This document shows, in pieces, positions 1 through 64,000 of a DNA stretch of 64,000 nucleotides. This DNA comes from Catellatospora tritici. Lineage in GTDB: Bacteria; Actinomycetota; Actinomycetes; Mycobacteriales; Micromonosporaceae. Under the pieces are notes generated by a model. That model ran no database searches, was not told where the DNA came from, and saw nothing but the letters and a program-made list of their open reading frames with translations. The position numbers and the translations under genes are program-made. The stretch is taken from the NCBI RefSeq assembly GCF_019083965.1, contig NZ_JAHRCY010000010.1, forward strand, positions 248,001-312,000. The letters run 5' to 3'. Positions within the stretch are counted from its first letter, which is position 1. Every line of letters begins with the position of its first letter.

Positions 1-394
1 TGACGAACCGGCACAGGTGCTCGAAGTCGCGCGGCACCAGCACGTTGTCGATGAGGTAGTCGACCACGCGGCGGCTGGTCGACGACAGCCGCGGCTGCTG
101 CACCGTGCGCGGGCCGGAAATCTCGGCCTGACCGCCCGGCACCGCCACCGGCTGCAGTGCGCTCCAGTGCTCGGCGGGCACGCCGTCGACCAGCCGGAAG
201 ATGTCGAAGCCGGTGAAACCGGGCCCCATGTTCGGGTAGAGGCTGTGCACGGCTACCACGTCGCCGCAGGTGAGCACGCGTACGCACACACAGCCGCCGT
301 CGGCGGCCCAATCCGCGAGCAGGTCCCCGGCCGAGGGGGTCACTTCCTGTCGCTGCTGCGTCACCGCGGTACGGGACCGGTGCTCTGCCCTCAT
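1..394 (-). CDS. SnoaL-like (NTF2 superfamily) protein, 3' part cut off by window edge
   Basis: The reading frame starts at an ATG (394) preceded by a GGGAGG ribosome site and runs leftward off the window with no stop, giving about 131 visible residues. The segment reading YPNMGPGFTGFDIFRLVDG followed by AEHWSALQP matches the SnoaL-like/NTF2-like fold proteins, in which an FDIFR-x-DGxIxEHWD signature is typical. Such proteins form small alpha+beta barrels that bind hydrophobic ligands or act as aldol condensation or isomerase enzymes. The substrate cannot be told here. The C-terminal part is outside the window. It is divergent from the SDR gene at 525, with 130 bases between them. Confidence 0.7.
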   Translation of the reverse strand, partial: MRAEHRSRTAVTQQRQEVTPSAGDLLADWAADGGCVCVRVLTCGDVVAVHSLYPNMGPGFTGFDIFRLVDGVPAEHWSALQPVAVPGGQAEISGPRTVQQPRLSSTSRRVVDYLIDNVLVPRDFEHLCRFV

Positions 395-524
395 CGTGCC
401 TCCCGGAGGGTTCGTCTTGGCGCGTCACGCGGACGGTTACGCAGACGCCTGCGGCGCGTACCCGGCGTGAGCGCGTGCTAAACCCCGTCGGTACGGTTTT
501 CCCTCAAGCTACGTGGAGGAAGCC

Positions 525-1298
525 ATGAGCAGCATCTTCGTCACGGGTTCGGCCGACGGCATCGGGCTGGAGACCGCCCGCGCGCTGCTGCGCGACGGTC
601 ATCGCGTCGTGCTGCACGCCCGCAGTGAGGCACGGGCGGCGCAGGTGCGCGCGGCGGTGCCCGAGGCCGCGGCGGTGGTCGTCGGGGACGTGTCCGAGCT
701 GACCCAGACCCGGGCCTTGGCGCTGGCCGCGAACGCGCTCGGGCCGTACGACGCGGTGATCCACAATGTGGGCGTCGGCGGCGGGTCGGCCGGACGCGAG
801 GTCACCCCGGACGGCATCGAGCGGATCTTCGCGATCAACGTGCTGGCGCCGTACCTGCTGACCGCCCTGATGCCGCCGCCGTCCCGCCTGGTCTACCTGA
901 CCTCCGGCCTGGAGGCGGGCGGCCACGCCGACCTCGACGACCCGCAGTACGAGCGCAAGCCCTGGCGCGGCATGCAGGCCTACAGCGACTCCAAAATGTA
1001 CGACGTCGTGCTGGCCTTCGCCGTGGCCCGGCGGTGGCCGGACACCCTGAGCAACGCCGTCGACCCCGGCTGGATCAAGACCCGGATGGGCGGCCCGAAC
1101 GCCCCCGACGAGCTGCCCGACGGCGCCGAGACGCAGGTGTGGCTGGCCTCGGCGCCGGAGTCGGAGGTCGGATTCACCGGCCGCTACCTCAAGCGCCGTC
1201 GCGATCTTCCGGCGAACCCGGCCGCATACGACGAATCGGTGCAGGACCGGCTGCTCGCCCTGTGCGCCGAGCTCACCGGTCAGCAGTTGGCAGGCTGA
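525..1298 (+). CDS. Short-chain dehydrogenase/reductase (SDR)
   Basis: This is a 257-residue NAD(P)-dependent oxidoreductase with a classical SDR layout. It has the cofactor loop TGSADGIG near residues 7-14, an HNVG segment near 80-83 where NNAG is usual, a Ser in YLTSG near 127, and the catalytic Y153-x3-K157 in YSDSK. The DPGWIKTRMGG segment follows the active site as in family members. I chose the ATG at 525 because GGAGGA lies just upstream; a GTG at 513 is in frame but unlikely. The substrate is unknown. It converges on the sigma/anti-sigma pair across a strong hairpin. Confidence 0.85.
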   Translation: MSSIFVTGSADGIGLETARALLRDGHRVVLHARSEARAAQVRAAVPEAAAVVVGDVSELTQTRALALAANALGPYDAVIHNVGVGGGSAGREVTPDGIERIFAINVLAPYLLTALMPPPSRLVYLTSGLEAGGHADLDDPQYERKPWRGMQAYSDSKMYDVVLAFAVARRWPDTLSNAVDPGWIKTRMGGPNAPDELPDGAETQVWLASAPESEVGFTGRYLKRRRDLPANPAAYDESVQDRLLALCAELTGQQLAG

Positions 1299-1300
1299 GC

Positions 1301-1346
1301 GTCCGCCGGGCCGGTCGCGAGAACGCCCACGACCGGCCCGACGGAC
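1301..1346. terminator. Bidirectional hairpin terminator
   Basis: Arms 1301-1317 and 1330-1346 are 17 bp with one mismatch and a 12-nt loop. The hairpin lies between the convergent SDR gene and the anti-sigma-like gene, so it probably ends both transcripts. Confidence 0.75.
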
Positions 1347-1349
1347 CGC

Positions 1350-2315
1350 TCACTGCCGGTAGACGCGCGTGGCGAACGCCGCCCCGGGTTGGGCGTCGGC
1401 ATCGGGCACGAGTTCGACGGTCAGCGACGTGCCCTTGGCACTGGCGGGCAGCCGCAGCGTGATCTTCTGCGGCGACACGTTGCACCGGAGTTCGGCGCTG
1501 TCCGAGGCGGCGCCGAGGCTGATCCGGGCGGTGACGCTGCCCGAACCGGCACAGATGACGTCCAGCCGTAGCGGCCCGGAGGTGATCGTGTTGTCGAGGT
1601 CGCGGACCGTGCTGTCCAGTTCGCCCCAGGTGGCGCCGAGGTAGGGGTTCGTGTCGAGGGACAAGACCTGCTTCGCCCGGATGACATTGGGGTTGGTGAA
1701 CATGAGCGCGATGCCCGCGTGCCCGGCGGCCTGGTCGTCCCCATGCAGCGTGATGGTCACGTCGCCGGCGATGGTCAGCTGAATGGGGCGCTCGGTGATC
1801 GTCGCGTCGCAGGGCACCATGACGTCGGTGCGGCCGTCGGGTCCCTGCCACCGCACCCGCACCTCTCCGGCGCCGCCGAGGCACAGTGCCCGCAGCTGGT
1901 ACTCGCCGACTGGCATCAGCGTCTGGTCCGGTCCGACGAAGCTGTACGTGAAGCCGTTGCTGCCCGAGGTGACCGGCCCGAACATCGTGCCGGGCCGGGT
2001 GTGTTCCGGGGTGTAGCCGAGCAGACCCAGCGCCTGCACGCCCAGCGCCTGCATCTGGTCGTCGGTCAGCGGCCGATTCGACGCCGACGCGGCGGGATCG
2101 GTCTGGCCGGGGGCGCCCCCGACGCCGAAGAGGTAGCCGCCCGCCACCAGGACGAGCCCGGTGACGACCGACAGCAGCGCCAGCCGGGCGGCGCGGCGCC
2201 GCTTGACGGTACGGCGCACCGCCACCGCACCCGGCACCACCACCTCGTGCGGCGCCTCGATCCGGAACTGGAAGAACGCCTCGGCCATCGGGTCGGACTC
2301 GGTGAGCTCAGGCAT
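1350..2315 (-). CDS. Membrane protein paired with ECF sigma factor, probable anti-sigma partner
   Basis: This 321-residue protein has a cytoplasmic N-terminus rich in charged residues (1-43), one transmembrane helix near 44-65, and a large extracytoplasmic C-terminal region of beta-rich character. Its start overlaps the end of the upstream ECF sigma gene by 8 bases, which indicates translational coupling. A single-span protein coupled to a sigma factor is the usual arrangement for an anti-sigma or sigma-modulating protein. I cannot see a zinc-binding HxxxCxxC motif of the ZAS type, so its mode of action is unclear. The extracellular part may sense an outside signal. Confidence 0.55.
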   Translation of the reverse strand: MPELTESDPMAEAFFQFRIEAPHEVVVPGAVAVRRTVKRRRAARLALLSVVTGLVLVAGGYLFGVGGAPGQTDPAASASNRPLTDDQMQALGVQALGLLGYTPEHTRPGTMFGPVTSGSNGFTYSFVGPDQTLMPVGEYQLRALCLGGAGEVRVRWQGPDGRTDVMVPCDATITERPIQLTIAGDVTITLHGDDQAAGHAGIALMFTNPNVIRAKQVLSLDTNPYLGATWGELDSTVRDLDNTITSGPLRLDVICAGSGSVTARISLGAASDSAELRCNVSPQKITLRLPASAKGTSLTVELVPDADAQPGAAFATRVYRQ

Positions 2316-2799
2316 TGCGGACCTCCTCGGCGGTCGGGGCGGACAGCTGCCCGGCCAGGGCCGTACGGGCCCGGTGCAGCCACGACTTCACGGTGCCGGT
2401 CGACACCTGCATCGACTCGGCGATGTCGGCCACCGACTGGTCGGCCAGGTAGTGCAGCACCACGGCCTGGCGGGGCTGCGGCGGCAGCGTGCGCAGCGCG
2501 GCGAACAGCGCCACCCGGTCCGGGCCGGGCTCGGCGACGTGCTCCTCCCGGTGGCGGCGCCGGAACGCGGCGGCGACCTTCAACCGCCGGAAGTGGGAGG
2601 TGGCCAGATTCCAGGCGACCCGGCGCACCCAGGCCACCGGGTCGTCGTACGCGCAGATGTCCTTCCAGCGGACCAGCGCCCGGCAGAACGCCTCCTGGGT
2701 GACGTCCTGCGCCTCCTGCCGGTCCCCGAGGTACGCGTAGAGCTGTGTCGTCACCGAGGTGAAGTGCGCCGCGTACAACTCGTCGAAGTCGTGCCCCAT
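2308..2799 (-). CDS. ECF RNA polymerase sigma factor (sigma-70 family)
   Basis: The protein has 163 residues with both ECF domains. Region 2 covers FDELYAAHF through DVTQEAFCRALVRW and VAWVRRVAWNLA. Region 4 covers LRTLPPQPRQAVVLHYLADQSVADIAESMQVSTGTVKSWLHRAR, a helix-turn-helix for the -35 element. I chose the ATG at 2799 because GGAGG stands 6-7 bases upstream and the protein then starts at the usual place; a longer frame to 2895 adds an unlikely Pro/Gly-rich leader. The downstream overlapping gene encodes its likely membrane partner. The target genes are unknown. Confidence 0.88.
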   Translation of the reverse strand: MGHDFDELYAAHFTSVTTQLYAYLGDRQEAQDVTQEAFCRALVRWKDICAYDDPVAWVRRVAWNLATSHFRRLKVAAAFRRRHREEHVAEPGPDRVALFAALRTLPPQPRQAVVLHYLADQSVADIAESMQVSTGTVKSWLHRARTALAGQLSAPTAEEVRNA

Positions 2800-2994
2800 G
2801 CCTGTCCTCCCCGTGCCCCCGGGAGGCATATCCCCAGGTCGACGGAGGGTACCGTGCGCCCGTGGTGGCGTCACCACCCGCGTTGTCGCGTCCATCGAGG
2901 TCGTCCTCGTCCGATTCGTGCCGACCCCCGTCGGGCCGGACGCGGACTACACGGCATCCCCCGGCATCCGGTTGCGGTCCGCGACCAGATTTCG

Positions 2995-3048
2995 ACGGCG
3001 ATTGCCGCGACCGTGGCGAAGACGGCGATTCCCGCGACCGTGGCGAAG
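2995..3048. repeat. 27-bp tandem duplication
   Basis: Units 2995-3021 and 3022-3048 (ACGGCGATTGCCGCGACCGT...) are directly adjacent and differ at one base. They lie in the intergenic region upstream of the sigma factor, just past the end of the RsbW-like gene. Confidence 0.8.
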
Positions 3049-3058
3049 CGGTCACCGG

Positions 3059-3424
3059 TCACGACAGGCGGTACTCCAACCACACGACCTTGCCGGTGCG
3101 GCCCGGCACGACGCCCCAGTCCGCCGAGAGCCGCTGGATCAGCCCGAGGCCGAACCCGCCGTCGATTCCGGCCGGGCGGGGGACGGGCGGTCGCGGATCG
3201 CGGTCGGTGACCTCGATGCGCACGCCCGCGTCGGTGCGCACCAGCCGGATCGCGACCGCGCCGCCGCCGTGCTGGACGGCGTTGCCGACCAGTTCGGAGG
3301 TCAGGATCAGCACGTCACCGCCCGGATCGGGCAGCGCCCACGCGCTCAGTTGGGTACGCACGAAGTGCCGCGCCATCGTCGCGCTGCCTGCCCCGCCGGG
3401 CAGCCGGATGGCCGCGGCGTTCAC
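3059..3424 (-). CDS. ATP-binding RsbW-like (HATPase_c) regulatory protein
   Basis: This is a 121-residue stand-alone GHKL ATPase domain. The N-box is visible in LTSELVGNAVQHGGG (about 41-55), the G1 box is D-x-G-x-G-like in PRPAGIDGGFGLGLI, and a final beta strand ends in VVWLEYRL. Actinomycetes carry many such small proteins. They act as anti-sigma serine kinases or regulators of anti-anti-sigma proteins, and the substrate of this one cannot be inferred. The start at 3424 fits the family, with the sequence opening at the first helix. It lies in the same direction as the ECF pair but is separated by about 260 bases. Confidence 0.75.
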   Translation of the reverse strand: MNAAAIRLPGGAGSATMARHFVRTQLSAWALPDPGGDVLILTSELVGNAVQHGGGAVAIRLVRTDAGVRIEVTDRDPRPPVPRPAGIDGGFGLGLIQRLSADWGVVPGRTGKVVWLEYRLS

Positions 3425-3676
3425 GGCGCGCCTCCGTCTGTCGGGCCGTGGCCGGTGCGCGTCCGCGCCTCATGCCAAGCCATGTCCGCTACTCCGTCCT
3501 TGCTCCTCCACCCGCCAGGAGGGATTCGACGCCCGGCGGGCTTCGGATTGCCGTCGCCTCACCGGCTAATTCTACGCAGATATCGACGCAATTTTGCGAA
3601 TCGGCTGCGTGGCCCGGTCGGCAGGGCGCACGATCCAGGGGTTGGCGCGAGTCGGGGTGGGAACCGGGAGGTAGCC

Positions 3677-3964
3677 ATGGGATTCGACGAGAAGCTCAGC
3701 AACGTGTCGCGGCGGTTCGCCGGTCGCGCCACCCATCTGGCCGGAAGGCTCACCGGCAACACGCACTGGGAGATGTCCGGCTACGCCATCTGGGCGTCGG
3801 CGGTCGAGGAGGAGATCCGGGAGAAGGGCAAGGACGCGCACAAGGCCGTGGCCGCCATCGAGCGGTACGAGGACGAGCTGCGCGCCCGCACCCCGGCCGT
3901 CGGCGGTCTCACCCCACCCGCGGCCACCCCGGTCGCCCAGTCGACGACACCAGCCGACGCCTGA
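3677..3964 (+). CDS. Small hydrophilic protein, weakly CsbD-like
   Basis: The protein has 95 residues and starts at an ATG with GGGAGG upstream. The first half (GFDEKLSNVSRRFAGRATHL, then AGRLTGNTHWEMSGYAIWA) is a charged helical segment that loosely recalls the CsbD stress-protein pattern, in which a helix is followed by LTGD-x-x-x-EG. The C-terminal third is Pro/Thr/Ala rich and probably disordered. The resemblance is weak and the function is unknown. It converges on the argP gene with only 5 bases between the two stop codons. Confidence 0.5.
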   Translation: MGFDEKLSNVSRRFAGRATHLAGRLTGNTHWEMSGYAIWASAVEEEIREKGKDAHKAVAAIERYEDELRARTPAVGGLTPPAATPVAQSTTPADA

Positions 3965-3969
3965 CCCGG

Positions 3970-4857
3970 TCAGTCCAGCGCGGCTTCGGCGGTGGCCCGC
4001 ACCGCCTCGGTCAGGGCGGCGAGCACGGCCGACTCCAGCCGCCAGTGCTGCCAGTACAGCGGGACGCTCACGCGACGGCCGGGGATCAGCTGCTCATAGC
4101 GCCCGGCGGCGAGATCGTCGGCACAGAAGCGCTCGGGGACCATGCCCCAGCCGAGCCCTAGCCGGATCGCCTCGTTGAAGGCCGTCACGGCCGGGATGTA
4201 GTGGATCGGCGGTTCCAGCGGCCGTCTGGTCACCGTACGCAGGAACCGGTGCTGGAGCTGGTCCTTGCGGTTGAGCACCAGCATCGGGGCGGCGGCGAGG
4301 GTCTCGGCGGTCACGCCGTCGGCGAACCAGGCGGCGCGCGTCGTCGGGGCGGCCACCGCGACGTAGTGCATCATGCCCAGCCGCTGGACCCGGCACCCCT
4401 GCACCGGAACGTGCTGGGAGGTCACCGCCGCCATCACCGTGCCGCTGCGCAGCAGGTCGGCCGTGTACTCCTGGTCGTCGGAGTGCACGTCGAACAGCAG
4501 GCGCAGCTCGGCTGGCAGCGCGGCCAGGGCGGGCAGGAACCAGGTGGCCAGCGAGTCCGCGTTGACCACGATCGCGGCCCGGGTCCAGCCGGTGTCGCGG
4601 CCGCCCCGCGCGATGTCCAGCGCTTCCCGTTCCAGCACGGCCAACTGCCCCGCCAGGCGCAGCAGCGGCTCACCCGCCTCGGTCGCCTGGCACGGCTTGG
4701 CCCGCCGGACCAGCACCTGCCCGGCCGCCTGCTCCAGCGCCTTGATCCGCTGACTGACCGCCGAGGGGGTGAGGTTGAGCGTGCGGGCAGCCGCGTCGAA
4801 GCTGCCCTCGCGGACGACCGCCGCGAGGGTCTCCAGCTGCGCCGAGTCCAGGGCCAC
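3970..4857 (-). CDS. argP: LysR-family regulator of the ArgP/LysG type
   Basis: This 295-residue LysR-type activator has an N-terminal winged helix-turn-helix (AAVVREGSFDAAARTLNLTPSAVSQRIKALE, about residues 12-42) and a C-terminal effector domain. The HTH sequence and the divergent lysE gene match the LysG/ArgP type, which senses basic amino acids such as lysine and arginine and activates their exporter. The start is a GTG. The gap to lysE contains a short palindrome that is the likely operator. Regulator and exporter together keep intracellular basic amino acids below toxic levels, for example when peptides are consumed. Confidence 0.82.
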   Translation of the reverse strand: MALDSAQLETLAAVVREGSFDAAARTLNLTPSAVSQRIKALEQAAGQVLVRRAKPCQATEAGEPLLRLAGQLAVLEREALDIARGGRDTGWTRAAIVVNADSLATWFLPALAALPAELRLLFDVHSDDQEYTADLLRSGTVMAAVTSQHVPVQGCRVQRLGMMHYVAVAAPTTRAAWFADGVTAETLAAAPMLVLNRKDQLQHRFLRTVTRRPLEPPIHYIPAVTAFNEAIRLGLGWGMVPERFCADDLAAGRYEQLIPGRRVSVPLYWQHWRLESAVLAALTEAVRATAEAALD

Positions 4858-4866
4858 GTAAGCGAT

Positions 4867-4892
4867 GCTAACGCTTGTTAAGAATCATTAGC
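4867..4892. promoter_or_regulatory. Candidate ArgP operator between argP and lysE
   Basis: GCTAA (4867-4871) and TTAGC (4888-4892) form an inverted repeat. TAACGCTTGTTA (4869-4880) is a second nested palindrome with 4-bp arms. The AT-rich site sits in the only gap between the divergent regulator and exporter genes, where LysR-type proteins bind. Confidence 0.5.
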
Positions 4893-4928
4893 TGGAGTGC
4901 AGGTCGGGCCGCCCGTACCGTCGAACGG

Positions 4929-5525
4929 GTGATCGCTTCGCTGCTCGCCGGTTTCACCTCCTCGATGGCGCTGATCGTCGCCATCGGCAGTCAGAACGCC
5001 TTCGTGCTGCGCCAGGGCCTGCGCCGCGAGCATGTGCTCGCCGTCGTGCTGACCTGCGCGCTGTCGGACGCGCTGCTGATCACGGTGGGCGTCGGTGGGC
5101 TGGGTGCGGCCGTCGCCGCCGCGCCGGGGCTGCTGACGGCGATCCGGTGGGGTGGGGCGGCGTTCCTGCTCGGGTACGCCGTGCTGGCGGCCCGCCGCGC
5201 GCTGCGCCCCGGGACGCTGGCCGCCCGCGACGGCCACGGCAGCACCCTGCGCGCCACCATGCTGGCCTGCCTGGCCTTCACCTTCCTCAACCCGCACGTG
5301 TACCTGGACACCGTGCTGCTGCTCGGCGGCCTGGCCAGCCAGCAGCAGTTCCGCTGGGTGTTCGCGGCCGGGGCGGCCCTGGCCAGCGCGGTCTGGTTCA
5401 CCGGCCTCGGCGCCGGTGCCCACCGGCTGGCCCCGGTGCTGGCCCGGCCGCTGACCTGGCGAGTGCTCGACGGCGTGATCGCCGTGACGATGACCGCGAT
5501 CGCGCTCGGCCTCCTGCTCTCCTGA
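4929..5525 (+). CDS. lysE: LysE-family basic amino acid exporter
   Basis: This is a polytopic membrane protein of about 198 residues with five or six hydrophobic segments. The LysE/ArgO signature is visible in GFTSSMALIVAIGSQNAFVLRQGLRREHV near the N-terminus and in FTFLNPHVYLDTV in the middle. It exports lysine or arginine in exchange with the proton gradient. I prefer the GTG at 4929, which places the first membrane helix at the N-terminus; a TTG at 4875 is in frame. The divergent ArgP-type regulator supports the substrate call. It is a single-gene unit followed by a dispersed palindromic element. Confidence 0.85.
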   Translation: MIASLLAGFTSSMALIVAIGSQNAFVLRQGLRREHVLAVVLTCALSDALLITVGVGGLGAAVAAAPGLLTAIRWGGAAFLLGYAVLAARRALRPGTLAARDGHGSTLRATMLACLAFTFLNPHVYLDTVLLLGGLASQQQFRWVFAAGAALASAVWFTGLGAGAHRLAPVLARPLTWRVLDGVIAVTMTAIALGLLLS

Positions 5526-5580
5526 CCCCGCCCCTGCCCCGCCCGCCCCGTCCCCGCCCCGTCGCCGCCGCCGCGGGGTA

Positions 5581-5655
5581 GGACTGCGGTTTCTGGGAAA
5601 CTGCACGAATTCCGGCCACGAAACCTGCACTTTCCCCCGAGACTGCACGAATCCC
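5581..5655. repeat. Dispersed palindromic element, family A, copy 1
   Basis: It carries ACTGCGGTTTCTGGGAAACTG, then after a spacer CTGCACTTTCCCCC and a second CTGCACGAA. The same layout recurs between genes near 25397, 26361 and 46788. It lies between the convergent lysE and isochorismatase genes. Confidence 0.65.
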
Positions 5656-5705
5656 GCGCCAGGTCGAGCACGGATGCGGGCCGGGTCGGGCGCGGACGCG
5701 GCCGG

Positions 5706-6257
5706 TCAGGCGAAGCTGATGTCGGCGGTCTCGACGGTGCCGCCGATGCGGCCGGGCGCCTGCTGGTACTGCCAGTACAGGTTGGTGTGCGCGATGACCT
5801 GGTCCGGGCTGGGGGCGCCGTACGCGGTGAGGTCCTCGGTGGTGTGTGCGTCGCCGACCAGGGTCACGTCGTAGCCGCGGGCGAACGCCCCGTGGATGGT
5901 CGAACGGATGCACGCGTCGGTCTGGGCACCGGCCACGACCAGGCGGCCCACCCCCCGCTCGGCCAGCACCTGCTCCAGCTCGGTGGCCTCGAACGAGTCG
6001 CCGAAGTTCTTGTGCACCAGCGGCTCCGCGTCCTCGCGGACCAGGTCAGGCACGTACTGCCAGGGCTCGCTGTCCTTGACCAGGTCGGCGTCGGAGTGCT
6101 GCACCCAGACCACCGGCACGTCCGCGGCGCGGGCCTTGCCCACCAGCGTGCCGATGTTGGCGATCACGTTGTCGCGGTCGTGGGCCTTGGCCACGACGCC
6201 GTTCTGCACGTCGATGACCAGCAGGGCGGTGTTGGGCCGGTCGGTCAGCGTGGTCAT
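5706..6257 (-). CDS. Isochorismatase-family cysteine hydrolase
   Basis: The protein has 183 residues and a complete catalytic triad of the isochorismatase-like fold: D16 in VIDVQNG, K83 in VHKNFGDSF, and C116 in GAQTDACIRST. Such enzymes hydrolyse amides or enol ethers (nicotinamidase, isochorismatase, carbamoyl derivatives), and the substrate is not clear here. The ATG at 6257 follows AGGAGG. It is divergent from a TetR regulator, with three tandem operators in the 129-base gap. It is therefore probably repressed by that TetR together with the FAD monooxygenase, perhaps as part of a xenobiotic response. Confidence 0.85.
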   Translation of the reverse strand: MTTLTDRPNTALLVIDVQNGVVAKAHDRDNVIANIGTLVGKARAADVPVVWVQHSDADLVKDSEPWQYVPDLVREDAEPLVHKNFGDSFEATELEQVLAERGVGRLVVAGAQTDACIRSTIHGAFARGYDVTLVGDAHTTEDLTAYGAPSPDQVIAHTNLYWQYQQAPGRIGGTVETADISFA

Positions 6258-6331
6258 GTGACTCCTCCTGTGCTCACGGGCGTTCAGTTCCTCACCGTAG
6301 ACCCGGTCCCCGACAGCCGCGCGCGATGTGG

Positions 6332-6373
6332 CGAACATGTTCGTGACGAACTTGTTCGCCACGAACATGTTCG
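6332..6373. promoter_or_regulatory. Three tandem TetR operators at 15-bp spacing
   Basis: Three 12-bp palindromes lie at 6332-6343 (CGAACATGTTCG), 6347-6358 (CGAACTTGTTCG) and 6362-6373 (CGAACATGTTCG). Each starts exactly 15 bases after the previous one. They end 13 bases before the TetR start codon and lie upstream of the divergent isochorismatase gene, so they can control both directions. Confidence 0.85.
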
Positions 6374-6386
6374 TTATGGTGGTGGC

Positions 6387-7097
6387 ATGGCAGAGACACC
6401 AGCCCGGCGCAGCCGCCGGGAGCGTCCGGCGAAGGCGGCCCTCACCCGTGACGGCATCGTCGCCACCGCGGTCGAGCTGATGCGGACCGAGGGGCTGGAG
6501 CGGGTCACCATGCGCCGACTGGCGCAGGAGCTCGACACCGGCCCCGCCTCGCTCTACGTCTACCTCCGCAACACCGCCGAACTGCACGCGGCCGTGCTCG
6601 ACGAGCGGCTCGGCGTGGTCGACCTGGGCCCGGTGACCGCGCCGGGCGACTGGCGCGAGCGGCTGGAGCAGGTGCTGCGGTCGTACACCCGGGTGCTGCT
6701 CGAACATCCGGGGCTGGCCCAGTCGGCGCTGGTGGCCCGGCCCACCGGCGCCAACTACCTGAACCTGATCGAGGGCCTGCTGGCGCTGCTGGACGCGGGC
6801 GAGGTCCCGCCCGCACGGGCTGCCTGGGCCGTCGACCTGCTGCTGCTGCACACCACCGCCAACGCCGCCGAACACGCCACCCGCGCCCGCGCCGGCACTG
6901 CCGAGCAGGAGTGGGACGCGCTCACCGAGGCGGTGCGGGGCCTGTCCGCCGACGCCCATCCGCACCTGGCGGCCGTCGGCGACGAGCTGCTGTCCGGGCC
7001 ACCCGGCGACCGCATCACCTGGGGCCTGCGAGTCCTGATCAACGGCGTGCTGCACACGCCCCGGCCCGGCGGCGACCAACCACCGAACAGGAAGTAG
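6387..7097 (+). CDS. TetR-family transcriptional regulator
   Basis: This 236-residue repressor has an N-terminal TetR helix-turn-helix (AVELMRTEGLERVTMRRLAQELDTGPASLYVYLRN, about residues 31-65) and an all-helical ligand-binding C-terminal domain of the TetR_C type seen in tetracycline-like repressors. The ATG at 6387 follows directly after the triple operator, so autorepression is very likely. The next gene, a TetX-like FAD monooxygenase, starts 6 bases after its stop, and the two are surely co-transcribed. The inducer is unknown; an aromatic or polyketide-like compound is a reasonable guess from the target genes. Confidence 0.88.
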   Translation: MAETPARRSRRERPAKAALTRDGIVATAVELMRTEGLERVTMRRLAQELDTGPASLYVYLRNTAELHAAVLDERLGVVDLGPVTAPGDWRERLEQVLRSYTRVLLEHPGLAQSALVARPTGANYLNLIEGLLALLDAGEVPPARAAWAVDLLLLHTTANAAEHATRARAGTAEQEWDALTEAVRGLSADAHPHLAAVGDELLSGPPGDRITWGLRVLINGVLHTPRPGGDQPPNRK

Positions 7098-7103
7098 CAC
7101 CAC

Positions 7104-8231
7104 ATGACCACACACCACCCCATCGCGATCATCGGCGGCGGCCTCGGCGGCCTCACCCTGGCCCGCGTGCTGCGCGTCAACGGCATCGAGGCGGCCGTGT
7201 TCGACCTCGACGCCGACCGCAACGCCCGCCACCAGGGCGGCATCCTCGACATCCACGACGACTCCGGCCAGGCGGCACTGACCGCCGCGGGCCTGATCGA
7301 GCCGTTCCAGGCGATCATCCACCCCGGCGCCGAGGCGATGCGCGTCTACGACCGCCACGGCGTGCTGCACCGCGACGAGGAGGGCGAGTTCGGCCGCCCC
7401 GAGGTCCACCGTGGCGACCTGCGTGACCTGCTGCTCGACAGCCTGCCCGAGGGCACCGTGCGCTGGGGCGTGAAGGTCGTCGGCGCCCGGCCGCTCGGTG
7501 GCGGCCGCCACGAGGCGGCGCTGGCCGATGGCACCACCTTCACCACGGACCTGCTGGTCGGGGCCGACGGGGCCTGGTCGCGGGTGCGCCCGCTGCTGTC
7601 GGCGGCGGTCCCGGCCTACACCGGGCTGTCCTTCGTCGAGGTGCGACTGGAAGCCGCCCGGACCCGGTACCCGGACAGCTTCGCCCTGCTCAGCCCCGGA
7701 CTGACCTTCGCGCTCGGGGACGGCCGCGGCCTGCTGTCACACCGCGACCCCGACGGCTCGCTGGACGTCTACGTCGCGCTGCGCGCCCCCGCCGACTGGC
7801 TGTCCCATCTCGACTTCACCGACCCCGAGACGGTGAGGAAGACGCTGCTGGCATGGTTCGACGGCTGGGACGGGCGGCTGCGGGCGCTGATCGAGCGCGC
7901 CGAGGGCGAACTGGTGCCGCGGCAGATCCACGCGCTGCCGGTCGGCCACCGCTGGGACCGCGTCCCCGGGGTGACCCTGCTCGGCGACGCCGCGCACCTG
8001 ATGTCCCCGTTCGCCGGGGAGGGCGCCAACCTGGCCATGCTCGACGGCGCCGAACTGGGGCAGGCACTGGTCGCGCACCCCGGCGACACCGAGGCGGCGC
8101 TGGCGGCGTACGAGGAGCGGCTGTTCCCGCGGAGTGAGGAGTCGGCTGCGCAGTCGGCGGCGAGCCTGGAGATCTGCTTCGCCCCGGACGCCCCGCAGGG
8201 GCTGCTGGACATGTTCGCCGCGATGGACTGA
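7104..8231 (+). CDS. FAD-dependent monooxygenase, TetX-like group A flavoprotein
   Basis: The 375-residue enzyme has the three flavoprotein hydroxylase motifs. These are the Rossmann GGGLGGL at about residues 11-17, the DG motif in LLVGADGAWSRVRP near 155, and the GD motif in LLGDAAHLMSPFAGEGANLAM near 290-310. Group A monooxygenases hydroxylate aromatic or polyketide substrates using NAD(P)H and O2. The arrangement with a TetR regulator resembles resistance or detoxification modules such as TetX, but the substrate cannot be deduced. It is co-transcribed with the TetR gene (6-base gap). A perfect 17-bp hairpin terminates it. Confidence 0.87.
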   Translation: MTTHHPIAIIGGGLGGLTLARVLRVNGIEAAVFDLDADRNARHQGGILDIHDDSGQAALTAAGLIEPFQAIIHPGAEAMRVYDRHGVLHRDEEGEFGRPEVHRGDLRDLLLDSLPEGTVRWGVKVVGARPLGGGRHEAALADGTTFTTDLLVGADGAWSRVRPLLSAAVPAYTGLSFVEVRLEAARTRYPDSFALLSPGLTFALGDGRGLLSHRDPDGSLDVYVALRAPADWLSHLDFTDPETVRKTLLAWFDGWDGRLRALIERAEGELVPRQIHALPVGHRWDRVPGVTLLGDAAHLMSPFAGEGANLAMLDGAELGQALVAHPGDTEAALAAYEERLFPRSEESAAQSAASLEICFAPDAPQGLLDMFAAMD

Positions 8232-8236
8232 GCGGG

Positions 8237-8278
8237 ACCGTGAGCTCCGGGCCGCAGGGAAGGCCCGGAGCTCACGGT
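8237..8278. terminator. Strong bidirectional hairpin terminator
   Basis: Perfect 17-bp arms lie at 8237-8253 and 8262-8278 with an 8-nt loop. They are placed between the convergent monooxygenase and pectate lyase genes. Confidence 0.85.
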
Positions 8279-8285
8279 GGTGCTG

Positions 8286-9710
8286 TCAGCGGTAGGTGAT
8301 GTCGGACGGACTGTAGAAGCAGTTGACCCCGTCCGCGCCGCTGCCGACGTGGGTCGGCTCGCTGCCCTTGGGCGCACCCAGGAACTTGTCGCAGATGACG
8401 GTGCTGCTGCCGTACGCGGTGATGCGGGTGAACCGGGCGGTGTCACCCCAGTTGATGTTGATGCCCGCCACCACGCTCGTGCTCTTGGTGATCACGTTGT
8501 CGATGACGACGTTGCGCTGGTAGGAGTTGGTGCAGTTGCCGCAGGCGCGGTAGAGCTTGCCCGCGTTCTCCACGTAGAACCCGGAGATGTTGACCGTGCC
8601 GTTGCCGTTGTGCTGGAACACCTTGTCCGAGGCCGACTTCGCCCCGCCGCCGATGACGTACGACGTGCCGCCGCCGGTGCCCAGGAAGGTGGCGGCGTCC
8701 TCGCCGACGTCCTCCCACCAGACGTTCTGGATGGTGCAGGTGCCCAGGCAGTGGATGCCGTCACCGGCGGGGGAGCCGAGGATGACATTCTTGATGGTCG
8801 CGCCGTTGGCCAGCTCGAACATCGGGTCCTGGCTCTCGGACTGACCGCCGTCGCCGATGCAGCAGTAGCGCTTCATCCCGCCGTCGAACGTGCCGCTGAC
8901 CGAGATGGTGCCGTTGGGCAGCCCGGCGTCACCGGACTTGGTCGGCCAGGTCGGAATCGTGCCGGGGCTCGACGACGGAGCCGGGCCCGACGGCGACGGG
9001 GACGGCGCGGACGACCGCGACGCCGACGGGGCGGCGCTGGTCGGCGCGGGACCGGCCGCGTCGGACACCACGACGTCGTCGAAACGGGCCGCGGCGTACG
9101 AGGTGACCAGCACGATCCGGCCCGTGCTGAACTGCGAGCTGCTGCCCGAGGCGACCTGCTGGCCGTTGACCCAGCCGGTCAGCGTCGAACCGCTGACGGT
9201 CACCTGCAGCGTGTACCAGGTGCCCATGCTGACGGTCAGGTTCGTGCCGCCGACCACGGTGACGGTGCTGCCGTTGACCACCTGCAGTTCGGCCCGCCCG
9301 CTGTTGAGCAGCGCGACCTGGTAGCGGGTGGACGAGCCGGTGGACCGGGCGCCCAGGGCGGCGTAGCTGCCCGAGCCGTTGAAGCCGGTCGGCTTCACCC
9401 GCGCGCTGACGGTGTAGTTGGTCCACGAGCTGCTGCCCGCGAACTGCCGGGCCAGGGAACTGTCGGTATTGGACTGCTGGAAGACCGACGAGCCGTCGGC
9501 CACGACCGTCCAGTCGCCGCCGGACTTGGACCAGCCGGACGCGTCGCCGTCGTCGAAGTTGTCCGAGAAGAGCGTCGCGGCCAGCGCCACGCCTCCGGTC
9601 AGGCTCATCAGCGCTGCCAGCACCAACGACAGCAGCGCGGTGCCGCCCGCCGCCACCAGACCGAACCGTCTGGGTCGGCGATGGCGGCCGGGTGTCAACC
9701 CGTGTTCCAT
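8286..9710 (-). CDS. Secreted pectate lyase, PL3 family, with LamG-like N-terminal domain
   Basis: The protein has 474 residues. An Arg-rich N-terminus and a hydrophobic stretch ending in GGVALA form a secretion signal (about 1-45). Residues 47-220 are a beta-sandwich domain of the LamG/3-keto-disaccharide-hydrolase type (FSDNFDDGDASGWS to RFDDVVVSD). A Ser/Pro/Ala linker follows (about 225-255). The last 215 residues are a class III pectate lyase with NVILGSPAGDGIHCLGTCTIQNVWWEDVGEDAATFLG; the EDVGED stretch carries the acidic calcium-binding residues. It cleaves polygalacturonate by beta-elimination outside the cell. The ATG follows AAGGAGGT. It lies downstream of the PL1 lyase, beyond a hairpin. 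Confidence 0.9.
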   Translation of the reverse strand: MEHGLTPGRHRRPRRFGLVAAGGTALLSLVLAALMSLTGGVALAATLFSDNFDDGDASGWSKSGGDWTVVADGSSVFQQSNTDSSLARQFAGSSSWTNYTVSARVKPTGFNGSGSYAALGARSTGSSTRYQVALLNSGRAELQVVNGSTVTVVGGTNLTVSMGTWYTLQVTVSGSTLTGWVNGQQVASGSSSQFSTGRIVLVTSYAAARFDDVVVSDAAGPAPTSAAPSASRSSAPSPSPSGPAPSSSPGTIPTWPTKSGDAGLPNGTISVSGTFDGGMKRYCCIGDGGQSESQDPMFELANGATIKNVILGSPAGDGIHCLGTCTIQNVWWEDVGEDAATFLGTGGGTSYVIGGGAKSASDKVFQHNGNGTVNISGFYVENAGKLYRACGNCTNSYQRNVVIDNVITKSTSVVAGININWGDTARFTRITAYGSSTVICDKFLGAPKGSEPTHVGSGADGVNCFYSPSDITYR

Positions 9711-9729
9711 GGGACCTCCTTGTGGGGGT

Positions 9730-9780
9730 CCGCACCCGGCGGTCCGGCGCGGGCGCGCCGGAGGGCGCCACCGGGTGCGG
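9730..9780. terminator. Nested hairpin between the two pectate lyase genes
   Basis: Outer arms CCGCACCCGG (9730-9739) and CCGGGTGCGG (9771-9780) enclose inner arms TCCGGCGC (9743-9750) and GCGCCGGA (9755-9762). It may end or attenuate leftward transcription after the PL1 gene, just before the PL3 start. Confidence 0.6.
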
Positions 9781-9828
9781 TCTTGCGGGAGCGGTTGTTG
9801 CGGAGCGGAGCTTGCGGGGTGCCGGGGG

Positions 9829-11142
9829 TCAGGGCAGCAGACGCCCGGCCCCGGAGAGCAGGGTCAGCAGCGGTACGACCGCGGCGGGCACCGGCCGGTA
9901 CGCGCGCAGCTCGGGCGTCCAGCCCGCGTCGGGGGCGAAGTCCGGGTCGTGCGCGCCGTTGTAGGCGGCGAGCAGGCTCACCGGCCCGCCGAGGCTGTCA
10001 CCGGTGCGGACCCAGCTGCCCAGTTCGGTGACCGCGGTGCCCTTCCAGTCCTTGAGCACCCGGTCGGCGGGGATGCCGTCGCGCAGGTCGAAGAAGTTGT
10101 TCTCCAGGTACACCGAGGACTGGATGCCCAGGCCGACGCTGTAGTCGTACGGCTCGCGAACGCTGAAGGTGTTGTTGTAGACGTCGACCTGGCCGAAGCG
10201 AACGCGGGGCGCGCGCTGGCCGACGCCGTCGAACACGTTGTGGCGCAGCGTGACGCGCAGCTTGCCGACGTCCGGTCCGACGGTGTCGGAGGAGCCGATC
10301 AGCATGGTCTTGTCGTGGTTGGTGAACACGTTGGCCGAGACCGTGACCAGGTCGGAGGTGTGCGTGATGTCGAGCGCGCCGTCGTGCACCTGCCACGGGC
10401 GGTCGAAGTAGACCGGCTGGGTGGAGTCGGGGTTGGCGCCGTCGCTGAACGTGTTGTGGTCGATCCACACGTTGGTGGAGCGGCGCACCGAGACCAGGTC
10501 GTACTCGCTGTTCCAGTTGCCCTCGGCGCCGTCGGTGGGCCGCCAGCGCGGGAAGCAGTCGGCGGCGTCCTCGAAGGCCAGGTTGCGCACGATCACGTTC
10601 GGCGCGGTGTCGATCATCAGGGTGAGGTGGCGCAGGGTCGCCCCGGGCAGGCCGAGCACGGTCGTGTTGGGGCCGACGCGCAGCTCGGTGCGGGCCCGCT
10701 GGGTGGCCACCGAACGCACCCGGGCCTGCTCGATCGGGCCGGACGGGTCGGTGGCGCGTCCCCACACCGCCGGGTCGTACGCGGCGAGGTAGTCGGTCAG
10801 GTTGTAGCCCGGGTCGGCCAGGTCGGCGCAGGTCACCTTGGTGCCGTCGGGCCTGGCCAGGCCGTCGATGGTCCCGGCCACAAAGACGATCTTCGGTTCG
10901 GCGCCGGTCAGTGCCGCCGCCAGCTCGTCCCGATCGTGTACGACGAAGACGTGCGCCCCGTCGGCCGCCGAGCCGCCGGTCGTGCCCGCTCCGGCCGCGC
11001 CCCAGCCGTCCCCGGTGGCCAGCGGCTGGCGGGCCACCCGCTGCGCCCACCAGCCCGGGGCGCTGTCGGGGGCGGCCGCCGCGGCCGGCGCCGGCAGCAG
11101 AACCGCCAGCGCCGCGACCGCGGCCATTCCTCGCATTCGCAT
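9829..11142 (-). CDS. Secreted pectate lyase, PL1 family
   Basis: The protein has 437 residues with a short signal peptide (MRMRGMAAVAALAVLLPAPA, cleavage near AAAA). The parallel beta-helix of PL1 is recognisable by TTVLGLPGATLRHLTLMI, RNLAFEDAADCFPRW, the hallmark WIDHNTFSDG, and the APRVRFGQVDVYNNTF region that contains the catalytic Arg of the RxxRxG type. It cleaves de-esterified homogalacturonan with calcium. I chose the ATG at 11142 because GGAG precedes it; a frame to 11187 adds a leader without a ribosome site. A LacI-type operator like those of the uronate operon lies about 190 bases upstream. Confidence 0.92.
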   Translation of the reverse strand: MRMRGMAAVAALAVLLPAPAAAAAPDSAPGWWAQRVARQPLATGDGWGAAGAGTTGGSAADGAHVFVVHDRDELAAALTGAEPKIVFVAGTIDGLARPDGTKVTCADLADPGYNLTDYLAAYDPAVWGRATDPSGPIEQARVRSVATQRARTELRVGPNTTVLGLPGATLRHLTLMIDTAPNVIVRNLAFEDAADCFPRWRPTDGAEGNWNSEYDLVSVRRSTNVWIDHNTFSDGANPDSTQPVYFDRPWQVHDGALDITHTSDLVTVSANVFTNHDKTMLIGSSDTVGPDVGKLRVTLRHNVFDGVGQRAPRVRFGQVDVYNNTFSVREPYDYSVGLGIQSSVYLENNFFDLRDGIPADRVLKDWKGTAVTELGSWVRTGDSLGGPVSLLAAYNGAHDPDFAPDAGWTPELRAYRPVPAAVVPLLTLLSGAGRLLP

Positions 11143-11320
11143 CGCTGCTCCAGAGTGTGTCCGATGTGTTACGTCATCAGGCAACATAGGAACTGGCGAA
11201 TAGTGAAGTCAATGGGTCAGAAAAGCAGGTTTGTTGCAGCGATTCGGGCACAGTATTGCCTGGTCCGACCGCCCTTAGTCGGATATGGAGCGACTATTCG
11301 AATGGATCACAACGCGCAAT

Positions 11321-11335
11321 CTCAACCGTTTGCAG
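11321..11335. promoter_or_regulatory. LacI-type operator upstream of PL1 pectate lyase
   Basis: CTCAACCGTTTGCAG contains CAACCGTTTG, the same 10-base core as the operator at 18031-18040 in front of the lacI/transporter operon. It overlaps the last codon of the upstream oxidoreductase gene and lies about 180 bases from the lyase start. Confidence 0.6.
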
Positions 11336-12437
11336 AAACAGCCCGAACAGTTGCAGACCAGGGGACCGGAATCTCGTCGAAAAGGGCCCCGTCGGCTGCG
11401 CAGCGGCGCAGCGCGGCGTTGACGCCGCGCAGGGTCCTGGTGCCGCCGTCGACCGCGACGGCGTCCCCGGCCACCTCGACCGGGCCCGGTGCCGTCCGCA
11501 GCGCCTCGATGACGGCCGTGAACCCGGCGGTGCGCTCGGGCGGGGCCAGCAGCGGCACCCCGGTCCGCCGGTGCTCGACCAGGTTCTCCAGCAGGGTGAC
11601 CCGGCCCGGCACCGGCTCGACCGCCCCGCCCGGCAGGCGCAGCACGTCGTCCCGGAAGGTCAGCTCGGCCCTGCCGTGGCTGCCGTACACGGTGAGGTCG
11701 CCGTCGACGAACTCCTCGCCCGCCAGCGTCACCGCGACCAGCACCCGTACCCCGTCGGCCAGGGTCACCCGCAGCGTGGCGGTGTCCTCGACCTCGATCG
11801 GCCGCACCCGCAACCAGGACACCTCCACCCCGACCGGCTCGGCGTCGACCACGGCCAGGGCCTGCATCACCGCGTGCGCGAATGGGTTGGCCAACGCCCC
11901 GTCCAGCGTCGGCCGCCCGCCGATCGAACGGCGCCCCGACCACGCCGAGCGCCCCCAGTACGCGTCGTCGCGCTGCCACGCGCCGACCACCGACACCTGC
12001 CGCACCGTGCCCAGCGCGTCGGAGGCGATCGCCGCGCGCAGCCGTCCCAGGGCTGGGGAAGCCAGCGCCTGGAAGCCGATCTGCACCGCGCGGCGGGCGG
12101 CGTCGCGGGCCGCCACCAGCGCGTCGTGCTCGTGCCGGTCCAGCACGGGCGGCTTCTCCAGCAGCAGGTCCGACCCGGACCGCAGCACGTCGCGGGCCAG
12201 GTCCAGGTGCGTGTGCGGGGGAGTGCAGACGATCACCACGTCAGGCCGGATCCGCTCCAGCATCGCCCGGTGATCGGCGAACACCGGCACGTCGGCCGGC
12301 GCGTCGACCACCGGCGCCGGGTCCGCCAGCGCCACCAGCCGGGCCACGCCCCGCTCGGCCAGCCCCGCCAGCACCCGCCGATGGTGCAGCCCGTGCCCGT
12401 TGGCCCCCACCAGCGCCACCGTCGCCGCCCTGGTCAT
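11322..12437 (-). CDS. Gfo/Idh/MocA-family oxidoreductase, last gene of uronate operon
   Basis: The 371-residue enzyme has an N-terminal NAD(P)-binding Rossmann fold. VALVGANGHGLHHRRVL is a variant GxxGxG loop, PDVVIVCTPPHTHLDLA follows, and the EKPP motif in LLLEKPPVLDRHEHDAL (about 90-106) is typical of the family. The C-terminal domain follows from about residue 120. These enzymes oxidise or reduce sugars and sugar acids. Its ATG overlaps the stop of the mannitol-dehydrogenase-family gene (ATGA, 12434-12437), which shows translational coupling and makes a uronate-related substrate likely. The exact reaction is unknown. A longer frame upstream to 12761 has no ribosome site. Confidence 0.82.
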   Translation of the reverse strand: MTRAATVALVGANGHGLHHRRVLAGLAERGVARLVALADPAPVVDAPADVPVFADHRAMLERIRPDVVIVCTPPHTHLDLARDVLRSGSDLLLEKPPVLDRHEHDALVAARDAARRAVQIGFQALASPALGRLRAAIASDALGTVRQVSVVGAWQRDDAYWGRSAWSGRRSIGGRPTLDGALANPFAHAVMQALAVVDAEPVGVEVSWLRVRPIEVEDTATLRVTLADGVRVLVAVTLAGEEFVDGDLTVYGSHGRAELTFRDDVLRLPGGAVEPVPGRVTLLENLVEHRRTGVPLLAPPERTAGFTAVIEALRTAPGPVEVAGDAVAVDGGTRTLRGVNAALRRCAADGALFDEIPVPWSATVRAVSANG

Positions 12438-13798
12438 GGGGTGGCCTCCACGGCGAGGAGGGCGGCGGCGCCGTGGCGGGCCAGGGCGGTGCGCCAGGTG
12501 TCGATCTGCTTGCGGTGGGCGGGGTCGGGCACCGGGAGCACGCCGCCGGGGCCGAACAGGGCCTCGGTGGTGAGGTCGGCGCGGACCGTCGCGGCCAGCG
12601 GGTCGTTCAGCGGCAGCGGGGTGCCGTCGTCGGCGGCGCCCTCGGCGAACCTGGCCCACGCCGCCAGGATCAGGCAGGTCAGGCGGGGGTCGGGCGCGGC
12701 AAGCATCGGCATCACCCGCTGTGGCAGCTTCTGCGTGCCGTCCATCGCCACCTGCAGGCACCGGTGCCCCAGTTCGTGGTTGGCGAACCGCTCCAGCACC
12801 TGCTCACCGTACGCGGTGACGCTGACGCCCGGTGGGGGAGTCAGCGACGCGGCGACCTCGGTGGCCACGTAGTGGCGCAGCAGCTCGGTCGCGCCGGGCA
12901 GGGTGAGCGCGTCGGCGATGCTTTCCCGGCCCGCCAGCGCGCCCAGGTAGGCCAGTGCGCTGTGCACGCCGTTGAGGGCGCGCAGTTTCAGGTGCTCCCA
13001 GGGGGTCACGTCGTCGGCGAGCACGGCTCCGGCCGCGTCCCAGGCGGGACGGTCGGCGGCGAACCGGTCCTCGATCACCCACTGCGAGAACGGCTCGGCC
13101 GCCACGGCGGCCAGGTCGGACACACCGAGGTCGGCGCGGGCCAGGTCGAGCGTCTGTGCGGTGGTGGCCGGGACGATCCGGTCGACCATGCTCGACGGGC
13201 AGGTGACGCTCTCGGCGTACCAGTCGCGCAGCTCGTCGGGGATCATGCCGGTCAGCAGCCGGTCCAGCGTCTGCCCGTTGGAGGGCAGGTTGTCGCAGGT
13301 CAGCAGGGTGATCGGACCGGCGTCGGCGCGGGCGCGGGCGGCCAGACCGGCCACCAGCAGCCGCGGCACGGCCGCGTCGGCCCGGTAGGCCTTCTCGGTG
13401 ACGGTCAGCGTCACGATCCGTACCCCCGGATCGGCCAGCAGCGCTACCACCGCGTCCGGATCCTCGGCCGCGAGGAGGCTGTCCGCCAGGGCCCCGACCA
13501 CCCGGGTCCGGCCGCCGCCACCGGACTGCTGCCCGGCGCCGAGGGTGACGACGCTGAAGAGGTGGTCCTGGGCGCGCAGGGCGTCCAGGACCGTGCGGGA
13601 GCTGGGGGCGACCGCGGTCACGGCCCAGTCGCCCCCACTGTGCGCCATCGCGGCCTCGGTGAAGACGGCCTGGTGGGCGCGGTGGAACGCGCCCAGACCG
13701 AAGTGGACTATGCCGGTACGGGCCGAGCCCGGCTCGATCAGCGGCCGGGCGGGCGCGGGCAGCCGGGCCAGCGAGGCGCGGTCCAGACGGTCGCTCAC
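12434..13798 (-). CDS. Mannitol dehydrogenase family: fructuronate/tagaturonate reductase
   Basis: This 454-residue long-chain polyol dehydrogenase opens with TGIVHFGLGAFHRAHQAVF (28-46), the NAD-binding segment typical of UxuB/UxaB-type enzymes. TVTEKAY follows near 132-138, then the catalytic motif K271-LRALNGVH-S280, which matches the K-x5-N-x2-H active site. In this operon it most likely reduces the keto-uronate made by UxaC (fructuronate to mannonate, or tagaturonate to altronate) with NADH. The sequence alone does not say which. The GTG start overlaps the stop of the dehydratase gene (13795-13798), and the stop overlaps the next start, so the chain is tightly coupled. Confidence 0.87.
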   Translation of the reverse strand: MSDRLDRASLARLPAPARPLIEPGSARTGIVHFGLGAFHRAHQAVFTEAAMAHSGGDWAVTAVAPSSRTVLDALRAQDHLFSVVTLGAGQQSGGGGRTRVVGALADSLLAAEDPDAVVALLADPGVRIVTLTVTEKAYRADAAVPRLLVAGLAARARADAGPITLLTCDNLPSNGQTLDRLLTGMIPDELRDWYAESVTCPSSMVDRIVPATTAQTLDLARADLGVSDLAAVAAEPFSQWVIEDRFAADRPAWDAAGAVLADDVTPWEHLKLRALNGVHSALAYLGALAGRESIADALTLPGATELLRHYVATEVAASLTPPPGVSVTAYGEQVLERFANHELGHRCLQVAMDGTQKLPQRVMPMLAAPDPRLTCLILAAWARFAEGAADDGTPLPLNDPLAATVRADLTTEALFGPGGVLPVPDPAHRKQIDTWRTALARHGAAALLAVEATP

Positions 13799-15075
13799 CG
13801 CCACACCGGCCCGTCGGGGAATGAGTACTCCGCGATCGACGACGCCTTGAGGGTGACCGAGTAACCGGGCTGCTGCGGCAGCTGGTACCGACCCTCGACC
13901 ACGGTGATCGGGTCCTCGAAGTGCTCGTGCAGGTGGTCGACGTACTCCACCATCCGCCCGTCGAGCGAGCGGCCCAGGCGCAGGTAGTCGAAGATCGACA
14001 GGTGTTGGACGTACTCGCACAGGCCGACGCCGCCCGCGTGCGGGCACACCGGCACGCCGAACTTCGCCGCCAGCAGCAGGATCGACAGCACCTCGTTGAC
14101 GCCGCCGACGCGGCACGCGTCCACCTGGCACACCTGGATCGCCCCGGCCTGCATGAGCTGCTTGAAGATGACCCGGTTGGCGGCCACCTCGCCGGTGGCG
14201 ACCCGGATCGGGGCCACCGCCTTCGCCACCGCCGCGTGCCCCAGCACGTCGTCGGCGTGCGTCGGCTCCTCGATCCAGTACGGGTCGACCTCGGCCAGCA
14301 CCGCCATGTTCGCGATCGCCTCGTCGACGTCCCAGACCTGGTTGGCGTCCATCATCAGCAGCGCGTCCGGGCCGATCTCGGCGCGGATCAGCCGGGCCCG
14401 GCGCAGGTCGTCCTCGATCGGGCCGCCGACCTTCATCTTCATGGCCCGCCACCCCTGCGCGTAAGCCGCCCGGGTCAGCTCCCGCACCTGCTCGTCCGGG
14501 TACCCCAGCCACCCCACCGACGTGGTGTACGACGGGAACCCGTCGCGCTCCAGTACCGCCAGCCGCTGCGCGTACCCCTCGTCGACCCGCAGCAGCTCCA
14601 GCGCCTCCGCCGGGGTGATCGCGTCGGAGATGTGGTGGAAGTCGATGCTGGCGACCAGTTCCTCGGGGCTCAGCTCGGCCAGCAGGCGCCACATCGGCTT
14701 GCCCTCGGCCTTGGCCCGCAGGTCCCACACCGCGTTGACCAGCGCACCGGTCGCCATGTGGATGACGCCCTTCTCCGGGCCCAGCCAGCGCAGCTGCACG
14801 TCGGCCGACAGCGACCGCCAGAACGCGACCGGCTCGGCGAAGATCTCATCCAGCGTCCGGCCGACCACGTGGTGCGCCAGGGCCTCGATCGCCGCGCAGG
14901 CGATCTCGTTGCCGCGGCCGTTGGTGAAGGTGAATCCGGTGCCGACGGGTCCGCCGTCGGTGTGCAACTCGACGTAGGCGGCCGAGTAGTCGCCCCGGTT
15001 GATGGCGTCGGAGCCATCGCCGGCGGCGGCGGTGGGGAAGCGTACGTCGTGCACGACGGCTTCGGTGATCTTCAT
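13795..15075 (-). CDS. Enolase-superfamily sugar acid dehydratase, L-fuconate dehydratase (FucD) type
   Basis: The 426-residue enzyme is clearly similar from end to end to FucD/ENOSF1 proteins (DVRFPTAAAGDGSDA, SADVQLRWLGPEKGVIHMA, YTTSVGWLGYPDEQ, CPHAGGVGLCEYVQHL). Catalytic and metal residues are in place: K213-M-K215, D243, E269/E270, E296 and H346 of PHAGG. FucD removes water from acid sugars to give 2-keto-3-deoxy acids. Inside a UxaC/reductase operon it probably dehydrates mannonate or altronate, in place of the unrelated UxuA or UxaA, although L-fuconate or galactonate remain possible. The ATG start overlaps the uxaC stop (ATGA, 15072-15075). Confidence 0.88.
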   Translation of the reverse strand: MKITEAVVHDVRFPTAAAGDGSDAINRGDYSAAYVELHTDGGPVGTGFTFTNGRGNEIACAAIEALAHHVVGRTLDEIFAEPVAFWRSLSADVQLRWLGPEKGVIHMATGALVNAVWDLRAKAEGKPMWRLLAELSPEELVASIDFHHISDAITPAEALELLRVDEGYAQRLAVLERDGFPSYTTSVGWLGYPDEQVRELTRAAYAQGWRAMKMKVGGPIEDDLRRARLIRAEIGPDALLMMDANQVWDVDEAIANMAVLAEVDPYWIEEPTHADDVLGHAAVAKAVAPIRVATGEVAANRVIFKQLMQAGAIQVCQVDACRVGGVNEVLSILLLAAKFGVPVCPHAGGVGLCEYVQHLSIFDYLRLGRSLDGRMVEYVDHLHEHFEDPITVVEGRYQLPQQPGYSVTLKASSIAEYSFPDGPVWR

Positions 15076-16535
15076 GCGTGCGTTCCAATCTTGAAGATCT
15101 TCTTGGGCAGGTGGTAGGCAAGGTCGGCAATGGTCTCGACCGCCTCGTCGAGACCCAGGCGGTGCTCGGCGACCAGCCGGGCCAGGAACCCGGCGTCGAC
15201 GCGCCGGGCAACGTCGTGGCGCACCGGGATCGAGCAGTAGGCGCGGGTGTCGTCGACGAATCCGGCCGTGTTGTAGAACCCGGCCGTCTCGGTCACCGCC
15301 TCCCGCCAGCGGCGCAGCGCCTCGGGCGCGTCCAGGAACCACCACGGCGCCCCGACGAACATGGCCGGGTAGCCGCCGGCCAGCGGCCCGAGCTCACGGC
15401 TGAATGTGTGCTCGTCCAGCGTGTACACCACGACGCGGAAGTCCGGGTGGTGCCCGAACCGCTCCAGCAGCGGCCGCAGCGCGTGGGTGTACTCGGTGGC
15501 CTGCGGAATGTCGCCGCCGACGTCGCGCCCGTGCATGGCGTGCAGCGTCCGGTTGTGGTTGCGCACCGCCCCCGGGTGCAGCTGCATGACCAGCCCGTCG
15601 TCGACCGACATCGCGGCGAACTCCAGCAGCATCCGGGCCCGGAACGCCTCGGCCTCGGCCGGGCTCGCCGCACCCGTGCGCAGCGCCCGGTCGAAGATCG
15701 CGGCGGCCTCGGCCGGGTCGGCGCCGCCGGTGGCGGCGGTCAGGTGCCCGTGGTCGGAGCAGGTCGCGCCCGCGGCGATGAAGTCCAGCCGCCGCAGCCG
15801 CAGCGCCTCCAGGAACCCCGCGTACGTGCCGGTGTCCACGCCGGTCATCGCCCCGAGCGCGGCCACTCGCCCGGCCCAGCCGGGCCACTCGAGGTCGACC
15901 ATGTCGTCGGGCCGGAACGTGGTGATCACGCGCCCGCCGGGGCCGCCCCAACCCTCGGCGGCCAGCCGCGCGTGCCGGGACAGGTCGTCCAGCGGCGACT
16001 CGGTGGTGGCCAGCACCTCCAGGTTGAACCGTTTGAACAGCGCCCGGGGCCGGAAGTCCGGCTCGGCCAGCCGCTGCGACAGCTCGTCGTACACCTGGTC
16101 GGCGGTCGCCGGGCTCAGCGGGGTGTGCACGTCGAAGACGGTGCGGAAGGTCTGCTCCAGCCACAGCCGCGACGGGGTGCCCCGGAACAGGTGCCAGTTC
16201 CGGGCGAACAGCCGCCACACCTGCCGCGGGTCGACCTCGGAGGCGCCGCCGTCGACGCGCGGCACGCCCAGCTCGGCCGGGCCGATGCCCTGGCTGAGCA
16301 GCATCCGGGTCACGTAGTGGTCGGGCACGATGATCAGCCGGGCCGGGTCCGGGAACGGGGCGTCGTCGGCCAGCAGGCCCGGGTCGACATGCCCGTGCGG
16401 GCTGATCAGCGGCAGACCGCGGACATGGGCGTACAGCTCGCGGGCGATGGCGCGGGTGCGCGGCTCGGCGGGCAGCAGCAGGTCGGCGCCGGTGTCAGGG
16501 ACGGCGTCGAGATCGGGCAGCAGCAGCTCAGCCAT
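15072..16535 (-). CDS. uxaC: Glucuronate/galacturonate isomerase UxaC
   Basis: The 487-residue protein has the usual length of bacterial uronate isomerase, an amidohydrolase-superfamily enzyme. The metal-binding H47-G-H49 in LISPHGHVDP, HYVTRMLLSQGI, the RIFRNWHLF-like LFARNWHLFRGTPS, TTESPLDDL and TFRPDD are all visible, and the C-terminal FYNTAGFVDDTRAYCSIPVRHD matches the family. It converts D-glucuronate to D-fructuronate and D-galacturonate to D-tagaturonate. It is the first catabolic step after import of pectin fragments. The start overlaps the preceding oxidoreductase gene by 8 bases, so the operon runs from 17853 to 11322. Confidence 0.95.
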   Translation of the reverse strand: MAELLLPDLDAVPDTGADLLLPAEPRTRAIARELYAHVRGLPLISPHGHVDPGLLADDAPFPDPARLIIVPDHYVTRMLLSQGIGPAELGVPRVDGGASEVDPRQVWRLFARNWHLFRGTPSRLWLEQTFRTVFDVHTPLSPATADQVYDELSQRLAEPDFRPRALFKRFNLEVLATTESPLDDLSRHARLAAEGWGGPGGRVITTFRPDDMVDLEWPGWAGRVAALGAMTGVDTGTYAGFLEALRLRRLDFIAAGATCSDHGHLTAATGGADPAEAAAIFDRALRTGAASPAEAEAFRARMLLEFAAMSVDDGLVMQLHPGAVRNHNRTLHAMHGRDVGGDIPQATEYTHALRPLLERFGHHPDFRVVVYTLDEHTFSRELGPLAGGYPAMFVGAPWWFLDAPEALRRWREAVTETAGFYNTAGFVDDTRAYCSIPVRHDVARRVDAGFLARLVAEHRLGLDEAVETIADLAYHLPKKIFKIGTHA

Positions 16536-17853
16536 GTTGTGGTTCCCATTCGTCGAGGTCGAGCAGGTCGGCGACGTCCACGCGCCGACCGGTGGCGATG
16601 GACTCGTTGGCGGACAGCCCGGTCAGCAGTGATCGGGCGCCGTCGAGCTGAGTCGCGGAGCGGGCCAGGGGGTCTTGCGCACCGCCGAACAACACCGCGG
16701 TCATCCGGGCGTCGGCGCCGCCGTGACCGGCGCGGTCGTACGCGGGCACCGGCACCTCCACCGGCTTCTCCCAGTACCGCCGCAGCCGCAGCGACACCCC
16801 GCCGGCCTCGGCGGCGGCCTCGGCCCCGTGCAGCGCGGCGCTGTGTCCCTTGACCGCCCCGGCCACCCCCGGCGCGACATGGTCGGACTCGACCACGTCC
16901 AACTCCAGCCGACCCCGGCTGCCGTTGAACGCGATCCGGTAGCCCTCCCACGGCGCGTACGCGGTGAGGTGGTACGACATCGTCGCGCCGCTGCGGTAGC
17001 GCACCAGCACGGCCATGTCGTCCTCGATGGACACCCCGGGGGCGAACACGTTGACGTCGCGGTGGTAGCCGTCGTGCGACTCGGCGTCGAGATAGAGCTC
17101 GGCCAGCGCGGGGTTGTCGGCCAGGTGCAGCGCGAACGGATCGCCGACGGCCGCGTCCGACCCGTGGGCGCGGGTGTAGTCGCGGGCGTAGCCGTGACGG
17201 GCGCCGTCGGAGCCGTACAGGAACAGCCGCCCCTCGGCGGTGACCCGCTCGGGAGTGCTGTCCAGCCACCAGTTGACCAGGTCGAAGTGGTGGGTGGCCT
17301 TGTGCACCAGCAGGCCGCCGGAGTTGGCCTTGTCGCGGTGCCAGCGGCGGAAGTAGTCCGCGCCATGGCGCACGTCGAGCAGCCATTCGAAGTGGACCGA
17401 GCCGACCTCGCCGATCTCACCGGCGGCCAGCAGCGCGCGCACCTGCTCGTGCACCGGATGGAACCGGTAGTTGAACGCCACCTTGACGCTGCCGCCGGTG
17501 CGTTTGGCGGCGTCGAGGATGCGGCGGCAGCGCGGCACGTCGACGGTCATCGGCTTCTCGGTGACCACCGAGCACCCGGCCTCCAGCGCGGCCACCACGT
17601 ACGTGTCGTGCGTGGCGTCGACCGAGCACACCACCAGGGTGTCCACTCGCTCCTTGACCAGCATCGCGGGCACGTCATCGGCGTGGTACGCCACGGCGGG
17701 CGGGGCACCGGCGGCGGACAGCCGCCGCTGCTGGGCTTCGATGCGGGCGGGGTTGACGTCGGCGAGCGCGACGAGTTCCCCGTACCGGGACAGAGCCTGG
17801 GCGAACATCTGGGCCCTCGCCCCGGTGCCGACGATCGCATACCGCTGGGACAT
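16528..17853 (-). CDS. Gfo/Idh/MocA-family oxidoreductase, first gene of uronate operon
   Basis: The 441-residue dehydrogenase has YAIVGTGARAQMFAQAL as its Rossmann loop, DVNPARIEA, DTLVVCSVDATHD, and the family's EKPM motif in VVTEKPMTVDVPRC (about 95-108). The middle part VKVAFNYRFHPVHEQVR and GLLVHKATHHFDLVNWWL is typical of the glycosyl-hydrolase-linked branch of the family. It may oxidise or reduce a glycoside or uronide released from pectin; the substrate is unknown. I chose the ATG at 17853 because GGGGAGG precedes it. A LacI operator lies 26 bases upstream, so this gene heads the repressed operon. Confidence 0.85.
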   Translation of the reverse strand: MSQRYAIVGTGARAQMFAQALSRYGELVALADVNPARIEAQQRRLSAAGAPPAVAYHADDVPAMLVKERVDTLVVCSVDATHDTYVVAALEAGCSVVTEKPMTVDVPRCRRILDAAKRTGGSVKVAFNYRFHPVHEQVRALLAAGEIGEVGSVHFEWLLDVRHGADYFRRWHRDKANSGGLLVHKATHHFDLVNWWLDSTPERVTAEGRLFLYGSDGARHGYARDYTRAHGSDAAVGDPFALHLADNPALAELYLDAESHDGYHRDVNVFAPGVSIEDDMAVLVRYRSGATMSYHLTAYAPWEGYRIAFNGSRGRLELDVVESDHVAPGVAGAVKGHSAALHGAEAAAEAGGVSLRLRRYWEKPVEVPVPAYDRAGHGGADARMTAVLFGGAQDPLARSATQLDGARSLLTGLSANESIATGRRVDVADLLDLDEWEPQHG

Positions 17854-17876
17854 CAGGCCTCCCCGTCGTGGACGGC

Positions 17877-17924
17877 TACAAACGTTTGCAGCAGAACCAA
17901 CCATCGTCCCCGCGAACCTGTCAA
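17877..17924 (-). promoter_or_regulatory. Promoter and LacI operator of the uronate operon
   Basis: CAAACGTTTG (17879-17888) inside TACAAACGTTTGCA is a CG-centred LacI-family palindrome. On the leftward strand a TTGACA box (complement of 17919-17924) precedes a weak TTGGTT at 17895-17900 with 18-bp spacing, and the operator lies just downstream of it. This fits repression by steric block. Confidence 0.6.
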
Positions 17925-18002
17925 TCCCCGGCGGCGAGTCAGTCCTATTTCTTCGCTTTCATCCGGGTGTAAGTGCCGTCGAGGTCCATCCCCGCAACGG
18001 GA

Positions 18003-18047
18003 TTGACATCTTCGACCGTTGACACGGGAGCAACCGTTTGCAACATT
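18003..18047 (+). promoter_or_regulatory. Promoter and LacI operator of the lacI/transporter operon
   Basis: TTGACA at 18019-18024 and AACATT at 18042-18047 are 17 bases apart. The palindrome CAACCGTTTG (18031-18040) sits between the boxes, the classical place for repression. A second TTGACA lies at 18003-18008. The core matches the sites at 17879 and 11323. Confidence 0.6.
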
Positions 18048-18076
18048 AGGGCACCACCGAGAGCGAAGGAGCCCCA

Positions 18077-19123
18077 GTGCCGGTCACGATTCGCGACGTC
18101 GCCCGAGCCAGCGGGGTGCACGTCTCCACCGTGTCGCGGGCCTTCTCCGCACCACACCTGGTCAATCCGGAGACCCGCACGCATGTGCTCGGCGTCGCCG
18201 AGGAGCTGGGTTACCGTCCGAACCGGGCGGCACGGGCGCTGATCACGGGCCGGACGCACAATATCGGCCTGATCGTGGCCGACATCGCCAACCCGTTCTT
18301 CCCGCCGCTGATCAAGGCGGCGGAGAGCCACGCCCGCAGCCGCGACTACCACGTCTTCGTCGCCGACACCAGCGAGGACGCGGGCGTCGAGGAGGAGCTG
18401 GTGCTGGCGCTGGCCAAGCAGGTCGACGGCATCGTGCTGTGCAGCCCGCGCATGAGCAACACCCAGATCGAGCAACTGTCTCGCGAGGTCCCGCTGGTCG
18501 TGGTCAACCGCCCGGTGCCGGGCCTGCCCGCTGTGGTGATGGATCTCGGCCAGGGCGCCCGACTGGCCGTGGAACACCTGGTGGCCCTGGGCCACCGGCA
18601 CATCTCGCTGCTAGGCGGCCCGCGCGGCTCGTGGACCAACCGCGAGATCCGCCGCGCGGCGACCCTGGCCGCGCGCACGGCGGGTGCCGAGTTGACCGTG
18701 TTGGGGCCCAACCCGCCTACGGAGGAGGGCGGTGCGGCTCAGGCCGACGCCGTTCTGCGGGTGGGGGCCACGGCGGTGCTCGCCTACAACGATCTCATGG
18801 CGGTGGGCCTCATCGACGCCCTCGACCACAACGGGGTGAAGGTGCCCGATCAGATCAGTGTCGTCGGCATAGACGACACCGCGCTGAGCCGACGCATCCG
18901 CCCCATGCTGACGACGGTGGCCACCCCCACGGGGGCCGCCGGACGGGCGGCCGTCGACATGCTGCTCCAGCATGGCGACGACCGCCGCACCACCGCACTG
19001 GTAACGCTGCAGACCGAATTGGTCATCCGCGATTCGTCAGGCCCGGGCCCGCATCGCACTGCGGGCCCGGGTCGGCGGCAGGGGCCGCCACCTGACGGTG
19101 TCGCCCTGACAAGCAGGGAGTGA
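18077..19123 (+). CDS. LacI-family transcriptional regulator of the pectin/uronate locus
   Basis: This 348-residue regulator has an N-terminal LacI helix-turn-helix (VTIRDVARASGVHVSTVSRAF, residues 3-23) with the hinge region, and a periplasmic-binding-protein-like effector domain (IGLIVADIANPFFPPLIKAAE to YNDLMAVGLIDAL and VVGIDDTALSRRI). The GTG start follows GAAGGAG. The typical family end (TELVIRDSS) is followed by about 27 unusual residues encoded over a perfect hairpin. It is divergent from the uronate operon and 6 bases from the transporter lipoprotein gene. Operators flank the intergenic region, so it probably represses both sides and itself, with a uronate or oligogalacturonide as inducer. 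Confidence 0.9.
   Translation: MPVTIRDVARASGVHVSTVSRAFSAPHLVNPETRTHVLGVAEELGYRPNRAARALITGRTHNIGLIVADIANPFFPPLIKAAESHARSRDYHVFVADTSEDAGVEEELVLALAKQVDGIVLCSPRMSNTQIEQLSREVPLVVVNRPVPGLPAVVMDLGQGARLAVEHLVALGHRHISLLGGPRGSWTNREIRRAATLAARTAGAELTVLGPNPPTEEGGAAQADAVLRVGATAVLAYNDLMAVGLIDALDHNGVKVPDQISVVGIDDTALSRRIRPMLTTVATPTGAAGRAAVDMLLQHGDDRRTTALVTLQTELVIRDSSGPGPHRTAGPGRRQGPPPDGVALTSRE
19042..19071 (+). terminator. Hairpin inside the 3' end of lacI, possible attenuator
   Basis: Perfect 11-bp arms CCCGGGCCCGC (19042-19052) and GCGGGCCCGGG (19061-19071) with an 8-nt loop lie within the last codons of lacI, 59 bases before the transporter gene. The hairpin may reduce read-through between regulator and transporter. 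Confidence 0.5.
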
Positions 19124-19129
19124 TAGCTA

Positions 19130-20488
19130 ATGCACCCAGCGACACCCGCGCCGGCCGGTACGCCGGCGCAGCACCACGGTAGCCTGCCCACGGCCGGCTG
19201 GAATCGCCGCCACCTGCTGCGCACGCTCGCCGGCGCGGCTCTGGCCGTTCCGGCGGCAGGGCTGCTGGCCGCTTGTGGCGACGACGAGCCCGCCACGGAC
19301 CCGAACGCCAAGGTCAACATCTCGTTCTTCTGGTGGGGTGGCGAGGCTCGGGCCAAGCTCACCGAGGAAGCGCTCAAGCTCTACACCTCCAAGCACTCCA
19401 ACGTCACCATCACGCCGACCTGGCAGGCCTTCACCGGCTACTACGACAAGCTGGCCACGATCGCCGCGGGCGGCAACGCCCCCGACATCTTCCAGCTCGA
19501 CGACAACGGCCTGGCCGAGTACGCGGGCCGTAACGTCACCCTGGACCTGTCGAAGTACACCGGCAACGGCAAGATCGACGTGTCCAAGCACCCGGAGAGC
19601 CTGACCAAGTACGGCCAGCTCGCGGGCAAGCAGGTCGCCATCGCCACCGGCGAGAACACCCCGGCGATCGTCTACGACAAGACCACCCTGGCCGCGCTGG
19701 GCGTGGACGCGCCGCAGATCGGCTGGACCTACGACCAGATCATCACCTGGGCGGCGGGCGTCAGCGCCAAGAAGCCCGGCTACTACGGGATGATGGACCC
19801 CAGCGCCGACTACAAGGCGCTGTGGCTGTGGCTGCGGGCGCAGGGCAAGGAGTTCTACGACGGCCCGAAGCTCGCCTTCACCGAGGCCGACCTGACCTCC
19901 TGGTTCAAGCTGTGGGTCGACGCCCGTGCCAAGGGCGCCACCCCGCCGGCCGACCTCGTGCACGAGGCCGTCGACGGCAGCGTGACCAAGCAGCTCGTGG
20001 TCACCGGCAAGGCGGCGGTGTCGTTCATGTGGTCCAACCAGCTCTCCGAGATGCAGAAGGCCACCAAGAGCGACCTGGGCATGACGGCGTACCCCGGTGA
20101 CCCGAAGGGGCAGTGGGCGCGCGCGTCGACCTACTGGGCGGGCTCGCGCACGACCAAGTCGCCCGAGGTGGTCGCCGACATCATCAACTTCCTGGTCAAC
20201 GACGTCGAGGCGGGCAAGATCCTCGGCGTGGACCGCGGCCTGCCCAACAACCTGGACGTGCGCAAGGCCGTCTCCGACGGGCTGACCGACCAGAAGATGA
20301 AGGACACGGTCGCGTTCGAGAACGAGATCGCGCCCAAGTTCGGCCCGGCCCCCGCGCCGCCGCCGAAGGGCCACAGCGGTCTGCGCAACACGCTGCGCGA
20401 CATCGCCGAGACGGTGACGTACGGCAAGCAGGCCCCCGAGGCCGCCGCCAAGCAGTTCTTCACCGAGGCTGCCGCCAAGCTGGCCTGA
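19130..20488 (+). CDS. Sugar ABC transporter substrate-binding lipoprotein (CUT1 family)
   Basis: The 452-residue extracellular solute-binding protein (family 1) has a twin-arginine-like signal (NRRHLLRTLAG, 25-35) and a lipobox LAAC with the lipid-modified Cys at 49. The mature part shows the usual SBP pattern: NISFFWWGG, TWQAFTGYYDKLATIAAGGNAPDIFQLDDNGLAEYA, and IVYDKTTLAALGVD. It should bind a pectin-derived oligosaccharide or uronide, judged only from its neighbours. GGGAG stands upstream of the ATG. It is followed by a large hairpin and then two permease genes. No ATPase gene is present, as is usual for actinobacterial CUT1 systems that share one. Confidence 0.9.
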   Translation: MHPATPAPAGTPAQHHGSLPTAGWNRRHLLRTLAGAALAVPAAGLLAACGDDEPATDPNAKVNISFFWWGGEARAKLTEEALKLYTSKHSNVTITPTWQAFTGYYDKLATIAAGGNAPDIFQLDDNGLAEYAGRNVTLDLSKYTGNGKIDVSKHPESLTKYGQLAGKQVAIATGENTPAIVYDKTTLAALGVDAPQIGWTYDQIITWAAGVSAKKPGYYGMMDPSADYKALWLWLRAQGKEFYDGPKLAFTEADLTSWFKLWVDARAKGATPPADLVHEAVDGSVTKQLVVTGKAAVSFMWSNQLSEMQKATKSDLGMTAYPGDPKGQWARASTYWAGSRTTKSPEVVADIINFLVNDVEAGKILGVDRGLPNNLDVRKAVSDGLTDQKMKDTVAFENEIAPKFGPAPAPPPKGHSGLRNTLRDIAETVTYGKQAPEAAAKQFFTEAAAKLA

Positions 20489-20493
20489 GCCGC

Positions 20494-20542
20494 CCCCTGA
20501 TCGGCCACGACCCCTCCCTACGGGGCCGTGGCCGATCAGGGG
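20494..20542 (+). terminator. Large intercistronic hairpin after the substrate-binding protein gene
   Basis: Perfect 16-bp arms CCCCTGATCGGCCACG (20494-20509) and 20527-20542, plus a further CCCC/GGGG pairing inside, form a very stable stem right after the stop. It lacks a T-run. In transporter operons such stems keep lipoprotein mRNA stable or limit read-through into the permeases. Confidence 0.75.
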
Positions 20543-20579
20543 AGTCCGCTGTCCCATGTTCCTAGGAAGGAGAGGCGAC

Positions 20580-21560
20580 GTGGTTCTCGCCACGGCGACG
20601 CGGCCCGAGGCCGCTTCGACCCCGCCCGCGCCGCCCCGCCGGCGATCGCGCGGCAATCCGGGCCGGCGCCAGGAAGGCCTGGCCGGGTACGTGTTCCTGT
20701 CCCCGTGGCTGATCGGCCTGATGGTCATCACCGCGTTCCCGGTGCTGTTCTCGCTCTACTTGAGCTTCACCAACTACGACATCCTGTCCAGCTGGGACAT
20801 GCTGGAATGGGTCGGCACCGCCAACTACGAGAAGATCTTCACCACTGACCCGATCTTCTGGAAGTCGGTGCGGGTCACCCTCACCTACGCCCTGATCGCG
20901 ATCCCGCTCAAGCTCTCCGCCTCGCTGGGCGTGGCGCTGCTGCTCAACCGGGAGCGGCGCGGCATCGGCCTGTTCCGCAGCGCGTTCTACCTGCCGTCGC
21001 TGCTGGGCGGCTCGGTCGCGCTGGCACTGGTGTGGGTCGCCATCTTCAACGGCGACGGCTCGTTCAACAGCTTCCTGTCGCTGTTCGGTATCCAGGGCGA
21101 GCCGTGGATCAACGACCCCGACTGGGCGCTGGGCACCCTGATGGTGCTGTCGGTGTGGCAGTTCGGCGGCCCGATGGTCATCTTCCTGGCCGGGCTCAAG
21201 CAGGTGCCGGTCGAGCTGTACGAGGCCGCCTCCGTCGACGGCGCCAGCCGCGTCCGCCAGTTCTTCCACGTCACGCTGCCGATGCTGTCGCCGGTGATCT
21301 TCTTCAACCTGGTGCTGGAGACGATCCACGGCTTCCAGGGCTTCACCTCGGCGTTCGTCATCAGCAACGGCACCGGCGGACCCGTCTACTCCACCAAGAT
21401 CTACACCTTGATGATCTACGACAAGGGCTTCACCGACTTCCAGATGGGCTACGCCTCCGCGCTGGCCTGGATCTTCCTGGTCGCGATCGGCCTGATCACC
21501 GTGGTCTTCTTCAGCACCGGCCGGTTCTGGGTGCACTACTCCGACGGAGGCGAATCATGA
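20580..21560 (+). CDS. Sugar ABC transporter permease (MalF-type)
   Basis: The 326-residue inner-membrane permease has an Arg/Pro-rich cytoplasmic N-terminus and six hydrophobic segments beginning with YVFLSPWLIGLMVITAFPVLFSLYLSF. The EAA loop that contacts the ATPase is clear: YEAASVDGASRVRQFFHVTLPMLSP. I prefer the GTG at 20580, which has AAGGAGAGG upstream, over the in-frame ATG at 20556. It overlaps the next permease gene by ATGA (21557-21560), as expected for a heterodimeric membrane channel. Together with the lipoprotein at 19130 it imports the sugar. Confidence 0.9.
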   Translation: MVLATATRPEAASTPPAPPRRRSRGNPGRRQEGLAGYVFLSPWLIGLMVITAFPVLFSLYLSFTNYDILSSWDMLEWVGTANYEKIFTTDPIFWKSVRVTLTYALIAIPLKLSASLGVALLLNRERRGIGLFRSAFYLPSLLGGSVALALVWVAIFNGDGSFNSFLSLFGIQGEPWINDPDWALGTLMVLSVWQFGGPMVIFLAGLKQVPVELYEAASVDGASRVRQFFHVTLPMLSPVIFFNLVLETIHGFQGFTSAFVISNGTGGPVYSTKIYTLMIYDKGFTDFQMGYASALAWIFLVAIGLITVVFFSTGRFWVHYSDGGES

Positions 21561-22390
21561 CCCGCCTGCGCAGCCTGTCCCGGGTGGCGATGCTGCTGCT
21601 CGTGCTGGCCGTGGTGCTGTACCCGCTGATCTGGGTGCTCGGCTCGGCACTGAAGTCGCCCACCGAGATCACCAGCAACCAGTCGATCTGGCCGGAGGAG
21701 GTGACCTGGGGCAACTTCACCGTCGGCTGGGGTTACATCCCCGGCGTCAGCTTCGGCCGGTTCTTCTGGAACAGCTTCCTCATCGCCGGGGCGTCGGTGC
21801 TGGCCAACTGCGTGTCGTGCCTGCTCACCGCGTACGCGTTCGCGCGGCTGAAGTTCTTCGGCCGGCGCGTCTGGTTCGGCCTGATGATCGTGACCCTGCT
21901 GCTGCCGGGACACGTCCTGATCATCCCGCAGTACGTCATGTTCCACGAGTTCGGCTGGGTCGACACCCCGCTGCCGTTGATCGTGCCCAAGCTGCTGGCC
22001 ACCGAGGCGTTCTTCGTGTTCCTCATGGTGCAGTTCATGCGGGGCATCCCGCGGGAACTCGACGACGCGGCGAAGATCGACGGCAGTGGCCCGTACCGCA
22101 TCTTCTGGCACGTCATCGCGCCGCTGGCCCGACCGGCCCTGATCACCACGGCGATCTTCTCGTTCATCTGGACCTGGAACGACTTCTTCGCCCAGCTGGT
22201 CTACCTGCCCAGCGTGCCCAGCTACACCGTGCCCGTCGCGCTGCGGCTGTTCGTCGACTCCAGCGGCCAGACCTCGCTCGGGCCGATGCTGGCCATGTCG
22301 GTGCTGTCACTCCTGCCGGTGTTCCTGTTCTTCCTGGCCTTCCAGCGGTTCCTGGTCCAGGGCATCAGCACCAGCGGACTCAAGGGCTGA
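21557..22390 (+). CDS. Sugar ABC transporter permease (MalG-type)
   Basis: The 277-residue permease has six transmembrane segments. It begins with VAMLLLVLAVVLYPLIWVLGSALKSP, typical of CUT1 MalG-like subunits, and the EAA loop is LDDAAKIDGSGPYRIFWHVIAPLARPAL. It ends with the family's SGLKG tail. The ATG overlaps the stop of the preceding permease gene, so the pair is made in equal amounts. It forms the translocation channel with that protein. The required ATPase subunit is not in this operon and is probably a shared MsiK-like protein elsewhere in the genome. Confidence 0.9.
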   Translation: MTRLRSLSRVAMLLLVLAVVLYPLIWVLGSALKSPTEITSNQSIWPEEVTWGNFTVGWGYIPGVSFGRFFWNSFLIAGASVLANCVSCLLTAYAFARLKFFGRRVWFGLMIVTLLLPGHVLIIPQYVMFHEFGWVDTPLPLIVPKLLATEAFFVFLMVQFMRGIPRELDDAAKIDGSGPYRIFWHVIAPLARPALITTAIFSFIWTWNDFFAQLVYLPSVPSYTVPVALRLFVDSSGQTSLGPMLAMSVLSLLPVFLFFLAFQRFLVQGISTSGLKG

Positions 22391-22391
22391 C

Positions 22392-22970
22392 ATGAACACC
22401 ACCTCCGGCACCGACTGGCGCGACACCCTGCGTGACGCCGCCGACCTGGCCCTGGCCGGGATCGTCGTCACCGTCGCGGCGCTGCCCGTGCTCACCGCCG
22501 GGGCCGCGCTGGCCACCGGTGCCGAGGCCGTACACCTGCGTTTCGCCGAGGGCCGCTGGCCGGCCCTCGGCGACCTGGTGCGGATCTTCGGCCGCCGCCT
22601 GCTGCCCGGCGCCGCCGCGGTGCTCGCGGTCCTGACCGCCGCGTCGCTGCTGGCGCTCAACGTGTGGTGGCTGCGGTCGGGCGCCGTGCCCGGCGGTGGG
22701 CCGCTGCTGGTCGCGACCTATGCCGTCGGGGTCGCGCTGACCGGCGCGGTCGCCCTCACCGTCCCCCTGCTCGGCCGGGGGTACGGCTACCGCCGGGCCC
22801 TGCGCACCGCGTTCACCCGGCCGCCCCTGATCGCCGCCGCGGGCGCGATAGTCCTGCTCGCGGCGCTGCTCGGCACTCTGCTGCCGGTCACCGCCCCGCT
22901 GCTGGTCGGCTACGTCCTGCTCGCGCTGTACGCCCTCGCCGCCCGCGACCGCCCGCTCCGCACCGTGTGA
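22392..22970 (+). CDS. YesL-like (DUF624) membrane protein
   Basis: The protein has 192 residues and four or five hydrophobic segments (AGIVVTVAALPVLTAGAAL, LLPGAAAVLAVLTAASLLALNVWW, LLVATYAVGVALTGAVALTVPLL, LIAAAGAIVLLAALLGTL). It starts one base after the stop of the MalG-type permease. Small YesL/DUF624 membrane proteins commonly sit at the end of CUT1 sugar transporter operons, for example in pectin and rhamnogalacturonan loci, but their role is not known. The family call rests on context, size and the GAALATGAEAVHL segment, so it is moderate. The operon ends here. Confidence 0.65.
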   Translation: MNTTSGTDWRDTLRDAADLALAGIVVTVAALPVLTAGAALATGAEAVHLRFAEGRWPALGDLVRIFGRRLLPGAAAVLAVLTAASLLALNVWWLRSGAVPGGGPLLVATYAVGVALTGAVALTVPLLGRGYGYRRALRTAFTRPPLIAAAGAIVLLAALLGTLLPVTAPLLVGYVLLALYALAARDRPLRTV

Positions 22971-23142
22971 CCGCGCGTAGGACGTTGCTTCGGCACCGCT
23001 TCTCGCCCGGTAAGTGACCGCTGGCAGAGATCTTGCGCCTCTCGCCCTCGACATGATCGCCGCTGGCCGGTCGAAACCTCAGCGATCTCTGACGGCGCCC
23101 GGAAACTGACCGACAACCGTGATCTTCGAGCCCTCGCCCCAC

Positions 23143-23209
23143 GTTGATCGCTGTGAGCGGTCAGAACAGCGGGGTTTGGGCGAGGTTCTGACCGCTCACA
23201 GCGATCAAC
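23143..23209. repeat. Perfect 25-bp inverted repeat
   Basis: Arms 23143-23167 (GTTGATCGCTGTGAGCGGTC...) and 23185-23209 are perfect complements with a 17-nt loop. The rest of the gap 22971-23338 holds a looser palindrome (AGAGATC near 23027 and GATCTCT near 23081) with related ACCGCTG words. I see no gene in this stretch. It may serve as terminator of the transporter operon or be a mobile palindrome. Confidence 0.85.
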
Positions 23210-23338
23210 CCCGGCCGCCCCGATCTCGCCGACGACCGGCGCCGTCGGACGGCCGTGACCGCCCCGGTCGGGCTGCCGTCTGCGCGGGCGGCGTCGGCGC
23301 TCGATCGGCGTGACTGCCTGGCCGGTATCGTCACCGAC

Positions 23339-24028
23339 ATGACTGTGCGCGTGCTCGGTGTCGATGCGTGCAAGGCAGGTTGGGTGGGGATCCTGCTGCA
23401 CGGTGAGCAGGTTTCGGCATGCTTCGGCGTGACCATCGCCGAGCTGGTGGCCGTGGCGGAGGCGGCCGGTCCGGTCGCGGTGGTCGGTATCGACATTCCC
23501 GTCGGTCTACCGGACCGCGGCCGACGGGCCGCCGATGTGCTGGCCCGCACCCAGGCCGGGCCGCGCTGGGCGTCGATCTTCATGACGCCGGTCCGCACCG
23601 CGCTGGAGGCCGAGGGGCATGCCGAGGCGATCCGGCGCAACCGCGAGGTCGCGGCGGAGGGCGTCTCCGCCCAGGCATACGGCCTGCGTTCGAAGATCCT
23701 CGACGTGGACAGCTGGGTACGCGGCCAGGGCCGCCGTGTCGTCGAGGTCCACCCCGAGCTGTCTTTCGCGGCCATGGCCGGCGGTCCGCTCGCCTCGGGT
23801 AAGACCACGTGGGCGGGTTCGGAGCAGCGTCGTGCGCTGCTTGCCGGAGCCGGGCTCAATCTCGTCGGTGAGCTGGGACCGGCCGGTCAACTGGCCCGGG
23901 TGGACGATGTGCTCGACGCCGCCGCCGCTGCCTGGTCTGCCCGGCGGGTGGCGGACGGCGTGGCCGTCTGCGTGCCCGCCGAGCCGGAGTTCTTCAGCGA
24001 CGGCCTGCCCGCCGCGATCTGGACCTGA
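23339..24028 (+). CDS. DUF429-family protein
   Basis: The protein has 229 residues with the DUF429 layout. It opens with VRVLGVDACKAGWVGILL, an RNase H-like first strand with the D-x-(C/A)-x-x-GW motif, and continues with VVGIDIPVGLPDRGRRAADVLAR, SIFMTPVRTALE, VEVHPELSFAAMAGGPL, and a final DDVLDAAAAAWSARRVADG. The conserved acidic residues suggest a nuclease-like or phosphotransfer fold, but the function of the family is unknown. I chose the ATG at 23339, which places the first strand at the N-terminus; no good ribosome site is visible, and an upstream extension to 23255 seems non-coding. Confidence 0.75.
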   Translation: MTVRVLGVDACKAGWVGILLHGEQVSACFGVTIAELVAVAEAAGPVAVVGIDIPVGLPDRGRRAADVLARTQAGPRWASIFMTPVRTALEAEGHAEAIRRNREVAAEGVSAQAYGLRSKILDVDSWVRGQGRRVVEVHPELSFAAMAGGPLASGKTTWAGSEQRRALLAGAGLNLVGELGPAGQLARVDDVLDAAAAAWSARRVADGVAVCVPAEPEFFSDGLPAAIWT

Positions 24029-24029
24029 G

Positions 24030-24315
24030 TCAGAGCTCGGGCAGCCGCTCGCCCGGCCGGGGCGGCCGCCGGTTGTCCAGCCAGAACGCGTACCCGCGCA
24101 GTAGGCGCCGAGCCCGTCGGCGAGGTACGCGGCGTAGTCGTCGAGGCCCCGCGCCACCTGCTGACCCGGCCGGGGACGTTGTGCCAGTCGCGTTCGGGCC
24201 ATCGACCGAGAAGATATTCGTCCAGCTCGGGCCAGAAGATCTGAGTGCCGTTGCGGCCGTGTCCGAAGAGTCGCCCGACTGATCCGGTCACCGCCGTCAT
24301 CGGATCCCAGTACAT
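24030..24315 (-). pseudogene. Small hypothetical gene broken by two frameshifts
   Basis: From an ATG at 24315 the frame reads MYWDPMTAVTGSVGRLFGHG, then NGTQIFWPELDEYLLGRWPERDWHNVPG, after which it becomes low-complexity. The natural continuation appears in the next frame as QQVARGLDDYAAYLADGLGAY (about 24165-24100). It then shifts again to LRGYAFWLDNRRPPRPGERL and PEL with a stop at 24030. Joined, this gives a plausible protein of about 95 residues. Two indels, near 24165 and 24100, break it. It is either a decayed gene or has sequencing errors. I recognise no family. Codon bias is consistent across the three pieces. Confidence 0.55.
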
Positions 24316-24447
24316 CGGGCCTCCCGGCGTCGGAGTGGTGGATCCGGGCCGAGACCTGGCAGTGGACGGCGTCCGGTGCGGTCCGGCGGTGGTCGGGAGC
24401 GCACGCTGGAAGAAGACAGGGCCGCCATCAGCCCAAACAATCCATTC

Positions 24448-25380
24448 ATGGCCTTGACTGAAGAAAGATCATTGATCGCTCCGCCCGCGTCCGCGCGCCC
24501 GGCCCGGCGCGGTGGGCTCATCGTCGGCAGCGTGGTGGCCGGGCTGGCGCTGGCGGTGCTGTGGTCGTTCGAGTTCGTCGACCACGTCATCGGCGACAAT
24601 GTCGCCAACACGTTGCTCGGCCACGACGCCAAGGCGACCGCGATCGGCGGCACCGTCGCCGGTCTGGTCTTCGCGTTCGTGTCCGGGCTGGCGGGCACGT
24701 TCACCGCGTGCAACATCGCGATGGCCGCCTCGATCGGCCCGATGAGCCAGGCTGGTGGCGCGAGCGCGACCCGGACCGGCCTGCGCGGGCTGCTGCGGCC
24801 GATCGGCTGGCTCGCGCTGGGCATGGTGGCGGTCTCCGCCGTGTACGGCTTCGTCGGCGTGCTCCTCGGCGACCGTCTCCCACAGCTGTCCACCGAGGTC
24901 GTCGGCGGTCTGCCGGTACGTCTCATCCAGTCGATGGTCGCGTTCGGCGTGATCGGCCTGGCCTTCGTCTACCTCGGTCTGGCCGCGATCGGGGTGCTGC
25001 CGGACCCGTTCGCGAACCATCCGGTCGGCCGGGTGGTGACGCTCGGGGCGCTGGTCGGCGGGTTCCTGATCGGACGGCCGTATCCGCTGTTCAACAAGCT
25101 GTTCCACTGGGCCGTCGACACCGGCAACCCGCTCTACGGCGCGGGTGCGTTCGTGCTGCAGTCGCTGGGCAACATCCTGCTCGTGTCGGTGCTGTTCGCG
25201 CTGGTGGTGCTGGTGACCCGAGGCGGGTTCGTGCGCTGGATCACGGCCAGGCCCGCCCGTACGGCTGCGGTCACCGGGGCGCTGCTGATCGCGCTGGGCG
25301 TGTTCACCTTCGTCTACTGGGACGTACGCCTGCCCGCGATGTTCGGCTACGGCTGGTTCCCCAAGATGCCCTACCGCTGA
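24448..25380 (+). CDS. Polytopic membrane protein, DsbD/CcdA-like
   Basis: The protein has about 310 residues and some eight hydrophobic segments. The segment GTVAGLVFAFVSGLAGTFTACNIAMAASIGPM (about residues 66-97) resembles the glycine-rich, Cys-containing helix of cytochrome c biogenesis/DsbD-type transmembrane proteins, which pass reducing power across the membrane, but only one Cys (in TACN) is clear. The end is FGYGWFPKMPYR. The start is uncertain: the ATG at 24448 lacks a ribosome site, and a GTG at 24376 is in frame. It stands alone between the broken gene and a palindromic element. The function is not established. Confidence 0.6.
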   Translation: MALTEERSLIAPPASARPARRGGLIVGSVVAGLALAVLWSFEFVDHVIGDNVANTLLGHDAKATAIGGTVAGLVFAFVSGLAGTFTACNIAMAASIGPMSQAGGASATRTGLRGLLRPIGWLALGMVAVSAVYGFVGVLLGDRLPQLSTEVVGGLPVRLIQSMVAFGVIGLAFVYLGLAAIGVLPDPFANHPVGRVVTLGALVGGFLIGRPYPLFNKLFHWAVDTGNPLYGAGAFVLQSLGNILLVSVLFALVVLVTRGGFVRWITARPARTAAVTGALLIALGVFTFVYWDVRLPAMFGYGWFPKMPYR

Positions 25381-25396
25381 CGTGGCTCGCCCCTGA

Positions 25397-25462
25397 ACCG
25401 CGGTTTCGGGGAAGCCGCACGAACCCTGCACAGGTTTGGCGCACTTTCCCCGAAACCGCGGT
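25397..25462. repeat. Dispersed palindromic element, family A, copy 2
   Basis: Perfect 17-bp arms ACCGCGGTTTCGGGGAA (25397-25413) and TTCCCCGAAACCGCGGT (25446-25462) flank a 32-nt centre with CGCACGAACCCTGCAC. It is the most symmetric copy of the family also seen near 5581, 26361 and 46788. It may double as terminator of the membrane protein gene. Confidence 0.8.
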
Positions 25463-25543
25463 CGGATCCGGGGCACGCGCCGGATCGCGGCGCGTGGGGC
25501 GGTCAGCGCGGGGTGCGGGGCCCGGATCTGCGATCATCGTCGG

Positions 25544-25837
25544 GTGGAGCGACACGAGGTCGAGCTGTTGTCGCGGGACGGCAACTGCGCGGTGACACAC
25601 CTGCCGGGCCGGAACTTTCCCGGGCTGTATGTGCAGGGCGACACCTTCGCCGAGCTGCGAGGGCTGTTCCTGCGGGCCGCGCGTACGCTGCGCGAGCGGC
25701 CCGGCGATCCGGACGCGCTCGACGACCTGGACCACGGCATCCGGGACATGACCGAGATGCTGGAGTTCTACGAGCGGGTGCTGGCCGAGCGCGGGATCAG
25801 CCGACCGTACTTCCCATCGGTGGGGGAGGCGGCGTGA
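25544..25837 (+). CDS. Small conserved protein, possibly DUF6959-like
   Basis: The 97-residue protein opens with VERHEVELLSRDGNCAVTHLPGRNFPGLYVQGDTFAELRGL. This pattern of a short acidic strand followed by LPGRxFPGxxxQGD is known from small actinobacterial proteins that I remember as DUF6959; the name is not certain. The C-terminal half is helical and charged. I chose the GTG at 25544; the site upstream is poor, so the message may be leaderless. Its stop overlaps the GTG of the next gene (25834-25837), so the two are translated together. The function is unknown. Confidence 0.55.
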   Translation: MERHEVELLSRDGNCAVTHLPGRNFPGLYVQGDTFAELRGLFLRAARTLRERPGDPDALDDLDHGIRDMTEMLEFYERVLAERGISRPYFPSVGEAA

Positions 25838-26328
25838 GCCTGCTGAGCGAGCTGGTCCTGATCGCCGCGACGGTCGCGATGGGGATCATGGCGGGGGTCT
25901 TCGGGCTGTACGCGCACACGATCATGCCCGGCCTGCGGCGCACCGACGACCGCACCTTCGTGGGCGCGTTCCAGGCGATCGACCGCGCGATCATCAACGG
26001 CTGGTTCCTGGGCGGCGGTTTCCTCGGTGCCCTGGTGCTCACCGGTGCGGCCGCGCTGCTGTACCTGGGCGCCCCGGACCGGACCGCACTGTGGTGGATC
26101 CTCGCCGCGTTCGTGCTGTACCTGGTCACGTTCTTCATCACCACCGCGGTCCACCTGCCGCTCAACAACGCGCTCAAGGCGGCGGGCGATCCCGACGCGA
26201 TCACCGACCTCGCCGCCGTGCGGACCCGGTTCGCCGAGGCACGGTGGGCGCGTTGGAACACGATCCGGGCGGTGGCCACCACAGCCGCCGCGCTCTGCCT
26301 GGCCGTGGCCCTCATCGTCTCACCCTGA
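25834..26328 (+). CDS. DUF1772-family (anthrone oxygenase-like) membrane protein
   Basis: The 164-residue protein has four hydrophobic helices. VAMGIMAGVFGLYAHTIMPGLRRTDDRTFVGAFQAIDRAIINGWF matches the DUF1772 pattern of a small-gain helix, then F-x-xxMP and a loop with a conserved FQAI-x-R. FFITTAVHLPLNNAL (about 100-114) is its second hallmark. The family includes anthrone oxygenases, but most bacterial members have unknown roles. The GTG start overlaps the stop of the upstream gene, with GGGGGAGG as ribosome site. After it lies a copy of palindromic family A. Confidence 0.78.
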   Translation: MSLLSELVLIAATVAMGIMAGVFGLYAHTIMPGLRRTDDRTFVGAFQAIDRAIINGWFLGGGFLGALVLTGAAALLYLGAPDRTALWWILAAFVLYLVTFFITTAVHLPLNNALKAAGDPDAITDLAAVRTRFAEARWARWNTIRAVATTAAALCLAVALIVSP

Positions 26329-26360
26329 CCTGCCACGACCCGAGCGTCGCCCGGTGGGAC

Positions 26361-26417
26361 GGCTGCGGTTTTGGGAAACTGCGGCAAGCACGACCGGAAC
26401 GTGTGGACTTTCCCCGG
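26361..26417. repeat. Dispersed palindromic element, family A, copy 3 (degenerate)
   Basis: GGCTGCGGTTTTGGGAAACTGCGG (26361-26384) and GGACTTTCCCCGG (26405-26417) follow the same plan as the other family A copies, but the arms are less symmetric. It lies between the DUF1772 gene and the next gene. Confidence 0.55.
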
Positions 26418-26455
26418 ACCTGCGCGCCGCCATCGCGTCTGGTACAAGGGGGATC

Positions 26456-26962
26456 GTGGAGTTGATGACAGTGGAGCGCGAGGTCGCCGAGCTGGACGCC
26501 GTCTACCGTCCGGTGGCGACGATGCCGGTTGACCTGGACAGGCTTCAGGAACTGGGCGCGCAGACGGCGGCGGCGCTCGCGGCGCTCGGGGTGGACGGTC
26601 GGGCCGAGGCGGTCCTGCGTGCCGTCATCGAGCTGTACGGCACCGGTGACGACAGCGTCCGAGCCGCGATCCGGCGCATGTTCGACCGGTACACCTCATT
26701 CCGGTGGGCCGCTCAGCTGCCGCGCGAGGAGGAGGGCACCGGCGCCGGGTTCCGGGCCGCGCTGATCCACTTTTCCGCCCGCGACCAGGGCAGCGACACC
26801 CGGGACGAGGTGCTCGGCCTGCGGGACCTGTGCGCTCGCGCGCGTCAGGCCGGTGTCGACGTCGATCCGGTGCTGGCAGAGGTGGCCGAGCTGTCCAGCG
26901 ACGTCGACCGGTACGGCATGGGTTCCACGCGTGCGATCCTGCTTGGACACCTCGGCGGGTGA
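26456..26962 (+). CDS. Uncharacterised helical protein
   Basis: The 168-residue protein starts at a GTG with GGGGG close upstream; an ATG at 26465 is an alternative. The sequence is rich in Ala, Leu, Arg, Asp and Glu with no membrane segment and no motif I recognise (QELGAQTAAALAALGVDGRAEAVLRAVIELYG, then RRMFDRYTSFRWAAQL). The final part (LCARARQAGVDVDPVLAEVAELSS and YGMGSTRAILLGHL) looks like helical repeats and resembles small immunity-type or HEAT-like proteins, but this is speculation. It precedes a HAD-like gene by about 70 bases. Confidence 0.55.
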   Translation: MELMTVEREVAELDAVYRPVATMPVDLDRLQELGAQTAAALAALGVDGRAEAVLRAVIELYGTGDDSVRAAIRRMFDRYTSFRWAAQLPREEEGTGAGFRAALIHFSARDQGSDTRDEVLGLRDLCARARQAGVDVDPVLAEVAELSSDVDRYGMGSTRAILLGHLGG

Positions 26963-27034
26963 GCGCCGAACCGGTTGCCGCGGCGTAGACTTCCCGGCAC
27001 GTCGAGGCGGTTGGGCGAGGGGCGGTGCGAGACG

Positions 27035-27586
27035 GTGGTGCTGCCGGTCTGGCTACTCGACATCGATGGCGTGATCAACGCGGTCACCGATGATCCGGAC
27101 ACCCGGGTGTGGCCGCGCGACCAATGGGTGCGCACCTCGGCCGTCAGCGCCCACGGGCTCGAGTGGCCGCTGCTGGCCGCGCGGCCGGTGCTGGAGTTCC
27201 TGCGCCGGGTGCACGACGAAGGCCGGGCCGAGATCCGCTGGCACAGCACCTGGCAGTCGCACGCGGTGAACGTCGGCACGGCGCTGGGCCTGCCGAGCTG
27301 GCCGGTGGCCGAGTGCCCGGAGTTCGCCGAGAGCGACGCCGAGATCGCGTCCCCGCTGGTCGTGGTGCGGCATCGCTGGTGGAAGCTGCCCACCGCCCAG
27401 CGGGTCATCGACGACGGTCGCCCGCTGGTGTGGACCGACGACGACGCCCGGCACCAACTGCGCCGCCGGGACCGGGCAGGTTGGGACGCCTGGGCCCTGG
27501 TCGTGGCGCCGCCGGTCGAGTCCGGCCTCACCTCGCGCCAGCTGCGCCGCATCGACACCTGGCTCGCCCAGCGGGAGTCCTGGTAG
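27035..27586 (+). CDS. HAD-like domain protein
   Basis: The protein has about 183 residues. It begins with the HAD motif I: VWLLDIDGVINAV, where D-x-DG carries the nucleophile and general acid. A long helical cap-like stretch leads to IRWHSTWQSHAVN, and RPLVWTDDDARHQL near the end fits the acidic motif IV. HRWWKLPTAQRVI supplies the conserved Lys. Similar actinobacterial proteins are annotated as HAD domain proteins of unknown substrate, some linked to RNA repair. I chose the GTG at 27035 (or 27038), just before the first strand. A 12-bp hairpin terminates it. Confidence 0.7.
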   Translation: MVLPVWLLDIDGVINAVTDDPDTRVWPRDQWVRTSAVSAHGLEWPLLAARPVLEFLRRVHDEGRAEIRWHSTWQSHAVNVGTALGLPSWPVAECPEFAESDAEIASPLVVVRHRWWKLPTAQRVIDDGRPLVWTDDDARHQLRRRDRAGWDAWALVVAPPVESGLTSRQLRRIDTWLAQRESW

Positions 27587-27647
27587 TCCTCGCCGTAGCC
27601 GGTCAGGCCACCGAGCCGAGGTTCGCGCCCTGGGTCAGCCACGGAAA

Positions 27648-27680
27648 ACGCGCCTGACCTCGCAGCGGGGTCAGGCGCGT
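27648..27680. terminator. Bidirectional hairpin terminator
   Basis: Perfect 12-bp arms ACGCGCCTGACC (27648-27659) and GGTCAGGCGCGT (27669-27680) with a 9-nt loop lie between the convergent HAD-like and SPFH genes. Confidence 0.8.
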
Positions 27681-27688
27681 CCGGCCGG

Positions 27689-28522
27689 TCAGGCCAGCTC
27701 GGTGTGCTTGTCGAAGCCGATATACAGCCGCGCCTCGGCGTTGCCGCCCAGCGCGGTCAGGGTCTCCAGCTCGCGCAGCCGCAGCAGCGCCGGGTGCTGC
27801 GCGTACGCGGTGGCCGCCGCGGCCAGCGCCTGCAGCGACTCCACCTCGGCCTCGGTGCGGATACGCTGCGCCTGCGCGTCGGCCTGCGCGGCCAGCCGCA
27901 CCGCCTCGTGCCGCGCGGCGGCGGTGACCTGGTCGGCCTCGGCGCGGGCGCGGGCCTCCAGCACGTCCTTCTCCGCCTTGGTGCGCGCCTCCACCAGCTG
28001 CGCCTCGGCCAGCCGCTGTGCGGTCAGCACCCGGTTCATGACCTCCTGCAGGTTGCCCGGGAAGACGATGTCCTTGACGTCGGCGCGCAGGATCTCCACG
28101 CCGTAGCCGCGGGCCGCGCCCTGTACGTCGCGCAGGATGTCCTCGGACAGCTGGTTGCGGTTGGTGAGGATGGCCTCCAGCGTCATCGACGCCAGCGACC
28201 GGCGCGCGGCCAGTTGCACGTCGCTGTAGAGGCGGTCGGTGTAGTCCTCGACCTGCTCGGTCGCGGCGACCGGGTCGACCACCTTGAAGTGGGTGAGGAT
28301 GCTGACCCGCAGCGCCACCTTGTCGCCGGTCAGGATCTCCTGGCCCTTGAGCGTGAGCTCGCGCTCGCGCATGTCGACGAGGTTGACCTCGACGATCTCG
28401 GGGTGGCGCCGGGTGGGCGACGGCAGCTCGTGGCGGCCCGCCTCGAGCACGTCGGTGAGGCGGCCGTCGACATAGCGCAGGCCGCGGTGGGTGTTCTTGA
28501 TGATGATCTCGCGCGTACGCAC
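27689..28522 (-). CDS. SPFH/band-7 domain protein (slipin-like)
   Basis: The 277-residue protein opens with VRTREIIIKNTHRGLRYVDGRLTDVLEAGRHELP, the start of a prohibitin/stomatin (SPFH) domain, and shows EVNLVDMRERELTLKGQEILTGDKVALRVSILTHFKVVDP. From about residue 165 to 230 there is a long Ala/Glu/Arg-rich coiled coil (AEAQLVEARTKAEKDVLEARARAEADQV), as in slipins that assemble into membrane rings. No clear transmembrane anchor precedes it, so it may attach as a peripheral protein. The GTG at 28522 follows GGGGAG. These proteins organise membrane microdomains; no NfeD partner gene is next to it. Confidence 0.8.
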   Translation of the reverse strand: MRTREIIIKNTHRGLRYVDGRLTDVLEAGRHELPSPTRRHPEIVEVNLVDMRERELTLKGQEILTGDKVALRVSILTHFKVVDPVAATEQVEDYTDRLYSDVQLAARRSLASMTLEAILTNRNQLSEDILRDVQGAARGYGVEILRADVKDIVFPGNLQEVMNRVLTAQRLAEAQLVEARTKAEKDVLEARARAEADQVTAAARHEAVRLAAQADAQAQRIRTEAEVESLQALAAAATAYAQHPALLRLRELETLTALGGNAEARLYIGFDKHTELA

Positions 28523-28738
28523 GATGGGCTCCCCGTACACAAAGGATGGACGCCCCGGAGCGGATCCGATACCCAGATTGGCAGTCTGTGCAACAGAGTG
28601 CTGTGAGCACACGATGACGGATCGTTGTGAACGTTGTCTGGCTGACACCGTCTGGGAATCCGCCGGGGCTGATCCATGGTCGCGGCACGGATCGCCGCGC
28701 CGCAACGCAATTAGGTAGCGGCCTAAGTAGGTAGCGGC

Positions 28739-29494
28739 CTATGTGTCGGCGAACTCGGCGGTGAACCGGCCGCGCCACGGCACACCCGGCTCGATGACCT
28801 GGACCTTGTCGTACGCCCAGGCGGCGCAGACGCCCGGGTAGATGCCGGTGCGCACGAACCAGCGCGACGCCCCGGTCAGGGTGGCCCGCCAACCGGGCAC
28901 CGCCCACTCCACCCGCTCCCGCGTACACCCGTTGACCTGCTTCTCGCCGCGCAGCTCACCCGCGCTGACCTTCGGGTCGGGCACTGGCGCGAAGCGCAGG
29001 AAGCATCCGCCGTAGCCGGCGCCGTCCGGGCGCCCGTTGGTGGCCGGACTGCCCAGCGTCACCCGCTCGGCCGCGGTCAGCTCCCAGCTCAGGCTCAGCC
29101 GCCACGCCTCGCTGTGCACCAGGGTCGCGGTGATCTCGCGGCGCTCCTGCAGCAGCACCTCGCCCTTGCGGTCGCGCCAGGCCAGCCGCTGCACCAGCCG
29201 GTCGTCGGCGGCCTCGTCGAACCCCTCGTGGGTGATGGTGCCGTGGTCGTCCAGCCAGGTGTAGCCCTGGTCGCGCACGTACGTTCGGCCGCCCCACAGG
29301 TTGGTGCCGTTGACGTCCTGGACCGCCAATGACAGGCCCAGATGCCAACGGTGGTCCTCGGGCAGCGCGTCGGTCACCACGGCCCCGGCCAGGGTGCGGA
29401 CCGGATGCAGGTACGGCCGCGGCGACAGCGTGGGGTCGAGGTCGGGCGCGACGACGTACTCGGCGACGGTCACGCCGCCGACCTTCAGCCTCAT
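28739..29494 (-). CDS. DUF6807 (PmoA-like) family protein
   Basis: The 251-residue beta-rich protein reads VTVAEYVVAPDLDPTLSPRPYLHPVRTLAGAVVTDALPEDHRWHLGLSLAVQDVNGTNLWGGRTYV. The phrase RPYLHPVRT followed by DHxWHxGLxxA is the hallmark of the family once named PmoA, a mutarotase-like beta-sandwich. Members usually sit in carbohydrate utilisation clusters with Gfo/Idh oxidoreductases. Its function is unknown. A perfect LacI operator lies 44 bases upstream, so it belongs to a sugar regulon although no catabolic gene adjoins it. The ATG is at 29494. Confidence 0.78.
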   Translation of the reverse strand: MRLKVGGVTVAEYVVAPDLDPTLSPRPYLHPVRTLAGAVVTDALPEDHRWHLGLSLAVQDVNGTNLWGGRTYVRDQGYTWLDDHGTITHEGFDEAADDRLVQRLAWRDRKGEVLLQERREITATLVHSEAWRLSLSWELTAAERVTLGSPATNGRPDGAGYGGCFLRFAPVPDPKVSAGELRGEKQVNGCTRERVEWAVPGWRATLTGASRWFVRTGIYPGVCAAWAYDKVQVIEPGVPWRGRFTAEFADT

Positions 29495-29537
29495 GACGTC
29501 CCTTCACCGGCGCACCTGGACCTGCCGCTGCACACCA

Positions 29538-29553
29538 CGGCAAACGTTTGCCG
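29538..29553. promoter_or_regulatory. Perfect LacI-type operator upstream of the DUF6807 gene
   Basis: CGGCAAACGTTTGCCG is a fully symmetric 16-bp palindrome with the CAAACGTTTG core also found at 17879-17888. It lies 44 bases before the leftward DUF6807 start codon. Confidence 0.7.
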
Positions 29554-29595
29554 CAACGCTAATCCGCTCCCGATCACCCGTCAACGCCCACCCGG

Positions 29596-29650
29596 GGTAA
29601 GGAAGGGCACCTTCTTATCGCTTTTCGAGGTAGAAGGGCCCCCTGTCAAC
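29596..29650. repeat. Dispersed 55-bp element, family B, copy 1
   Basis: The stretch starting GGTAAGGAAGGGCACCTTCT and ending AGAAGGGCCCCCTGTCAAC matches 56946-57000 at 49 of 55 positions. It contains the near-palindromic pair GAAGGGCACCTTC and GAAGGGCCCC. It lies between the DUF6807 gene and the cysteine hydrolase gene. Confidence 0.8.
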
Positions 29651-29695
29651 GCGGGCCCACATAGGCTGGCAGTGGGTCTGAGCGGGGGTGACGCC

Positions 29696-30310
29696 GTGGA
29701 CAGGTACGACAGCGCGACGACCGGGCTGATCATCAGCGATCCGTACAACGACTTCATCAGCGCGGGCGGCAAGCTCTGGCCGCAGGTGAAGGAGGTCGCC
29801 GAGGCGGTCGGGGCGGTCGAGCACATGCGGCAGGTCGCCGCGGCGGCCCGCGCCGCGGGCATCCGGGTCTTCTACTCCCGGCACCGGCGCTGGCAGCCCG
29901 GCGACTACGACACCTGGGCCCACCCGACGCAGACCCAGCTGCGTACCGCGGCCAACCAGCTGTTCGCCGTGGGCACCTGGGGCGGGCAGTGGCATCCCGA
30001 CTTCGAGCCGCAGCCCGGTGACGTGCTGATCAGCGAACACTGGGCGCAGAGCGGCTTCGCCAACACCGACCTGGATCAGCAGCTCAAACAGCACGCGATT
30101 CAAAAGATCATCATCGTGGGTATGGTCGCCAACACGTGCGTCGAGTCGACCGGCCGGTACGGCATGGAGCTCGGCTACCACGTCACCCTCGTCCGCGACG
30201 CGACCGCGGCGTTCCGGATGGACGCGATGCGCGCCGCCCACGAGATCAACGGCCCCGCCTTCGCCCACCACATCACCACCACCGAACCCCTGGTGGCAGC
30301 CCTCGGCTAG
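29696..30310 (+). CDS. Cysteine hydrolase, isochorismatase-like, with atypical Lys position
   Basis: This is a 204-residue isochorismatase-fold protein. The Asp of the triad is D15 in LIISDPYNDF, and the nucleophile is C148 in GMVANTCVESTGRYGMELGYHVTLV. At the place of the usual catalytic Lys the sequence reads LISEHWAQSGFANTDLDQQL, so a His or Glu stands instead. I recall this EHW-SGFANTDLD pattern from a distinct subfamily, so it is probably not a defect. The substrate is unknown. The GTG at 29696 has GGGGG 7 bases upstream. It is a lone gene. Confidence 0.78.
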   Translation: MDRYDSATTGLIISDPYNDFISAGGKLWPQVKEVAEAVGAVEHMRQVAAAARAAGIRVFYSRHRRWQPGDYDTWAHPTQTQLRTAANQLFAVGTWGGQWHPDFEPQPGDVLISEHWAQSGFANTDLDQQLKQHAIQKIIIVGMVANTCVESTGRYGMELGYHVTLVRDATAAFRMDAMRAAHEINGPAFAHHITTTEPLVAALG

Positions 30311-30452
30311 GGCAGGGCCGCCGCGCCGCCGGTCGCCCGGTCTGCCGATGATCGCTGCTGGGCCGAGGTCTTCCTGTCGGCTCGTCGGCCCGCCGGCGTG
30401 CGGCCTGCCCAGCGCGGCTCGCGCTCGCGCAGCACTGTCTAAGCTGGACGGC

Positions 30453-30911
30453 GTGAACATCCGGCAGCGCAAGAAGCTCACCAGGCGGCTGATGGAGGCG
30501 GTGTTCCGGGAGGACACCGCGGCCGTGCGCGCGCTGCTTCGCGCCGGTGCCGATCCGAACGCGCCCGACCGCGAGCGCACCACCCCGCTGTACCAGGCCT
30601 GCGTCCACGGCTCGACCGAGGTCGTGCGGGTGCTGCTGGCGGCCGGCTCGTCCCCCGACGCCGAAAGCGGGCGCGGCCAGGAGGGCACACCTCTGTGCGC
30701 CGCCTCGGTATGGGGACACGACGACGTCATACGCCTGCTGCTCGCCAACGGGGCCGACCCGAACCTGCGTGAGGATCACGGCACCGGCTGGGCCCCACTG
30801 GACTGGGCCCTGCAGTACGACCGACCGCAGTCGGCCGACCTGCTCCTCGCGGCCGGGGCGAAGCCCGCCAGGCCGCCCGTGCCCAGACCGCCCACAGCGG
30901 ACCCGGTCTAG
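30453..30911 (+). CDS. Ankyrin repeat protein
   Basis: The 152-residue protein consists almost wholly of three or four ankyrin repeats. They are recognisable by AVRALLRAGADPNAPDRERTTPLYQACVHGSTEVVRVLLAAGSSPD, then GTPLCAASVWGHDDVIRLLLANGADPNLRE, and APLDWALQYDRPQSADLLLAAGA. The tail is Pro-rich. Ankyrin repeats mediate protein-protein contacts; no partner can be named. The start is a GTG at 30453. Its stop codon overlaps the stop of the convergent PHP gene (TAG/CTA at 30908-30911), leaving no room for a terminator. Confidence 0.85.
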   Translation: MNIRQRKKLTRRLMEAVFREDTAAVRALLRAGADPNAPDRERTTPLYQACVHGSTEVVRVLLAAGSSPDAESGRGQEGTPLCAASVWGHDDVIRLLLANGADPNLREDHGTGWAPLDWALQYDRPQSADLLLAAGAKPARPPVPRPPTADPV

Positions 30912-31795
30912 CGCCCGGGACGCGTCCAGAAGTCGTACGAGTGCCTGCCCGGCCGGAACCCGTACGCCTCGACCATCGCCACCGCCTCGGCGAACCCGTG
31001 CGCCAGCACCGCGGGCACGTGCGCGTCGCTGCCGAAGGTGACCGCCCGCCCGCCCTCGTCGCGCCACCAGCCGACGATCTCCGGGTGCAGCGGCACCTTG
31101 GTGTTGACCTCCAGCGCCCGCCCGCTGTCGGCCAGCAACCGCAGCACGTGCCGAAACTCCTCCTCGAACGAGTACGGATCGAACGGAGCGGACCCGGAGC
31201 CCATCGAGTACGCGTAGGGATCGGACGGACCCGACCGCATGGGCCAGGAGCGCACCGGGTAGTCGATGTGGGCCAGCACCGAGAACAGGTCGCTGCCGCG
31301 CACGAGCCTGGCCACCTCGTCCAGGTAGCGCCGGACGACGTCGGCGGCCGGGTGCCGCCGGTAGAGGGCGAACGGCTCGGTGAACCCCGACCCGTCCGCC
31401 ACGCAGTGCACCGAGCCGAGCACCCGGTCGAAGCGCCCCGTGGACAGCAGCGCGGCCGCGGCGGTGGCGTGCAGGTGCGGCTCGCCCAGCTCCATGCCGC
31501 TGAGGATGCGCAGGTCCGGGAAGCGTTCGCGGCACCGCTCGATCGAGGCCAGGTATCCGGCCGCGTCGAACACCGGTGGGGTCAGGCTCCCGTCGGGCGC
31601 CGCGAGGACGGCGATGCGGTCGTCCGGGTTCACGATGTCGAGGGGCACCTGCCAGACAGTGTGGTCGACGTGCTCGGTGAAGGCGATCGCGGGAAGGCCG
31701 AGCTCCACCGCCCGCGCGCAGGTGCGTTCCATCGAACCCACCAGCGCCGAGTCCCAGGACCACTCGCTGTGCACGTGGCTGTCGGCGGGCAGCAC
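30908..31795 (-). CDS. PHP-domain phosphoesterase (histidinol-phosphatase-like)
   Basis: The protein has about 295 residues and a PHP metal-dependent phosphoesterase fold. Metal ligands are visible in LPADSHVHSEWSWD (HxH, first strand), AFTEHVDHTVW, ILSGMELGEPH, VLGSVHCV, VLAHIDYPVR and the final VTFGSDAHVPAVL. The family includes histidinol phosphatase and DNA-linked phosphoesterases; the specific substrate is unknown. I chose the GTG at 31795, which places the HxH motif near the N-terminus; an ATG at 31894 would add 33 Arg-rich residues and cannot be excluded. It is divergent from the RCC1 gene pair. Confidence 0.8.
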   Translation of the reverse strand: MLPADSHVHSEWSWDSALVGSMERTCARAVELGLPAIAFTEHVDHTVWQVPLDIVNPDDRIAVLAAPDGSLTPPVFDAAGYLASIERCRERFPDLRILSGMELGEPHLHATAAAALLSTGRFDRVLGSVHCVADGSGFTEPFALYRRHPAADVVRRYLDEVARLVRGSDLFSVLAHIDYPVRSWPMRSGPSDPYAYSMGSGSAPFDPYSFEEEFRHVLRLLADSGRALEVNTKVPLHPEIVGWWRDEGGRAVTFGSDAHVPAVLAHGFAEAVAMVEAYGFRPGRHSYDFWTRPGR

Positions 31796-32014
31796 CGTCA
31801 GCTCGCCGCGCTCTGGGACATCACGCCGCAAAGTCTCCCCCGGCCGGTCCCGCCCCGCAACCCCGGCGGTGCGCCTGCCGGTGCTGCCGCGCATCCCGAT
31901 CGCGCGTCGCTGCCGGTGGCCGACCCCTCGTGCTGATAGACCTGCACATGTCCACTGACCTGCGGATTCAGGGGAATTCGAGAGGTCTATGCATTCATTT
32001 CCCGGGGGAACCAC

Positions 32015-33175
32015 GTGCGAACACATTGCATCAGTAGACGAAGGGCAGGGGCGATCGCGCTCGGGGCGCTGCTCGCGCTGCCGGTCGTCGCGAACGCGGG
32101 TGTAGGTCCAGCCGCCGCGAACGACATACGGCCGGCGGTGGCCTTCGGCGACAACGCCCACGGACAGCTCGGCGACGGCACGATCCTGCCGCGCCGAGTC
32201 CCGGTCGGGGTGAACAACCTGGTCGAGACGAAGCAGGTCTCCGCCGGGGACTTCTTCAGCCTGGCGCTGCTGACCAACGGCACCGTCCGGGCATGGGGTG
32301 CGAACGAGTCCGGCCAGCTCGGCGACGGCACGACGACCGAGAGGACCGTTCCGGGCACCGTGGTCGGGCTGTCCGGGGTGCGTGCGGTCTCCGCCGGTAG
32401 CGACTTCTCCCTGGCGCTGCTGGACAACGGGAAGGTCATGGCCTGGGGGAAGAACGACGTCGGCCAGCTCGGTACCGGCACGTCCAGCATCAACCCGGTC
32501 CCGCTTCCCGTCGTGGTCAAGGGGATCAGCAATGCCCGCGCCATCTCGGCGGGGGGCTTCCACGGCCTGGCGCTGCTGGACAACGGGAAGGTCATGGCCT
32601 GGGGGAAGAACGTCGCACCCCAGGCCACGCCCACCCCGTTCCAGGTGGCGAACCTGGACCACGTCAGCGCCGTGGCCGCCGGCTCGTTCCACAGCCTGGC
32701 CCTGCTCGAAGACGACACGGTGAAGGCGTGGGGCTCGAACAACCTGGGTCAGCTCGGCAACGGCACCAACTCCGCGCCCATCTTCACCCCGGCCAGGGTC
32801 GCCAACCTCGACGACGTCGAGGCCGTCGCCGCCGGGGGGTTCCACAGCCTGGCGTTGCTGGACAACGGCACGGGCAGGGCATGGGGCGACAACTCGGCCG
32901 GCCAGCTGGGCATCGGCCTGCCCGGCGGCTTCCGGAACACACCGGCCACGATCGCCGGGCTTTCCGGCGCGCGTGCCGTCGCCGCCGGTCTGGATCACAG
33001 CCTGGCGCTGTCCGAGGACGACGACGGCATCATCTTGGGCTGGGGACGCAACAGCTCGGGTCAGCTCGGCGACGGCACGTTGATCAAGCGCGACGCCCTC
33101 GTCACGGTGCAGTCCAGCCTGACCCGCGTACGGTCGATCGACGGCGGCATCGAGCACAGTCTGGCCGGCGGCTGA
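32015..33175 (+). CDS. Secreted RCC1-repeat beta-propeller protein (copy 1)
   Basis: The 386-residue protein has a signal peptide (RRRAGAIALGALLALPVVANA). Seven repeats of about 50 residues follow, each with a pattern like VSAGxxHSLALLxNGTVxAWGxNxxGQLGDGT, so it should form a seven-bladed propeller. The fourth blade reads AWGKNVAPQATPT and has lost the GQLG turn. RCC1 propellers bind proteins or polymers; this exported one has no known ligand. The GTG start follows GGGGGAA. The next gene is a close paralogue with the same upstream sequence, so a tandem duplication with a 1265-bp period created the pair. Confidence 0.88.
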   Translation: MRTHCISRRRAGAIALGALLALPVVANAGVGPAAANDIRPAVAFGDNAHGQLGDGTILPRRVPVGVNNLVETKQVSAGDFFSLALLTNGTVRAWGANESGQLGDGTTTERTVPGTVVGLSGVRAVSAGSDFSLALLDNGKVMAWGKNDVGQLGTGTSSINPVPLPVVVKGISNARAISAGGFHGLALLDNGKVMAWGKNVAPQATPTPFQVANLDHVSAVAAGSFHSLALLEDDTVKAWGSNNLGQLGNGTNSAPIFTPARVANLDDVEAVAAGGFHSLALLDNGTGRAWGDNSAGQLGIGLPGGFRNTPATIAGLSGARAVAAGLDHSLALSEDDDGIILGWGRNSSGQLGDGTLIKRDALVTVQSSLTRVRSIDGGIEHSLAGG

Positions 33176-33279
33176 CCGGCCGCGCCACAGGAGTTCTCGG
33201 CTAGACCTACACATATCTACTCACCTGCGGATTCAGCGGAATCCGAGGGTCTACATGTTCAATTCTCGGGGGGAACCAC

Positions 33280-34440
33280 GTGCGAACACATCGCATCAGT
33301 AGACGAAGGGCCGGGGCGATCGCGCTAGGGACGCTGCTCGCGCTGCCGGTCGTCGCGAACGCGGGCGCCGATCCTGCCGCCGCGAACGACATACGGCCGG
33401 CGGTGGCCTTCGGTTTCAACAACCACGGACAGCTGGGTGACGGCACGTCCATCCACCGGTTCGTTCCTGTGGGGGTGAACAACCTGGTCGAGACGAAGCA
33501 GGTCTCCGCCGGGGGCTTCCACAGCCTGGCGCTGCTGACCAACGGCACCGTCCGGTCGTGGGGCTGGAACGAGTCCGGCCAGCTCGGCGACGGCACGACG
33601 ACCGAGAGGACCGTTCCGGGCACCGTGGTCGGGCTGTCCGGGGTGCGTGCCGTCGCCGCCGGTTTCGCCTTCTCGCTGGCGCTGCTGGACAACGGCAAGA
33701 TCATGGCCTGGGGTGCGAACGACTCCGGGCAGCTGGGCATCGGCACGTCCAGCAACGACCCGGTGCGGCTGCCGGTCGAGGTCAAGGGGATCAGCAACGC
33801 TCGCGCCATCTCGGCGGGGGGAGCCCACGGCTTGGCGCTGCTGGACGACGGCAAGGTCATGGTCTGGGGGATCGGCGTCGCACCCCAGGTCACGGCGACA
33901 CCGTTCCAGGTGGCGAACCTGGACCACGTCCGGGCCGTCGCCGCCGGTGATGCCCACAGCCTGGCCCTGCTCGAGGACGGCACGGTCAAGGCGTGGGGCG
34001 CCAATGACCGGGGTCAGCTCGGCACCGGCGCCATCTCCGGGCCCACCTTCACTCCGGCCAGGGTCGTGAACCTCGACGACGTCGAGGCCGTCGCCGCGGG
34101 CGGAGCGCACAGCCTGGCGCTGCTGGACAACGGCACGGGCCGGGCCTGGGGTGACAACCTGTTCGGTCAGCTGGGCATCGGCTCCTTCGGTGGCCAGCGC
34201 AGTACGCCGACCAGGATCGTCGGGCTCTCCCACGCGCGGGCCATCGCCGCCGGCGACGAACACAGCCTGGCGCTGTCCGCCGACGATGACGACGTCATCC
34301 TCAGCTGGGGCAGCGACAGCTTCGGCGGGCTCGGCGGCGGGACGTTGAGCCAGCAGGACAGACCCGTCACGGTGCAGTCCAGCCTGACCCGCGTACGGTC
34401 GATCGACGGCGGTAACGATTACAGCCTGGCCGCGGGCTGA
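33280..34440 (+). CDS. Secreted RCC1-repeat beta-propeller protein (copy 2)
   Basis: This 386-residue paralogue of the preceding gene has the same length, signal peptide and blade order. Long identical stretches such as RAISAGG and VGVNNLVETKQVSAG are shared. Differences cluster in the blade loops: AFGFNNHGQLGDGTSIHRF against AFGDNAHGQLGDGTILPRR, and in the last blade SWGSDSFGGLGGG where copy 1 has GWGRNSSGQLGDG. The fourth blade lacks GQLG in both, so this loss predates the duplication. The GTG start follows GGGGGGAA. A hairpin terminator after the stop closes the unit. Confidence 0.88.
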   Translation: MRTHRISRRRAGAIALGTLLALPVVANAGADPAAANDIRPAVAFGFNNHGQLGDGTSIHRFVPVGVNNLVETKQVSAGGFHSLALLTNGTVRSWGWNESGQLGDGTTTERTVPGTVVGLSGVRAVAAGFAFSLALLDNGKIMAWGANDSGQLGIGTSSNDPVRLPVEVKGISNARAISAGGAHGLALLDDGKVMVWGIGVAPQVTATPFQVANLDHVRAVAAGDAHSLALLEDGTVKAWGANDRGQLGTGAISGPTFTPARVVNLDDVEAVAAGGAHSLALLDNGTGRAWGDNLFGQLGIGSFGGQRSTPTRIVGLSHARAIAAGDEHSLALSADDDDVILSWGSDSFGGLGGGTLSQQDRPVTVQSSLTRVRSIDGGNDYSLAAG

Positions 34441-34454
34441 ACCGCCCCATCGGC

Positions 34455-34494
34455 GGGGTCCTCGGCCGGCGGATGGTGCATGGCCGGGGACCCC
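34455..34494. terminator. Bidirectional hairpin terminator
   Basis: Arms 34455-34467 (GGGGTCCTCGGCC) and 34482-34494 (GGCCGGGGACCCC) pair over 13 bp with one mismatch. They lie between the convergent RCC1 and LacI genes. Confidence 0.7.
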
Positions 34495-34512
34495 GGTCCG
34501 TCAGCGGACCGG

Positions 34513-35538
34513 TCAGGGCTGCTGGGCCGGGCCGGTGGACTCGCGGACGACCAGGCGGCAGGGCTGGCGGATGACGCCGGAGGAGGCGGTGCCGTCCAGG
34601 GCCGCGAACAGGTGCATCACCGCGGTCGCGCCCAGCTGCTCCAGGTTCAGGTCCACCGTGGTCAGCGGCGGGCGGCAGTCGGCGGCCATCTCCTCCCAGT
34701 TGTCGTAGCCGACGACGGCCACGTCGTCCGGGATGCGGCAGCCGTGGTCGAGCAGCGCCTGGGCCACCCCGGCCGCGATCTGGTCGTTGCCGCAGAAGAT
34801 CGCGTCGACCTCGGGATGGGCGTTGATGAGGGTACGGGCCGCGTGCCGCCCCCACCGCTGCGACCACTCGCCGTACTGCGGCTCGCCGCCGACCAGCGAC
34901 AGCCCCGACTCGGCCAGTACCGCCTTGAGTCCGGTGACCCGGTCGCGGGCGGCCCGGTAGCTCTGCGGGCCGGTGATGTGGGCGATGTTGCGCCGCCGCA
35001 GCGACACCAGGTGCTCCCCGGCCAGCCGTGCCCCGCCCTCGTCGTCGGCGAGCACCGACAGGTCGCCGGGGTCGGTGGACTGGCCGTACACGTACACGAC
35101 GGGCACCGGGATGTCGCGGCTGAGCGAGGGGCGCAGGTCGTTGCTGTCGCCGAGGATGATGAACCCGTCGACCTGCCGGGCGAGCAGGGTGCGGATGTAG
35201 TGCTGGCGCCGGATCGCGTCGCCGCGGGCGTCGCACAGCAGCACCGACATCTGCTCGTTGCCCAGTGCGTTCTCGGCGCCGAGCAGGATCGGGATGGAGA
35301 AGCGGCCGCCGAGTTCGTCGGTGAGCAGCCCGATGGTGCGGGTGCGTCCGGAGATGAGGCCGCGGGCGAGCACGTTGGGCTGGAACGACAGCTGGTTGGC
35401 GGCCTGCAGCACGCGCAGCCTGGTGTCGGCGGCGACCTCGGCGCGCGCGTTGAGCGCCTTGGAGGCCGTGGCCACCGACACACCGGCCAGTCTGGCCACG
35501 TCGGTGAGGGTGACCGACTGGGATCGCCGCCTGCCCAA
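34513..35538 (-). CDS. LacI-family regulator of the arabinoside (GH127) locus
   Basis: The 341-residue regulator has the HTH VTLTDVARLAGVSVATASKALNARAEV (residues 9-35) and the hinge ANQLSFQPNVLARGLISGRT. The sugar-binding domain follows (IGLLTDELGGRFSIPILLGAENAL to DAIFCGNDQIAAGVAQALLDHG and AVVGYDNWEEMA). The start is probably the TTG at 35538 with AAAGG upstream. It is divergent from the GH127 gene with 184 bases between them. A perfect TTCGACA/TGTCGAA palindrome just upstream of its own start is the likely operator. The inducer is probably an arabinose-containing sugar. Confidence 0.88.
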   Translation of the reverse strand: MGRRRSQSVTLTDVARLAGVSVATASKALNARAEVAADTRLRVLQAANQLSFQPNVLARGLISGRTRTIGLLTDELGGRFSIPILLGAENALGNEQMSVLLCDARGDAIRRQHYIRTLLARQVDGFIILGDSNDLRPSLSRDIPVPVVYVYGQSTDPGDLSVLADDEGGARLAGEHLVSLRRRNIAHITGPQSYRAARDRVTGLKAVLAESGLSLVGGEPQYGEWSQRWGRHAARTLINAHPEVDAIFCGNDQIAAGVAQALLDHGCRIPDDVAVVGYDNWEEMAADCRPPLTTVDLNLEQLGATAVMHLFAALDGTASSGVIRQPCRLVVRESTGPAQQP

Positions 35539-35559
35539 CTGAAAGCCTTTCGTTCGTTT

Positions 35560-35576
35560 TTCGACAGTGTGTCGAA
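35560..35576. promoter_or_regulatory. Palindromic operator at the LacI (34513) promoter
   Basis: TTCGACA-GTG-TGTCGAA is a perfect 7-bp inverted repeat 22 bases upstream of the LacI start. It is not centred on CG like the other LacI sites, which suggests a different recognition code. Confidence 0.6.
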
Positions 35577-35644
35577 GAGTAACGGCGCGCGCCAGCCTTG
35601 GCTAGCCTCGATTCACGTTATCGAGATGTAACGCAGTGGGCATC

Positions 35645-35664
35645 TTGCCGAAAAGGTTTTCGGC
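35645..35664. promoter_or_regulatory. Palindrome upstream of GH127, shared word with GH146 promoter
   Basis: GCCGAAAA-GG-TTTTCGGC (35647-35664) is a perfect 8-bp inverted repeat 59 bases before the GH127 start. Its left half, with the preceding TT (TTGCCGAAAAGG), recurs at 58662-58673 before the second arabinofuranosidase gene. Confidence 0.6.
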
Positions 35665-35722
35665 GTCCAGAGTGGCTCCAACGTTCAAGTGACCGCGGTC
35701 ACGGAAGTTGTTGGAGGCGGAG

Positions 35723-37624
35723 ATGACGGTGACGGCGCGGACCGCCGACCTCACCGGAGGTCGGCCCGTGGTGCCGTCGCGGGGAGTCCTGCGACCGCTG
35801 GGCCTGGGAGAGGTTCGCATCACGGGGGGCTTCTGGGCGCAGCGCCAGCAGGTGAACGGCCGCCACACCCTGGACCACCATCGGGAATGGCTCGACAAGC
35901 TCGGCTGGACCGGCAACTTCACCGCCGAAGCGGGCCAGGGCAGCCGGGAGCGTCGCGGCCGGGAGTTCTCCGACTCGGAGGTGTACAAGCTGGTCGAGGC
36001 CCTGTCGTGGGAGAGCGGCCGGGTGGCCGACCCGGTGCGCGAGGCCCAGCTGGACGAGCTGACCGCGATGATCGCCGGGGCACAGGCGCCCGACGGCTAT
36101 CTGCACACCGCGTTCGGCCGGGCCGGGCAGCGGTCCCGCTACGAGGACCTGGCCTGGGGGCACGAGCTCTACTGCGCCGGGCACCTGCTGCAGGCGGCGG
36201 TGGCCCGCGCCCGTACGGGCGGAGGAGAGGCGCTGCTGGACGTGGCGCGCCGGGTGGCCGACCACGTGTGTGAGGAGTTCGGTCCGGACGGGCGTGACGC
36301 GGTGTGCGGGCACCCCGAGATCGAGCCCGCGCTGGTGGAGCTGTACCGGGTGACGGGGGAGCGGCGCTACCTGGACCAGGCGGCGCTGTTCGTGGACCGG
36401 CGCGGGCGGCGCAGCCTGCCGCCCCACGAGTTCGGCTGGTCCTACTTCAGCGACGACCAGCCGGTGCGCGAGGCGAAGGTGCTGCGCGGGCACGCGGTGC
36501 GGGCGCTGTACCTGGCCGCGGGCGTGATCGACGTGGCGGTGGAGACCGGTGACGACGAGCTGTTGGAGACGGTGGCGGCGCAGTTCGACCGGACCCTGGC
36601 CCGGCGCACGTACCTGACCGGTGGGATGGGCTCGCGGCACCTGGACGAGGCGTTCAGCGACGACTTCGTGCTGCCGGCCGACCGGGCCTACTCGGAGACC
36701 TGCGCCGGGATCGCGGCGATCATGGTGGCGTGGCGGCTGATGCTGGCCACCGGCCGTGAGCGGTACGCCGACGTGATCGAGCGGATCCTGTTCAACGTGG
36801 TCGCCACGGCGATCGGCGACGACGGCCGCTCCTTCTTCTACGCGCACACGCTGCACCAGCGCACACCCACCCGGATCCTGCCGACCGATGTCGAGCAGCT
36901 GGGTTTCGGGGGCGGGCCGCGGGCGCCGTGGTTCGAGGTGTCCTGCTGCCTGGCCAACCTGGGCCGCCTGCTGGCGAGCCTGTCGACCTACGTGGCCAGC
37001 GTCGAGGGCGACACGCTGCGGGTGCACCAGTTCGCCGACGCCGAGATCGACACGGTGCTCGGCGACGGGCGCCGGGTCGCGGTGCGGATGGGCACCGAGT
37101 ACCCGGACAACGGCACGGTGCGGCTGGACGTGCTGGTCGCGTCCGGTGGACCGTGGACGCTCGCGCTGCGGTTGCCCGCCTGGGCGGCCGGGGCGAGCGT
37201 GACCGTGAACGGGCAGGCGCAGCCGGTCGCGGGTGACCGGGTGCTGCTTACCCGCGAGTTCGCCGCCGGGGACGTGATCGTGCTGGAGCTGCCGATGCGG
37301 CCCCGGTTCACCCGCCCCGACCCGCGCATCGACGCGGTGCGCGGCTGCGTCGCCGTCGAGCAGGGTCCGCTGGTGCTGTGCGCGGAGTCGCTGGGCGGCG
37401 AGCTGGACCTGGACTCGCTGCGGGTCGACGTGGACACCGCCCCCGCCGACGGCGACGCCGTGACGGTACGCGGGCACACCGAGGACCTACCGGACGAGCC
37501 TTGGCCGTACGCCGACGCGGGGCCGGTGGGGCGGCGTGATCCGCTCGCGGTGCCGCTGGTGCCGTACCACCGTTGGGCCCGCTCCGGGCCGTCCACCATG
37601 CGGATCTGGCTGCCGACGGCCTGA
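35723..37624 (+). CDS. GH127 beta-L-arabinofuranosidase (cytoplasmic)
   Basis: This is a 633-residue glycoside hydrolase of the former DUF1680 family. The zinc-binding and catalytic residues known from HypBA1 are all there: E325-T-C327 in RAYSETCAGIA and C408-C409 in FEVSCCLANLGRL. The second Cys is the nucleophile in this unusual cysteine glycosidase class. HEFGWSYFSDDQPVREAKVLRGHAVRALYL and AQAPDGYLHTAF are further family marks. It has no signal peptide, so it acts on imported beta-L-arabinofuranosides. The ATG follows GGAGGCGGAG. It heads the operon with the CUT1 transporter genes. Confidence 0.92.
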   Translation: MTVTARTADLTGGRPVVPSRGVLRPLGLGEVRITGGFWAQRQQVNGRHTLDHHREWLDKLGWTGNFTAEAGQGSRERRGREFSDSEVYKLVEALSWESGRVADPVREAQLDELTAMIAGAQAPDGYLHTAFGRAGQRSRYEDLAWGHELYCAGHLLQAAVARARTGGGEALLDVARRVADHVCEEFGPDGRDAVCGHPEIEPALVELYRVTGERRYLDQAALFVDRRGRRSLPPHEFGWSYFSDDQPVREAKVLRGHAVRALYLAAGVIDVAVETGDDELLETVAAQFDRTLARRTYLTGGMGSRHLDEAFSDDFVLPADRAYSETCAGIAAIMVAWRLMLATGRERYADVIERILFNVVATAIGDDGRSFFYAHTLHQRTPTRILPTDVEQLGFGGGPRAPWFEVSCCLANLGRLLASLSTYVASVEGDTLRVHQFADAEIDTVLGDGRRVAVRMGTEYPDNGTVRLDVLVASGGPWTLALRLPAWAAGASVTVNGQAQPVAGDRVLLTREFAAGDVIVLELPMRPRFTRPDPRIDAVRGCVAVEQGPLVLCAESLGGELDLDSLRVDVDTAPADGDAVTVRGHTEDLPDEPWPYADAGPVGRRDPLAVPLVPYHRWARSGPSTMRIWLPTA

Positions 37625-37689
37625 TCCCCTCAGACGCACCACCTGATGCACCATCTGAAATCCGCTCATTTGACCGATTAGGAGTGATC

Positions 37690-38979
37690 ATGAGAGTTCG
37701 GAAGCTGCGTGGTCTCGCACTCGGTGCGGCCGCGCTGCTGCTGGCGTCGATGACGGCCTGTGGCGGCGACGACCCGGCGGCGCCGGGCGCGTCCGGCACC
37801 GACGGCGTCGACGACGGCGCCCAGTTGACCCTGTGGACCCGGGCGGCGACCGAGTCGGTGTCCAAGGCGTACGCCGAGGCCTACAACGCCACCCACAAGA
37901 ACAAGGTGACCGTCACCTCGTACCCGAACGAGGAGTACCCGGCGAAGCTGGCCTCGGCCGCGGGCGCCAAGGCGCTGCCGGACCTGTTCGGCTCCGACGT
38001 GGTGTTCGCCCCGCAGTACGCCTCGCAGGGCCTGTGGGCCGACATCACCGACAGGTTCGCCGCCAGCGGGCTGAAGGACAAGGTGTCGCCCGGACACGTG
38101 CGCGCCGGCACCTGGGAGGGCAAGAGCTACGCCATCCCGCACACCGTCGACATGTCGGTGATGCTCTACAACAAGGACCTGTACGCCAAGGCCGGGCTCG
38201 ACCCGGAGAAGGGTCCGAAGTCGCTGAAGGAGTTCGCCGAGCAGGCCCGCGCGATCAACAAGCTGGGCGGCGACGTGCACGGCACCTACTTCGGCGGCAA
38301 CTGCGGCGGCTGCGTCGAGTTCACCTTCTGGCCCTCGGTCTGGGGCGCGGGCGGCAACGTCCTCGACGCCGACGGCAAGAACGCGAAGATCGACTCCAAG
38401 GAGATGGCCGACGTGTTCGCCATCTACCGCGCGCTGTACGACGAGGGCGTGGCGGCCCCGGCCTCCAAGGACGAGGCCGGTCCGACCTGGCTCGGCGCGC
38501 TGCAGAGTGGCAAGATCGGCATCGCCCCCGGCCCGTCGGTGTGGCTGGGCCTCATCGAGGAGAAGGGCGTGAAGATGGGCGTCGCGCCGATCAGCGGCCC
38601 GGACGGCGGCGACTCCACCTTCATCGGCGGCGACTCGATCGGCATCGGCGCCACCAGCACCAAGGCCGCCCAGGCCTGGGACTTCCTCAAGTGGACCATG
38701 TCCGAGGAGGCGCAGGTCGAGGTCATCGCCAAGAACAAGGGCGTGCCGATCCGCACCGACCTCGCGTCGAACAAGTACTCCGCGGCCGACCCGCGCATCG
38801 TGACCATCAACAGCCTGGTCGCCAAGGGCGTCACGCCGTACGCGAAGAACTTCAACGCCTCGTTCAACGACCCGCAGAGCCCCTGGCTGCAGACGGTCCG
38901 TGGCGCCCTGTTCGGTGACGCCGCCAAGGCGCTGAGCGAGGGCAACACCGCCATCACCAAGTCCCTCCAGCAGGGCTGA
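37690..38979 (+). CDS. Sugar ABC transporter substrate-binding lipoprotein (arabinoside locus)
   Basis: The 429-residue lipoprotein has signal LRGLALGAAALLLASMTAC with the lipobox Cys at 24. The mature protein follows the family 1 SBP pattern: LTLWTRAATESVSKAYAEAYN, VTSYPNEEYPAKLASAAGAKALPDLFGSD, MLYNKDLYAKAGLDPEKGPKSLKEFAEQAR, and a late GGDSIGIGATSTKAAQAWDFLKWTMSEEAQ. An insertion NCGGCVEF carries two extra Cys, possibly a disulfide. It probably binds arabino-oligosaccharides, from context. The ATG follows AGGAG. A 12-bp hairpin follows the stop, before the permease genes. Confidence 0.9.
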   Translation: MRVRKLRGLALGAAALLLASMTACGGDDPAAPGASGTDGVDDGAQLTLWTRAATESVSKAYAEAYNATHKNKVTVTSYPNEEYPAKLASAAGAKALPDLFGSDVVFAPQYASQGLWADITDRFAASGLKDKVSPGHVRAGTWEGKSYAIPHTVDMSVMLYNKDLYAKAGLDPEKGPKSLKEFAEQARAINKLGGDVHGTYFGGNCGGCVEFTFWPSVWGAGGNVLDADGKNAKIDSKEMADVFAIYRALYDEGVAAPASKDEAGPTWLGALQSGKIGIAPGPSVWLGLIEEKGVKMGVAPISGPDGGDSTFIGGDSIGIGATSTKAAQAWDFLKWTMSEEAQVEVIAKNKGVPIRTDLASNKYSAADPRIVTINSLVAKGVTPYAKNFNASFNDPQSPWLQTVRGALFGDAAKALSEGNTAITKSLQQG

Positions 38980-38987
38980 TCCGACCC

Positions 38988-39015
38988 GGCCCGGCCGCCG
39001 CCCGGCGGCCGGGCC
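38988..39015 (+). terminator. Intercistronic hairpin after the substrate-binding protein gene
   Basis: Perfect 12-bp arms GGCCCGGCCGCC (38988-38999) and GGCGGCCGGGCC (39004-39015) with a 4-nt loop lie 9 bases after the stop. It corresponds in place to the hairpins at 20494 and 50690. Confidence 0.75.
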
Positions 39016-39037
39016 ACACCCCCGAACCGGAGAGTCG

Positions 39038-39931
39038 ATGTCCCCGAAGGCAAGCCGCAGTCGCAGCCGGGCGCGGGCGCTGACCGGCGCCGCGTACGCC
39101 GCCCCGACCGCGGTCATGGTCGTGGTGTTCTTCCTCGCCCCGCTGCTGCTGGTGGGCTGGATGTCGCTGCACAAGTGGCCGCTGCTGGGCGCGCCCACCA
39201 TGAACGCCCCCGACAACTACACCCGCATCGCCGACAACGAGCTGGTCGGCTCGGCGGTGTGGTTCACGCTGCGCTACACGGTCGTGATGACGGTGCTGCT
39301 GTTCGTGGTCGCGTTCGGGCTGGCCCTGCTGGTGCAGCACCGGCGGCCCGGCGTGGGCTTCCTGCGTACGGCGTTCCTGCTGCCGATGGCGGTCGGCTTC
39401 GCCAGCGCCTCGCTGCTGTTCCTGGGCCTGCTGTCCGACGAGATCGGCCCGGTCAGCGACCTGCTGCGCAAACTCGGCGTCATCGAGGGCTACGTCTCGT
39501 GGACCAGCGGCAGTTCCACCTCGGCGCTGGGCTCGACCGTCGCGCTGGTGCTGTGGCGCTTCGCCGGGTTCAACATGCTGATCATCCTCACCGGGCTGCA
39601 GGCCATCCCGCTGGAGGTGTACGAGGCCGCCCGCATCGACGGCGCCACCCGCTGGCAGACCTTCCGCCGGGTGACCATCCCGCTGATGCGGCCCACCATC
39701 GCGCTGGTGCTGACCATGATGGTGACCGGTTCGCTGCTGGCCTTCGACCAGTTCTGGATCCTGACCCGGGGCGGCCCCGACAACAGCACCACCTCGCTGG
39801 TGATGCTGATCTACCGGGAGGCGTTCATCCGCCTCGACCTCGGCTCCGCCTCGGCGATCTCGGTGGCCCTGCTGGCCGTGCTCATCGTGTTCAACGTCGT
39901 CCAGCTCGGCGTGCTGCGCCGGCGCGGTTAG
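39038..39931 (+). CDS. Sugar ABC transporter permease (MalF-type)
   Basis: The 297-residue permease has six hydrophobic segments beginning AAPTAVMVVVFFLAPLLLVGWMSL. The ATPase-contact loop reads YEAARIDGATRWQTFRRVTIPLMRPTI, a clean EAA motif. The N-terminus is short and Ser/Arg-rich. GGAGAG precedes the ATG by a normal distance. It pairs with the next gene, 12 bases downstream, to form the membrane channel for the lipoprotein at 37690. As in the pectin locus, no ATPase gene accompanies the system. Confidence 0.9.
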   Translation: MSPKASRSRSRARALTGAAYAAPTAVMVVVFFLAPLLLVGWMSLHKWPLLGAPTMNAPDNYTRIADNELVGSAVWFTLRYTVVMTVLLFVVAFGLALLVQHRRPGVGFLRTAFLLPMAVGFASASLLFLGLLSDEIGPVSDLLRKLGVIEGYVSWTSGSSTSALGSTVALVLWRFAGFNMLIILTGLQAIPLEVYEAARIDGATRWQTFRRVTIPLMRPTIALVLTMMVTGSLLAFDQFWILTRGGPDNSTTSLVMLIYREAFIRLDLGSASAISVALLAVLIVFNVVQLGVLRRRG

Positions 39932-39943
39932 GAAAGGCCCCGC

Positions 39944-40753
39944 ATGAACTCGTCGAACGCCGTGAGCCGGTGGAGCTTCTACGTCACCGGTGTCGCGCTG
40001 GCGATCCTGTTCCTGTCGCCGCTGCTCTGGAGCGGTTGGGCCTCGCTGCGCACCGGATCCGGCTTCGGGCTGGAGAACTATGACCGGCTGTTCACCTCGG
40101 ACAACGGCATCCGCCTGGAGCACATCGTCAACAGCGTCACGGTCAGCGCGCTGACCGTCGGCGGCACCCTGCTGGTCTCCACCCTCGGCGGGTACGCCTT
40201 CGGCCGGTTCCGGTTCCCGGGCCGTGACCTGCTGTTCCTGCTGACCCTGGCGATCCTGATGGTCCCGTACGCCACCATCCTGATCGCGCTCTACGTCCTG
40301 CTCGGCTGGCTCGGCCTGCAGGACAGCCTGATCGGCCTGAGCCTGGTGCTGATCATGTTCCAGCTGCCGTTCTCGATCTTCATGATGCGCAACTCGTTCG
40401 AGGCGGTACCACGCGAGCTGGAGGAGTCGGCTCAGGTCGACGGGTGCACCAGCTTCTCCGCACTGATCCGGATCATGCTCCCGGCGGTCAAGCCCGGACT
40501 GGTCACCGTCGGGCTGTTCGCGTTCCTGACCTCGTGGAGCGAGTTCTTCGCCCCGCTGATCCTGCTCAACTCCACCGACAAGTTCACCACCACGCTCGCG
40601 GTGGTGAACATGCGCACGGCCAGCCACGGCTCCATCGACTACGCCGCCCTGGAGGCGGGCGTGGTGTTCATGGCGGTGCCGTGCCTGCTGCTGTTCGCGT
40701 TCATGCAGCGCAGCTACGTACGCGGCTTCACCTCCGGCGCGCTGAAGGGATGA
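39944..40753 (+). CDS. Sugar ABC transporter permease (MalG-type)
   Basis: The 269-residue permease opens with WSFYVTGVALAILFLSPLLWSGWASLRTG, typical of CUT1 MalG subunits. TLLVSTLGGYAFGRFRFPGRDLLF follows, and the EAA loop is LEESAQVDGCTSFSALIRIMLPAVKPGL. It ends in SGALKG. GGAAAGG stands before the ATG. The gene closes the transporter part of the operon. A hairpin and a 132-base gap separate it from the large secreted hydrolase gene, which may be transcribed by read-through or from its own promoter. Confidence 0.9.
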   Translation: MNSSNAVSRWSFYVTGVALAILFLSPLLWSGWASLRTGSGFGLENYDRLFTSDNGIRLEHIVNSVTVSALTVGGTLLVSTLGGYAFGRFRFPGRDLLFLLTLAILMVPYATILIALYVLLGWLGLQDSLIGLSLVLIMFQLPFSIFMMRNSFEAVPRELEESAQVDGCTSFSALIRIMLPAVKPGLVTVGLFAFLTSWSEFFAPLILLNSTDKFTTTLAVVNMRTASHGSIDYAALEAGVVFMAVPCLLLFAFMQRSYVRGFTSGALKG

Positions 40754-40775
40754 CCGCGACGTAGCCGTACCAGCT

Positions 40776-40820
40776 CCCGGCCGTGCCCTGCGACCGCCTA
40801 CCCGCGCGGGCACGGCCGGG
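40776..40820 (+). terminator. Hairpin between permease and secreted hydrolase genes
   Basis: Perfect 13-bp arms CCCGGCCGTGCCC (40776-40788) and GGGCACGGCCGGG (40808-40820) with a 19-nt loop lie after the permease stop. The stem may end or weaken transcription before the hydrolase gene. Confidence 0.7.
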
Positions 40821-40885
40821 CCCAACAGACCTCTCACCGCAGCCCAGTTCCTCACCACCGTCCCCCAATTGTGGAGGTGAACCAC

Positions 40886-43800
40886 ATGCCATCCATCTTG
40901 CGCACCCGGCGCAGGTCGCTGGCAGTCGGGCTCTGCGCCGTGCTCGCCGCCGGAGTCGTCGCCGTCCAGGCGCAGACCCCGGCCATGGCGGCCCAGACCA
41001 TCGGCTTCCCCACGTTCACCGGAACCGCCCCGCCGGCGGCACCGGTGAGCTACACCGCCGGCAACATGATGCAGGCGATCTACAACGCCGAGAGCTCCGG
41101 CACCGACTTCTGGCTCGACCGCATGCTGGCCCGTACGGGCAGCAGCGACCCGGCCGACGCGGACGGCGCGATCCTCATGACCCGCGGCCGCGCCCTGTTC
41201 ATGAAGACCTACAGTCCCGGCACGATGGGATTCGCCGGACACGTCGCCTACTGGGAGAGCATCAGCGACAACAACGCCTACACCATCACGGCCAGCCCTG
41301 GCACGTTCACCGAGCAGGGTTCGCAGCGGGTGCAGACGCCGAGCTACTCGAAGAACGTCTTCACCAGTGGCTCTATCACGATCACGCAGCAGAAGTTCAT
41401 CACCGACAACAACGTCGCGGTGACGAACCTGTCCATCGCCAACAACGGGTCCGCCTCCACCACGCTGACCCTGCGCGCGGTGTCGCCTTACGCGACCAGC
41501 GGTAGCGGCAGCGAGCTGACCGGCTCGACCGGGACGAAGAACAGCCTGACCACTCTCACGACAAAGCTCACCGGTGACAGCTTCACCGTCTCCAGCGGCG
41601 GGCTGAACCGGTCGATCACGATCGGCGCCGGAGCCACGGCGACGGCGAAGGTCGTCATGGGCTTCATCGCCAGCGAGATCCCCGAGTCGTCGTCCGAGTA
41701 CACGGCATACGCCGGCTACTCGAACGCGACCGCCTTCGCGACCCATGTGCGGGCCTACAACCTGTGGTGGGCGCAGAACATCCCCTACTTCAACTCGCCC
41801 GAGCCGGCGCTCACGAAGAACTACTACTACCGCTGGTGGCTGATGAGGTTCAACAACCTCGACGCCAACATCCCGGGCCAGACGTTCCAGTTCCCGACCT
41901 CGGTCGAGGGCGCGCTCGGCTACAACAACGCGATCGTGCTCACCCAGCCCATGCACATCGACGACCTGAAGTACCTGCGCACGCCGCTGTATGCGTACGG
42001 CGACTGGCTCAGCGTCGGTCAGGTGTCCAAGGGCGCCCGGTTCGTGGACAACCCCGGTGACCCGGAGAACTGGTCCAACAGCTACACCCAGTATGTCGCC
42101 GAGGCGGCGTGGAAGAGCTACCAGATCCACGGCGGCCAGCCGGCGATCGCGGCCAACCTCGCCAAATACGCCGAGGGCGATGTCAAGGGCCAGCTCTCGT
42201 ACTACGACACGAACAGCAACAAGCTCCTCGAGTACGACTGGGGCGCGCTGACCGGTAACGACGCCGACGCGGTGTCCTTCCACTGGCGTTCCGGCAAGAT
42301 GGACCGCGGCGAGGCGGCGTACCAGTACAGCGGCGCCCGTGCGGCGGCGCAGGCCTACGCGGCGATCGGCAACACGGCCAAGGCGAACGAGATGAATACG
42401 CTCGCCGACCAGATCCAGGCCGCGTTCACCAGCGTGCTCTGGAACTCCAGCCGCCAGCTGTTCGAGAACCGGATGGTGTCGGACGGCGCGTTCAACCCGT
42501 GGAAAGAGATCAACATCTACTACCCGTTCGCGGTGAACGCCATCCCGAACACGACGACCTACAAGGAAGCGCTGCGGCTGTTCGCCGATCCGGCTCAGTA
42601 CCCCGTGTTTCCGTTCTACACCGCCAACCAGGCGGACAAGGCGGCATCGGGGACAGGCAGCAACAACTTCTCCACCATCAACTCGACCGTGCAGTTCCGG
42701 CTCTTCTCCTCGGTGCTGCGCAACTACCCCACCTCCTACATCACTGCGACCGACTACAAGAAGCTGCTCTACTGGAACGCCTGGGCGCAGTACGTCAACG
42801 GCAGCATGAACTACCCCGACGCCAACGAGTTCTGGGCTGACTGGAACGGGTCGTCGATCACGTACCGCTCCTGGATCCACCACAACATCCTCGGCAGCAG
42901 CAACTGGACCCTGATCGAGGACGTCGCCGGCCTGCGCCCGCGCAGCGACGCGAAGGTCGAGCTGAACCCGATCAACATCAGCTGGCCGTACTTCACCGTC
43001 AACAACATCCGCTACCGCAACGCCGACCTCACCATCGTCTGGGACGACCCGGCCGACGGCGTGGTCCGCTACCCCGGCGTGCCCGAGGGCTACTCCATCT
43101 ACATCAACGGCAGCCGGGCGGCGACGGTCAGCTCGCTGGTGCCCTTCACCTGGGACCCGGCGACCGGCGCGGTCACCACCAGCGGCACGGTCACCTACAA
43201 CACCGCCGTGTCCGGCCTGCAGGCCCCGAACCAGGTCGTGCAGTCCGACGCCCGGGTGCTGGACGAGCTGGCCAAGGCCGGTATCGACACCACCCTGCCC
43301 GCCCTGACCAACCTGGCCACCGGTGCCACCGTCACCGCCTCCTACACCGGGTCGGGCACGACCACGGCCGGTGCGGTCGACGGGTTCCCCACCAACGAGC
43401 CGTACTGGGGCGCCGGAGGTTCGGCCAACAGCCAAGACTGGCTGGAACTGAACATGGGCACCGCCAAGACGTTCAACGAGGTGCGGCTCTACTTCAAGGA
43501 CAGCCGTCCGGCGTCGGCCACCTACCGGGCGCCGTCGGCGTACGACGTCCAGTACTACAACGGCAGCGCGTGGGTGAGCGTGGCCAGCCAGGCCAAGACG
43601 CCCAGCACCCCGAAGGGCAACTACAACCTGGTCACGTTCCCGGCGGTCACCGCCCAGCGGGTGCGGGTGCTGGCCACCAACGCCTCGGGCGCCAAGACCG
43701 GCCTCACGGAGATCAAGATCTTCAACCGTGGGGGCGTACAGCCACCGGTGTCCACCAACCTGGCCCTGGCGGCGACGCCGAGCTGCTCGTACACGTCCTC

Positions 43801-44188
43801 GTGGGAGAGCTGCGCGGCGATCAACAACGGGGACGAGCCGACCAGCTCCAACTGGGGCGGCACCAACCAGGGCAACCGCTGGGGCACCTGGCCCAACAGC
43901 GGCGCCCAGTGGGCGGAGCTGCAGTGGTCGTCGGCGCAGTCGCTGACCAAGGCCGACGTGTACTTCTTCGACGACGAGGGCGGCATCGACATGCCGGCCT
44001 CGTGGAAGCTGCAGTACTGGAACGGCAGCGCGTACGTCGACGTGCCCGGCGCGAGCGCCTACACGCTGACGAAGAACGCGTACAACACGATCACCTTCAC
44101 CGGGGTCAGCACGACCCGGCTACGGGTGGCGCTGACCAGCAACGGGACCAGTTCGGTCGGTCTGCTGGAGGTGAAGGCGTTCGCCTGA
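40886..44188 (+). CDS. Secreted MGH1-like glycoside hydrolase with two C-terminal discoidin-type domains
   Basis: The protein has 1100 residues with a signal peptide ending near TPAMA. A beta-rich N-terminal region leads into an (alpha/alpha)6-type catalytic region (about 300-700) with NYYYRWWLMRFNNL, FPTSVEGALGYNNAIVLTQPMHIDDLKYL and WRSGKMDRGEAAYQYSGARAAAQAYAAIG. These recall the MGH1-like/GH63-related hydrolases. Residues about 808-948 and 958-1100 are two F5/8-type carbohydrate-binding domains (NLATGATVTASY and NLALAATPSCSY openings). Position after GH127 and a transporter suggests an arabinoside substrate, perhaps like GH142, but the exact family is not certain. A perfect GGAGGTGA ribosome site fixes the ATG at 40886. 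Confidence 0.75.
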   Translation: MPSILRTRRRSLAVGLCAVLAAGVVAVQAQTPAMAAQTIGFPTFTGTAPPAAPVSYTAGNMMQAIYNAESSGTDFWLDRMLARTGSSDPADADGAILMTRGRALFMKTYSPGTMGFAGHVAYWESISDNNAYTITASPGTFTEQGSQRVQTPSYSKNVFTSGSITITQQKFITDNNVAVTNLSIANNGSASTTLTLRAVSPYATSGSGSELTGSTGTKNSLTTLTTKLTGDSFTVSSGGLNRSITIGAGATATAKVVMGFIASEIPESSSEYTAYAGYSNATAFATHVRAYNLWWAQNIPYFNSPEPALTKNYYYRWWLMRFNNLDANIPGQTFQFPTSVEGALGYNNAIVLTQPMHIDDLKYLRTPLYAYGDWLSVGQVSKGARFVDNPGDPENWSNSYTQYVAEAAWKSYQIHGGQPAIAANLAKYAEGDVKGQLSYYDTNSNKLLEYDWGALTGNDADAVSFHWRSGKMDRGEAAYQYSGARAAAQAYAAIGNTAKANEMNTLADQIQAAFTSVLWNSSRQLFENRMVSDGAFNPWKEINIYYPFAVNAIPNTTTYKEALRLFADPAQYPVFPFYTANQADKAASGTGSNNFSTINSTVQFRLFSSVLRNYPTSYITATDYKKLLYWNAWAQYVNGSMNYPDANEFWADWNGSSITYRSWIHHNILGSSNWTLIEDVAGLRPRSDAKVELNPINISWPYFTVNNIRYRNADLTIVWDDPADGVVRYPGVPEGYSIYINGSRAATVSSLVPFTWDPATGAVTTSGTVTYNTAVSGLQAPNQVVQSDARVLDELAKAGIDTTLPALTNLATGATVTASYTGSGTTTAGAVDGFPTNEPYWGAGGSANSQDWLELNMGTAKTFNEVRLYFKDSRPASATYRAPSAYDVQYYNGSAWVSVASQAKTPSTPKGNYNLVTFPAVTAQRVRVLATNASGAKTGLTEIKIFNRGGVQPPVSTNLALAATPSCSYTSSWESCAAINNGDEPTSSNWGGTNQGNRWGTWPNSGAQWAELQWSSAQSLTKADVYFFDDEGGIDMPASWKLQYWNGSAYVDVPGASAYTLTKNAYNTITFTGVSTTRLRVALTSNGTSSVGLLEVKAFA

Positions 44189-44198
44189 CCCGCTGACC

Positions 44199-44242
44199 GG
44201 CGGGGCCGGGCGCTCGGTGAGTCCGCGAGCGCCCGCCCCGCC
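44199..44242. terminator. Bidirectional hairpin terminator
   Basis: Arms 44199-44216 (GGCGGGGCCGGGCGCTCG) and 44226-44242 pair over 17 bp with one bulged base. They lie between the convergent hydrolase gene and the membrane protein gene. Confidence 0.75.
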
Positions 44243-45523
44243 TCAGTGCGTGCTCGCCGCGGCGGCGGGCCAGGCCGGGAGCCGGTCGCGCGCCGCCGCC
44301 GCGGCCAGATCGTGCGCGAGCGTGCGCAGGTACGCCGGGCAGTGGTGCTCCTGCGCCGACCGCAGCAGCCACGCGGCGCGCTCGGGGTCGCCCAGGTACA
44401 GCTCGGCGATCGCGCGTACGGCCAGGATGCTGCCGCGTTCGTACTCGTGCCGGAGGTCCAGGCCGACGCTGGGCAGCAGCGTCACCGCGTCGGCGGGGCG
44501 TCCCTGCAGGATCCGTGCCATGGCCAGCGCCAGCCGAGCCAGGGCCGACTGCCGTTGCCGCGTGTGGCCGAGCTCGGCCAGCGCGGCAAGCTCGTCGATG
44601 TCGGCGGGGCCACCGGCGTGCGTGCCGTCGTACGCGGCGGCCTTGAGGTAGACCGTGCACACCGCGTGCGCCACCACCGCGGCGATGAGCCCACCCGTCG
44701 TACGGTCGACGTGCGCCGAGCGGGCCGTGCCGGCGAGCTGGTTCATGGCCTGCGCGAACGCGCCGGGTCCGGCGGCAAGGCTCTTGGTCAGCAACTGTTG
44801 CGTGGCGTGCACCAGCAGTTGCGGGTCGCGTCCCGGACTGGCGACCAGAGCCTCGAGCTCGGCGAGGTCCAGGCTTCCGGAGCGCACCTCGACGACAGCG
44901 GCCGCCATCTCGCGGTCCGCGTGCGCCCGCATGAGGTTCGTCCGTGCCCTGGTGGGGCGGAAGATCCACCGCAGCATGGCGTAGCCGTCCGACTCCCGGC
45001 CACCGACCTTCAGCGGCACCAGGCTCGTCAGGCCCACCGTCATGCCCGCGAGAGTCACCGCCGACAGGACGCTGCCCGCGCCGCTCCTGACGCCTGCGGG
45101 CACCATGGCCATCAGGGTGCCCGCCGCCACGACGAAGTTGAGCCACGGACCGAAAGCCGCGTACAGCACCATACGTCGCCGCAGGTCGCGCAGCTCGGGG
45201 CCGGGGACCGGGGCGACCTTCGGCAGCGGCCACCAGCGCGGCCGCCGCCGGCTGTACGGCAGCCGCAGCAGCGCCACGGCGAGCCAGTGGCCCAGATCGT
45301 GCAGCATCCGATGCACCCAGCAACCGGCGACGAAGACGACCAGGGCCAGGCCCACACTGCCCGGTTGCCAGTGGTCGGTCCGCAGCATGCTGAGCCCGAG
45401 GTAGACGCCCCCGAGGCTGGCGCCGACCGCGATGGTCACGCGCGTCCGCGGCCATGTTGAAGATCTCTGCGGCACGATCGGACGGTAGAGCGGTGCCGTC
45501 CCACTGACCAGACACGTCGACAA
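44243..45523 (-). CDS. Membrane protein with degenerate M50-type metalloprotease motif
   Basis: The 426-residue protein has hydrophobic helices at about 30-48, 57-72, 118-135 and 142-165, and a long soluble Ala-rich helical C-terminal half. The segment CWVHRMLHDLGHWLAVALL (68-86) resembles the HExxH zinc helix of site-2 (M50) proteases, but Asp76 replaces the catalytic Glu. GGRESDGYAMLRW near 180 matches the second M50 motif (xxDG). It may be an inactive relative or use Asp. The C-terminal part looks like TPR-like helices. The start is uncertain (TTG at 45523). The role is unknown. Confidence 0.6.
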   Translation of the reverse strand: MSTCLVSGTAPLYRPIVPQRSSTWPRTRVTIAVGASLGGVYLGLSMLRTDHWQPGSVGLALVVFVAGCWVHRMLHDLGHWLAVALLRLPYSRRRPRWWPLPKVAPVPGPELRDLRRRMVLYAAFGPWLNFVVAAGTLMAMVPAGVRSGAGSVLSAVTLAGMTVGLTSLVPLKVGGRESDGYAMLRWIFRPTRARTNLMRAHADREMAAAVVEVRSGSLDLAELEALVASPGRDPQLLVHATQQLLTKSLAAGPGAFAQAMNQLAGTARSAHVDRTTGGLIAAVVAHAVCTVYLKAAAYDGTHAGGPADIDELAALAELGHTRQRQSALARLALAMARILQGRPADAVTLLPSVGLDLRHEYERGSILAVRAIAELYLGDPERAAWLLRSAQEHHCPAYLRTLAHDLAAAAARDRLPAWPAAAASTH

Positions 45524-45585
45524 CAGTTGGCCATCACTTCACCGGCGGGTCGCCGGGGTGGCCGCCGGCCTGCCCGCGCCGGCGG

Positions 45586-45620
45586 CACCGGGCGCCACCG
45601 AGGTCGGCAGGCGCCCGGTG
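45586..45620. terminator. Hairpin terminator after the membrane-anchored gene
   Basis: Perfect 11-bp arms CACCGGGCGCC (45586-45596) and GGCGCCCGGTG (45610-45620) with a 13-nt loop lie just beyond the stop of the leftward gene at 45628. Confidence 0.65.
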
Positions 45621-45627
45621 CGCGGCT

Positions 45628-46356
45628 TCACTTGTGCGTGCAGACCCGGTCGACGAGGACCGTGTACAGGTCAGTGGCACCCTCGGGCGCGGCCTTCAGC
45701 GCGCGGTAGTTCTCGTTGAGGTCGGCGGCCAGCGCCTTGCTCCTGACCGCGTCCATCAGCATCACGTGCACGGTACGCACGCCGATGTTGGCGTCCTCGG
45801 CGTGGTCGGGGCGGCCCAGCGGGACGCCGCCCACCCAGAAGCCCTTGTCCTTGCGGTCGATCGCGGCCAGCCACGCGTACCAGTCGCCGCCGCTCTCGAC
45901 GAAGACCCACATCACCCGGCCGTCGCCCTGCGCGGGGTCGGGGCCGGTCAGCGCGACGGTCGCGCCGACCCGCAGCGCCGGCCCGGCAGTCGGGAGCTGG
46001 TCGACGTGAATCTCGACCATGCCGCAGTCCGCTCCGGCCGAAGGCAGCGGACTCGGGGACGGGGACGGGCTCGCGATAGCCGCGGCGCCGGCCGTGACGC
46101 TCACGACCGGGCTCGGCGTGGGGTCACCGCCGGGACCCGTCCCTGCACCGGGCGGGAAGTACTGCAGCAGGATGCCACCGACGACGAACAGGGCGCCGAT
46201 GCCCGCGGCCACCTTGTCGATCGGCTGCTTCTGCGCGGCGTCGGTGCCGGAATCGGGGCGGCGTCCCACATAGAGGTGGTAGCCGAACGCACCGAGTAGG
46301 AACAGGCCGCCGACGATGATCAGAATTACCGGTACGTTGGGATTCTCGATGGACAC
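45628..46356 (-). CDS. Membrane-anchored protein of unknown function
   Basis: The 242-residue protein has two transmembrane helices, VPVILIIVGGLFLLGAFGYHLYVG (about 8-31) and KVAAGIGALFVVGGILLQYF (about 47-66). A Pro/Ser linker (PSPSPSPLPSAGADCG) leads to a C-terminal domain of about 130 residues. The reading VALTGPDPAQGDGRVMWVFVESGGDWYAWLAAI in this domain resembles extracellular beta-sandwich modules found in actinobacterial surface proteins, but I cannot name a family. I chose the GTG at 46356 with GAAGGG upstream; a longer frame to 46524 lacks a ribosome site. Its neighbours do not suggest a role. Confidence 0.6.
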   Translation of the reverse strand: MSIENPNVPVILIIVGGLFLLGAFGYHLYVGRRPDSGTDAAQKQPIDKVAAGIGALFVVGGILLQYFPPGAGTGPGGDPTPSPVVSVTAGAAAIASPSPSPSPLPSAGADCGMVEIHVDQLPTAGPALRVGATVALTGPDPAQGDGRVMWVFVESGGDWYAWLAAIDRKDKGFWVGGVPLGRPDHAEDANIGVRTVHVMLMDAVRSKALAADLNENYRALKAAPEGATDLYTVLVDRVCTHK

Positions 46357-46787
46357 TGCGGACCCTTCGCTCGTGCAGGCGACGTACTGATACTCCGTAC
46401 AGTTCCCCCGTCGCGGTACTCGCCGACCCCATCGATCGTCAAGCTGATCGATCATCTGTCCGGCCTGCACGTCTGAGTCTCTGCTCGGCCGAACGGACTC
46501 ACTCATGCTAGGGATGTCCCGCAACGGTCCACTGTGGTTGCAGAGCTATCTTTCGGCACGCCCTCCGGTGGCGGAGACAACCTTCCGCAATTGACTTTCC
46601 GAGATTTGTGAATGGTGCTCTCATAGCCATCGCCGACTGGCGGTATGCATGTCGACAAGAGTGCCGAATGGCGAATTCCGGTGAGGGCCCGTGCGATCAG
46701 CTGCGCCAGGCAATCATGCGGTCGCCCTCGGGATCCGGGGCCGGTGCGGCGTTCGCCTGGCCGGCTTCGCTGTGCGCAGCCGTTGAT

Positions 46788-46855
46788 GGCTGCAGTTTCC
46801 CGGAAAGTGCAGCCAGGCGCGCCAAGATTCCTGCACTCTCCCCGAAAGTGCGGCC
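46788..46855. repeat. Dispersed palindromic element, family A, copy 4
   Basis: GGCTGCAGTTTCCCGGAAAG with TGCAGCC following is a self-complementary left arm (46789-46815). CTGCACTCTCCCCGAAAGTGCGG follows after a spacer. The layout equals that of the copies at 5581, 25397 and 26361. Confidence 0.65.
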
Positions 46856-47050
46856 ACCGGTAGCCGATCGCGCGACGTGCCGGGCGGGTGGCGGCTGTCG
46901 ATCAGGAAGTTGTGCCGCAGACACGCCGTCGAGCCGTGCCATAGGTTCATGATCGACCGGGTGGGGGGTGGCCGGGGATGGGGCGGGCGGGGGTGGCGCT
47001 CTCACCGCATGGAAGTCCACCCCCGCCCGCCGGCTCTGGGTGCCCGTTAG

Positions 47051-47064
47051 TGTTAACGCGAACA
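47051..47064. promoter_or_regulatory. Distal AraR-like operator
   Basis: TGTTAACGCGAACA matches the promoter-proximal operator at 47208-47221 in 12 of 14 positions and keeps the TGTTA/AACA ends. The centre-to-centre distance of 157 bases, about 15 helical turns, would allow DNA looping between the two sites. Confidence 0.55.
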
Positions 47065-47193
47065 TAGCCGCGCGTCAAGATGTTGCGTAAGAACCAGCGC
47101 CGCCGTGCAGGTAGCGCATGTGCTGGGTTTCATCTCGTTCCGCCGTAACGCCTCCGGGTCGGCGTCATTACCGAAACGTTGCCAAGCAGCGTC

Positions 47194-47222
47194 TTGACGG
47201 CACTTCATGTTAGCGCTAACAC
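47194..47222 (+). promoter_or_regulatory. araB promoter with overlapping operator
   Basis: TTGACG (47194-47199) and TAACAC (47217-47222) are spaced by 17 bases. The perfect palindrome TGTTAGCGCTAACA (47208-47221) covers the spacer and -10 box, so a bound LacI-type AraR would block RNA polymerase. Confidence 0.7.
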
Positions 47223-47252
47223 TATCCCCCGAACCTGAGGAGGTGGGCCCGG

Positions 47253-48905
47253 ATGGGCGAAGCGGCAGACCCCCGCGACCGGTACGTCGTGGGTGTCGAC
47301 TACGGCACCCTGTCGGGCCGGGCACTGGTGGTGCGCGTGTCCGATGGCGCCGAGGTCGGCACGGCGGTGCACCCGTACCGCCATGCCGTGATGGACACGG
47401 AGCTGGCCGCCGATGGCAGGGCGTTGCCGCCCGACTGGGCGCTGCAGGATCCCGACGACTACCGCGACGTGCTCCGTCACGCGGTCCCGGCCGCGGTCGC
47501 CGCCGCCGGGATCGACCCGGCGCAGGTCGTCGGCATCGCCACCGACTTCACCGCGTGCACGGTGCTGCCGACGCTGGCCGACGGCACGCCGCTGTGCGAG
47601 CTGGCCGAGCTGCGCACCCGGCCGCACGCGTACGTCAAGCTGTGGAAGCACCACGCCGCGCAGTCGCACGCCGACCGGATCAACGCGACCGCCGCGCAGC
47701 GCGGCGAGCCGTGGCTGGCCCGCTACGGCGGGAAGATCTCCTCGGAGTGGCAGTTCGCCAAGGGCCTGCAGCTGCTGGAGGAGGACCCGGAGGTCTACCA
47801 CCGGGCCGACCGCTGGATCGAGGCGGCCGACTGGATCGTGTGGCAGCTGTGCGGCGCCGAGACCCGCAACGTCTGCACCGCCGGCTACAAGGGCATCCGC
47901 CAGGACGGGCAGTACCCGTCGGCCGACTACCTGGCCGCGCTGAACCCCGACTTCACCGGCTTCACCGCGAAGATCGACGGTCCGCTGCTGGAGCTGGGGG
48001 AGCGGGCCGGGTCGCTGACCGCGCAGGCCGCCACCTGGACCGGGCTGCCCGAGGGCATCGCGGTCGCGGTCGGCAACGTCGACGCGCACGTCACCGCGGC
48101 CGCCGCGCAGGCCATCGAGCCGGGCCGCCTGGTCGCCATCATGGGCACCTCGACCTGCCACGTCGTCAACGGCGAGAAGCTGGCCGAGGTGCCGGGCATG
48201 TGCGGCGTCGTCGAGGGCGGCATCAGCGCGGGTGCCTGGGGTTACGAGGCGGGCCAGAGCGGCGTCGGCGACATCTTCGGCTGGTTCGTCGAGCACGCGG
48301 CCCCGGCCGGATACGACTCGCACGAAATTCTGTCCGAGCTGGCTGCTGCGCAGCCCGTGGGCGCGCACGGCCTGGTCGCGCTGGACTGGTGGAACGGCAA
48401 CCGCTCGCTACTGGTCAACCACGAGCTGTCCGGCCTGATCGTCGGCCTGACCCTGGCCACCCGCCCGCACGAGATCTACCGGGCGCTGCTGGAGTCCACC
48501 GCGTACGGCACCCGCATGATCATGGAGGCGTTCGCTGAGGCGGGCGTGCCGGTGACCGAGCTGGTCATCGCGGGCGGCCTGGCCGCCAACAGCCTGCTGA
48601 TGCAGATCTACGCCGACGTGACCGACCGGCCGCTGAGCCTGATCGGCTCGGCGCAGGGACCGGCGCTGGGCTCGGCGATCCACGCCGCGGTCGCCGCCGG
48701 TGACTACCCGGACGTGGCGACCGCCTCGGCGGCGATGGGTCGGGTCGAGCGCGCCGTCTTCCGGCCGGACCCGGAACGCGCCCGCGCCTACGACGCCCTC
48801 TACACCGAATACCGCGCGCTGCACGACCACTTCGGCCGGGGCGGCGACGACATGATGCTGCGCCTGCGCGCCATCCGCAACGCGGCCCGGGGGGAGCAGG
48901 CATGA
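47253..48905 (+). CDS. araB: L-ribulokinase AraB
   Basis: The 550-residue FGGY-family kinase matches AraB throughout. The ATP-binding phosphate loop is YVVGVDYGTLSGRALVV near the N-terminus. DFTACTVLP, the AraB-type LWKHHAAQ, EAADWIVWQLCG, AIMGTSTCHVV and the C-terminal IAGGLAANSLLMQIYADVT follow. It phosphorylates L-ribulose at the 5-OH with ATP. It heads the arabinose operon; the start codon (ATG 47253) has GAGGTGGGC upstream. Its stop overlaps the start of araD (ATGA, 48902-48905). Two operators upstream suggest repression relieved by arabinose. Confidence 0.95.
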   Translation: MGEAADPRDRYVVGVDYGTLSGRALVVRVSDGAEVGTAVHPYRHAVMDTELAADGRALPPDWALQDPDDYRDVLRHAVPAAVAAAGIDPAQVVGIATDFTACTVLPTLADGTPLCELAELRTRPHAYVKLWKHHAAQSHADRINATAAQRGEPWLARYGGKISSEWQFAKGLQLLEEDPEVYHRADRWIEAADWIVWQLCGAETRNVCTAGYKGIRQDGQYPSADYLAALNPDFTGFTAKIDGPLLELGERAGSLTAQAATWTGLPEGIAVAVGNVDAHVTAAAAQAIEPGRLVAIMGTSTCHVVNGEKLAEVPGMCGVVEGGISAGAWGYEAGQSGVGDIFGWFVEHAAPAGYDSHEILSELAAAQPVGAHGLVALDWWNGNRSLLVNHELSGLIVGLTLATRPHEIYRALLESTAYGTRMIMEAFAEAGVPVTELVIAGGLAANSLLMQIYADVTDRPLSLIGSAQGPALGSAIHAAVAAGDYPDVATASAAMGRVERAVFRPDPERARAYDALYTEYRALHDHFGRGGDDMMLRLRAIRNAARGEQA

Positions 48906-49579
48906 GCGAGATCGTCCGCAAGCTGCGCGAACAGGTCGCGGGGCTGCACTCGGAGCTGACCCGGTACGGCCTGGTCGCCTGGACGGCCGGCAACGTGTCG
49001 GCGCGGGTGCCCGGGGAGAACCTGATGGTGATCAAGCCGAGCGGGGTGTCCTACGACGACCTCAGTCCGGCCAACATGATCGTCTGCGACCTGAACGGCA
49101 CGGTCGTCGAGGGCGACCTGTCGCCGTCGAGCGACACCGCCGCGCACGCCTACGTATACCGGGCTATGCCAGAGGTCGGCGGGGTGGTGCACACGCACAG
49201 CACCTACGCCACGGCGTGGGCGGCGCGCGGGGAGTCGATCCCGTGCCATCTGACCGCGCAGGCCGACGAGTTCGGCGGGGAGATCCCGGTCGGGCCGTTC
49301 GCGCTGATCGGCGGGGACGACATCGGCAAGGGGATCGTGGCCACGTTGTCGGGGCACCGGTCGCCGGCCGTACTGATGCGCAATCACGGTGTGTTCACCA
49401 TCGGCAAGGACGCGAAAGCCGCGGTCAAGGCCGCGGTGATGTGTGAGGACGTGGCACGGACCGCGCATCTGGCCCGTTCGCTCGGGCAGCCGCTGCCGAT
49501 GGCCGCCGCCGATGTGGACGCCCTCTACCACCGCTACCAGAACGTCTACGGCCAGGCCGGTCCGCCGGTCGCGCCGTAG
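48902..49579 (+). CDS. araD: L-ribulose-5-phosphate 4-epimerase AraD
   Basis: The 225-residue class II aldolase/epimerase has zinc ligands H97 and H99 in VVHTHSTYATAWA and H162 in LMRNHGVFTIGKD. The segments WTAGNVSAR and VIKPSGVSYDDLSPANMIVCDLNG bind the phosphate. D78 in PSSDTAAH fits the conserved Asp. It converts L-ribulose 5-phosphate to D-xylulose 5-phosphate, the last step before the pentose phosphate pathway. It is translationally coupled to araB. About 110 bases follow before the transporter gene, without a terminator. Confidence 0.93.
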   Translation: MSEIVRKLREQVAGLHSELTRYGLVAWTAGNVSARVPGENLMVIKPSGVSYDDLSPANMIVCDLNGTVVEGDLSPSSDTAAHAYVYRAMPEVGGVVHTHSTYATAWAARGESIPCHLTAQADEFGGEIPVGPFALIGGDDIGKGIVATLSGHRSPAVLMRNHGVFTIGKDAKAAVKAAVMCEDVARTAHLARSLGQPLPMAAADVDALYHRYQNVYGQAGPPVAP

Positions 49580-49689
49580 GGGGCACAACTCTCACCGCAC
49601 GCACCACCCAGCACCTCCCACCCCTGCCGCGGACCTCATCCCTTCGGCGGCCGGGACTCGCAAGTGCCACCACCTTTCAAGGAGATCGC

Positions 49690-50682
49690 ATGCTCACCAA
49701 GAGCTTCACGCGCCGCGGCCTGGCCGTGGTGACCGCGGGGCTGCTCGTGGCCGGAATGGCCGCGTGCGGCAACAGCGACACCGGCGACAAGCCGGCCGAC
49801 GACGGCAAGCTGACCCTGGGCTTCTCGCAGGTCGGCGCCGAGAGCGGCTGGCGTACCGCGAACACGAACTCGATCAAGGAGTCGGCCACGGCCGCCGGGA
49901 TCGAGCTGAAGTTCGACGACGCGCAGGGCAAGCAGGAGAACCAGATCAAGGCCATCCGCAACTTCATCCAGCAGAAGGTCGACGTCATCGCCTTCTCGCC
50001 GGTGGTGGAGTCGGGCTGGGACACCGTGCTCAAGGAGGCCAAGGACGCCGGCATCCCGGTGATCCTGACCGACCGCTCCGTCGACTCGGCCGACAAGTCG
50101 CTGTTCAAGACGTTCATCGGCTCGGACTTCGTCAAGGAGGGCAAGCTCGCCGGCGAGTGGCTGGTGGAGCAGAAGAAGGCCGCGACCGGCCCGGTGAACA
50201 TCGTCGAGCTGCAGGGCACCACCGGTTCGGCTCCGGCCAACGACCGCAAGAAGGGCTTCGGCGACGCGATCGCGGCCAACCCGAACCTGAAGGTCATCGC
50301 GTCGCAGACCGGTGACTTCACCCGGGCCGGCGGCAAGGCCGTCATGGAGCAGTTCCTCAAGGCCAACCCGAAGATCGACGTGCTGTTCGCACACAACGAC
50401 GACATGGGCCTGGGCGCTCTTGAGGCGATCACCGCGGCGGGCAAGGTGCCCGGCAAGGACATCACCATCATCACCATCGACGCGGTCCACGACGGCATGC
50501 AGGCGCTGGCGGACGGGAAGTTCAACTTCATCGCCGAGTGCAGCCCGCTGCTCGGGCCCCAGCTGATGGACCTGGTGAAGAAGGTCAAGGCGGGCGAGAC
50601 CATCCCGACCCGCATCGAGACCCAGGAAGGCACCTTCACCTCGGAGCAGGCCAAGGCCGCGCTGCCGACCCGTAAGTACTGA
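49690..50682 (+). CDS. ytfQ: Sugar-binding lipoprotein of YtfQ type (furanose transporter)
   Basis: The 330-residue periplasmic-binding-protein-like lipoprotein has signal TRRGLAVVTAGLLVAGMAAC with the lipobox Cys at 26. The mature part agrees closely with YtfQ: LGFSQVGAESGWRTANTNSIKESA, KQENQIKAIRNFIQQKVDVIAFSPVVESGWDTVLKEAKDAGIPVILTDRS, IVELQGTTGSAPANDRKKGFGDAI, and SQTGDFTRAGGK. In E. coli YtfQ binds galactofuranose and, more weakly, arabinofuranose-like sugars. Here, inside an araBAD operon, L-arabinofuranose is the probable ligand. CAAGGAGATC lies before the ATG. A hairpin follows the stop. Confidence 0.92.
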   Translation: MLTKSFTRRGLAVVTAGLLVAGMAACGNSDTGDKPADDGKLTLGFSQVGAESGWRTANTNSIKESATAAGIELKFDDAQGKQENQIKAIRNFIQQKVDVIAFSPVVESGWDTVLKEAKDAGIPVILTDRSVDSADKSLFKTFIGSDFVKEGKLAGEWLVEQKKAATGPVNIVELQGTTGSAPANDRKKGFGDAIAANPNLKVIASQTGDFTRAGGKAVMEQFLKANPKIDVLFAHNDDMGLGALEAITAAGKVPGKDITIITIDAVHDGMQALADGKFNFIAECSPLLGPQLMDLVKKVKAGETIPTRIETQEGTFTSEQAKAALPTRKY

Positions 50683-50689
50683 TGGAGCC

Positions 50690-50719
50690 GGGGCCGCCGC
50701 GGACGGTCGCGGCGGCCCC
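50690..50719 (+). terminator. Intercistronic hairpin after ytfQ
   Basis: Perfect 12-bp arms GGGGCCGCCGCG (50690-50701) and CGCGGCGGCCCC (50708-50719) with a 6-nt loop lie 8 bases after the stop. It is the third case in this window of a stem directly behind a sugar-binding lipoprotein gene. Confidence 0.78.
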
Positions 50720-50756
50720 TCATCACTTTGTCGAAGCTCATGAAAGGTCTGGTGGG

Positions 50757-52283
50757 ATGTCGGGTAGGCAGCCGGTCCTGACGATGACCGCGATCAGCAA
50801 GTCCTTCCCCGGGGTGCGGGCGCTACAGGGCGTCGACTTCCGCCTGTACTCCGGGGAGATCCACGCTCTGATGGGCGAGAACGGTGCCGGCAAGTCGACC
50901 TTGATCAAGGTCCTGACGGGGGTGTACAGCACCGACGGCGGCAGCATCGAGCTGGCCGGTCAGCCGGTGTCGTTCAGCGGCCCCATGCAGGCCTCGGCGC
51001 ACGGTGTCAGCACCGTGTACCAGGAGGTCAACCTCTGCCCGAACCTCTCGGTCGCGGAGAACATCTTCATCGGGCGTGAGCCGCGCCGCCTCGGCATGAT
51101 CGACTGGCGCCGGATGCGCCGGGACGCGAAGGCCCAGCTGGCCCGCCTCGAACTCGACATCGACGTGACCGCGCTGCTGGGCACGTACTCGCTGGCGGTG
51201 CAGCAGATGGTGGCGATCGCACGCGCCATCGACGTGCGGGCCCGGGTGCTGATCCTCGACGAACCGACGTCCAGCCTGGACGCGGGCGAGGTGGCGCAGC
51301 TGTTCCGCATCATGCGCCAGCTGCGCGACGAGGGCATCGCCGTCCTGTTCGTCACCCACTTCCTGGACCAGGTGTACGAGGTCGCCGACCGCATCACCGT
51401 GCTGCGCAACGGCGGCCTGGTCGGCGAGTACACCACCGCGGAGCTCCCGCAGCTGGCCCTGGTCGAGAAGATGATCGGCAAGGAGCTCGACGTCCTCGAA
51501 CGCCTCGACGAGCAGCCCAAGCGCGAGCTGGCGGCGCTGGAGGCGAGCACCCCGTTCGTGGAGGCCGTGGAGCTCGGCCGCAAGGGCTCGGTGGCGCCGT
51601 TCCACCTGACCATCCACAAGGGTGAGGTGGTCGGCCTGGCCGGGCTGCTCGGCTCGGGCCGCACCGAGGTGGCGCGGCTGCTGTTCGGCGCCGACCGGGC
51701 CGACCACGGTCGCCTGGTCGTCGACGGCAAGCCCGCCTCGATCCGCAACCCGGTGGCCGCGATCGACCGCGACATCGCCTTCTGCTCGGAGAACCGGCGC
51801 ACTGAAGGCCTGGTCGGCGAGCTGTCGGTGCGCGAGAACATCATCCTGGCGATGCAGGCCGCGCGCGGCTGGACCCGGCCGATCCCGCGCCGCCGCCAGG
51901 ACGAACTGGTGCGCAAGTACATCGAGGCGCTGAGCATCCGCCCGGCCGACCCCGAGATGCCGGTGCGCAACCTGTCCGGCGGCAACCAGCAGAAGGTGCT
52001 GCTGGCCCGCTGGCTGATCACCGAACCGCGGCTGCTCATCCTGGACGAGCCCACCCGCGGCATCGACATCGGTGCCAAGGCCGAGATCCAGAAGCTCGTG
52101 GTGCAGCTGTCCGACGGCGGCATGGCGGTGCTGTTCATCTCCGCCGAGCTGGAGGAGGTGCTGCGGCTGAGCCACAAGGTCGCGGTCATGCGCGACCGGC
52201 AGCTGGTCGCCCAGCTCGCCAACGACGACACCCTGGACCCCGAGCGGGTCATGCACGCCATCGCGAGTGGAGCCGCGGCATGA
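50757..52283 (+). CDS. ytfR: Sugar ABC transporter ATPase, tandem-domain YtfR type
   Basis: The 508-residue protein has two fused ATPase domains, as in CUT2 transporters. Domain 1 has Walker A GENGAGKST (40-48), YSLAVQQMVAIARAID as signature, and Walker B VLILDEPTSSLD. Domain 2 has GLLGSGRTEVARLLFG as a modified Walker A, the signature LSGGNQQKVLLARWL, and LLILDEPTRGIDIGAK. It powers import by the two permeases that follow. I chose the ATG at 50757; a longer frame starts inside the hairpin region. The stop overlaps the first permease start (ATGA). Confidence 0.93.
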   Translation: MSGRQPVLTMTAISKSFPGVRALQGVDFRLYSGEIHALMGENGAGKSTLIKVLTGVYSTDGGSIELAGQPVSFSGPMQASAHGVSTVYQEVNLCPNLSVAENIFIGREPRRLGMIDWRRMRRDAKAQLARLELDIDVTALLGTYSLAVQQMVAIARAIDVRARVLILDEPTSSLDAGEVAQLFRIMRQLRDEGIAVLFVTHFLDQVYEVADRITVLRNGGLVGEYTTAELPQLALVEKMIGKELDVLERLDEQPKRELAALEASTPFVEAVELGRKGSVAPFHLTIHKGEVVGLAGLLGSGRTEVARLLFGADRADHGRLVVDGKPASIRNPVAAIDRDIAFCSENRRTEGLVGELSVRENIILAMQAARGWTRPIPRRRQDELVRKYIEALSIRPADPEMPVRNLSGGNQQKVLLARWLITEPRLLILDEPTRGIDIGAKAEIQKLVVQLSDGGMAVLFISAELEEVLRLSHKVAVMRDRQLVAQLANDDTLDPERVMHAIASGAAA

Positions 52284-53338
52284 GCACATGGAGAAAGGCC
52301 GCCGCGCACCGGCTGTTCTGGCCGGTCGTGGCGCTGGTGACCCTGCTGGCGGCCAACATCGCCTACCGGCCGAGCTTCGCGACGGTCGAGATGAAGGATG
52401 GGCACCTGTACGGCAGCCTGATCGACATCCTCCGGCTGTCGGCGCCGCTGATCCTGGTGGCGCTGGGCATGACGCTGGTGATCGCCACCGGCGGCATCGA
52501 CCTGTCGGTCGGCTCGATGTGCGCGATCAGCGGCGCCGTGGCGTGCCTGCACATCAGCAAGCAGGCCGACCAGAACAGCGTCAGCGGGGTGCTCACCGGG
52601 CTGGCGCTGGCCCTCGGGCTGGCGCTGGTGCTGGGCGCGTGGAACGGCACGCTGGTGTCGGTGATCGGCATCCAGCCGATCATCGCGACGCTGATCCTGA
52701 TGGTGGCGGGGCGCGGGCTGGCGCAGCTGATCACCGAGGGCCAGATCATCACCATCAACTCCGACCCGTACAAGGCGATCGGGGTCGGCTACCTGCTCAC
52801 CCTGCCGCTGGCGATCTACATCGCCGCCGCGGTGGTGGTGCTGATCGCCGTCATCACCCGCCGCTCCGCCCTCGGTCTGATCATCGAATCGGTGGGCGGC
52901 AACGCCGAGGCCAGCCGCCTGGCGGGCATCCGCTCACGGCGCATCATGTTCCTGGTCTACGTCGTCAGCGCGGTCTGCGCGGCGGTCGCCGGATTCATGA
53001 TCACCGCGAACGTGTCCAGCGCCGACGGCAACAGCGCGGGCCTGTGGGTGGAACTCGACGCGATCCTGGCCGTCGTCATCGGCGGCACGTCGCTGGCCGG
53101 CGGGCGGTTCTCCTTCGGCGGCACCATCCTCGGCGCGCTGATCATCCAGACCCTGACCACCACGGTGTACGCCATGAACATCTCGCCGCAGACGTCGCTG
53201 CTGTTCAAGGCGGTCGTCGTGATCGTGGTCTGCCTCATCCAGGCTCCGGCCTTCCGCGCCGCGCTGGCCCGCCGCCGACCACCGGCGGTCCCCCCGACCG
53301 CAGCGGTGCAAGAGCAGAAGGAGCAGGTGGCGGCATGA
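52280..53338 (+). CDS. ytfT: Sugar ABC transporter permease YtfT type
   Basis: The 352-residue membrane protein has about ten hydrophobic segments. The CUT2 permease signature is clear: LILVALGMTLVIATGGIDLSVGSMCAISG, then IQPIIATLILMVAGRGLAQLITEGQII, GNAEASRLAGIRSRRIMFLVYVVSAVCAAVAGFM and IGGTSLAGGRFSFGGTILGALII. The family order with YtfR before and YjfF after supports the YtfT assignment. It forms one half of the channel. Its ATG overlaps the ytfR stop, and its own stop overlaps the next ATG, so all three are translated in a chain. The C-terminal tail is hydrophilic. Confidence 0.9.
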   Translation: MSTWRKAAAHRLFWPVVALVTLLAANIAYRPSFATVEMKDGHLYGSLIDILRLSAPLILVALGMTLVIATGGIDLSVGSMCAISGAVACLHISKQADQNSVSGVLTGLALALGLALVLGAWNGTLVSVIGIQPIIATLILMVAGRGLAQLITEGQIITINSDPYKAIGVGYLLTLPLAIYIAAAVVVLIAVITRRSALGLIIESVGGNAEASRLAGIRSRRIMFLVYVVSAVCAAVAGFMITANVSSADGNSAGLWVELDAILAVVIGGTSLAGGRFSFGGTILGALIIQTLTTTVYAMNISPQTSLLFKAVVVIVVCLIQAPAFRAALARRRPPAVPPTAAVQEQKEQVAA

Positions 53339-54324
53339 CCACGTCCGAATTGACCGTCGGCCGTCCCTGGTGGCGGATCCCGCAGCGGCACGTGCCGGTG
53401 CTGGCCACCCTGGCCCTGCTGCTGGTCATGTACGCCGTCGGCGTCTCGCAGTACCGCGCGTTCTCCAACGTCCAGGTCATCTTCAACGTCTTCATCGACA
53501 ACGGCTTCCTGCTGGTCGTCGCGGTCGGCATGACGTTCGTGATCCTCACCGGCGGCATCGACCTGTCGGTCGGGTCGGTGGTGGCGATGACCGCGATGGT
53601 GTGCGCCTCACTGCTGCGGGCCGGCCTGCCGGCACCGCTGGTGCTGGTGATCGCGCTGCTCATCGGCCCGACGCTCGGGTTCCTGATGGGGGCGGTGATC
53701 CACTTCTTCGAGGTACAGCCATTCATCGTGACACTCGCCGGAATGTTCTTCGCCCGCGGCATGTGCACGTTCATCGACAAGTCGTCGATCCCGATCACCG
53801 ACGAGTTCTGGACCGTGGCGGCCCAGAAGCGGATCGGCGACCCGCGCGGCAACTTCGTCTCCATCAGCGTGCTCATCGCGTTCGCGGTGGTGCTGGTCGC
53901 GGCGTTCGTGCTGGCGTACACCCGGCTGGGCCGCAACGTGTACGCCATCGGCGGCAACCCGCAGTCGGCGCTGCTGATGGGCCTGCCGGTGGCGCAGACC
54001 CGGATCGCGGTCTACACCATCAGCGGCCTGTGCGCGGCGATCGGCGGCATCCTGCTGTCCTTCTACACCCTGTCGGGCGCCCCGCTGATCGCGGTCGGGA
54101 TGGAGCTGGACGTCATCGCGGCGGTCGTCATCGGCGGCACCGTGCTCACCGGCGGCTCCGGCTATGTCTTCGGCACCGTGCTGGGCGTGCTGGTGCTCGG
54201 CGTGATCCAGACGCTGATCACCTTCGACGGCACCCTCAGTTCCTGGTGGACCAAGATCGTGATCGGTGGCCTGCTGTTCGTGTTCATCCTGCTCCAACGC
54301 CTCATCGGCATCCGCAAGAGATAG
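53335..54324 (+). CDS. yjfF: Sugar ABC transporter permease YjfF type
   Basis: This is a 329-residue second CUT2 permease. FLLVVAVGMTFVILTGGIDLSVGSVVAMTAMV, VQPFIVTLAGMFFARGMCTFIDKSSIPITDEFW, VYAIGGNPQSALLMGLPVAQTRIAVYTISG and the end VIQTLITFDGTLSSWWTKIVIGGLLFVFILLQR agree with YjfF, which is always paired with YtfT. Two different permease genes are the mark of the furanose transporter and distinguish it from RbsC- or XylH-type systems with one permease. Its ATG overlaps the ytfT stop. araA starts 24 bases downstream. Confidence 0.92.
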   Translation: MTTSELTVGRPWWRIPQRHVPVLATLALLLVMYAVGVSQYRAFSNVQVIFNVFIDNGFLLVVAVGMTFVILTGGIDLSVGSVVAMTAMVCASLLRAGLPAPLVLVIALLIGPTLGFLMGAVIHFFEVQPFIVTLAGMFFARGMCTFIDKSSIPITDEFWTVAAQKRIGDPRGNFVSISVLIAFAVVLVAAFVLAYTRLGRNVYAIGGNPQSALLMGLPVAQTRIAVYTISGLCAAIGGILLSFYTLSGAPLIAVGMELDVIAAVVIGGTVLTGGSGYVFGTVLGVLVLGVIQTLITFDGTLSSWWTKIVIGGLLFVFILLQRLIGIRKR

Positions 54325-54348
54325 TCCGTCCGTAGGAAGGCGACGCCC

Positions 54349-55851
54349 ATGTCATCGCAGCCCACCCCCGAGGTCTGGTTCCTCACCGGCAGCCAGGGCC
54401 TGTACGGCCCCGAGACGCTGCTGCAGGTGGCCGACCAGTCGCGCGAGATCGCGCGCCGGCTCGACGAGTCGCCGGACATCCCCGCCCGCGTGGTGTGGAA
54501 GCCGGTGCTCACCTCCAGCGCGGACATCCTGGCCGTGTGCCGGGACGCCGCGGTGCAGGGCGCCGTCGGGGTCATCGCGTGGATGCACACGTTCAGCCCG
54601 GCCAAGATGTGGATCTCCGGGTTGGACGCGCTGCGCACCCCGCTGCTGCACCTGCACACCCAGGCCAACGTGCTGCTGCCCTGGGACGAGATCGACATGG
54701 ACTTCATGAACCTCAACCAGGCCGCGCACGGCGACCGCGAGTTCGGGTTCGTGCAGACCCGGCTCGGGGTCGCCCGCAAGACCGTGGCCGGGCACGTCAG
54801 CGACCCCCGGGTCACCGCCCGCGTCGGGGCGTGGACCCGGGCGGCGCTGGGCTGGTCGGCGATGCGCTCGCTCAAGCTGGCCCGCTTCGGCGACAACATG
54901 CGCGACGTGGCGGTGACCGAGGGCGACAAGGTCGAGGCGGAGCTGCGCTTCGGCGTCTCGGTCAACACGTACGGCGTCAACGATCTGGTCGCCGCGGTCG
55001 ACGCCGTCGCCGACGCCCAGATCGACGCCCTGGTCAAGGAGTACGACGACAGCTACCGCCTCGCCGCGCAACTGCGCGTCGGCGGCGACCGGCACGACTC
55101 GCTGCGCTACGCCGCCCGCATCGAGGCGGGGCTGCGCGGCTTCCTGGAGAACGGCGGCTTCCGCGCCTTCACCACCAACTTCGAGGACCTGGGCGGGCTG
55201 CGCCAGCTGCCCGGCCTGGCGGTGCAGCGGCTGATGGCCGACGGCTACGGCTTCGGCGGCGAAGGCGACTGGAAGACGTCCGTGCTGGTGCGCACCCTCA
55301 AGGCGATGTCGGTCGGCACCAGCGGCGGCACGTCGTTCATGGAGGACTACACCTACGATCTGACCCCCGGCAACGAGCTGGTGCTCGGTGCGCACATGCT
55401 GGAGGTCTGCCCGACCATCGCCGCCGACACCCCGACGGTGGAGATCCACCCGCTGGGCATCGGCGGCCGGGAGGACCCGGTCCGGATGGTGTTCGACGCG
55501 GCGGCCGGACCGGCCGTGGTGCTGGGCCTGGCCGACATGGGGGAGCGGTTCCGCCTGGTCGCCAACGAGATCGACGTGATCGCCCCGCCGCAGCCGCTGC
55601 CGAAGTTGCCCGTGGCTCGTGCGGTGTGGCGGCCGCGCCCGGACCTGCCCGGCTCCGCCGAAGCGTGGATCACCGCGGGCGCCCCGCACCACACCGTGCT
55701 GTCGCAGGCGGTCGGGGTCGAGGAGCTGCACGATCTGGCCGAGATGAGCCGCACCGAACTCGTCGTCATCGATGCCGACACCACCCCGCGCCGGTTCGCC
55801 GACGAGCTGCGCTGGAACCAGGCCTACTACCGCCTCGCCCGCGGTTTCTGA
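54349..55851 (+). CDS. araA: L-arabinose isomerase AraA
   Basis: The 500-residue protein matches Ara[14 protein letters not shown] at the start, [53 protein letters not shown], and [17 protein letters not shown]. Metal-binding and catalytic residues fit E305 (GFGGEGDWK), E332 ([11 protein letters not shown]), H349 ([10 protein letters not shown]) and a late His in GAPHHTVLS. It converts L-arabinose to L-ribulose and completes the AraA-AraB-AraD pathway. AGGAAGGCGA precedes the ATG. It is in the same operon as the transporter. The lacI gene starts 44 bases after its stop. Confidence 0.95.
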
Positions 55852-55895
55852 CCGGTAGTGACCGAGGATCTAGGATGGCGGCGAGGGAGGGCGGC

Positions 55896-56921
55896 ATGAC
55901 TCAGCAGCCGACCGCGCGCGCCGCGGTCATGATCGACGTGGCCCGCCTCGCGGGCGTGTCGCACCAGACCGTGTCCCGGGTCCTCAACAACCACCCGAGC
56001 GTGCGCGAGGAGACCCGCGAACGGGTCCTGCGCGCCGTGGCGCAGCTCAACTACCGGCCCAACGCGCTGGCCCGGGGGCTGGCCGGACGGCGTTCCCGCG
56101 TCATCGGCGTGGTCAGCTTCGACACCATCCTGTATGGCCCCGCCGCGACCCTGCTCGGCGTCGAGCGGGCGGCGCGGCGGGCCGGATACGGCATCAGCAT
56201 CGTGGCCCTGGAGCAGCTCGACCGGGCCGGGGTCGCCACGGCCGTGGACGCGCTCACCGAGCAGTCGGTGGCCGGGGTGGTCATCATCGCGCCGCTGATG
56301 ACGGCAGCCGCCGCCGTGCACAGCCTGCCCACGGGCGTGCCCGCGATCGTGGTCGAGGCCGACGCCGCCGGCGAGCTGCCCACCGTCTCGGTGGATCAGG
56401 TCGCCGGGGCCCGGCTGGCCGTGCGGCACCTGCTCGACCTCGGCCACGAGACGGTCTGGCACCTGTCCGGCCCGCGCGACTGGGTCGAGGCCCGCGACCG
56501 CGTCGACGGCTGGCGCCAGACCTTGGAAGCCGCCGACCGGCGGGTGCCGCCGGTGATCGTCGGCGACTGGAGCCCCCGCTCGGGGTACGAGGCCGGGCAG
56601 CAGCTCGCCTCGCGCCCCGACGTCACCGCGGTCTTCTGCGCCAACGACCAGCAGGCCCTGGGCCTGCTGCGGGCCCTGCACGAGCGCGGCATCCGGGTGC
56701 CCGAGGACGTCAGCGTCGTCGGCTTCGACGACATCCCCGAAGCCGAGTACCTGTCCCCACCTCTCACCACGGTCCGCCAGGACTTCGACGAGGTCGGCCG
56801 CCGCTGCCTGGCCGCCCTGCTGGAACTGCTCGACGCCGACGAACTCCCGACGACCGTCACCCACCCGCGCGTCGCGCCCACCCTCGTCGTCCGCGCCAGC
56901 AGCGCCCCACCCCGCCGCTAG
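55896..56921 (+). CDS. LacI-family regulator, probable AraR of the arabinose operon
   Basis: The 341-residue regulator has the HTH VMIDVARLAGVSHQTVSRVLNNHPSV (about 14-39), the hinge LNYRPNALARGLAGRRS, and a sugar-binding domain (IGVVSFDTILYGPAATLLGVERAAR to AVFCANDQQALGLLRALHERGIRVPEDVSVVGFDDIPEAEYLSPPLTTVRQDF). It is the last gene of the araBD-ytfQRT-yjfF-araA operon and is probably its repressor through the TGTTAGCGCTAACA sites, as LacI-type AraR proteins are in some corynebacteria. The ATG at 55896 follows GGGAGGG; an ATG at 55875 is less likely. The stop codon lies in a 25-bp tandem duplication. Confidence 0.85.
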   Translation: MTQQPTARAAVMIDVARLAGVSHQTVSRVLNNHPSVREETRERVLRAVAQLNYRPNALARGLAGRRSRVIGVVSFDTILYGPAATLLGVERAARRAGYGISIVALEQLDRAGVATAVDALTEQSVAGVVIIAPLMTAAAAVHSLPTGVPAIVVEADAAGELPTVSVDQVAGARLAVRHLLDLGHETVWHLSGPRDWVEARDRVDGWRQTLEAADRRVPPVIVGDWSPRSGYEAGQQLASRPDVTAVFCANDQQALGLLRALHERGIRVPEDVSVVGFDDIPEAEYLSPPLTTVRQDFDEVGRRCLAALLELLDADELPTTVTHPRVAPTLVVRASSAPPRR

Positions 56922-56951
56922 GTAAGGCGCCCCACCCCGCCGCTAGGTAAG
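56902..56951. repeat. Perfect 25-bp tandem duplication across the lacI stop codon
   Basis: GCGCCCCACCCCGCCGCTAG plus GTAAG occurs at 56902-56926 and again at 56927-56951. The unit holds the last six codons and TAG stop of the lacI gene. Its second copy runs into the family B element, whose first bases (GGTAAG) are part of the unit. Confidence 0.9.
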
Positions 56952-57000
56952 GAAGGGCACCTTCTTATTGCTTTCCGTGGTGGAAGGGCCCCTTCTCAAC
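56946..57000. repeat. Dispersed 55-bp element, family B, copy 2
   Basis: It is 49/55 identical to 29596-29650. On the leftward strand it supplies the last 11 codons and the stop of the gene at 56965, so the element has become part of a coding region. Confidence 0.85.
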
Positions 57001-57498
57001 CCAGCTCAGCGGGTGTCGCGGGCGGCGTGCGCCGGTGGCGCGGGTGGCGGCGTGCCGCTTGCGCGCCGACGGCGCGGAGGCGGGAGTCGGCTGCGTCCGC
57101 TGGGACCGGCGCGGCGTCGCGGCGGGCTTGCGGGCGGCCACCGGAGGCGCGGCGTTGCGGGCGGCGCGGGCGGTTTCCAGCCGCTCGGCCTTGAGCGCCT
57201 GCGCGCTCTCACGCGCCACCACCGCGAGGCGGCGACTCACCCTGGCCAGTGCGTCCTCGAACACCTCCGCCTTGTCACGGTTGCGGGTGTTCTTCTCCCC
57301 GGCCTTGCCGCGCCCGCCGACGGTGGACACCTTCGCGGCGCCCTGGCGCCGGTAGAGCCCCGTGTACTTGTTGCGGGCGCGCCGCACCCGCGCGTGCAGG
57401 TCCAGCAGTTCGTCCTCGTCCAGCCCGGCCAGCTGGTCCACCGCGGTATCGCGTACCAGGAGGAACTCCGCCTCCGTCAGTGTGTTCTCGACCGCCAT
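56965..57498 (-). CDS. Basic-tailed helical protein of unknown function
   Basis: The 177-residue protein has an N-terminal helical region (VENTLTEAEFLLVRDTAVDQLAGLDEDELLDLHARVRRARNKYTGLYRRQGAAKV) and a second charged helix (FEDALARVSRRLAVVARESAQALKAERLETARAARN). A tail of about 60 residues is rich in Ala, Pro, Arg and Lys, as in histone H1-like or nucleoid-associated proteins. I recall similar conserved actinobacterial proteins without known function. The final 11 residues (VEKGPFHHGKQ) come from a dispersed repeat element. The ATG at 57498 follows GGAGGGGG; a GTG sits one codon earlier. Confidence 0.65.
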   Translation of the reverse strand: MAVENTLTEAEFLLVRDTAVDQLAGLDEDELLDLHARVRRARNKYTGLYRRQGAAKVSTVGGRGKAGEKNTRNRDKAEVFEDALARVSRRLAVVARESAQALKAERLETARAARNAAPPVAARKPAATPRRSQRTQPTPASAPSARKRHAATRATGARRPRHPLSWVEKGPFHHGKQ

Positions 57499-57622
57499 CA
57501 CGACCCCCTCCGCTAAGGCTGCCGCCCAGCCGGAGCCGTCGCGGCCACGTCACCACGCATTCTCCGGCAGCCAGGGCCTCGCCCACAGGCGAAGTCACCC
57601 TCGTCGATCAGTGGCGCTTCGG

Positions 57623-57901
57623 TCAGCAGGTGACGAAGCCGGTGGTCCACTCGTCGCGGCCGAGCTCGTATCCGCTGATCTGGAAGCAGTCGGGCTCGTC
57701 GCGGAAGCCGGGCTGGGTACGGCCCCGGGCGACGCGCGCCTCGGCTTCCGCCATGGTCGCGTACACGCCGAGGACCTTGAGGTCGTCCCACTCGTTGTGC
57801 TGGGGCACGTCCTCGCCGTCGGCGTAGTGCAGGACCACGCCATCGTCGTCGGGCAGGTGGTGGATGTGCCAGACGAGGTAGACCGTCGGCCGCGTCGTCA
57901 T
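57623..57901 (-). CDS. Small DUF7336-like protein
   Basis: The 92-residue protein reads TVYLVWHIHHLPDDDGVVLHY, then DDLKVLGVYATMAEAEARVARGRTQPGFRDEPDCFQISGYELGRDEWTTGFVTC. The plan of a VY-x-VWH strand, a GxYxTxxEAE helix, and PGFRDxPxxFxIxxYELxxxxWTxGF is that of small proteins I remember as DUF7336; they often occur as immunity or accessory proteins. The function is unknown. Its ATG overlaps the stop of the upstream gene (ATGA, 57898-57901), so the two are co-translated. Confidence 0.68.
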   Translation of the reverse strand: MTTRPTVYLVWHIHHLPDDDGVVLHYADGEDVPQHNEWDDLKVLGVYATMAEAEARVARGRTQPGFRDEPDCFQISGYELGRDEWTTGFVTC

Positions 57902-58536
57902 GCGCGCAGCCAGGCGCGCCAGGTGGCGGGGGTGACCGGGGCGGCCGGGTGGTCCAGGGCCCAGTTGACGTATCCGGCCCGCAGGCCCACCAGCGGGTCG
58001 GGGTGCCCGAGTGCCGCCTCGACGAGCCACCGTACCGACGGCTCGTGCAGGGTCCGCGCGACCTTGACGTAGCCGAGGTCCTCACAGCGGTGCTCGCGCC
58101 GTACCGCCGCGTCGACCAGGGCCAGCAGGTCGCCGTGCGTGTCCACGGTCGGCCCGTGCTCGGCCAGGGCGCGCAGGAGCAGCCGCTTGGCGGTCCAGCT
58201 CTTGGCGTGCTCGGCCCACTCGGCCGGGAACTCGGTCTCCCAGCGCAGGTAGAGCACGGCGTGGCGGGCGAACGGGGCCAGCTGCGCGGCGGGGGCGTCG
58301 CTGGTCATGTAGTGCCAGACCGGAGCGGCGAACATGAGGTCGTACGCGTCGCGCATGGCCGCCGACAGCTGATCGTGCTCGCCCACGCGCTGGTGTACGA
58401 CGCGAGCCTGCGAGCTCAGCCGTGACCACTCCTCCTGGTACATGCGCTCGGTCTCCAGCGCCGTCTGACGGCGCTGCGGATCGGGGTGCACCACGTCGAA
58501 GGTCCACGCGAACCCTGCCAGCTGCTCTGCCTGCAT
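57898..58536 (-). CDS. Uncharacterised protein coupled to the DUF7336-like gene
   Basis: The 212-residue protein is rich in Ala, Trp and charged residues, with no membrane segment: FAWTFDVVHPDPQRRQTALETERMYQEEWSRL, then AYDLMFAAPVWHYMTSDAPAAQLAPFARHAVLYLRWETEFPAEWAEHAKSW and a helical C-terminal half. I recognise no domain. I chose the ATG at 58536 (MQAEQLAGF); the ribosome site is poor and an in-frame ATG at 58617 would add a dubious leader. The 4-base overlap with the next gene suggests a two-gene unit. It is divergent from the GH146 gene. Confidence 0.55.
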   Translation of the reverse strand: MQAEQLAGFAWTFDVVHPDPQRRQTALETERMYQEEWSRLSSQARVVHQRVGEHDQLSAAMRDAYDLMFAAPVWHYMTSDAPAAQLAPFARHAVLYLRWETEFPAEWAEHAKSWTAKRLLLRALAEHGPTVDTHGDLLALVDAAVRREHRCEDLGYVKVARTLHEPSVRWLVEAALGHPDPLVGLRAGYVNWALDHPAAPVTPATWRAWLRA

Positions 58537-58660
58537 GGCGGCAAAGGTGCCAGCCGCCGAGCCCGACCGACAACCCTCTTCCGGTATGCCCGTGTTGTGC
58601 GCCACGCCCGCTTTCACGCACGGAAATCAGCAGATTACGCAGAGTGTTCATTTCGATACT

Positions 58661-58678
58661 GTTGCCGAAAAGGATTTC
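58661..58678 (+). promoter_or_regulatory. Operator-like word upstream of GH146, shared with the GH127 promoter
   Basis: GTTGCCGAAAAGGATTTC contains TTGCCGAAAAGG, identical to the left part of the palindrome at 35645. A TTTCG word 10 bases upstream (58651-58655) could pair with CGAAA as a looser inverted repeat. It lies about 65 bases before the start codon. Confidence 0.5.
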
Positions 58679-58743
58679 ATAGACAACCATCAGCGATTAC
58701 GGACTCCGCTCTCGCCGCACCCGTCCCTGAGAAGGGTGAGAAC

Positions 58744-61221
58744 ATGTCCGAAATCTCCCGCCGCGCCGTGCTGCGGGCCGGTGCCGTCGGCGCCGCCGCG
58801 ACGGCCGTCGGCGGCCTGTCCGCCGGGCAGGCGGCGTACGCCGCGCGCACCGACATCGGTGTCTCGGTGTACCCGTTCCCGCTGTCGGCGGTCACGCTGC
58901 TGGCCGGGCCGTTCCTGAGCAACGCCGGGCGCACCCAGAGCTACCTGAGCTTCCTGGACGCCGACCGGCTGCTGCACACGTTCCGGCTCAACTACGGCAT
59001 CAGCTCCTCGGCCGCGGCCTGCGGCGGCTGGGAGTCGCCGACCACCGAGCTGCGGGGGCACTCGATGGGGCACGTGCTGTCGGCGCTGGCCCAGGCGTAC
59101 GCCAACACCGGCACCACCAGCTACAAGACCAAGGGTGACTACCTGGTGGCCCAGCTGGCCACCTGCCAGGCCCGTGCCACCACGGCCGGGTTCAACACCG
59201 GCTACCTGTCGGCGTACCCGGAGAGCTTCATCGACCGGGTGGAGGCGCGCCAATCGGTGTGGGCGCCGTACTACACCCTTCACAAGATCATGGCGGGTCT
59301 GTTGGACCAGCACCTGCTCACCGGCAACGCCCAGGCGCTGACGGTGCTCACCGCGATGGCGTCGTGGACGAAGTTCCGCAACGACCGGCTCACCCTCACC
59401 CAGCGGCAGAACATGCTCGACACCGAGTTCGGTGGCATGAACGAGGTGCTGACCAACCTGTACCAGCTCACCGGCGACCCCAACCACCTGGCCGCCGCGC
59501 AGCACTTCGACCACGCCGAGGTGTTCGACCCGCTGGCCGCCAACACCGACGCGCTGAACAACTACCACGCCAACACGCAGATCCCGAAGATGATCGGCGC
59601 GATCCGGGAGTACCACGCCACCGGCACCACCCGGTACCTCGACATCGCCCGCAACTTCTGGGACATCGTGATCGGGCACCACACGTACGCCATCGGCGGC
59701 AACTCCAACGGCGAGTACTTCAAGGCCCCCGACCGGATCGCCTCGGAGCTGTCGGACAGCACCTGCGAGTGCTGCAACGTGTACAACATGCTCAAGCTGT
59801 CCCGGCAGCTGTTCTTCACCAACCCCAACCGCGCCGACTACATGGACTACTACGAGAAGGCGCTCTACAACCAGCTGCTCGGCGCGCAGAACCCGAACTC
59901 CACGCACGGGTTCCACAGCTACTACATCCCGCTGCGGGCCGGCGGCATCAAGACCTACAGCAACGACTACGACAACTTCACCTGCTGCCACGGCACCGGG
60001 ATGGAGACCAACACGAAGTACGCCGACAGCATCTACTTCTTCTCCGGCGACAGCCTGTACGTGAACCTGTTCATCGCCTCGCAGCTCAACTGGGCCGCCA
60101 AGGGGATCACGGTGCGGCAGGACACCACGTTCCCGGAGGCGGCGTCGAGCAAGCTGACGATCACCGGATCGGGCACGTTCACGCTGAAGGTGCGGGTGCC
60201 CGCCTGGGCCACCGGCGCCACGGTCAAGGTGAACGGGACCACACAGACTGGGGTGACGGCCGGGTCGTACACGTCGATCAACCGGGTCTGGGCCTCCGGC
60301 GACGTGGTCGACATCAGCCTGCCGATGGCACTGACCCGCGAGTCCACTCCCGACAGCTCGACCACCCAGGCGGTCAAGTACGGCCCGATCGTGCTGGCCG
60401 GGGCGTACGGCACCACCAACCTGACCGCCCTGCCCACCCTGACGCCGTCGTCGCTGGCCGCGACCTCGACGCCGCTGCAGTTCACCGCGACCGCCTCCAC
60501 CGGCGCGGTCACCCTGTTCCCGTTCTACAAGATGCACGGCCAGCGCTACACCGTGTACTGGAACGTCACCACGACCACGCCGCTGCCGCAGTTCGTGGCG
60601 CACTGGAAGTTCGACGAGACCTCGGGCACCAGTGCCGCCGACGCCACCGGCAACGGCAAGACGGCCTCGCTGGCCGGGGGAGCGACCTGGGTCGCCGGGC
60701 GCACCGGCAACGCGGTCAGCCTCAGCGGCACCTCGCAGTACGTCTCCGCGCCGTCGGGCATCCTGGCCGGGGCCACCGCGTTCAGCGCGGCGACCTGGGT
60801 GCGGCTGGACACCGTCGCCAACTGGGCCCGGTTGTTCGACTTCGGCACCGGCACCACCGCCAACATGTTCCTCGTGCCGCGCAGCAGCGCGAACACGGCC
60901 CGATTCGCGATCACCAATTCGGGCGCGGGCGGCGAGCAGCAGATCAACGCGCCGTCGGCGCTGCCCACGGGAGTATGGACGCACGTCGCGGTCACCATCG
61001 GGGGCGGCGTGGGCATCCTGTACGTCAACGGCGCCGAGGTGGCCCGGAACTCGGCGATGACGCTGACGCCGGGGTCGCTGGGCAGCACCACGCAGAACTG
61101 GATCGGGCGCTCGCAGTACAGCGGGGACCCGTACCTGGATGGGGCGGTGGACTCGTTCCGGCTGTACAGCCGGGCGCTGACCGCCAGCGAGGTCGCCAAC
61201 CTGTACTCCACCGGCCAGTGA
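58744..61221 (+). CDS. Secreted GH146-type beta-L-arabinofuranosidase with LamG domain
   Basis: The 825-residue protein has a Tat signal (ISRRAVLRAGAVGAAATAVGG, 4-24). The catalytic part (about 45-590) belongs to the DUF1680/GH127-GH146 group: ELRGHSMGHVLSALAQAY, FGGMNEVLTNLYQLTGDPN, YAIGGNSNGEYF. The zinc-Cys centre is E342-C-C344 in STCECCNVYNML together with C414-C415 in FTCCHGTGMETN. From about residue 618 a LamG/concanavalin-like domain follows (VAHWKFDETSGTSAADATGNG to GAVDSFRLYSRALTASEVANLYS). It removes arabinofuranose outside the cell, opposite in location to the GH127 at 35723. GAAGGGTGA precedes the ATG; a 13-bp terminator follows. Confidence 0.9.
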   Translation: MSEISRRAVLRAGAVGAAATAVGGLSAGQAAYAARTDIGVSVYPFPLSAVTLLAGPFLSNAGRTQSYLSFLDADRLLHTFRLNYGISSSAAACGGWESPTTELRGHSMGHVLSALAQAYANTGTTSYKTKGDYLVAQLATCQARATTAGFNTGYLSAYPESFIDRVEARQSVWAPYYTLHKIMAGLLDQHLLTGNAQALTVLTAMASWTKFRNDRLTLTQRQNMLDTEFGGMNEVLTNLYQLTGDPNHLAAAQHFDHAEVFDPLAANTDALNNYHANTQIPKMIGAIREYHATGTTRYLDIARNFWDIVIGHHTYAIGGNSNGEYFKAPDRIASELSDSTCECCNVYNMLKLSRQLFFTNPNRADYMDYYEKALYNQLLGAQNPNSTHGFHSYYIPLRAGGIKTYSNDYDNFTCCHGTGMETNTKYADSIYFFSGDSLYVNLFIASQLNWAAKGITVRQDTTFPEAASSKLTITGSGTFTLKVRVPAWATGATVKVNGTTQTGVTAGSYTSINRVWASGDVVDISLPMALTRESTPDSSTTQAVKYGPIVLAGAYGTTNLTALPTLTPSSLAATSTPLQFTATASTGAVTLFPFYKMHGQRYTVYWNVTTTTPLPQFVAHWKFDETSGTSAADATGNGKTASLAGGATWVAGRTGNAVSLSGTSQYVSAPSGILAGATAFSAATWVRLDTVANWARLFDFGTGTTANMFLVPRSSANTARFAITNSGAGGEQQINAPSALPTGVWTHVAVTIGGGVGILYVNGAEVARNSAMTLTPGSLGSTTQNWIGRSQYSGDPYLDGAVDSFRLYSRALTASEVANLYSTGQ

Positions 61222-61237
61222 CCCGGCCCTGACCCGC

Positions 61238-61267
61238 GCGGAGTGGCCGAACTCTCGGCCACTCCGC
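61238..61267 (+). terminator. Hairpin terminator of GH146
   Basis: Perfect 13-bp arms GCGGAGTGGCCGA (61238-61250) and TCGGCCACTCCGC (61255-61267) with an ACTC loop lie 16 bases after the stop. Confidence 0.85.
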
Positions 61268-61407
61268 ACCCGCCCCGCGTGTCGATCACGGTGCCGGGGT
61301 GGGGACACGCCGACGAACACGGCCTTAAGTTCATGATCAACGGGGAGAGGGGGTGGGGGCTGTTAACGGGGATGTTTCATTTCTGGGATAGTGTCTCTGT
61401 TGTGGGA

Positions 61408-61980
61408 ATGGTTGACGGGGCACCGGATTTGTTGGAAGTGCAGCTCGCGGCGCGGTTGGGGGAGCTGCGGGCGGAGCGGGGATGGTCGTTGGACCAGCTC
61501 GCGCGCAAGACGGGGGTGAGCCGGTCGACGCTGTCGCGGCTGGAGCGGGCGGAGATCAGCCCGACGGCTTCGCTGCTGGGCAAGCTGTGCACGGCGTACG
61601 GGCGGACGATGTCGCGGCTGCTCGCCGAGGTGGAGGCGGAGCCGTCGCCGGTGGTTCGGGCCGCCGACCAGCCGGTGTGGCACGACGAGGAGTCGGGGTT
61701 CGTGCGGCGGTCGGTGTCCCCACCGCACGCGGGGCTGCGCGGTGAGGTCATCGAGGGCACGCTGCGACCCGGCGCGGACATCCCGTACGACGCCCCGCCG
61801 GTCAGCGGCCTGGAGCAGCATGTGTGGGTGCTCGACGGCGCGGTCGAGATCACCGTCAACGGGCAGGTGCACGAGCTGGCCGGGGGCGACTGCCTGCGGT
61901 TCCGGCTCTGGGGCGGCTCCCGTTTCCGCAACTGCGGCGACCGGCCCGCCCGGTACGCCATCCTCTTCGTCGCGCCCTGA
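61408..61980 (+). CDS. XRE-family regulator with cupin domain
   Basis: The protein has about 190 residues. The N-terminal helix-turn-helix is LAARLGELRAERGWSLDQLARKTGVSRSTLSRLERAEISPTASLLGKLC, of the XRE/HTH_3 type. The C-terminal part is a small beta-barrel cupin (EGTLRPGADIPYDAPPVSGLEQHVWVLDGAVEITVNGQVHELAGGDCLRF). Such proteins sense small molecules and often control amine or amino acid metabolism or an adjacent enzyme. The GNAT gene 11 bases downstream is probably co-transcribed and could be a target. I chose the ATG at 61408; a GTG at 61402 is possible, and no ribosome site is obvious, so the message may be leaderless. Confidence 0.85.
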   Translation: MVDGAPDLLEVQLAARLGELRAERGWSLDQLARKTGVSRSTLSRLERAEISPTASLLGKLCTAYGRTMSRLLAEVEAEPSPVVRAADQPVWHDEESGFVRRSVSPPHAGLRGEVIEGTLRPGADIPYDAPPVSGLEQHVWVLDGAVEITVNGQVHELAGGDCLRFRLWGGSRFRNCGDRPARYAILFVAP

Positions 61981-61991
61981 GGAGGCCGCGG

Positions 61992-62519
61992 ATGCATCCG
62001 ATCACGATCACCCGCCTGTCCGCCGAGCGATTCGACGCGGACCTGCCCGGCCTGGCCGAACTGCTGGCCGACGCCGTCGACGGCGGCGCCTCGCTCGGCT
62101 TCCTGTCCCCGTACGCGCCGCCGGCGGCCGCCGGGTGGTGGCGATCGCTGTCGGGCGCGGTCGCCGAGGGCAGTCACCTGGTCTGGGCCGCGTACGACGG
62201 CGACCGGGTCGTCGGCACGGTCAGCCTGCTGCCCGGTCGCAAGGACAACGGCCGCCACCGGGCCGAGCTGGTCAAGCTGATCGTGCACCGGCAGGCACGG
62301 GGCCGGGGATTGGCCAGACGGCTCATGTCGGCGTTGGAGCTGGAGGCCGAGGCGCGCGGCATCGACCTGCTGCTGCTGGACACCGAGACCGGCAGCGACG
62401 CCGAGTACCTCTACCACGCGACCGGCTGGACCGCGTACGGCGTCGTGCCCGACTACGCCGCCGACCCCGGCGGCACCCTGCGCGACTGCACCTTCTTCTA
62501 CAAGCGGCTCAGCGGGTAG
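61992..62519 (+). CDS. GNAT-family N-acetyltransferase
   Basis: The 175-residue acetyltransferase has the acetyl-CoA-binding motif A in ELVKLIVHRQARGRGLARRLMSALELEA (R/Q-x-x-G-x-G/A as QARGRGLA) near residues 93-120. Motif B is in LLLLDTETGSDAEYLYHATGWTAYGVVPDYA. The N-terminal part (ITRLSAERFDADLPGLAELLADAVDGGASLGFLSPY) resembles GNATs acting on small amines or antibiotics. The substrate is unknown. GGAGG precedes the ATG by a normal distance. It follows the XRE-cupin regulator closely, and the two probably form one unit. Confidence 0.88.
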   Translation: MHPITITRLSAERFDADLPGLAELLADAVDGGASLGFLSPYAPPAAAGWWRSLSGAVAEGSHLVWAAYDGDRVVGTVSLLPGRKDNGRHRAELVKLIVHRQARGRGLARRLMSALELEAEARGIDLLLLDTETGSDAEYLYHATGWTAYGVVPDYAADPGGTLRDCTFFYKRLSG

Positions 62520-62631
62520 CCGCTGCCGGCGGCTCGGCGGCTGGACCAGGGCGGCGAGGACGGCCAGTGGTTCGGCGCGGACCGTCCGGTCCCGGTCGGT
62601 GGACGACCGTCGGGTTCGGCCACGGCAACGG

Positions 62632-63225
62632 TCATGCCGCCCGCCAGAGCTCGGTGCGCTCGTCCTCGGCGAACTCCCGCCGCGACCAGTCCTGCGTGAT
62701 CGCGACGGCGGCGTCGAGCAGCAGCCGGTCGGCGCGGCTGCGGGGGGCGAACGTCTTGCGTACCACCAGGTGCGCGTCCTCGGGCGCGGCGCCCAGCAGC
62801 GGCAGGAGCAGCAGGAAGCGCCGCAGCCGGGGCAGCACGCCGGACCGGCGCGGCACGGTGACCGCGATCTCCAGCAGGTCGTCCCATGCCAGCAGCGCCG
62901 CCGGGCAGCCGTCGGCGAGATCGGCCACGAGGGTGCGGGCCCGACCGGCGCTGAGCCGCTCGATGTGCAGGCCCTTGTCGTCGGGGATGTTGCACCAGTA
63001 CACGGCGTAGTGGCCGCCCTCGTCGAGGGCGACCCGCAGCACGGGCCACCGCTCGGGGTCGTGCAGCCGCTCGTACATGGCGTCCCAGTCGGCCCCGTCG
63101 ACCTCCAGCATGGACATGAGCTGACGCTCGTCGTGGAGCATGGCCAGGTAGTGCGTCCAGAACGGGGCCTCGTCGGCCAGTTCGTCGCTGCGGACCAGGG
63201 GAAAGTCGGCTCGCGTGAACAGCAT
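62632..63225 (-). CDS. Uncharacterised protein
   Basis: The 197-residue protein reads LFTRADFPLVRSDELADEAPFWTHYLAMLHDERQLMSMLEVDGADWDAMYERLHDPERWPVLRVALDEGGHYAVYWCNIPDDKGLHIERL. It has Trp-rich alpha+beta parts and a hydrophobic but Arg-flanked stretch RRFLLLLPLLGAAPEDAHLVV. I know no family, although the middle part (VLRVALDEGGHYAVYWCNIPDDKG) recalls small SUKH-like or immunity proteins. The ATG at 63225 is supported by a weak AGGC site. It converges on the GNAT gene, with about 110 bases between that show no clear hairpin. Confidence 0.55.
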   Translation of the reverse strand: MLFTRADFPLVRSDELADEAPFWTHYLAMLHDERQLMSMLEVDGADWDAMYERLHDPERWPVLRVALDEGGHYAVYWCNIPDDKGLHIERLSAGRARTLVADLADGCPAALLAWDDLLEIAVTVPRRSGVLPRLRRFLLLLPLLGAAPEDAHLVVRKTFAPRSRADRLLLDAAVAITQDWSRREFAEDERTELWRAA

Positions 63226-63372
63226 GTGCTGAGCCTGCCATGTGGACGTTGCGCCCGGGTGACCCGCCCGGGGTGCGTTGTGCGTAAGCGCGCAATCACC
63301 CGTTCAGGGAAGATACATCCGATATTTCACCTGATACCGTGCATTTCGGACCTCTTCCCTTCCCCCGGAAAG

Positions 63373-63723
63373 GTGCGCGAGTTGACCGACCCGATGTTGC
63401 GCGACCTCAAGGAGGTCAGCGACGAGACCCTGTTCGTCCGGCTGATCCGCATCCGGCAACGCTTCCCGACCGATTATTCGGCCGAGGACTACGAGTTCCG
63501 GCGCGACACCTGGGAACGCGCCAACCGCGCCGTACGCGAGGAGATCACCAGGCGCGACGCCAAGCCGCCGGCATGGCTGCCCCTGCCCGCCCCGCCCCCC
63601 GAACCCGTGCGCGAGCAGGCCCCGGGCAACGGCCGGGCCTGGTTCGTCTTCGCCGTCCTGGCCGGAGTCGTGCTGCTCATCCTGGCCATCGGCCGGGCCT
63701 TCGCCGCGCTGACCGTCTCCTGA
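63373..63723 (+). CDS. Small protein with C-terminal membrane anchor
   Basis: The protein has about 116 residues. A soluble charged region (LTDPMLRDLKEVSDETLFVRLIRIRQRFPTDYSAEDYEFRRDTWERANRAVREEITRRDAK) and a Pro-rich linker (PPAWLPLPAPPPEPV) lead to one C-terminal transmembrane helix (AWFVFAVLAGVVLLILAIGRAFAALTV). It is a tail-anchored type protein with the soluble part in the cytoplasm. No family is known to me. The start is uncertain: GTG 63373, TTG 63382 (with GAAAGG upstream) or ATG 63394. The SigE-type gene begins 64 bases after its stop. Confidence 0.6.
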   Translation: MRELTDPMLRDLKEVSDETLFVRLIRIRQRFPTDYSAEDYEFRRDTWERANRAVREEITRRDAKPPAWLPLPAPPPEPVREQAPGNGRAWFVFAVLAGVVLLILAIGRAFAALTVS

Positions 63724-63787
63724 GAAAACCCCGCGTCCCTTCCCTCCAGGCGGCACCCGTCGCGCGTCCTGTGTGGCGGGAGGACGG

Positions 63788-64000
63788 GTGACCGAGGATT
63801 CGTTCGACGAGTACGTGCGGGTGCGGCTGACGTACCTGACCAGGACGGCGTTCCTGCTGGTCGGCGGCAACACGCACGACGCGGAGGACCTGGTGCAGGC
63901 GGCGCTGGCGCGTGCCCTGCCCAGGTGGCGCGACATCGCCGACCACGACGCCTACGTGCGCCGCGCGCTGTACCACCAAGCCGTGTCGCGTTGGCGCGCG
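63788..64000 (+). CDS. SigE-family ECF sigma factor, cut off by the right window edge
   Basis: Seventy-one residues are visible with no stop. The opening VTEDSFDEYVRVRLTYLTRTAFLLVGGNTHDAEDLVQAALARALPRWRDI is region 2 of the actinobacterial SigE-type ECF group, in which FLLxGxxHxAEDLVQxxLxRxxxxW is the hallmark. DHDAYVRRALYHQAVSRWRA follows as the -10 recognition helix. The GTG at 63788 has GGGAGGAC upstream. Region 4 would lie beyond the window. It is the second ECF sigma factor of the window; the partner genes are not visible. Confidence 0.85.
   Translation, partial: MTEDSFDEYVRVRLTYLTRTAFLLVGGNTHDAEDLVQAALARALPRWRDIADHDAYVRRALYHQAVSRWRA

Follow-up and report, generated by a model that had tools for sequence, protein, structure and literature searches.

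The window, the 64,000-nucleotide stretch of Catellatospora tritici DNA that was analysed, contains the genes and features listed in Table 1. The open reading frame of 1100 residues described in an earlier sequence-only reading was confirmed at its place. The frame opens with a GTG at 40871 and its likely start is the ATG at 40886, directly 5' of which there is a ribosome-binding-like stretch, GGAGGTG. The codon bias is strongly actinomycete, with a third-position GC of 0.95. The gene order of that reading was also found: a GH127 gene and those of a CUT1 transporter, one for the binding protein and one for each of two permeases, precede the reading frame, and the LacI gene is divergent. The LacI regulator did not match any NCBIfam equivalog above its cut-off. 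There were 18 GH43 matches in the genome, none of them on the contig of the window.

Table 1. Genes, domains, diagnostic codons and candidate regulatory sites in the window
Feature	Position	Strand	Remarks
LacI-family regulator, BauR-like candidate	34513..35538	-	divergent; Pfam LacI, Peripla_BP_3
Candidate promoter	35645..35673	+	TTGCCG 35645-35650, 17-bp spacer, CAGAGT 35668-35673; overlaps candidate operator
Candidate operator	35647..35664	.	18-bp palindrome GCCGAAAAGGTTTTCGGC; one mismatched central pair
GH127 beta-L-arabinofuranosidase (HypBA1-like)	35708..37624	+	alternative ATG 35723; Pfam GH127; 3wkw E=4.8e-80
CUT1 solute-binding lipoprotein	37690..38979	+	ORF opens 37573; closest solved structure 6lce
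CUT1 permease 1	39038..39931	+	Pfam BPD_transp_1
CUT1 permease 2	39944..40753	+	Pfam BPD_transp_1
GH121 beta-L-arabinobiosidase gene (HypBA2-like)	40886..44188	+	1100 aa, probably secreted; PDB 6m5a E=2.7e-186; NCBIfam NF041578 824.5 bits, below 3200-bit cut-off; six diagnostic residues conserved
E341 codon	41906..41908	+	HypBA2 E383 (essential); E in 80/80 loci
D459 codon	42260..42262	+	HypBA2 D515 (proposed acid/base); D in 80/80 loci
E648 codon	42827..42829	+	HypBA2 E713 (proposed nucleophile); E in 80/80 loci
First F5/8 type C (discoidin, CBM32-like) domain	43331..43699	+	residues 816-938; Pfam PF00754/PF22633
Second discoidin-like domain	43757..44182	+	residues 958-1099; Pfam DUF7402; F5_F8_type_C counts two stretches
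L-ribulokinase AraB	47253..48905	+	TIGR01234 748.6 bits, above cut-off 583
L-ribulose-5-phosphate 4-epimerase AraD	48902..49579	+	NF005123 375.7 bits, above cut-off 251
L-arabinose isomerase AraA	54349..55851	+	NF002795 793.1 bits, above cut-off 622
Weaker operator/promoter-like site	58662..58680	+	16/19 identical; 82 bp 5' of likely GH146 start
GH146-type beta-L-arabinofuranosidase with LamG-like domain, probably secreted	58744..61221	+	ORF opens 58486; Pfam GH127 catalytic domain and Laminin_G_3; PDB 5opj E=1.6e-102

The closest solved relative of the 1100-residue protein is by far HypBA2 (6m5a), the GH121 beta-L-arabinobiosidase of Bifidobacterium longum, which was aligned in two stretches (query residues 54-801). 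Over 591 aligned columns of the catalytic region, the two proteins are 47% identical. Two solved structures were matched at E<=0.001, and each is named beta-L-arabinobiosidase. HypBA2 is the founding member of GH121, and its crystal structure and mutants have been reported (PMC7263609). In that report E383, D515 and E713 are described as completely conserved in the family and required for activity, P437, G438 and W443 as completely conserved, and the Ca2 site as essentially conserved. The residues corresponding to P437, G438 and W443, which are P390, G391 and W396, were unchanged in all 80 fetched relatives. Furthermore, all six diagnostic residues were kept in the 19 class-sample loci (L099-L117), one of which, L104, has zero distance from L048 in the calculated tree. 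The Ca2 site is retained in ligand type, with D441/N443/N445/L447/E449/D473 in place of HypBA2 N497/N499/N501/L503/D505/D532. The score against NF041578, the HypBA2 equivalog, fell below the cut-off; the model has 1709 positions, the best stretch of the protein aligns to positions 20-1046, and the cut-off was reached in none of the 296 sampled genomes of the class.

The 6m5a match and the conserved residues place the predicted protein in GH121, and the suggestion that it could be a new enzyme outside the known families was dropped. The family is a characterised one; a Xanthomonas member has been studied biochemically, and the occurrence of GH121 in actinomycetes is already in print (PMC6085000). 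The (alpha/alpha)6 barrel, with the flanking beta-sandwich domains of GH121, is predicted from homology to 6m5a alone. An AlphaFold2 model, calculated with 20 close homologues, was set aside (mean pLDDT 54, pTM 0.28). Residues 11-29 form a hydrophobic N-terminal segment with a mean hydropathy of 2.1, consistent with a protein that is probably secreted, and the highest hydropathy value in the last 300 residues was 0.8. The two discoidin-type domains noticed previously were recovered by Pfam. Six plasmid records matched the gene, and one of them, an 11.85-Mb Nonomuraea record, matches over 80% of the query; these records gave no indication of spread of the gene by plasmids.

Neither a signal peptide nor a hydrophobic N-terminal segment was seen in the GH127 protein. 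Its residues E314/E330/C332/C413/C414 align with HypBA1 E322/E338/C340/C417/C418, which we take to be the acid/base, the zinc ligands and the cysteine nucleophile, indicating that the catalytic and zinc residues are present. A cysteine nucleophile and zinc are reported to be used by GH127 enzymes (PMC8106489). HypBA1 was not the best match of the GH127 protein, which scored better with both 4qjy and 6ex6. The binding protein was matched to 6lce, a beta-arabinobiose-binding protein, with E=4.5e-88, the next solved match being at 1.1e-25.

The window protein and HypBA2 (BLLJ_0212 of B. longum JCM 1217) have in common most of the catalytic region, the three essential acidic residues, the pocket Pro/Gly/Trp and the Ca2 site, as well as an N-terminal signal and C-terminal F5/8C modules, and both loci have a neighbouring hypBA1, an ABC importer and a LacI gene. 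However, HypBA2 has 1943 residues, whereas the window protein is shorter, carries two discoidin modules and does not keep the Ca1 site, and no adjoining hypAA is present at its locus. No Big_4, FIVAR or membrane anchor was found in it, so the protein is probably freely secreted. XeHypBA2 (XCV2729) of Xanthomonas euvesicatoria, likened here by its description in PMC6085000, is also an extracellular GH121 without a membrane-anchoring region; its GH127 partner is reported in the same paper to be extracellular, whereas the GH127 of the window shows no hydrophobic N-terminal segment. The regulator family and gene set are as described for the bifidobacterial BauR1 regulon, bauR-hypBA1-bauABC-hypBA2 (PMC5928203).

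By computational count, a GH121 gene is present in 85 of the 200 genomes sampled from the taxonomic family of the window. A LacI homologue was found in 58 of 80 related GH121 loci, and LacI, GH127, the binding protein and two permeases occurred together in 47 of the 80 (46 of the 67 loci of at least 22 kb). In 13 of these 67 long loci, none of the five was detected above the bit limits used. As a HypAA partner, a GH43 gene would be expected, and 64/80 loci have one within the fetched stretch; in L005-L008 and L073, which are Catellatospora loci, 11 GH43 queries from their own genomes found none. In an Asanoa locus (L070), the genes follow one another on a single strand in the order GH127, binding protein, two permeases, GH146, GH43, GH121.

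The candidate operator and promoter are known by computation only. The operator core lies approximately 5.2-5.4 kb 5' of GH121 in all 11 genomes of the genus. Where a TTGCCG-like box is present, NANNNT was found at a spacing of 17 in 32 of 38 sites, a count that slightly favours this spacing because orientation was set by the TTGCCG fit with the NANNNT fit at 17 as tie-breaker. In other genomes of the genus, the operator/promoter element was also located 5' of GH43 genes, of another GH121 gene and of genes whose products are putative secreted metallopeptidases. The exact GAAAANNTTTTC palindrome occurs in 28 of the 58 loci with a LacI match and is absent from 30. The palindrome TGACCGCGGTCA (GTGACCGCGGTCAC, 35689-35702) was rejected as the operator, since among loci with a LacI match it lies 5' of LacI in only five, all Catellatospora (L005-L008, L073), and GAAAANNTTTTC is wider.

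The possibility was considered that the weaker site at 58662 is a general feature of GH146 genes. Of the 24 related loci in which GH146 was matched, only one (L073) has a site with at least 14/19 identities close to the GH146 start (between 300 bp 5' of it and 60 bp within the gene), which ruled this out; in several others, for example L070, GH146 lies within the operon. A second operator site in the genome (contig C5, L130:10745) was likewise rejected as a GH43-operon marker. It sits between convergent genes, about 110 bp beyond the 3' end of a lectin gene with a HELGH motif that itself follows GH43, and because of this position it was treated as orphaned or a relic. The same convergent arrangement is seen in L145 and L146.

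From the family membership, residues, gene set, synteny and conserved operator/promoter pattern, all obtained directly, we infer with high confidence that the protein is an exported GH121 beta-L-arabinobiosidase that releases Araf-beta1,2-Araf from hydroxyproline-linked arabinosides, coupled to import, GH127 cleavage, arabinose catabolism and LacI control. In the pocket of the (alpha/alpha)6 barrel, E648 would be the probable nucleophile and D459 the probable acid/base, and E341 would hold the -1 sugar. The disaccharide would come from the Ara3-hydroxyproline side chains that extensin-type glycoproteins of plants carry, and the pair of C-terminal discoidin modules would probably attach to the substrate or the cell wall. 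The released disaccharide would then be captured by the lipoprotein, brought in through the two permeases and cleaved inside the cell by the Cys/Zn GH127. L-Arabinose would enter the pentose phosphate pathway via AraA, AraB and AraD, and the LacI repressor would keep the operon off through an operator that overlaps both the -35 box and the spacer. For B. longum, this gene set and this sequence of steps have been published (PMC7263609, PMC5928203). The assignment is based on the 6m5a match, the conserved residues, the 6lce-like binding protein, the HypBA1-type GH127, synteny and araB/D/A; counted against it were the NF041578 score, the lack of GH43 on the contig, the 13 bare loci and the GH127 being nearer to 4qjy and 6ex6.

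Alternatively, an enzyme of GH121 descent could act on a changed substrate, such as a different disaccharide with a terminal beta-Araf on arabinogalactan proteins or on the side chains of pectin, in which case the imported sugar would not be Araf-beta1,2-Araf. The limited identity to HypBA2 in the catalytic columns, the relationships of the GH127 and the additional GH146-type enzyme in the window are compatible with such a shift, but all six conserved pocket residues are kept, the binding protein is far nearer to 6lce than to any other solved protein, and XeHypBA2, in a distant genus, is reported to retain strict Ara3-Hyp specificity (PMC6085000). A shifted substrate is considered unlikely.

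It is very improbable that the protein is an exo-beta-L-arabinofuranosidase resembling GH142 that would free arabinose one unit at a time from RG-II. The sequence-only reading had proposed a GH142 match, and BT1020 (5mqr) of Bacteroides, also beta-Araf-active, does show distant similarity over about 450 residues (E=1.3e-20). However, BT1020 belongs to another family, has RG-II as its substrate and gives an E-value some 165 orders of magnitude poorer than that of 6m5a; moreover, PMC7263609 reports that the GH142 ligand residues are not conserved in GH121. Of the activities foreseen earlier, that on beta-linked arabinofuranosides is very probable, as the gene context had suggested, whereas RG-II as substrate received no specific support. 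Least probable of all is what the Pfam name MGH1-like (PF22422) would imply, an alpha-glycosidase of the GH63 or mannosylglycerate hydrolase type. That match is weak and partial (44.7 bits; residues 472-572, model positions 171-270 of 356), no such protein is among the solved structures at E<=0.001, and the nameable neighbouring genes are arabinose-related. Membership in an alpha-glucosidase or mannosylglycerate family, the outcome named beforehand as contrary to arabinoside activity, did not occur.

It is possible, though somewhat doubtful, that soil actinomycetes of the genus use hydroxyproline-rich glycoproteins of plants through a regulon devoted to them, governed by a single LacI repressor and one promoter-embedded operator (TTGCCGAAAAGGTTTTCGGC, NANNNT at 17 bp). 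This regulon would combine deglycosylation by GH121, GH43, GH127 and GH146 with beta-Ara2 import and secreted zinc metallopeptidases that may digest the stripped backbone. The genome of the window has its own copy of the CBM2 protein with HEVGH (77% identical, C1:9300-10574), but nothing resembling the operator was seen in the 4.3-kb locus of this copy (best 12/19), which counts against such a regulon.

The candidate new family is replaced by a testable GH121 assignment. GH121 was described in 2020 as mostly bifidobacteria and Xanthomonas (PMC7263609), and the present count indicates that it is common in soil actinomycetes. If the regulon exists, plant extensin would be a regular food for these soil bacteria, and the genus would be a source of enzymes for dismantling hydroxyproline arabinosides and extensin, namely GH121 members, their GH43 partners and perhaps proteases to match.

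The possibility was considered in the sequence-only reading that the window protein is a candidate new enzyme. Its open reading frame was confirmed at the position claimed for it, and of its domains Pfam found the MGH1-like one to be only partial, together with two C-terminal F5/8 type C-like domains that correspond to the two discoidin-type domains predicted. When solved structures were searched with the protein (threshold E<=0.001), two matched: the beta-L-arabinobiosidase HypBA2 of Bifidobacterium longum (6m5a, E=2.7e-186, 625 bits) and GH142 BT1020 (5mqr, 1.3e-20). The former match places the protein in GH121, a known family, and the claim of novelty was not borne out. The sole NCBIfam match was the HypBA2 model NF041578, at 824.5 bits, which is under its equivalog cut-off of 3200; the best stretch of the window protein covers positions 20-1046 of the model's 1709. 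Identity to HypBA2 was 47% across 591 aligned catalytic columns.

Of the HypBA2 residues, E383, D515 and E713 are described as essential, and both these three and P437, G438 and W443 as completely conserved; the Ca2 site is reported to be essentially conserved, unlike Ca1 and Ca3, and the nucleophile and acid/base roles are given as a proposal only (PMC7263609). The window protein carries E341, D459, E648, P390, G391 and W396, and the Ca2-type ligands are retained and Ca1 is lost. The equivalents of these six residues were invariant in all 80 related loci (the best 80 of 218) and in 19 of 19 class-sample loci. That the protein is a GH121 member within the known beta-arabinobiose system is well supported. 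It has a hydrophobic segment at the N terminus and no stretch of comparable hydrophobicity near the C end, which makes secretion without anchoring probable.

Features located in the window
Feature	Position	Strand	Description
Window protein ORF	40886-44188	+	1100 aa; third-position GC 0.95
Candidate operator GCCGAAAAGGTTTTCGGC			18-bp palindrome, mismatched at one central pair; between LacI gene and GH127
Palindrome TGTTAGCGCTAACA	47208-47221		perfect; about 30 bp before araB
Glucuronate isomerase (UxaC)	15072-16535	-	beside GFO/IDH/MocA oxidoreductase
RCC1-repeat protein, first	32015-33175	+	386 aa; one of an adjacent pair next to the LacI gene
RCC1-repeat protein, second	33280-34440	+	386 aa; adjacent to the first, 80% mutual identity

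The neighbours claimed for the gene were likewise found: GH127, the binding protein and two permeases lie upstream on the same strand, and the LacI gene on the opposite strand. The closest solved structure to the binding protein was 6lce (E=4.5e-88; next best 1.1e-25), the protein that binds beta-arabinobiose in the B. longum system of HypBA2 (PMC8106489). The window GH127 aligned to the B. longum enzyme HypBA1 (3wkw) at 4.8e-80, and 4qjy and 6ex6 outscored HypBA1. It retains E322, E338, C340, C417 and C418 of HypBA1. No hydrophobic segment was found at its N terminus, as would be expected of an intracellular enzyme. An ATPase gene for the importer was not seen in the GH121 operon; actinomycete importers of this type usually use shared ATPases. 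Downstream of the GH121 gene are araB, araD and araA, each above its NCBIfam cut-off, with a CUT2-type transporter between the ara genes and then a GH146-type enzyme. None of the 18 GH43 matches in the genome is on the window's contig. The predicted route from polymer to pentose phosphate is therefore complete in the window, except for a GH43 alpha-arabinofuranosidase. The palindrome TGTTAGCGCTAACA is a likely site of a separate arabinose regulator, AraQ-like by its motif. A second sugar-acid cluster was also observed in the window, in which a LacI gene and a CUT1-type transporter lie near UxaC on the other strand. The BauR1 regulon of bifidobacteria is described with the same gene set as the window operon (PMC5928203), and one bifidobacterial GH146 is the subject of PMC10850190.

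The core of the candidate operator, GAAAANNTTTTC, occurred 34 times in the 1.76 Mb of the best 80 of 218 loci, and 32 of these occurrences fell within a stretch that begins 350 bp upstream of the start of LacI, GH127, the solute-binding lipoprotein or GH121 and ends 30 bp into the gene. It preceded LacI in 28 of the 58 LacI-bearing loci and was missing there in 30. Seven rearranged palindromes had no occurrences in the 80 loci, although AT-rich words of this kind are rare in this DNA. In two loci (L075 and L081) the transporter is separate from GH121, and the core was present at both places. The pattern CGAAAANNTTTTCG was found at two places in the window's 9.59 Mb genome and its reverse at none, and all 11 genomes of the genus have one site 5.2-5.4 kb ahead of GH121, at the expected operon head. 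TTGCCG, matched in at least 5 of 6 positions, stood at one edge of 38 of 53 distinct sites; NANNNT followed exactly 17 bp beyond the box in 32 of the 38, and no other spacing in the range 12-23 occurred more than once; orientation ties were resolved in favour of 17. Because the sites share common descent, these counts do not represent independent trials. The natural reading of the arrangement is that the LacI operator sits within a sigma-70-type promoter, where the bound repressor would block polymerase.

Among 32 sites in the 11 genus genomes, 21 lie away from the operon and 20 of these were inspected (loci L130 and L145-L163); the 21st (G422:C33:95672) is, by coordinates alone, 169 bp before a GH121 fragment. 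Six of the 20 stand 200-270 bp ahead of a ricin-lectin GH43 gene, and another precedes a second GH121, 1576 aa long. Three more, among them that of the window genome itself, are orphaned: they lie between convergent genes, beside GH43 and a HELGH lectin protein. For a further three a clear target gene was not found. The remaining seven coincide with, or shortly precede, the start of a CBM2 protein that contains an HEVGH motif and matches metallopeptidases weakly (Pfam on four; the other three at least 76% identical to those). These proteins, directly behind a GH121-type operator, were seen in 7 of the 10 other genus genomes (L147, L148, L153, L154, L157, L161 and L163); the window genome's copy has no operator site. 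Upstream of the GH146 start, at a distance of 82 bp, the window and one relative each have a 16/19 site. The second operator site, on contig C5 (L130), has next to it an RCC1-like protein with 43-45% identity to the window pair; RCC1-repeat proteins are not known to have a role in glycan use. Because identical matches occur at C1:9300 and C44:68838 and at C4:259931 and C6:44 of the window's genome, these contig pairs are suggested to overlap or to be duplicated in the assembly.

A genome scan gave 218 stretches encoding relatives, and the best 80, all from actinomycetes judging by their genera, were retained. Counted by bit limits in these 80, the neighbours were LacI in 58, GH127 in 56, the binding lipoprotein in 53 and each permease in 51; all five occurred together in 47, and in 46 of the 67 loci of at least 22 kb, 13 of which had none of them. 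GH43 of one of two types was within the fetched stretch in 64 of the 80 (36 + 28) and was not found in the Catellatospora loci (L005-L008, L073). At E<=1e-100, 85 of 200 Micromonosporaceae genomes matched, in 16 of 44 genera, among them every one of the 11 from the window's genus, its own genome included; the operon copy of G422 matched over residues 1-602 only. In the class-wide sample, 50 of 296 genomes matched the HypBA2 model at E<=1e-3, many via C-terminal modules only, and 20, the window's among them, reached at least 400 bits. Genomes of the family also contain another GH121 type, which is long (about 1.6-1.9 thousand residues) and shares 38-44% identity with the window protein. One example, at G422:C7:347849-350299 (L149), carries Big_4 and F5/8C modules; as far as the literature was searched, no characterisation of this type was met. 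That search, mostly at title level and mostly outside subscription journals, turned up no title that points to an assay of an actinomycete GH121 or to this operator. As an enzyme the window protein is ordinary; its spread and its regulon are of mild interest.
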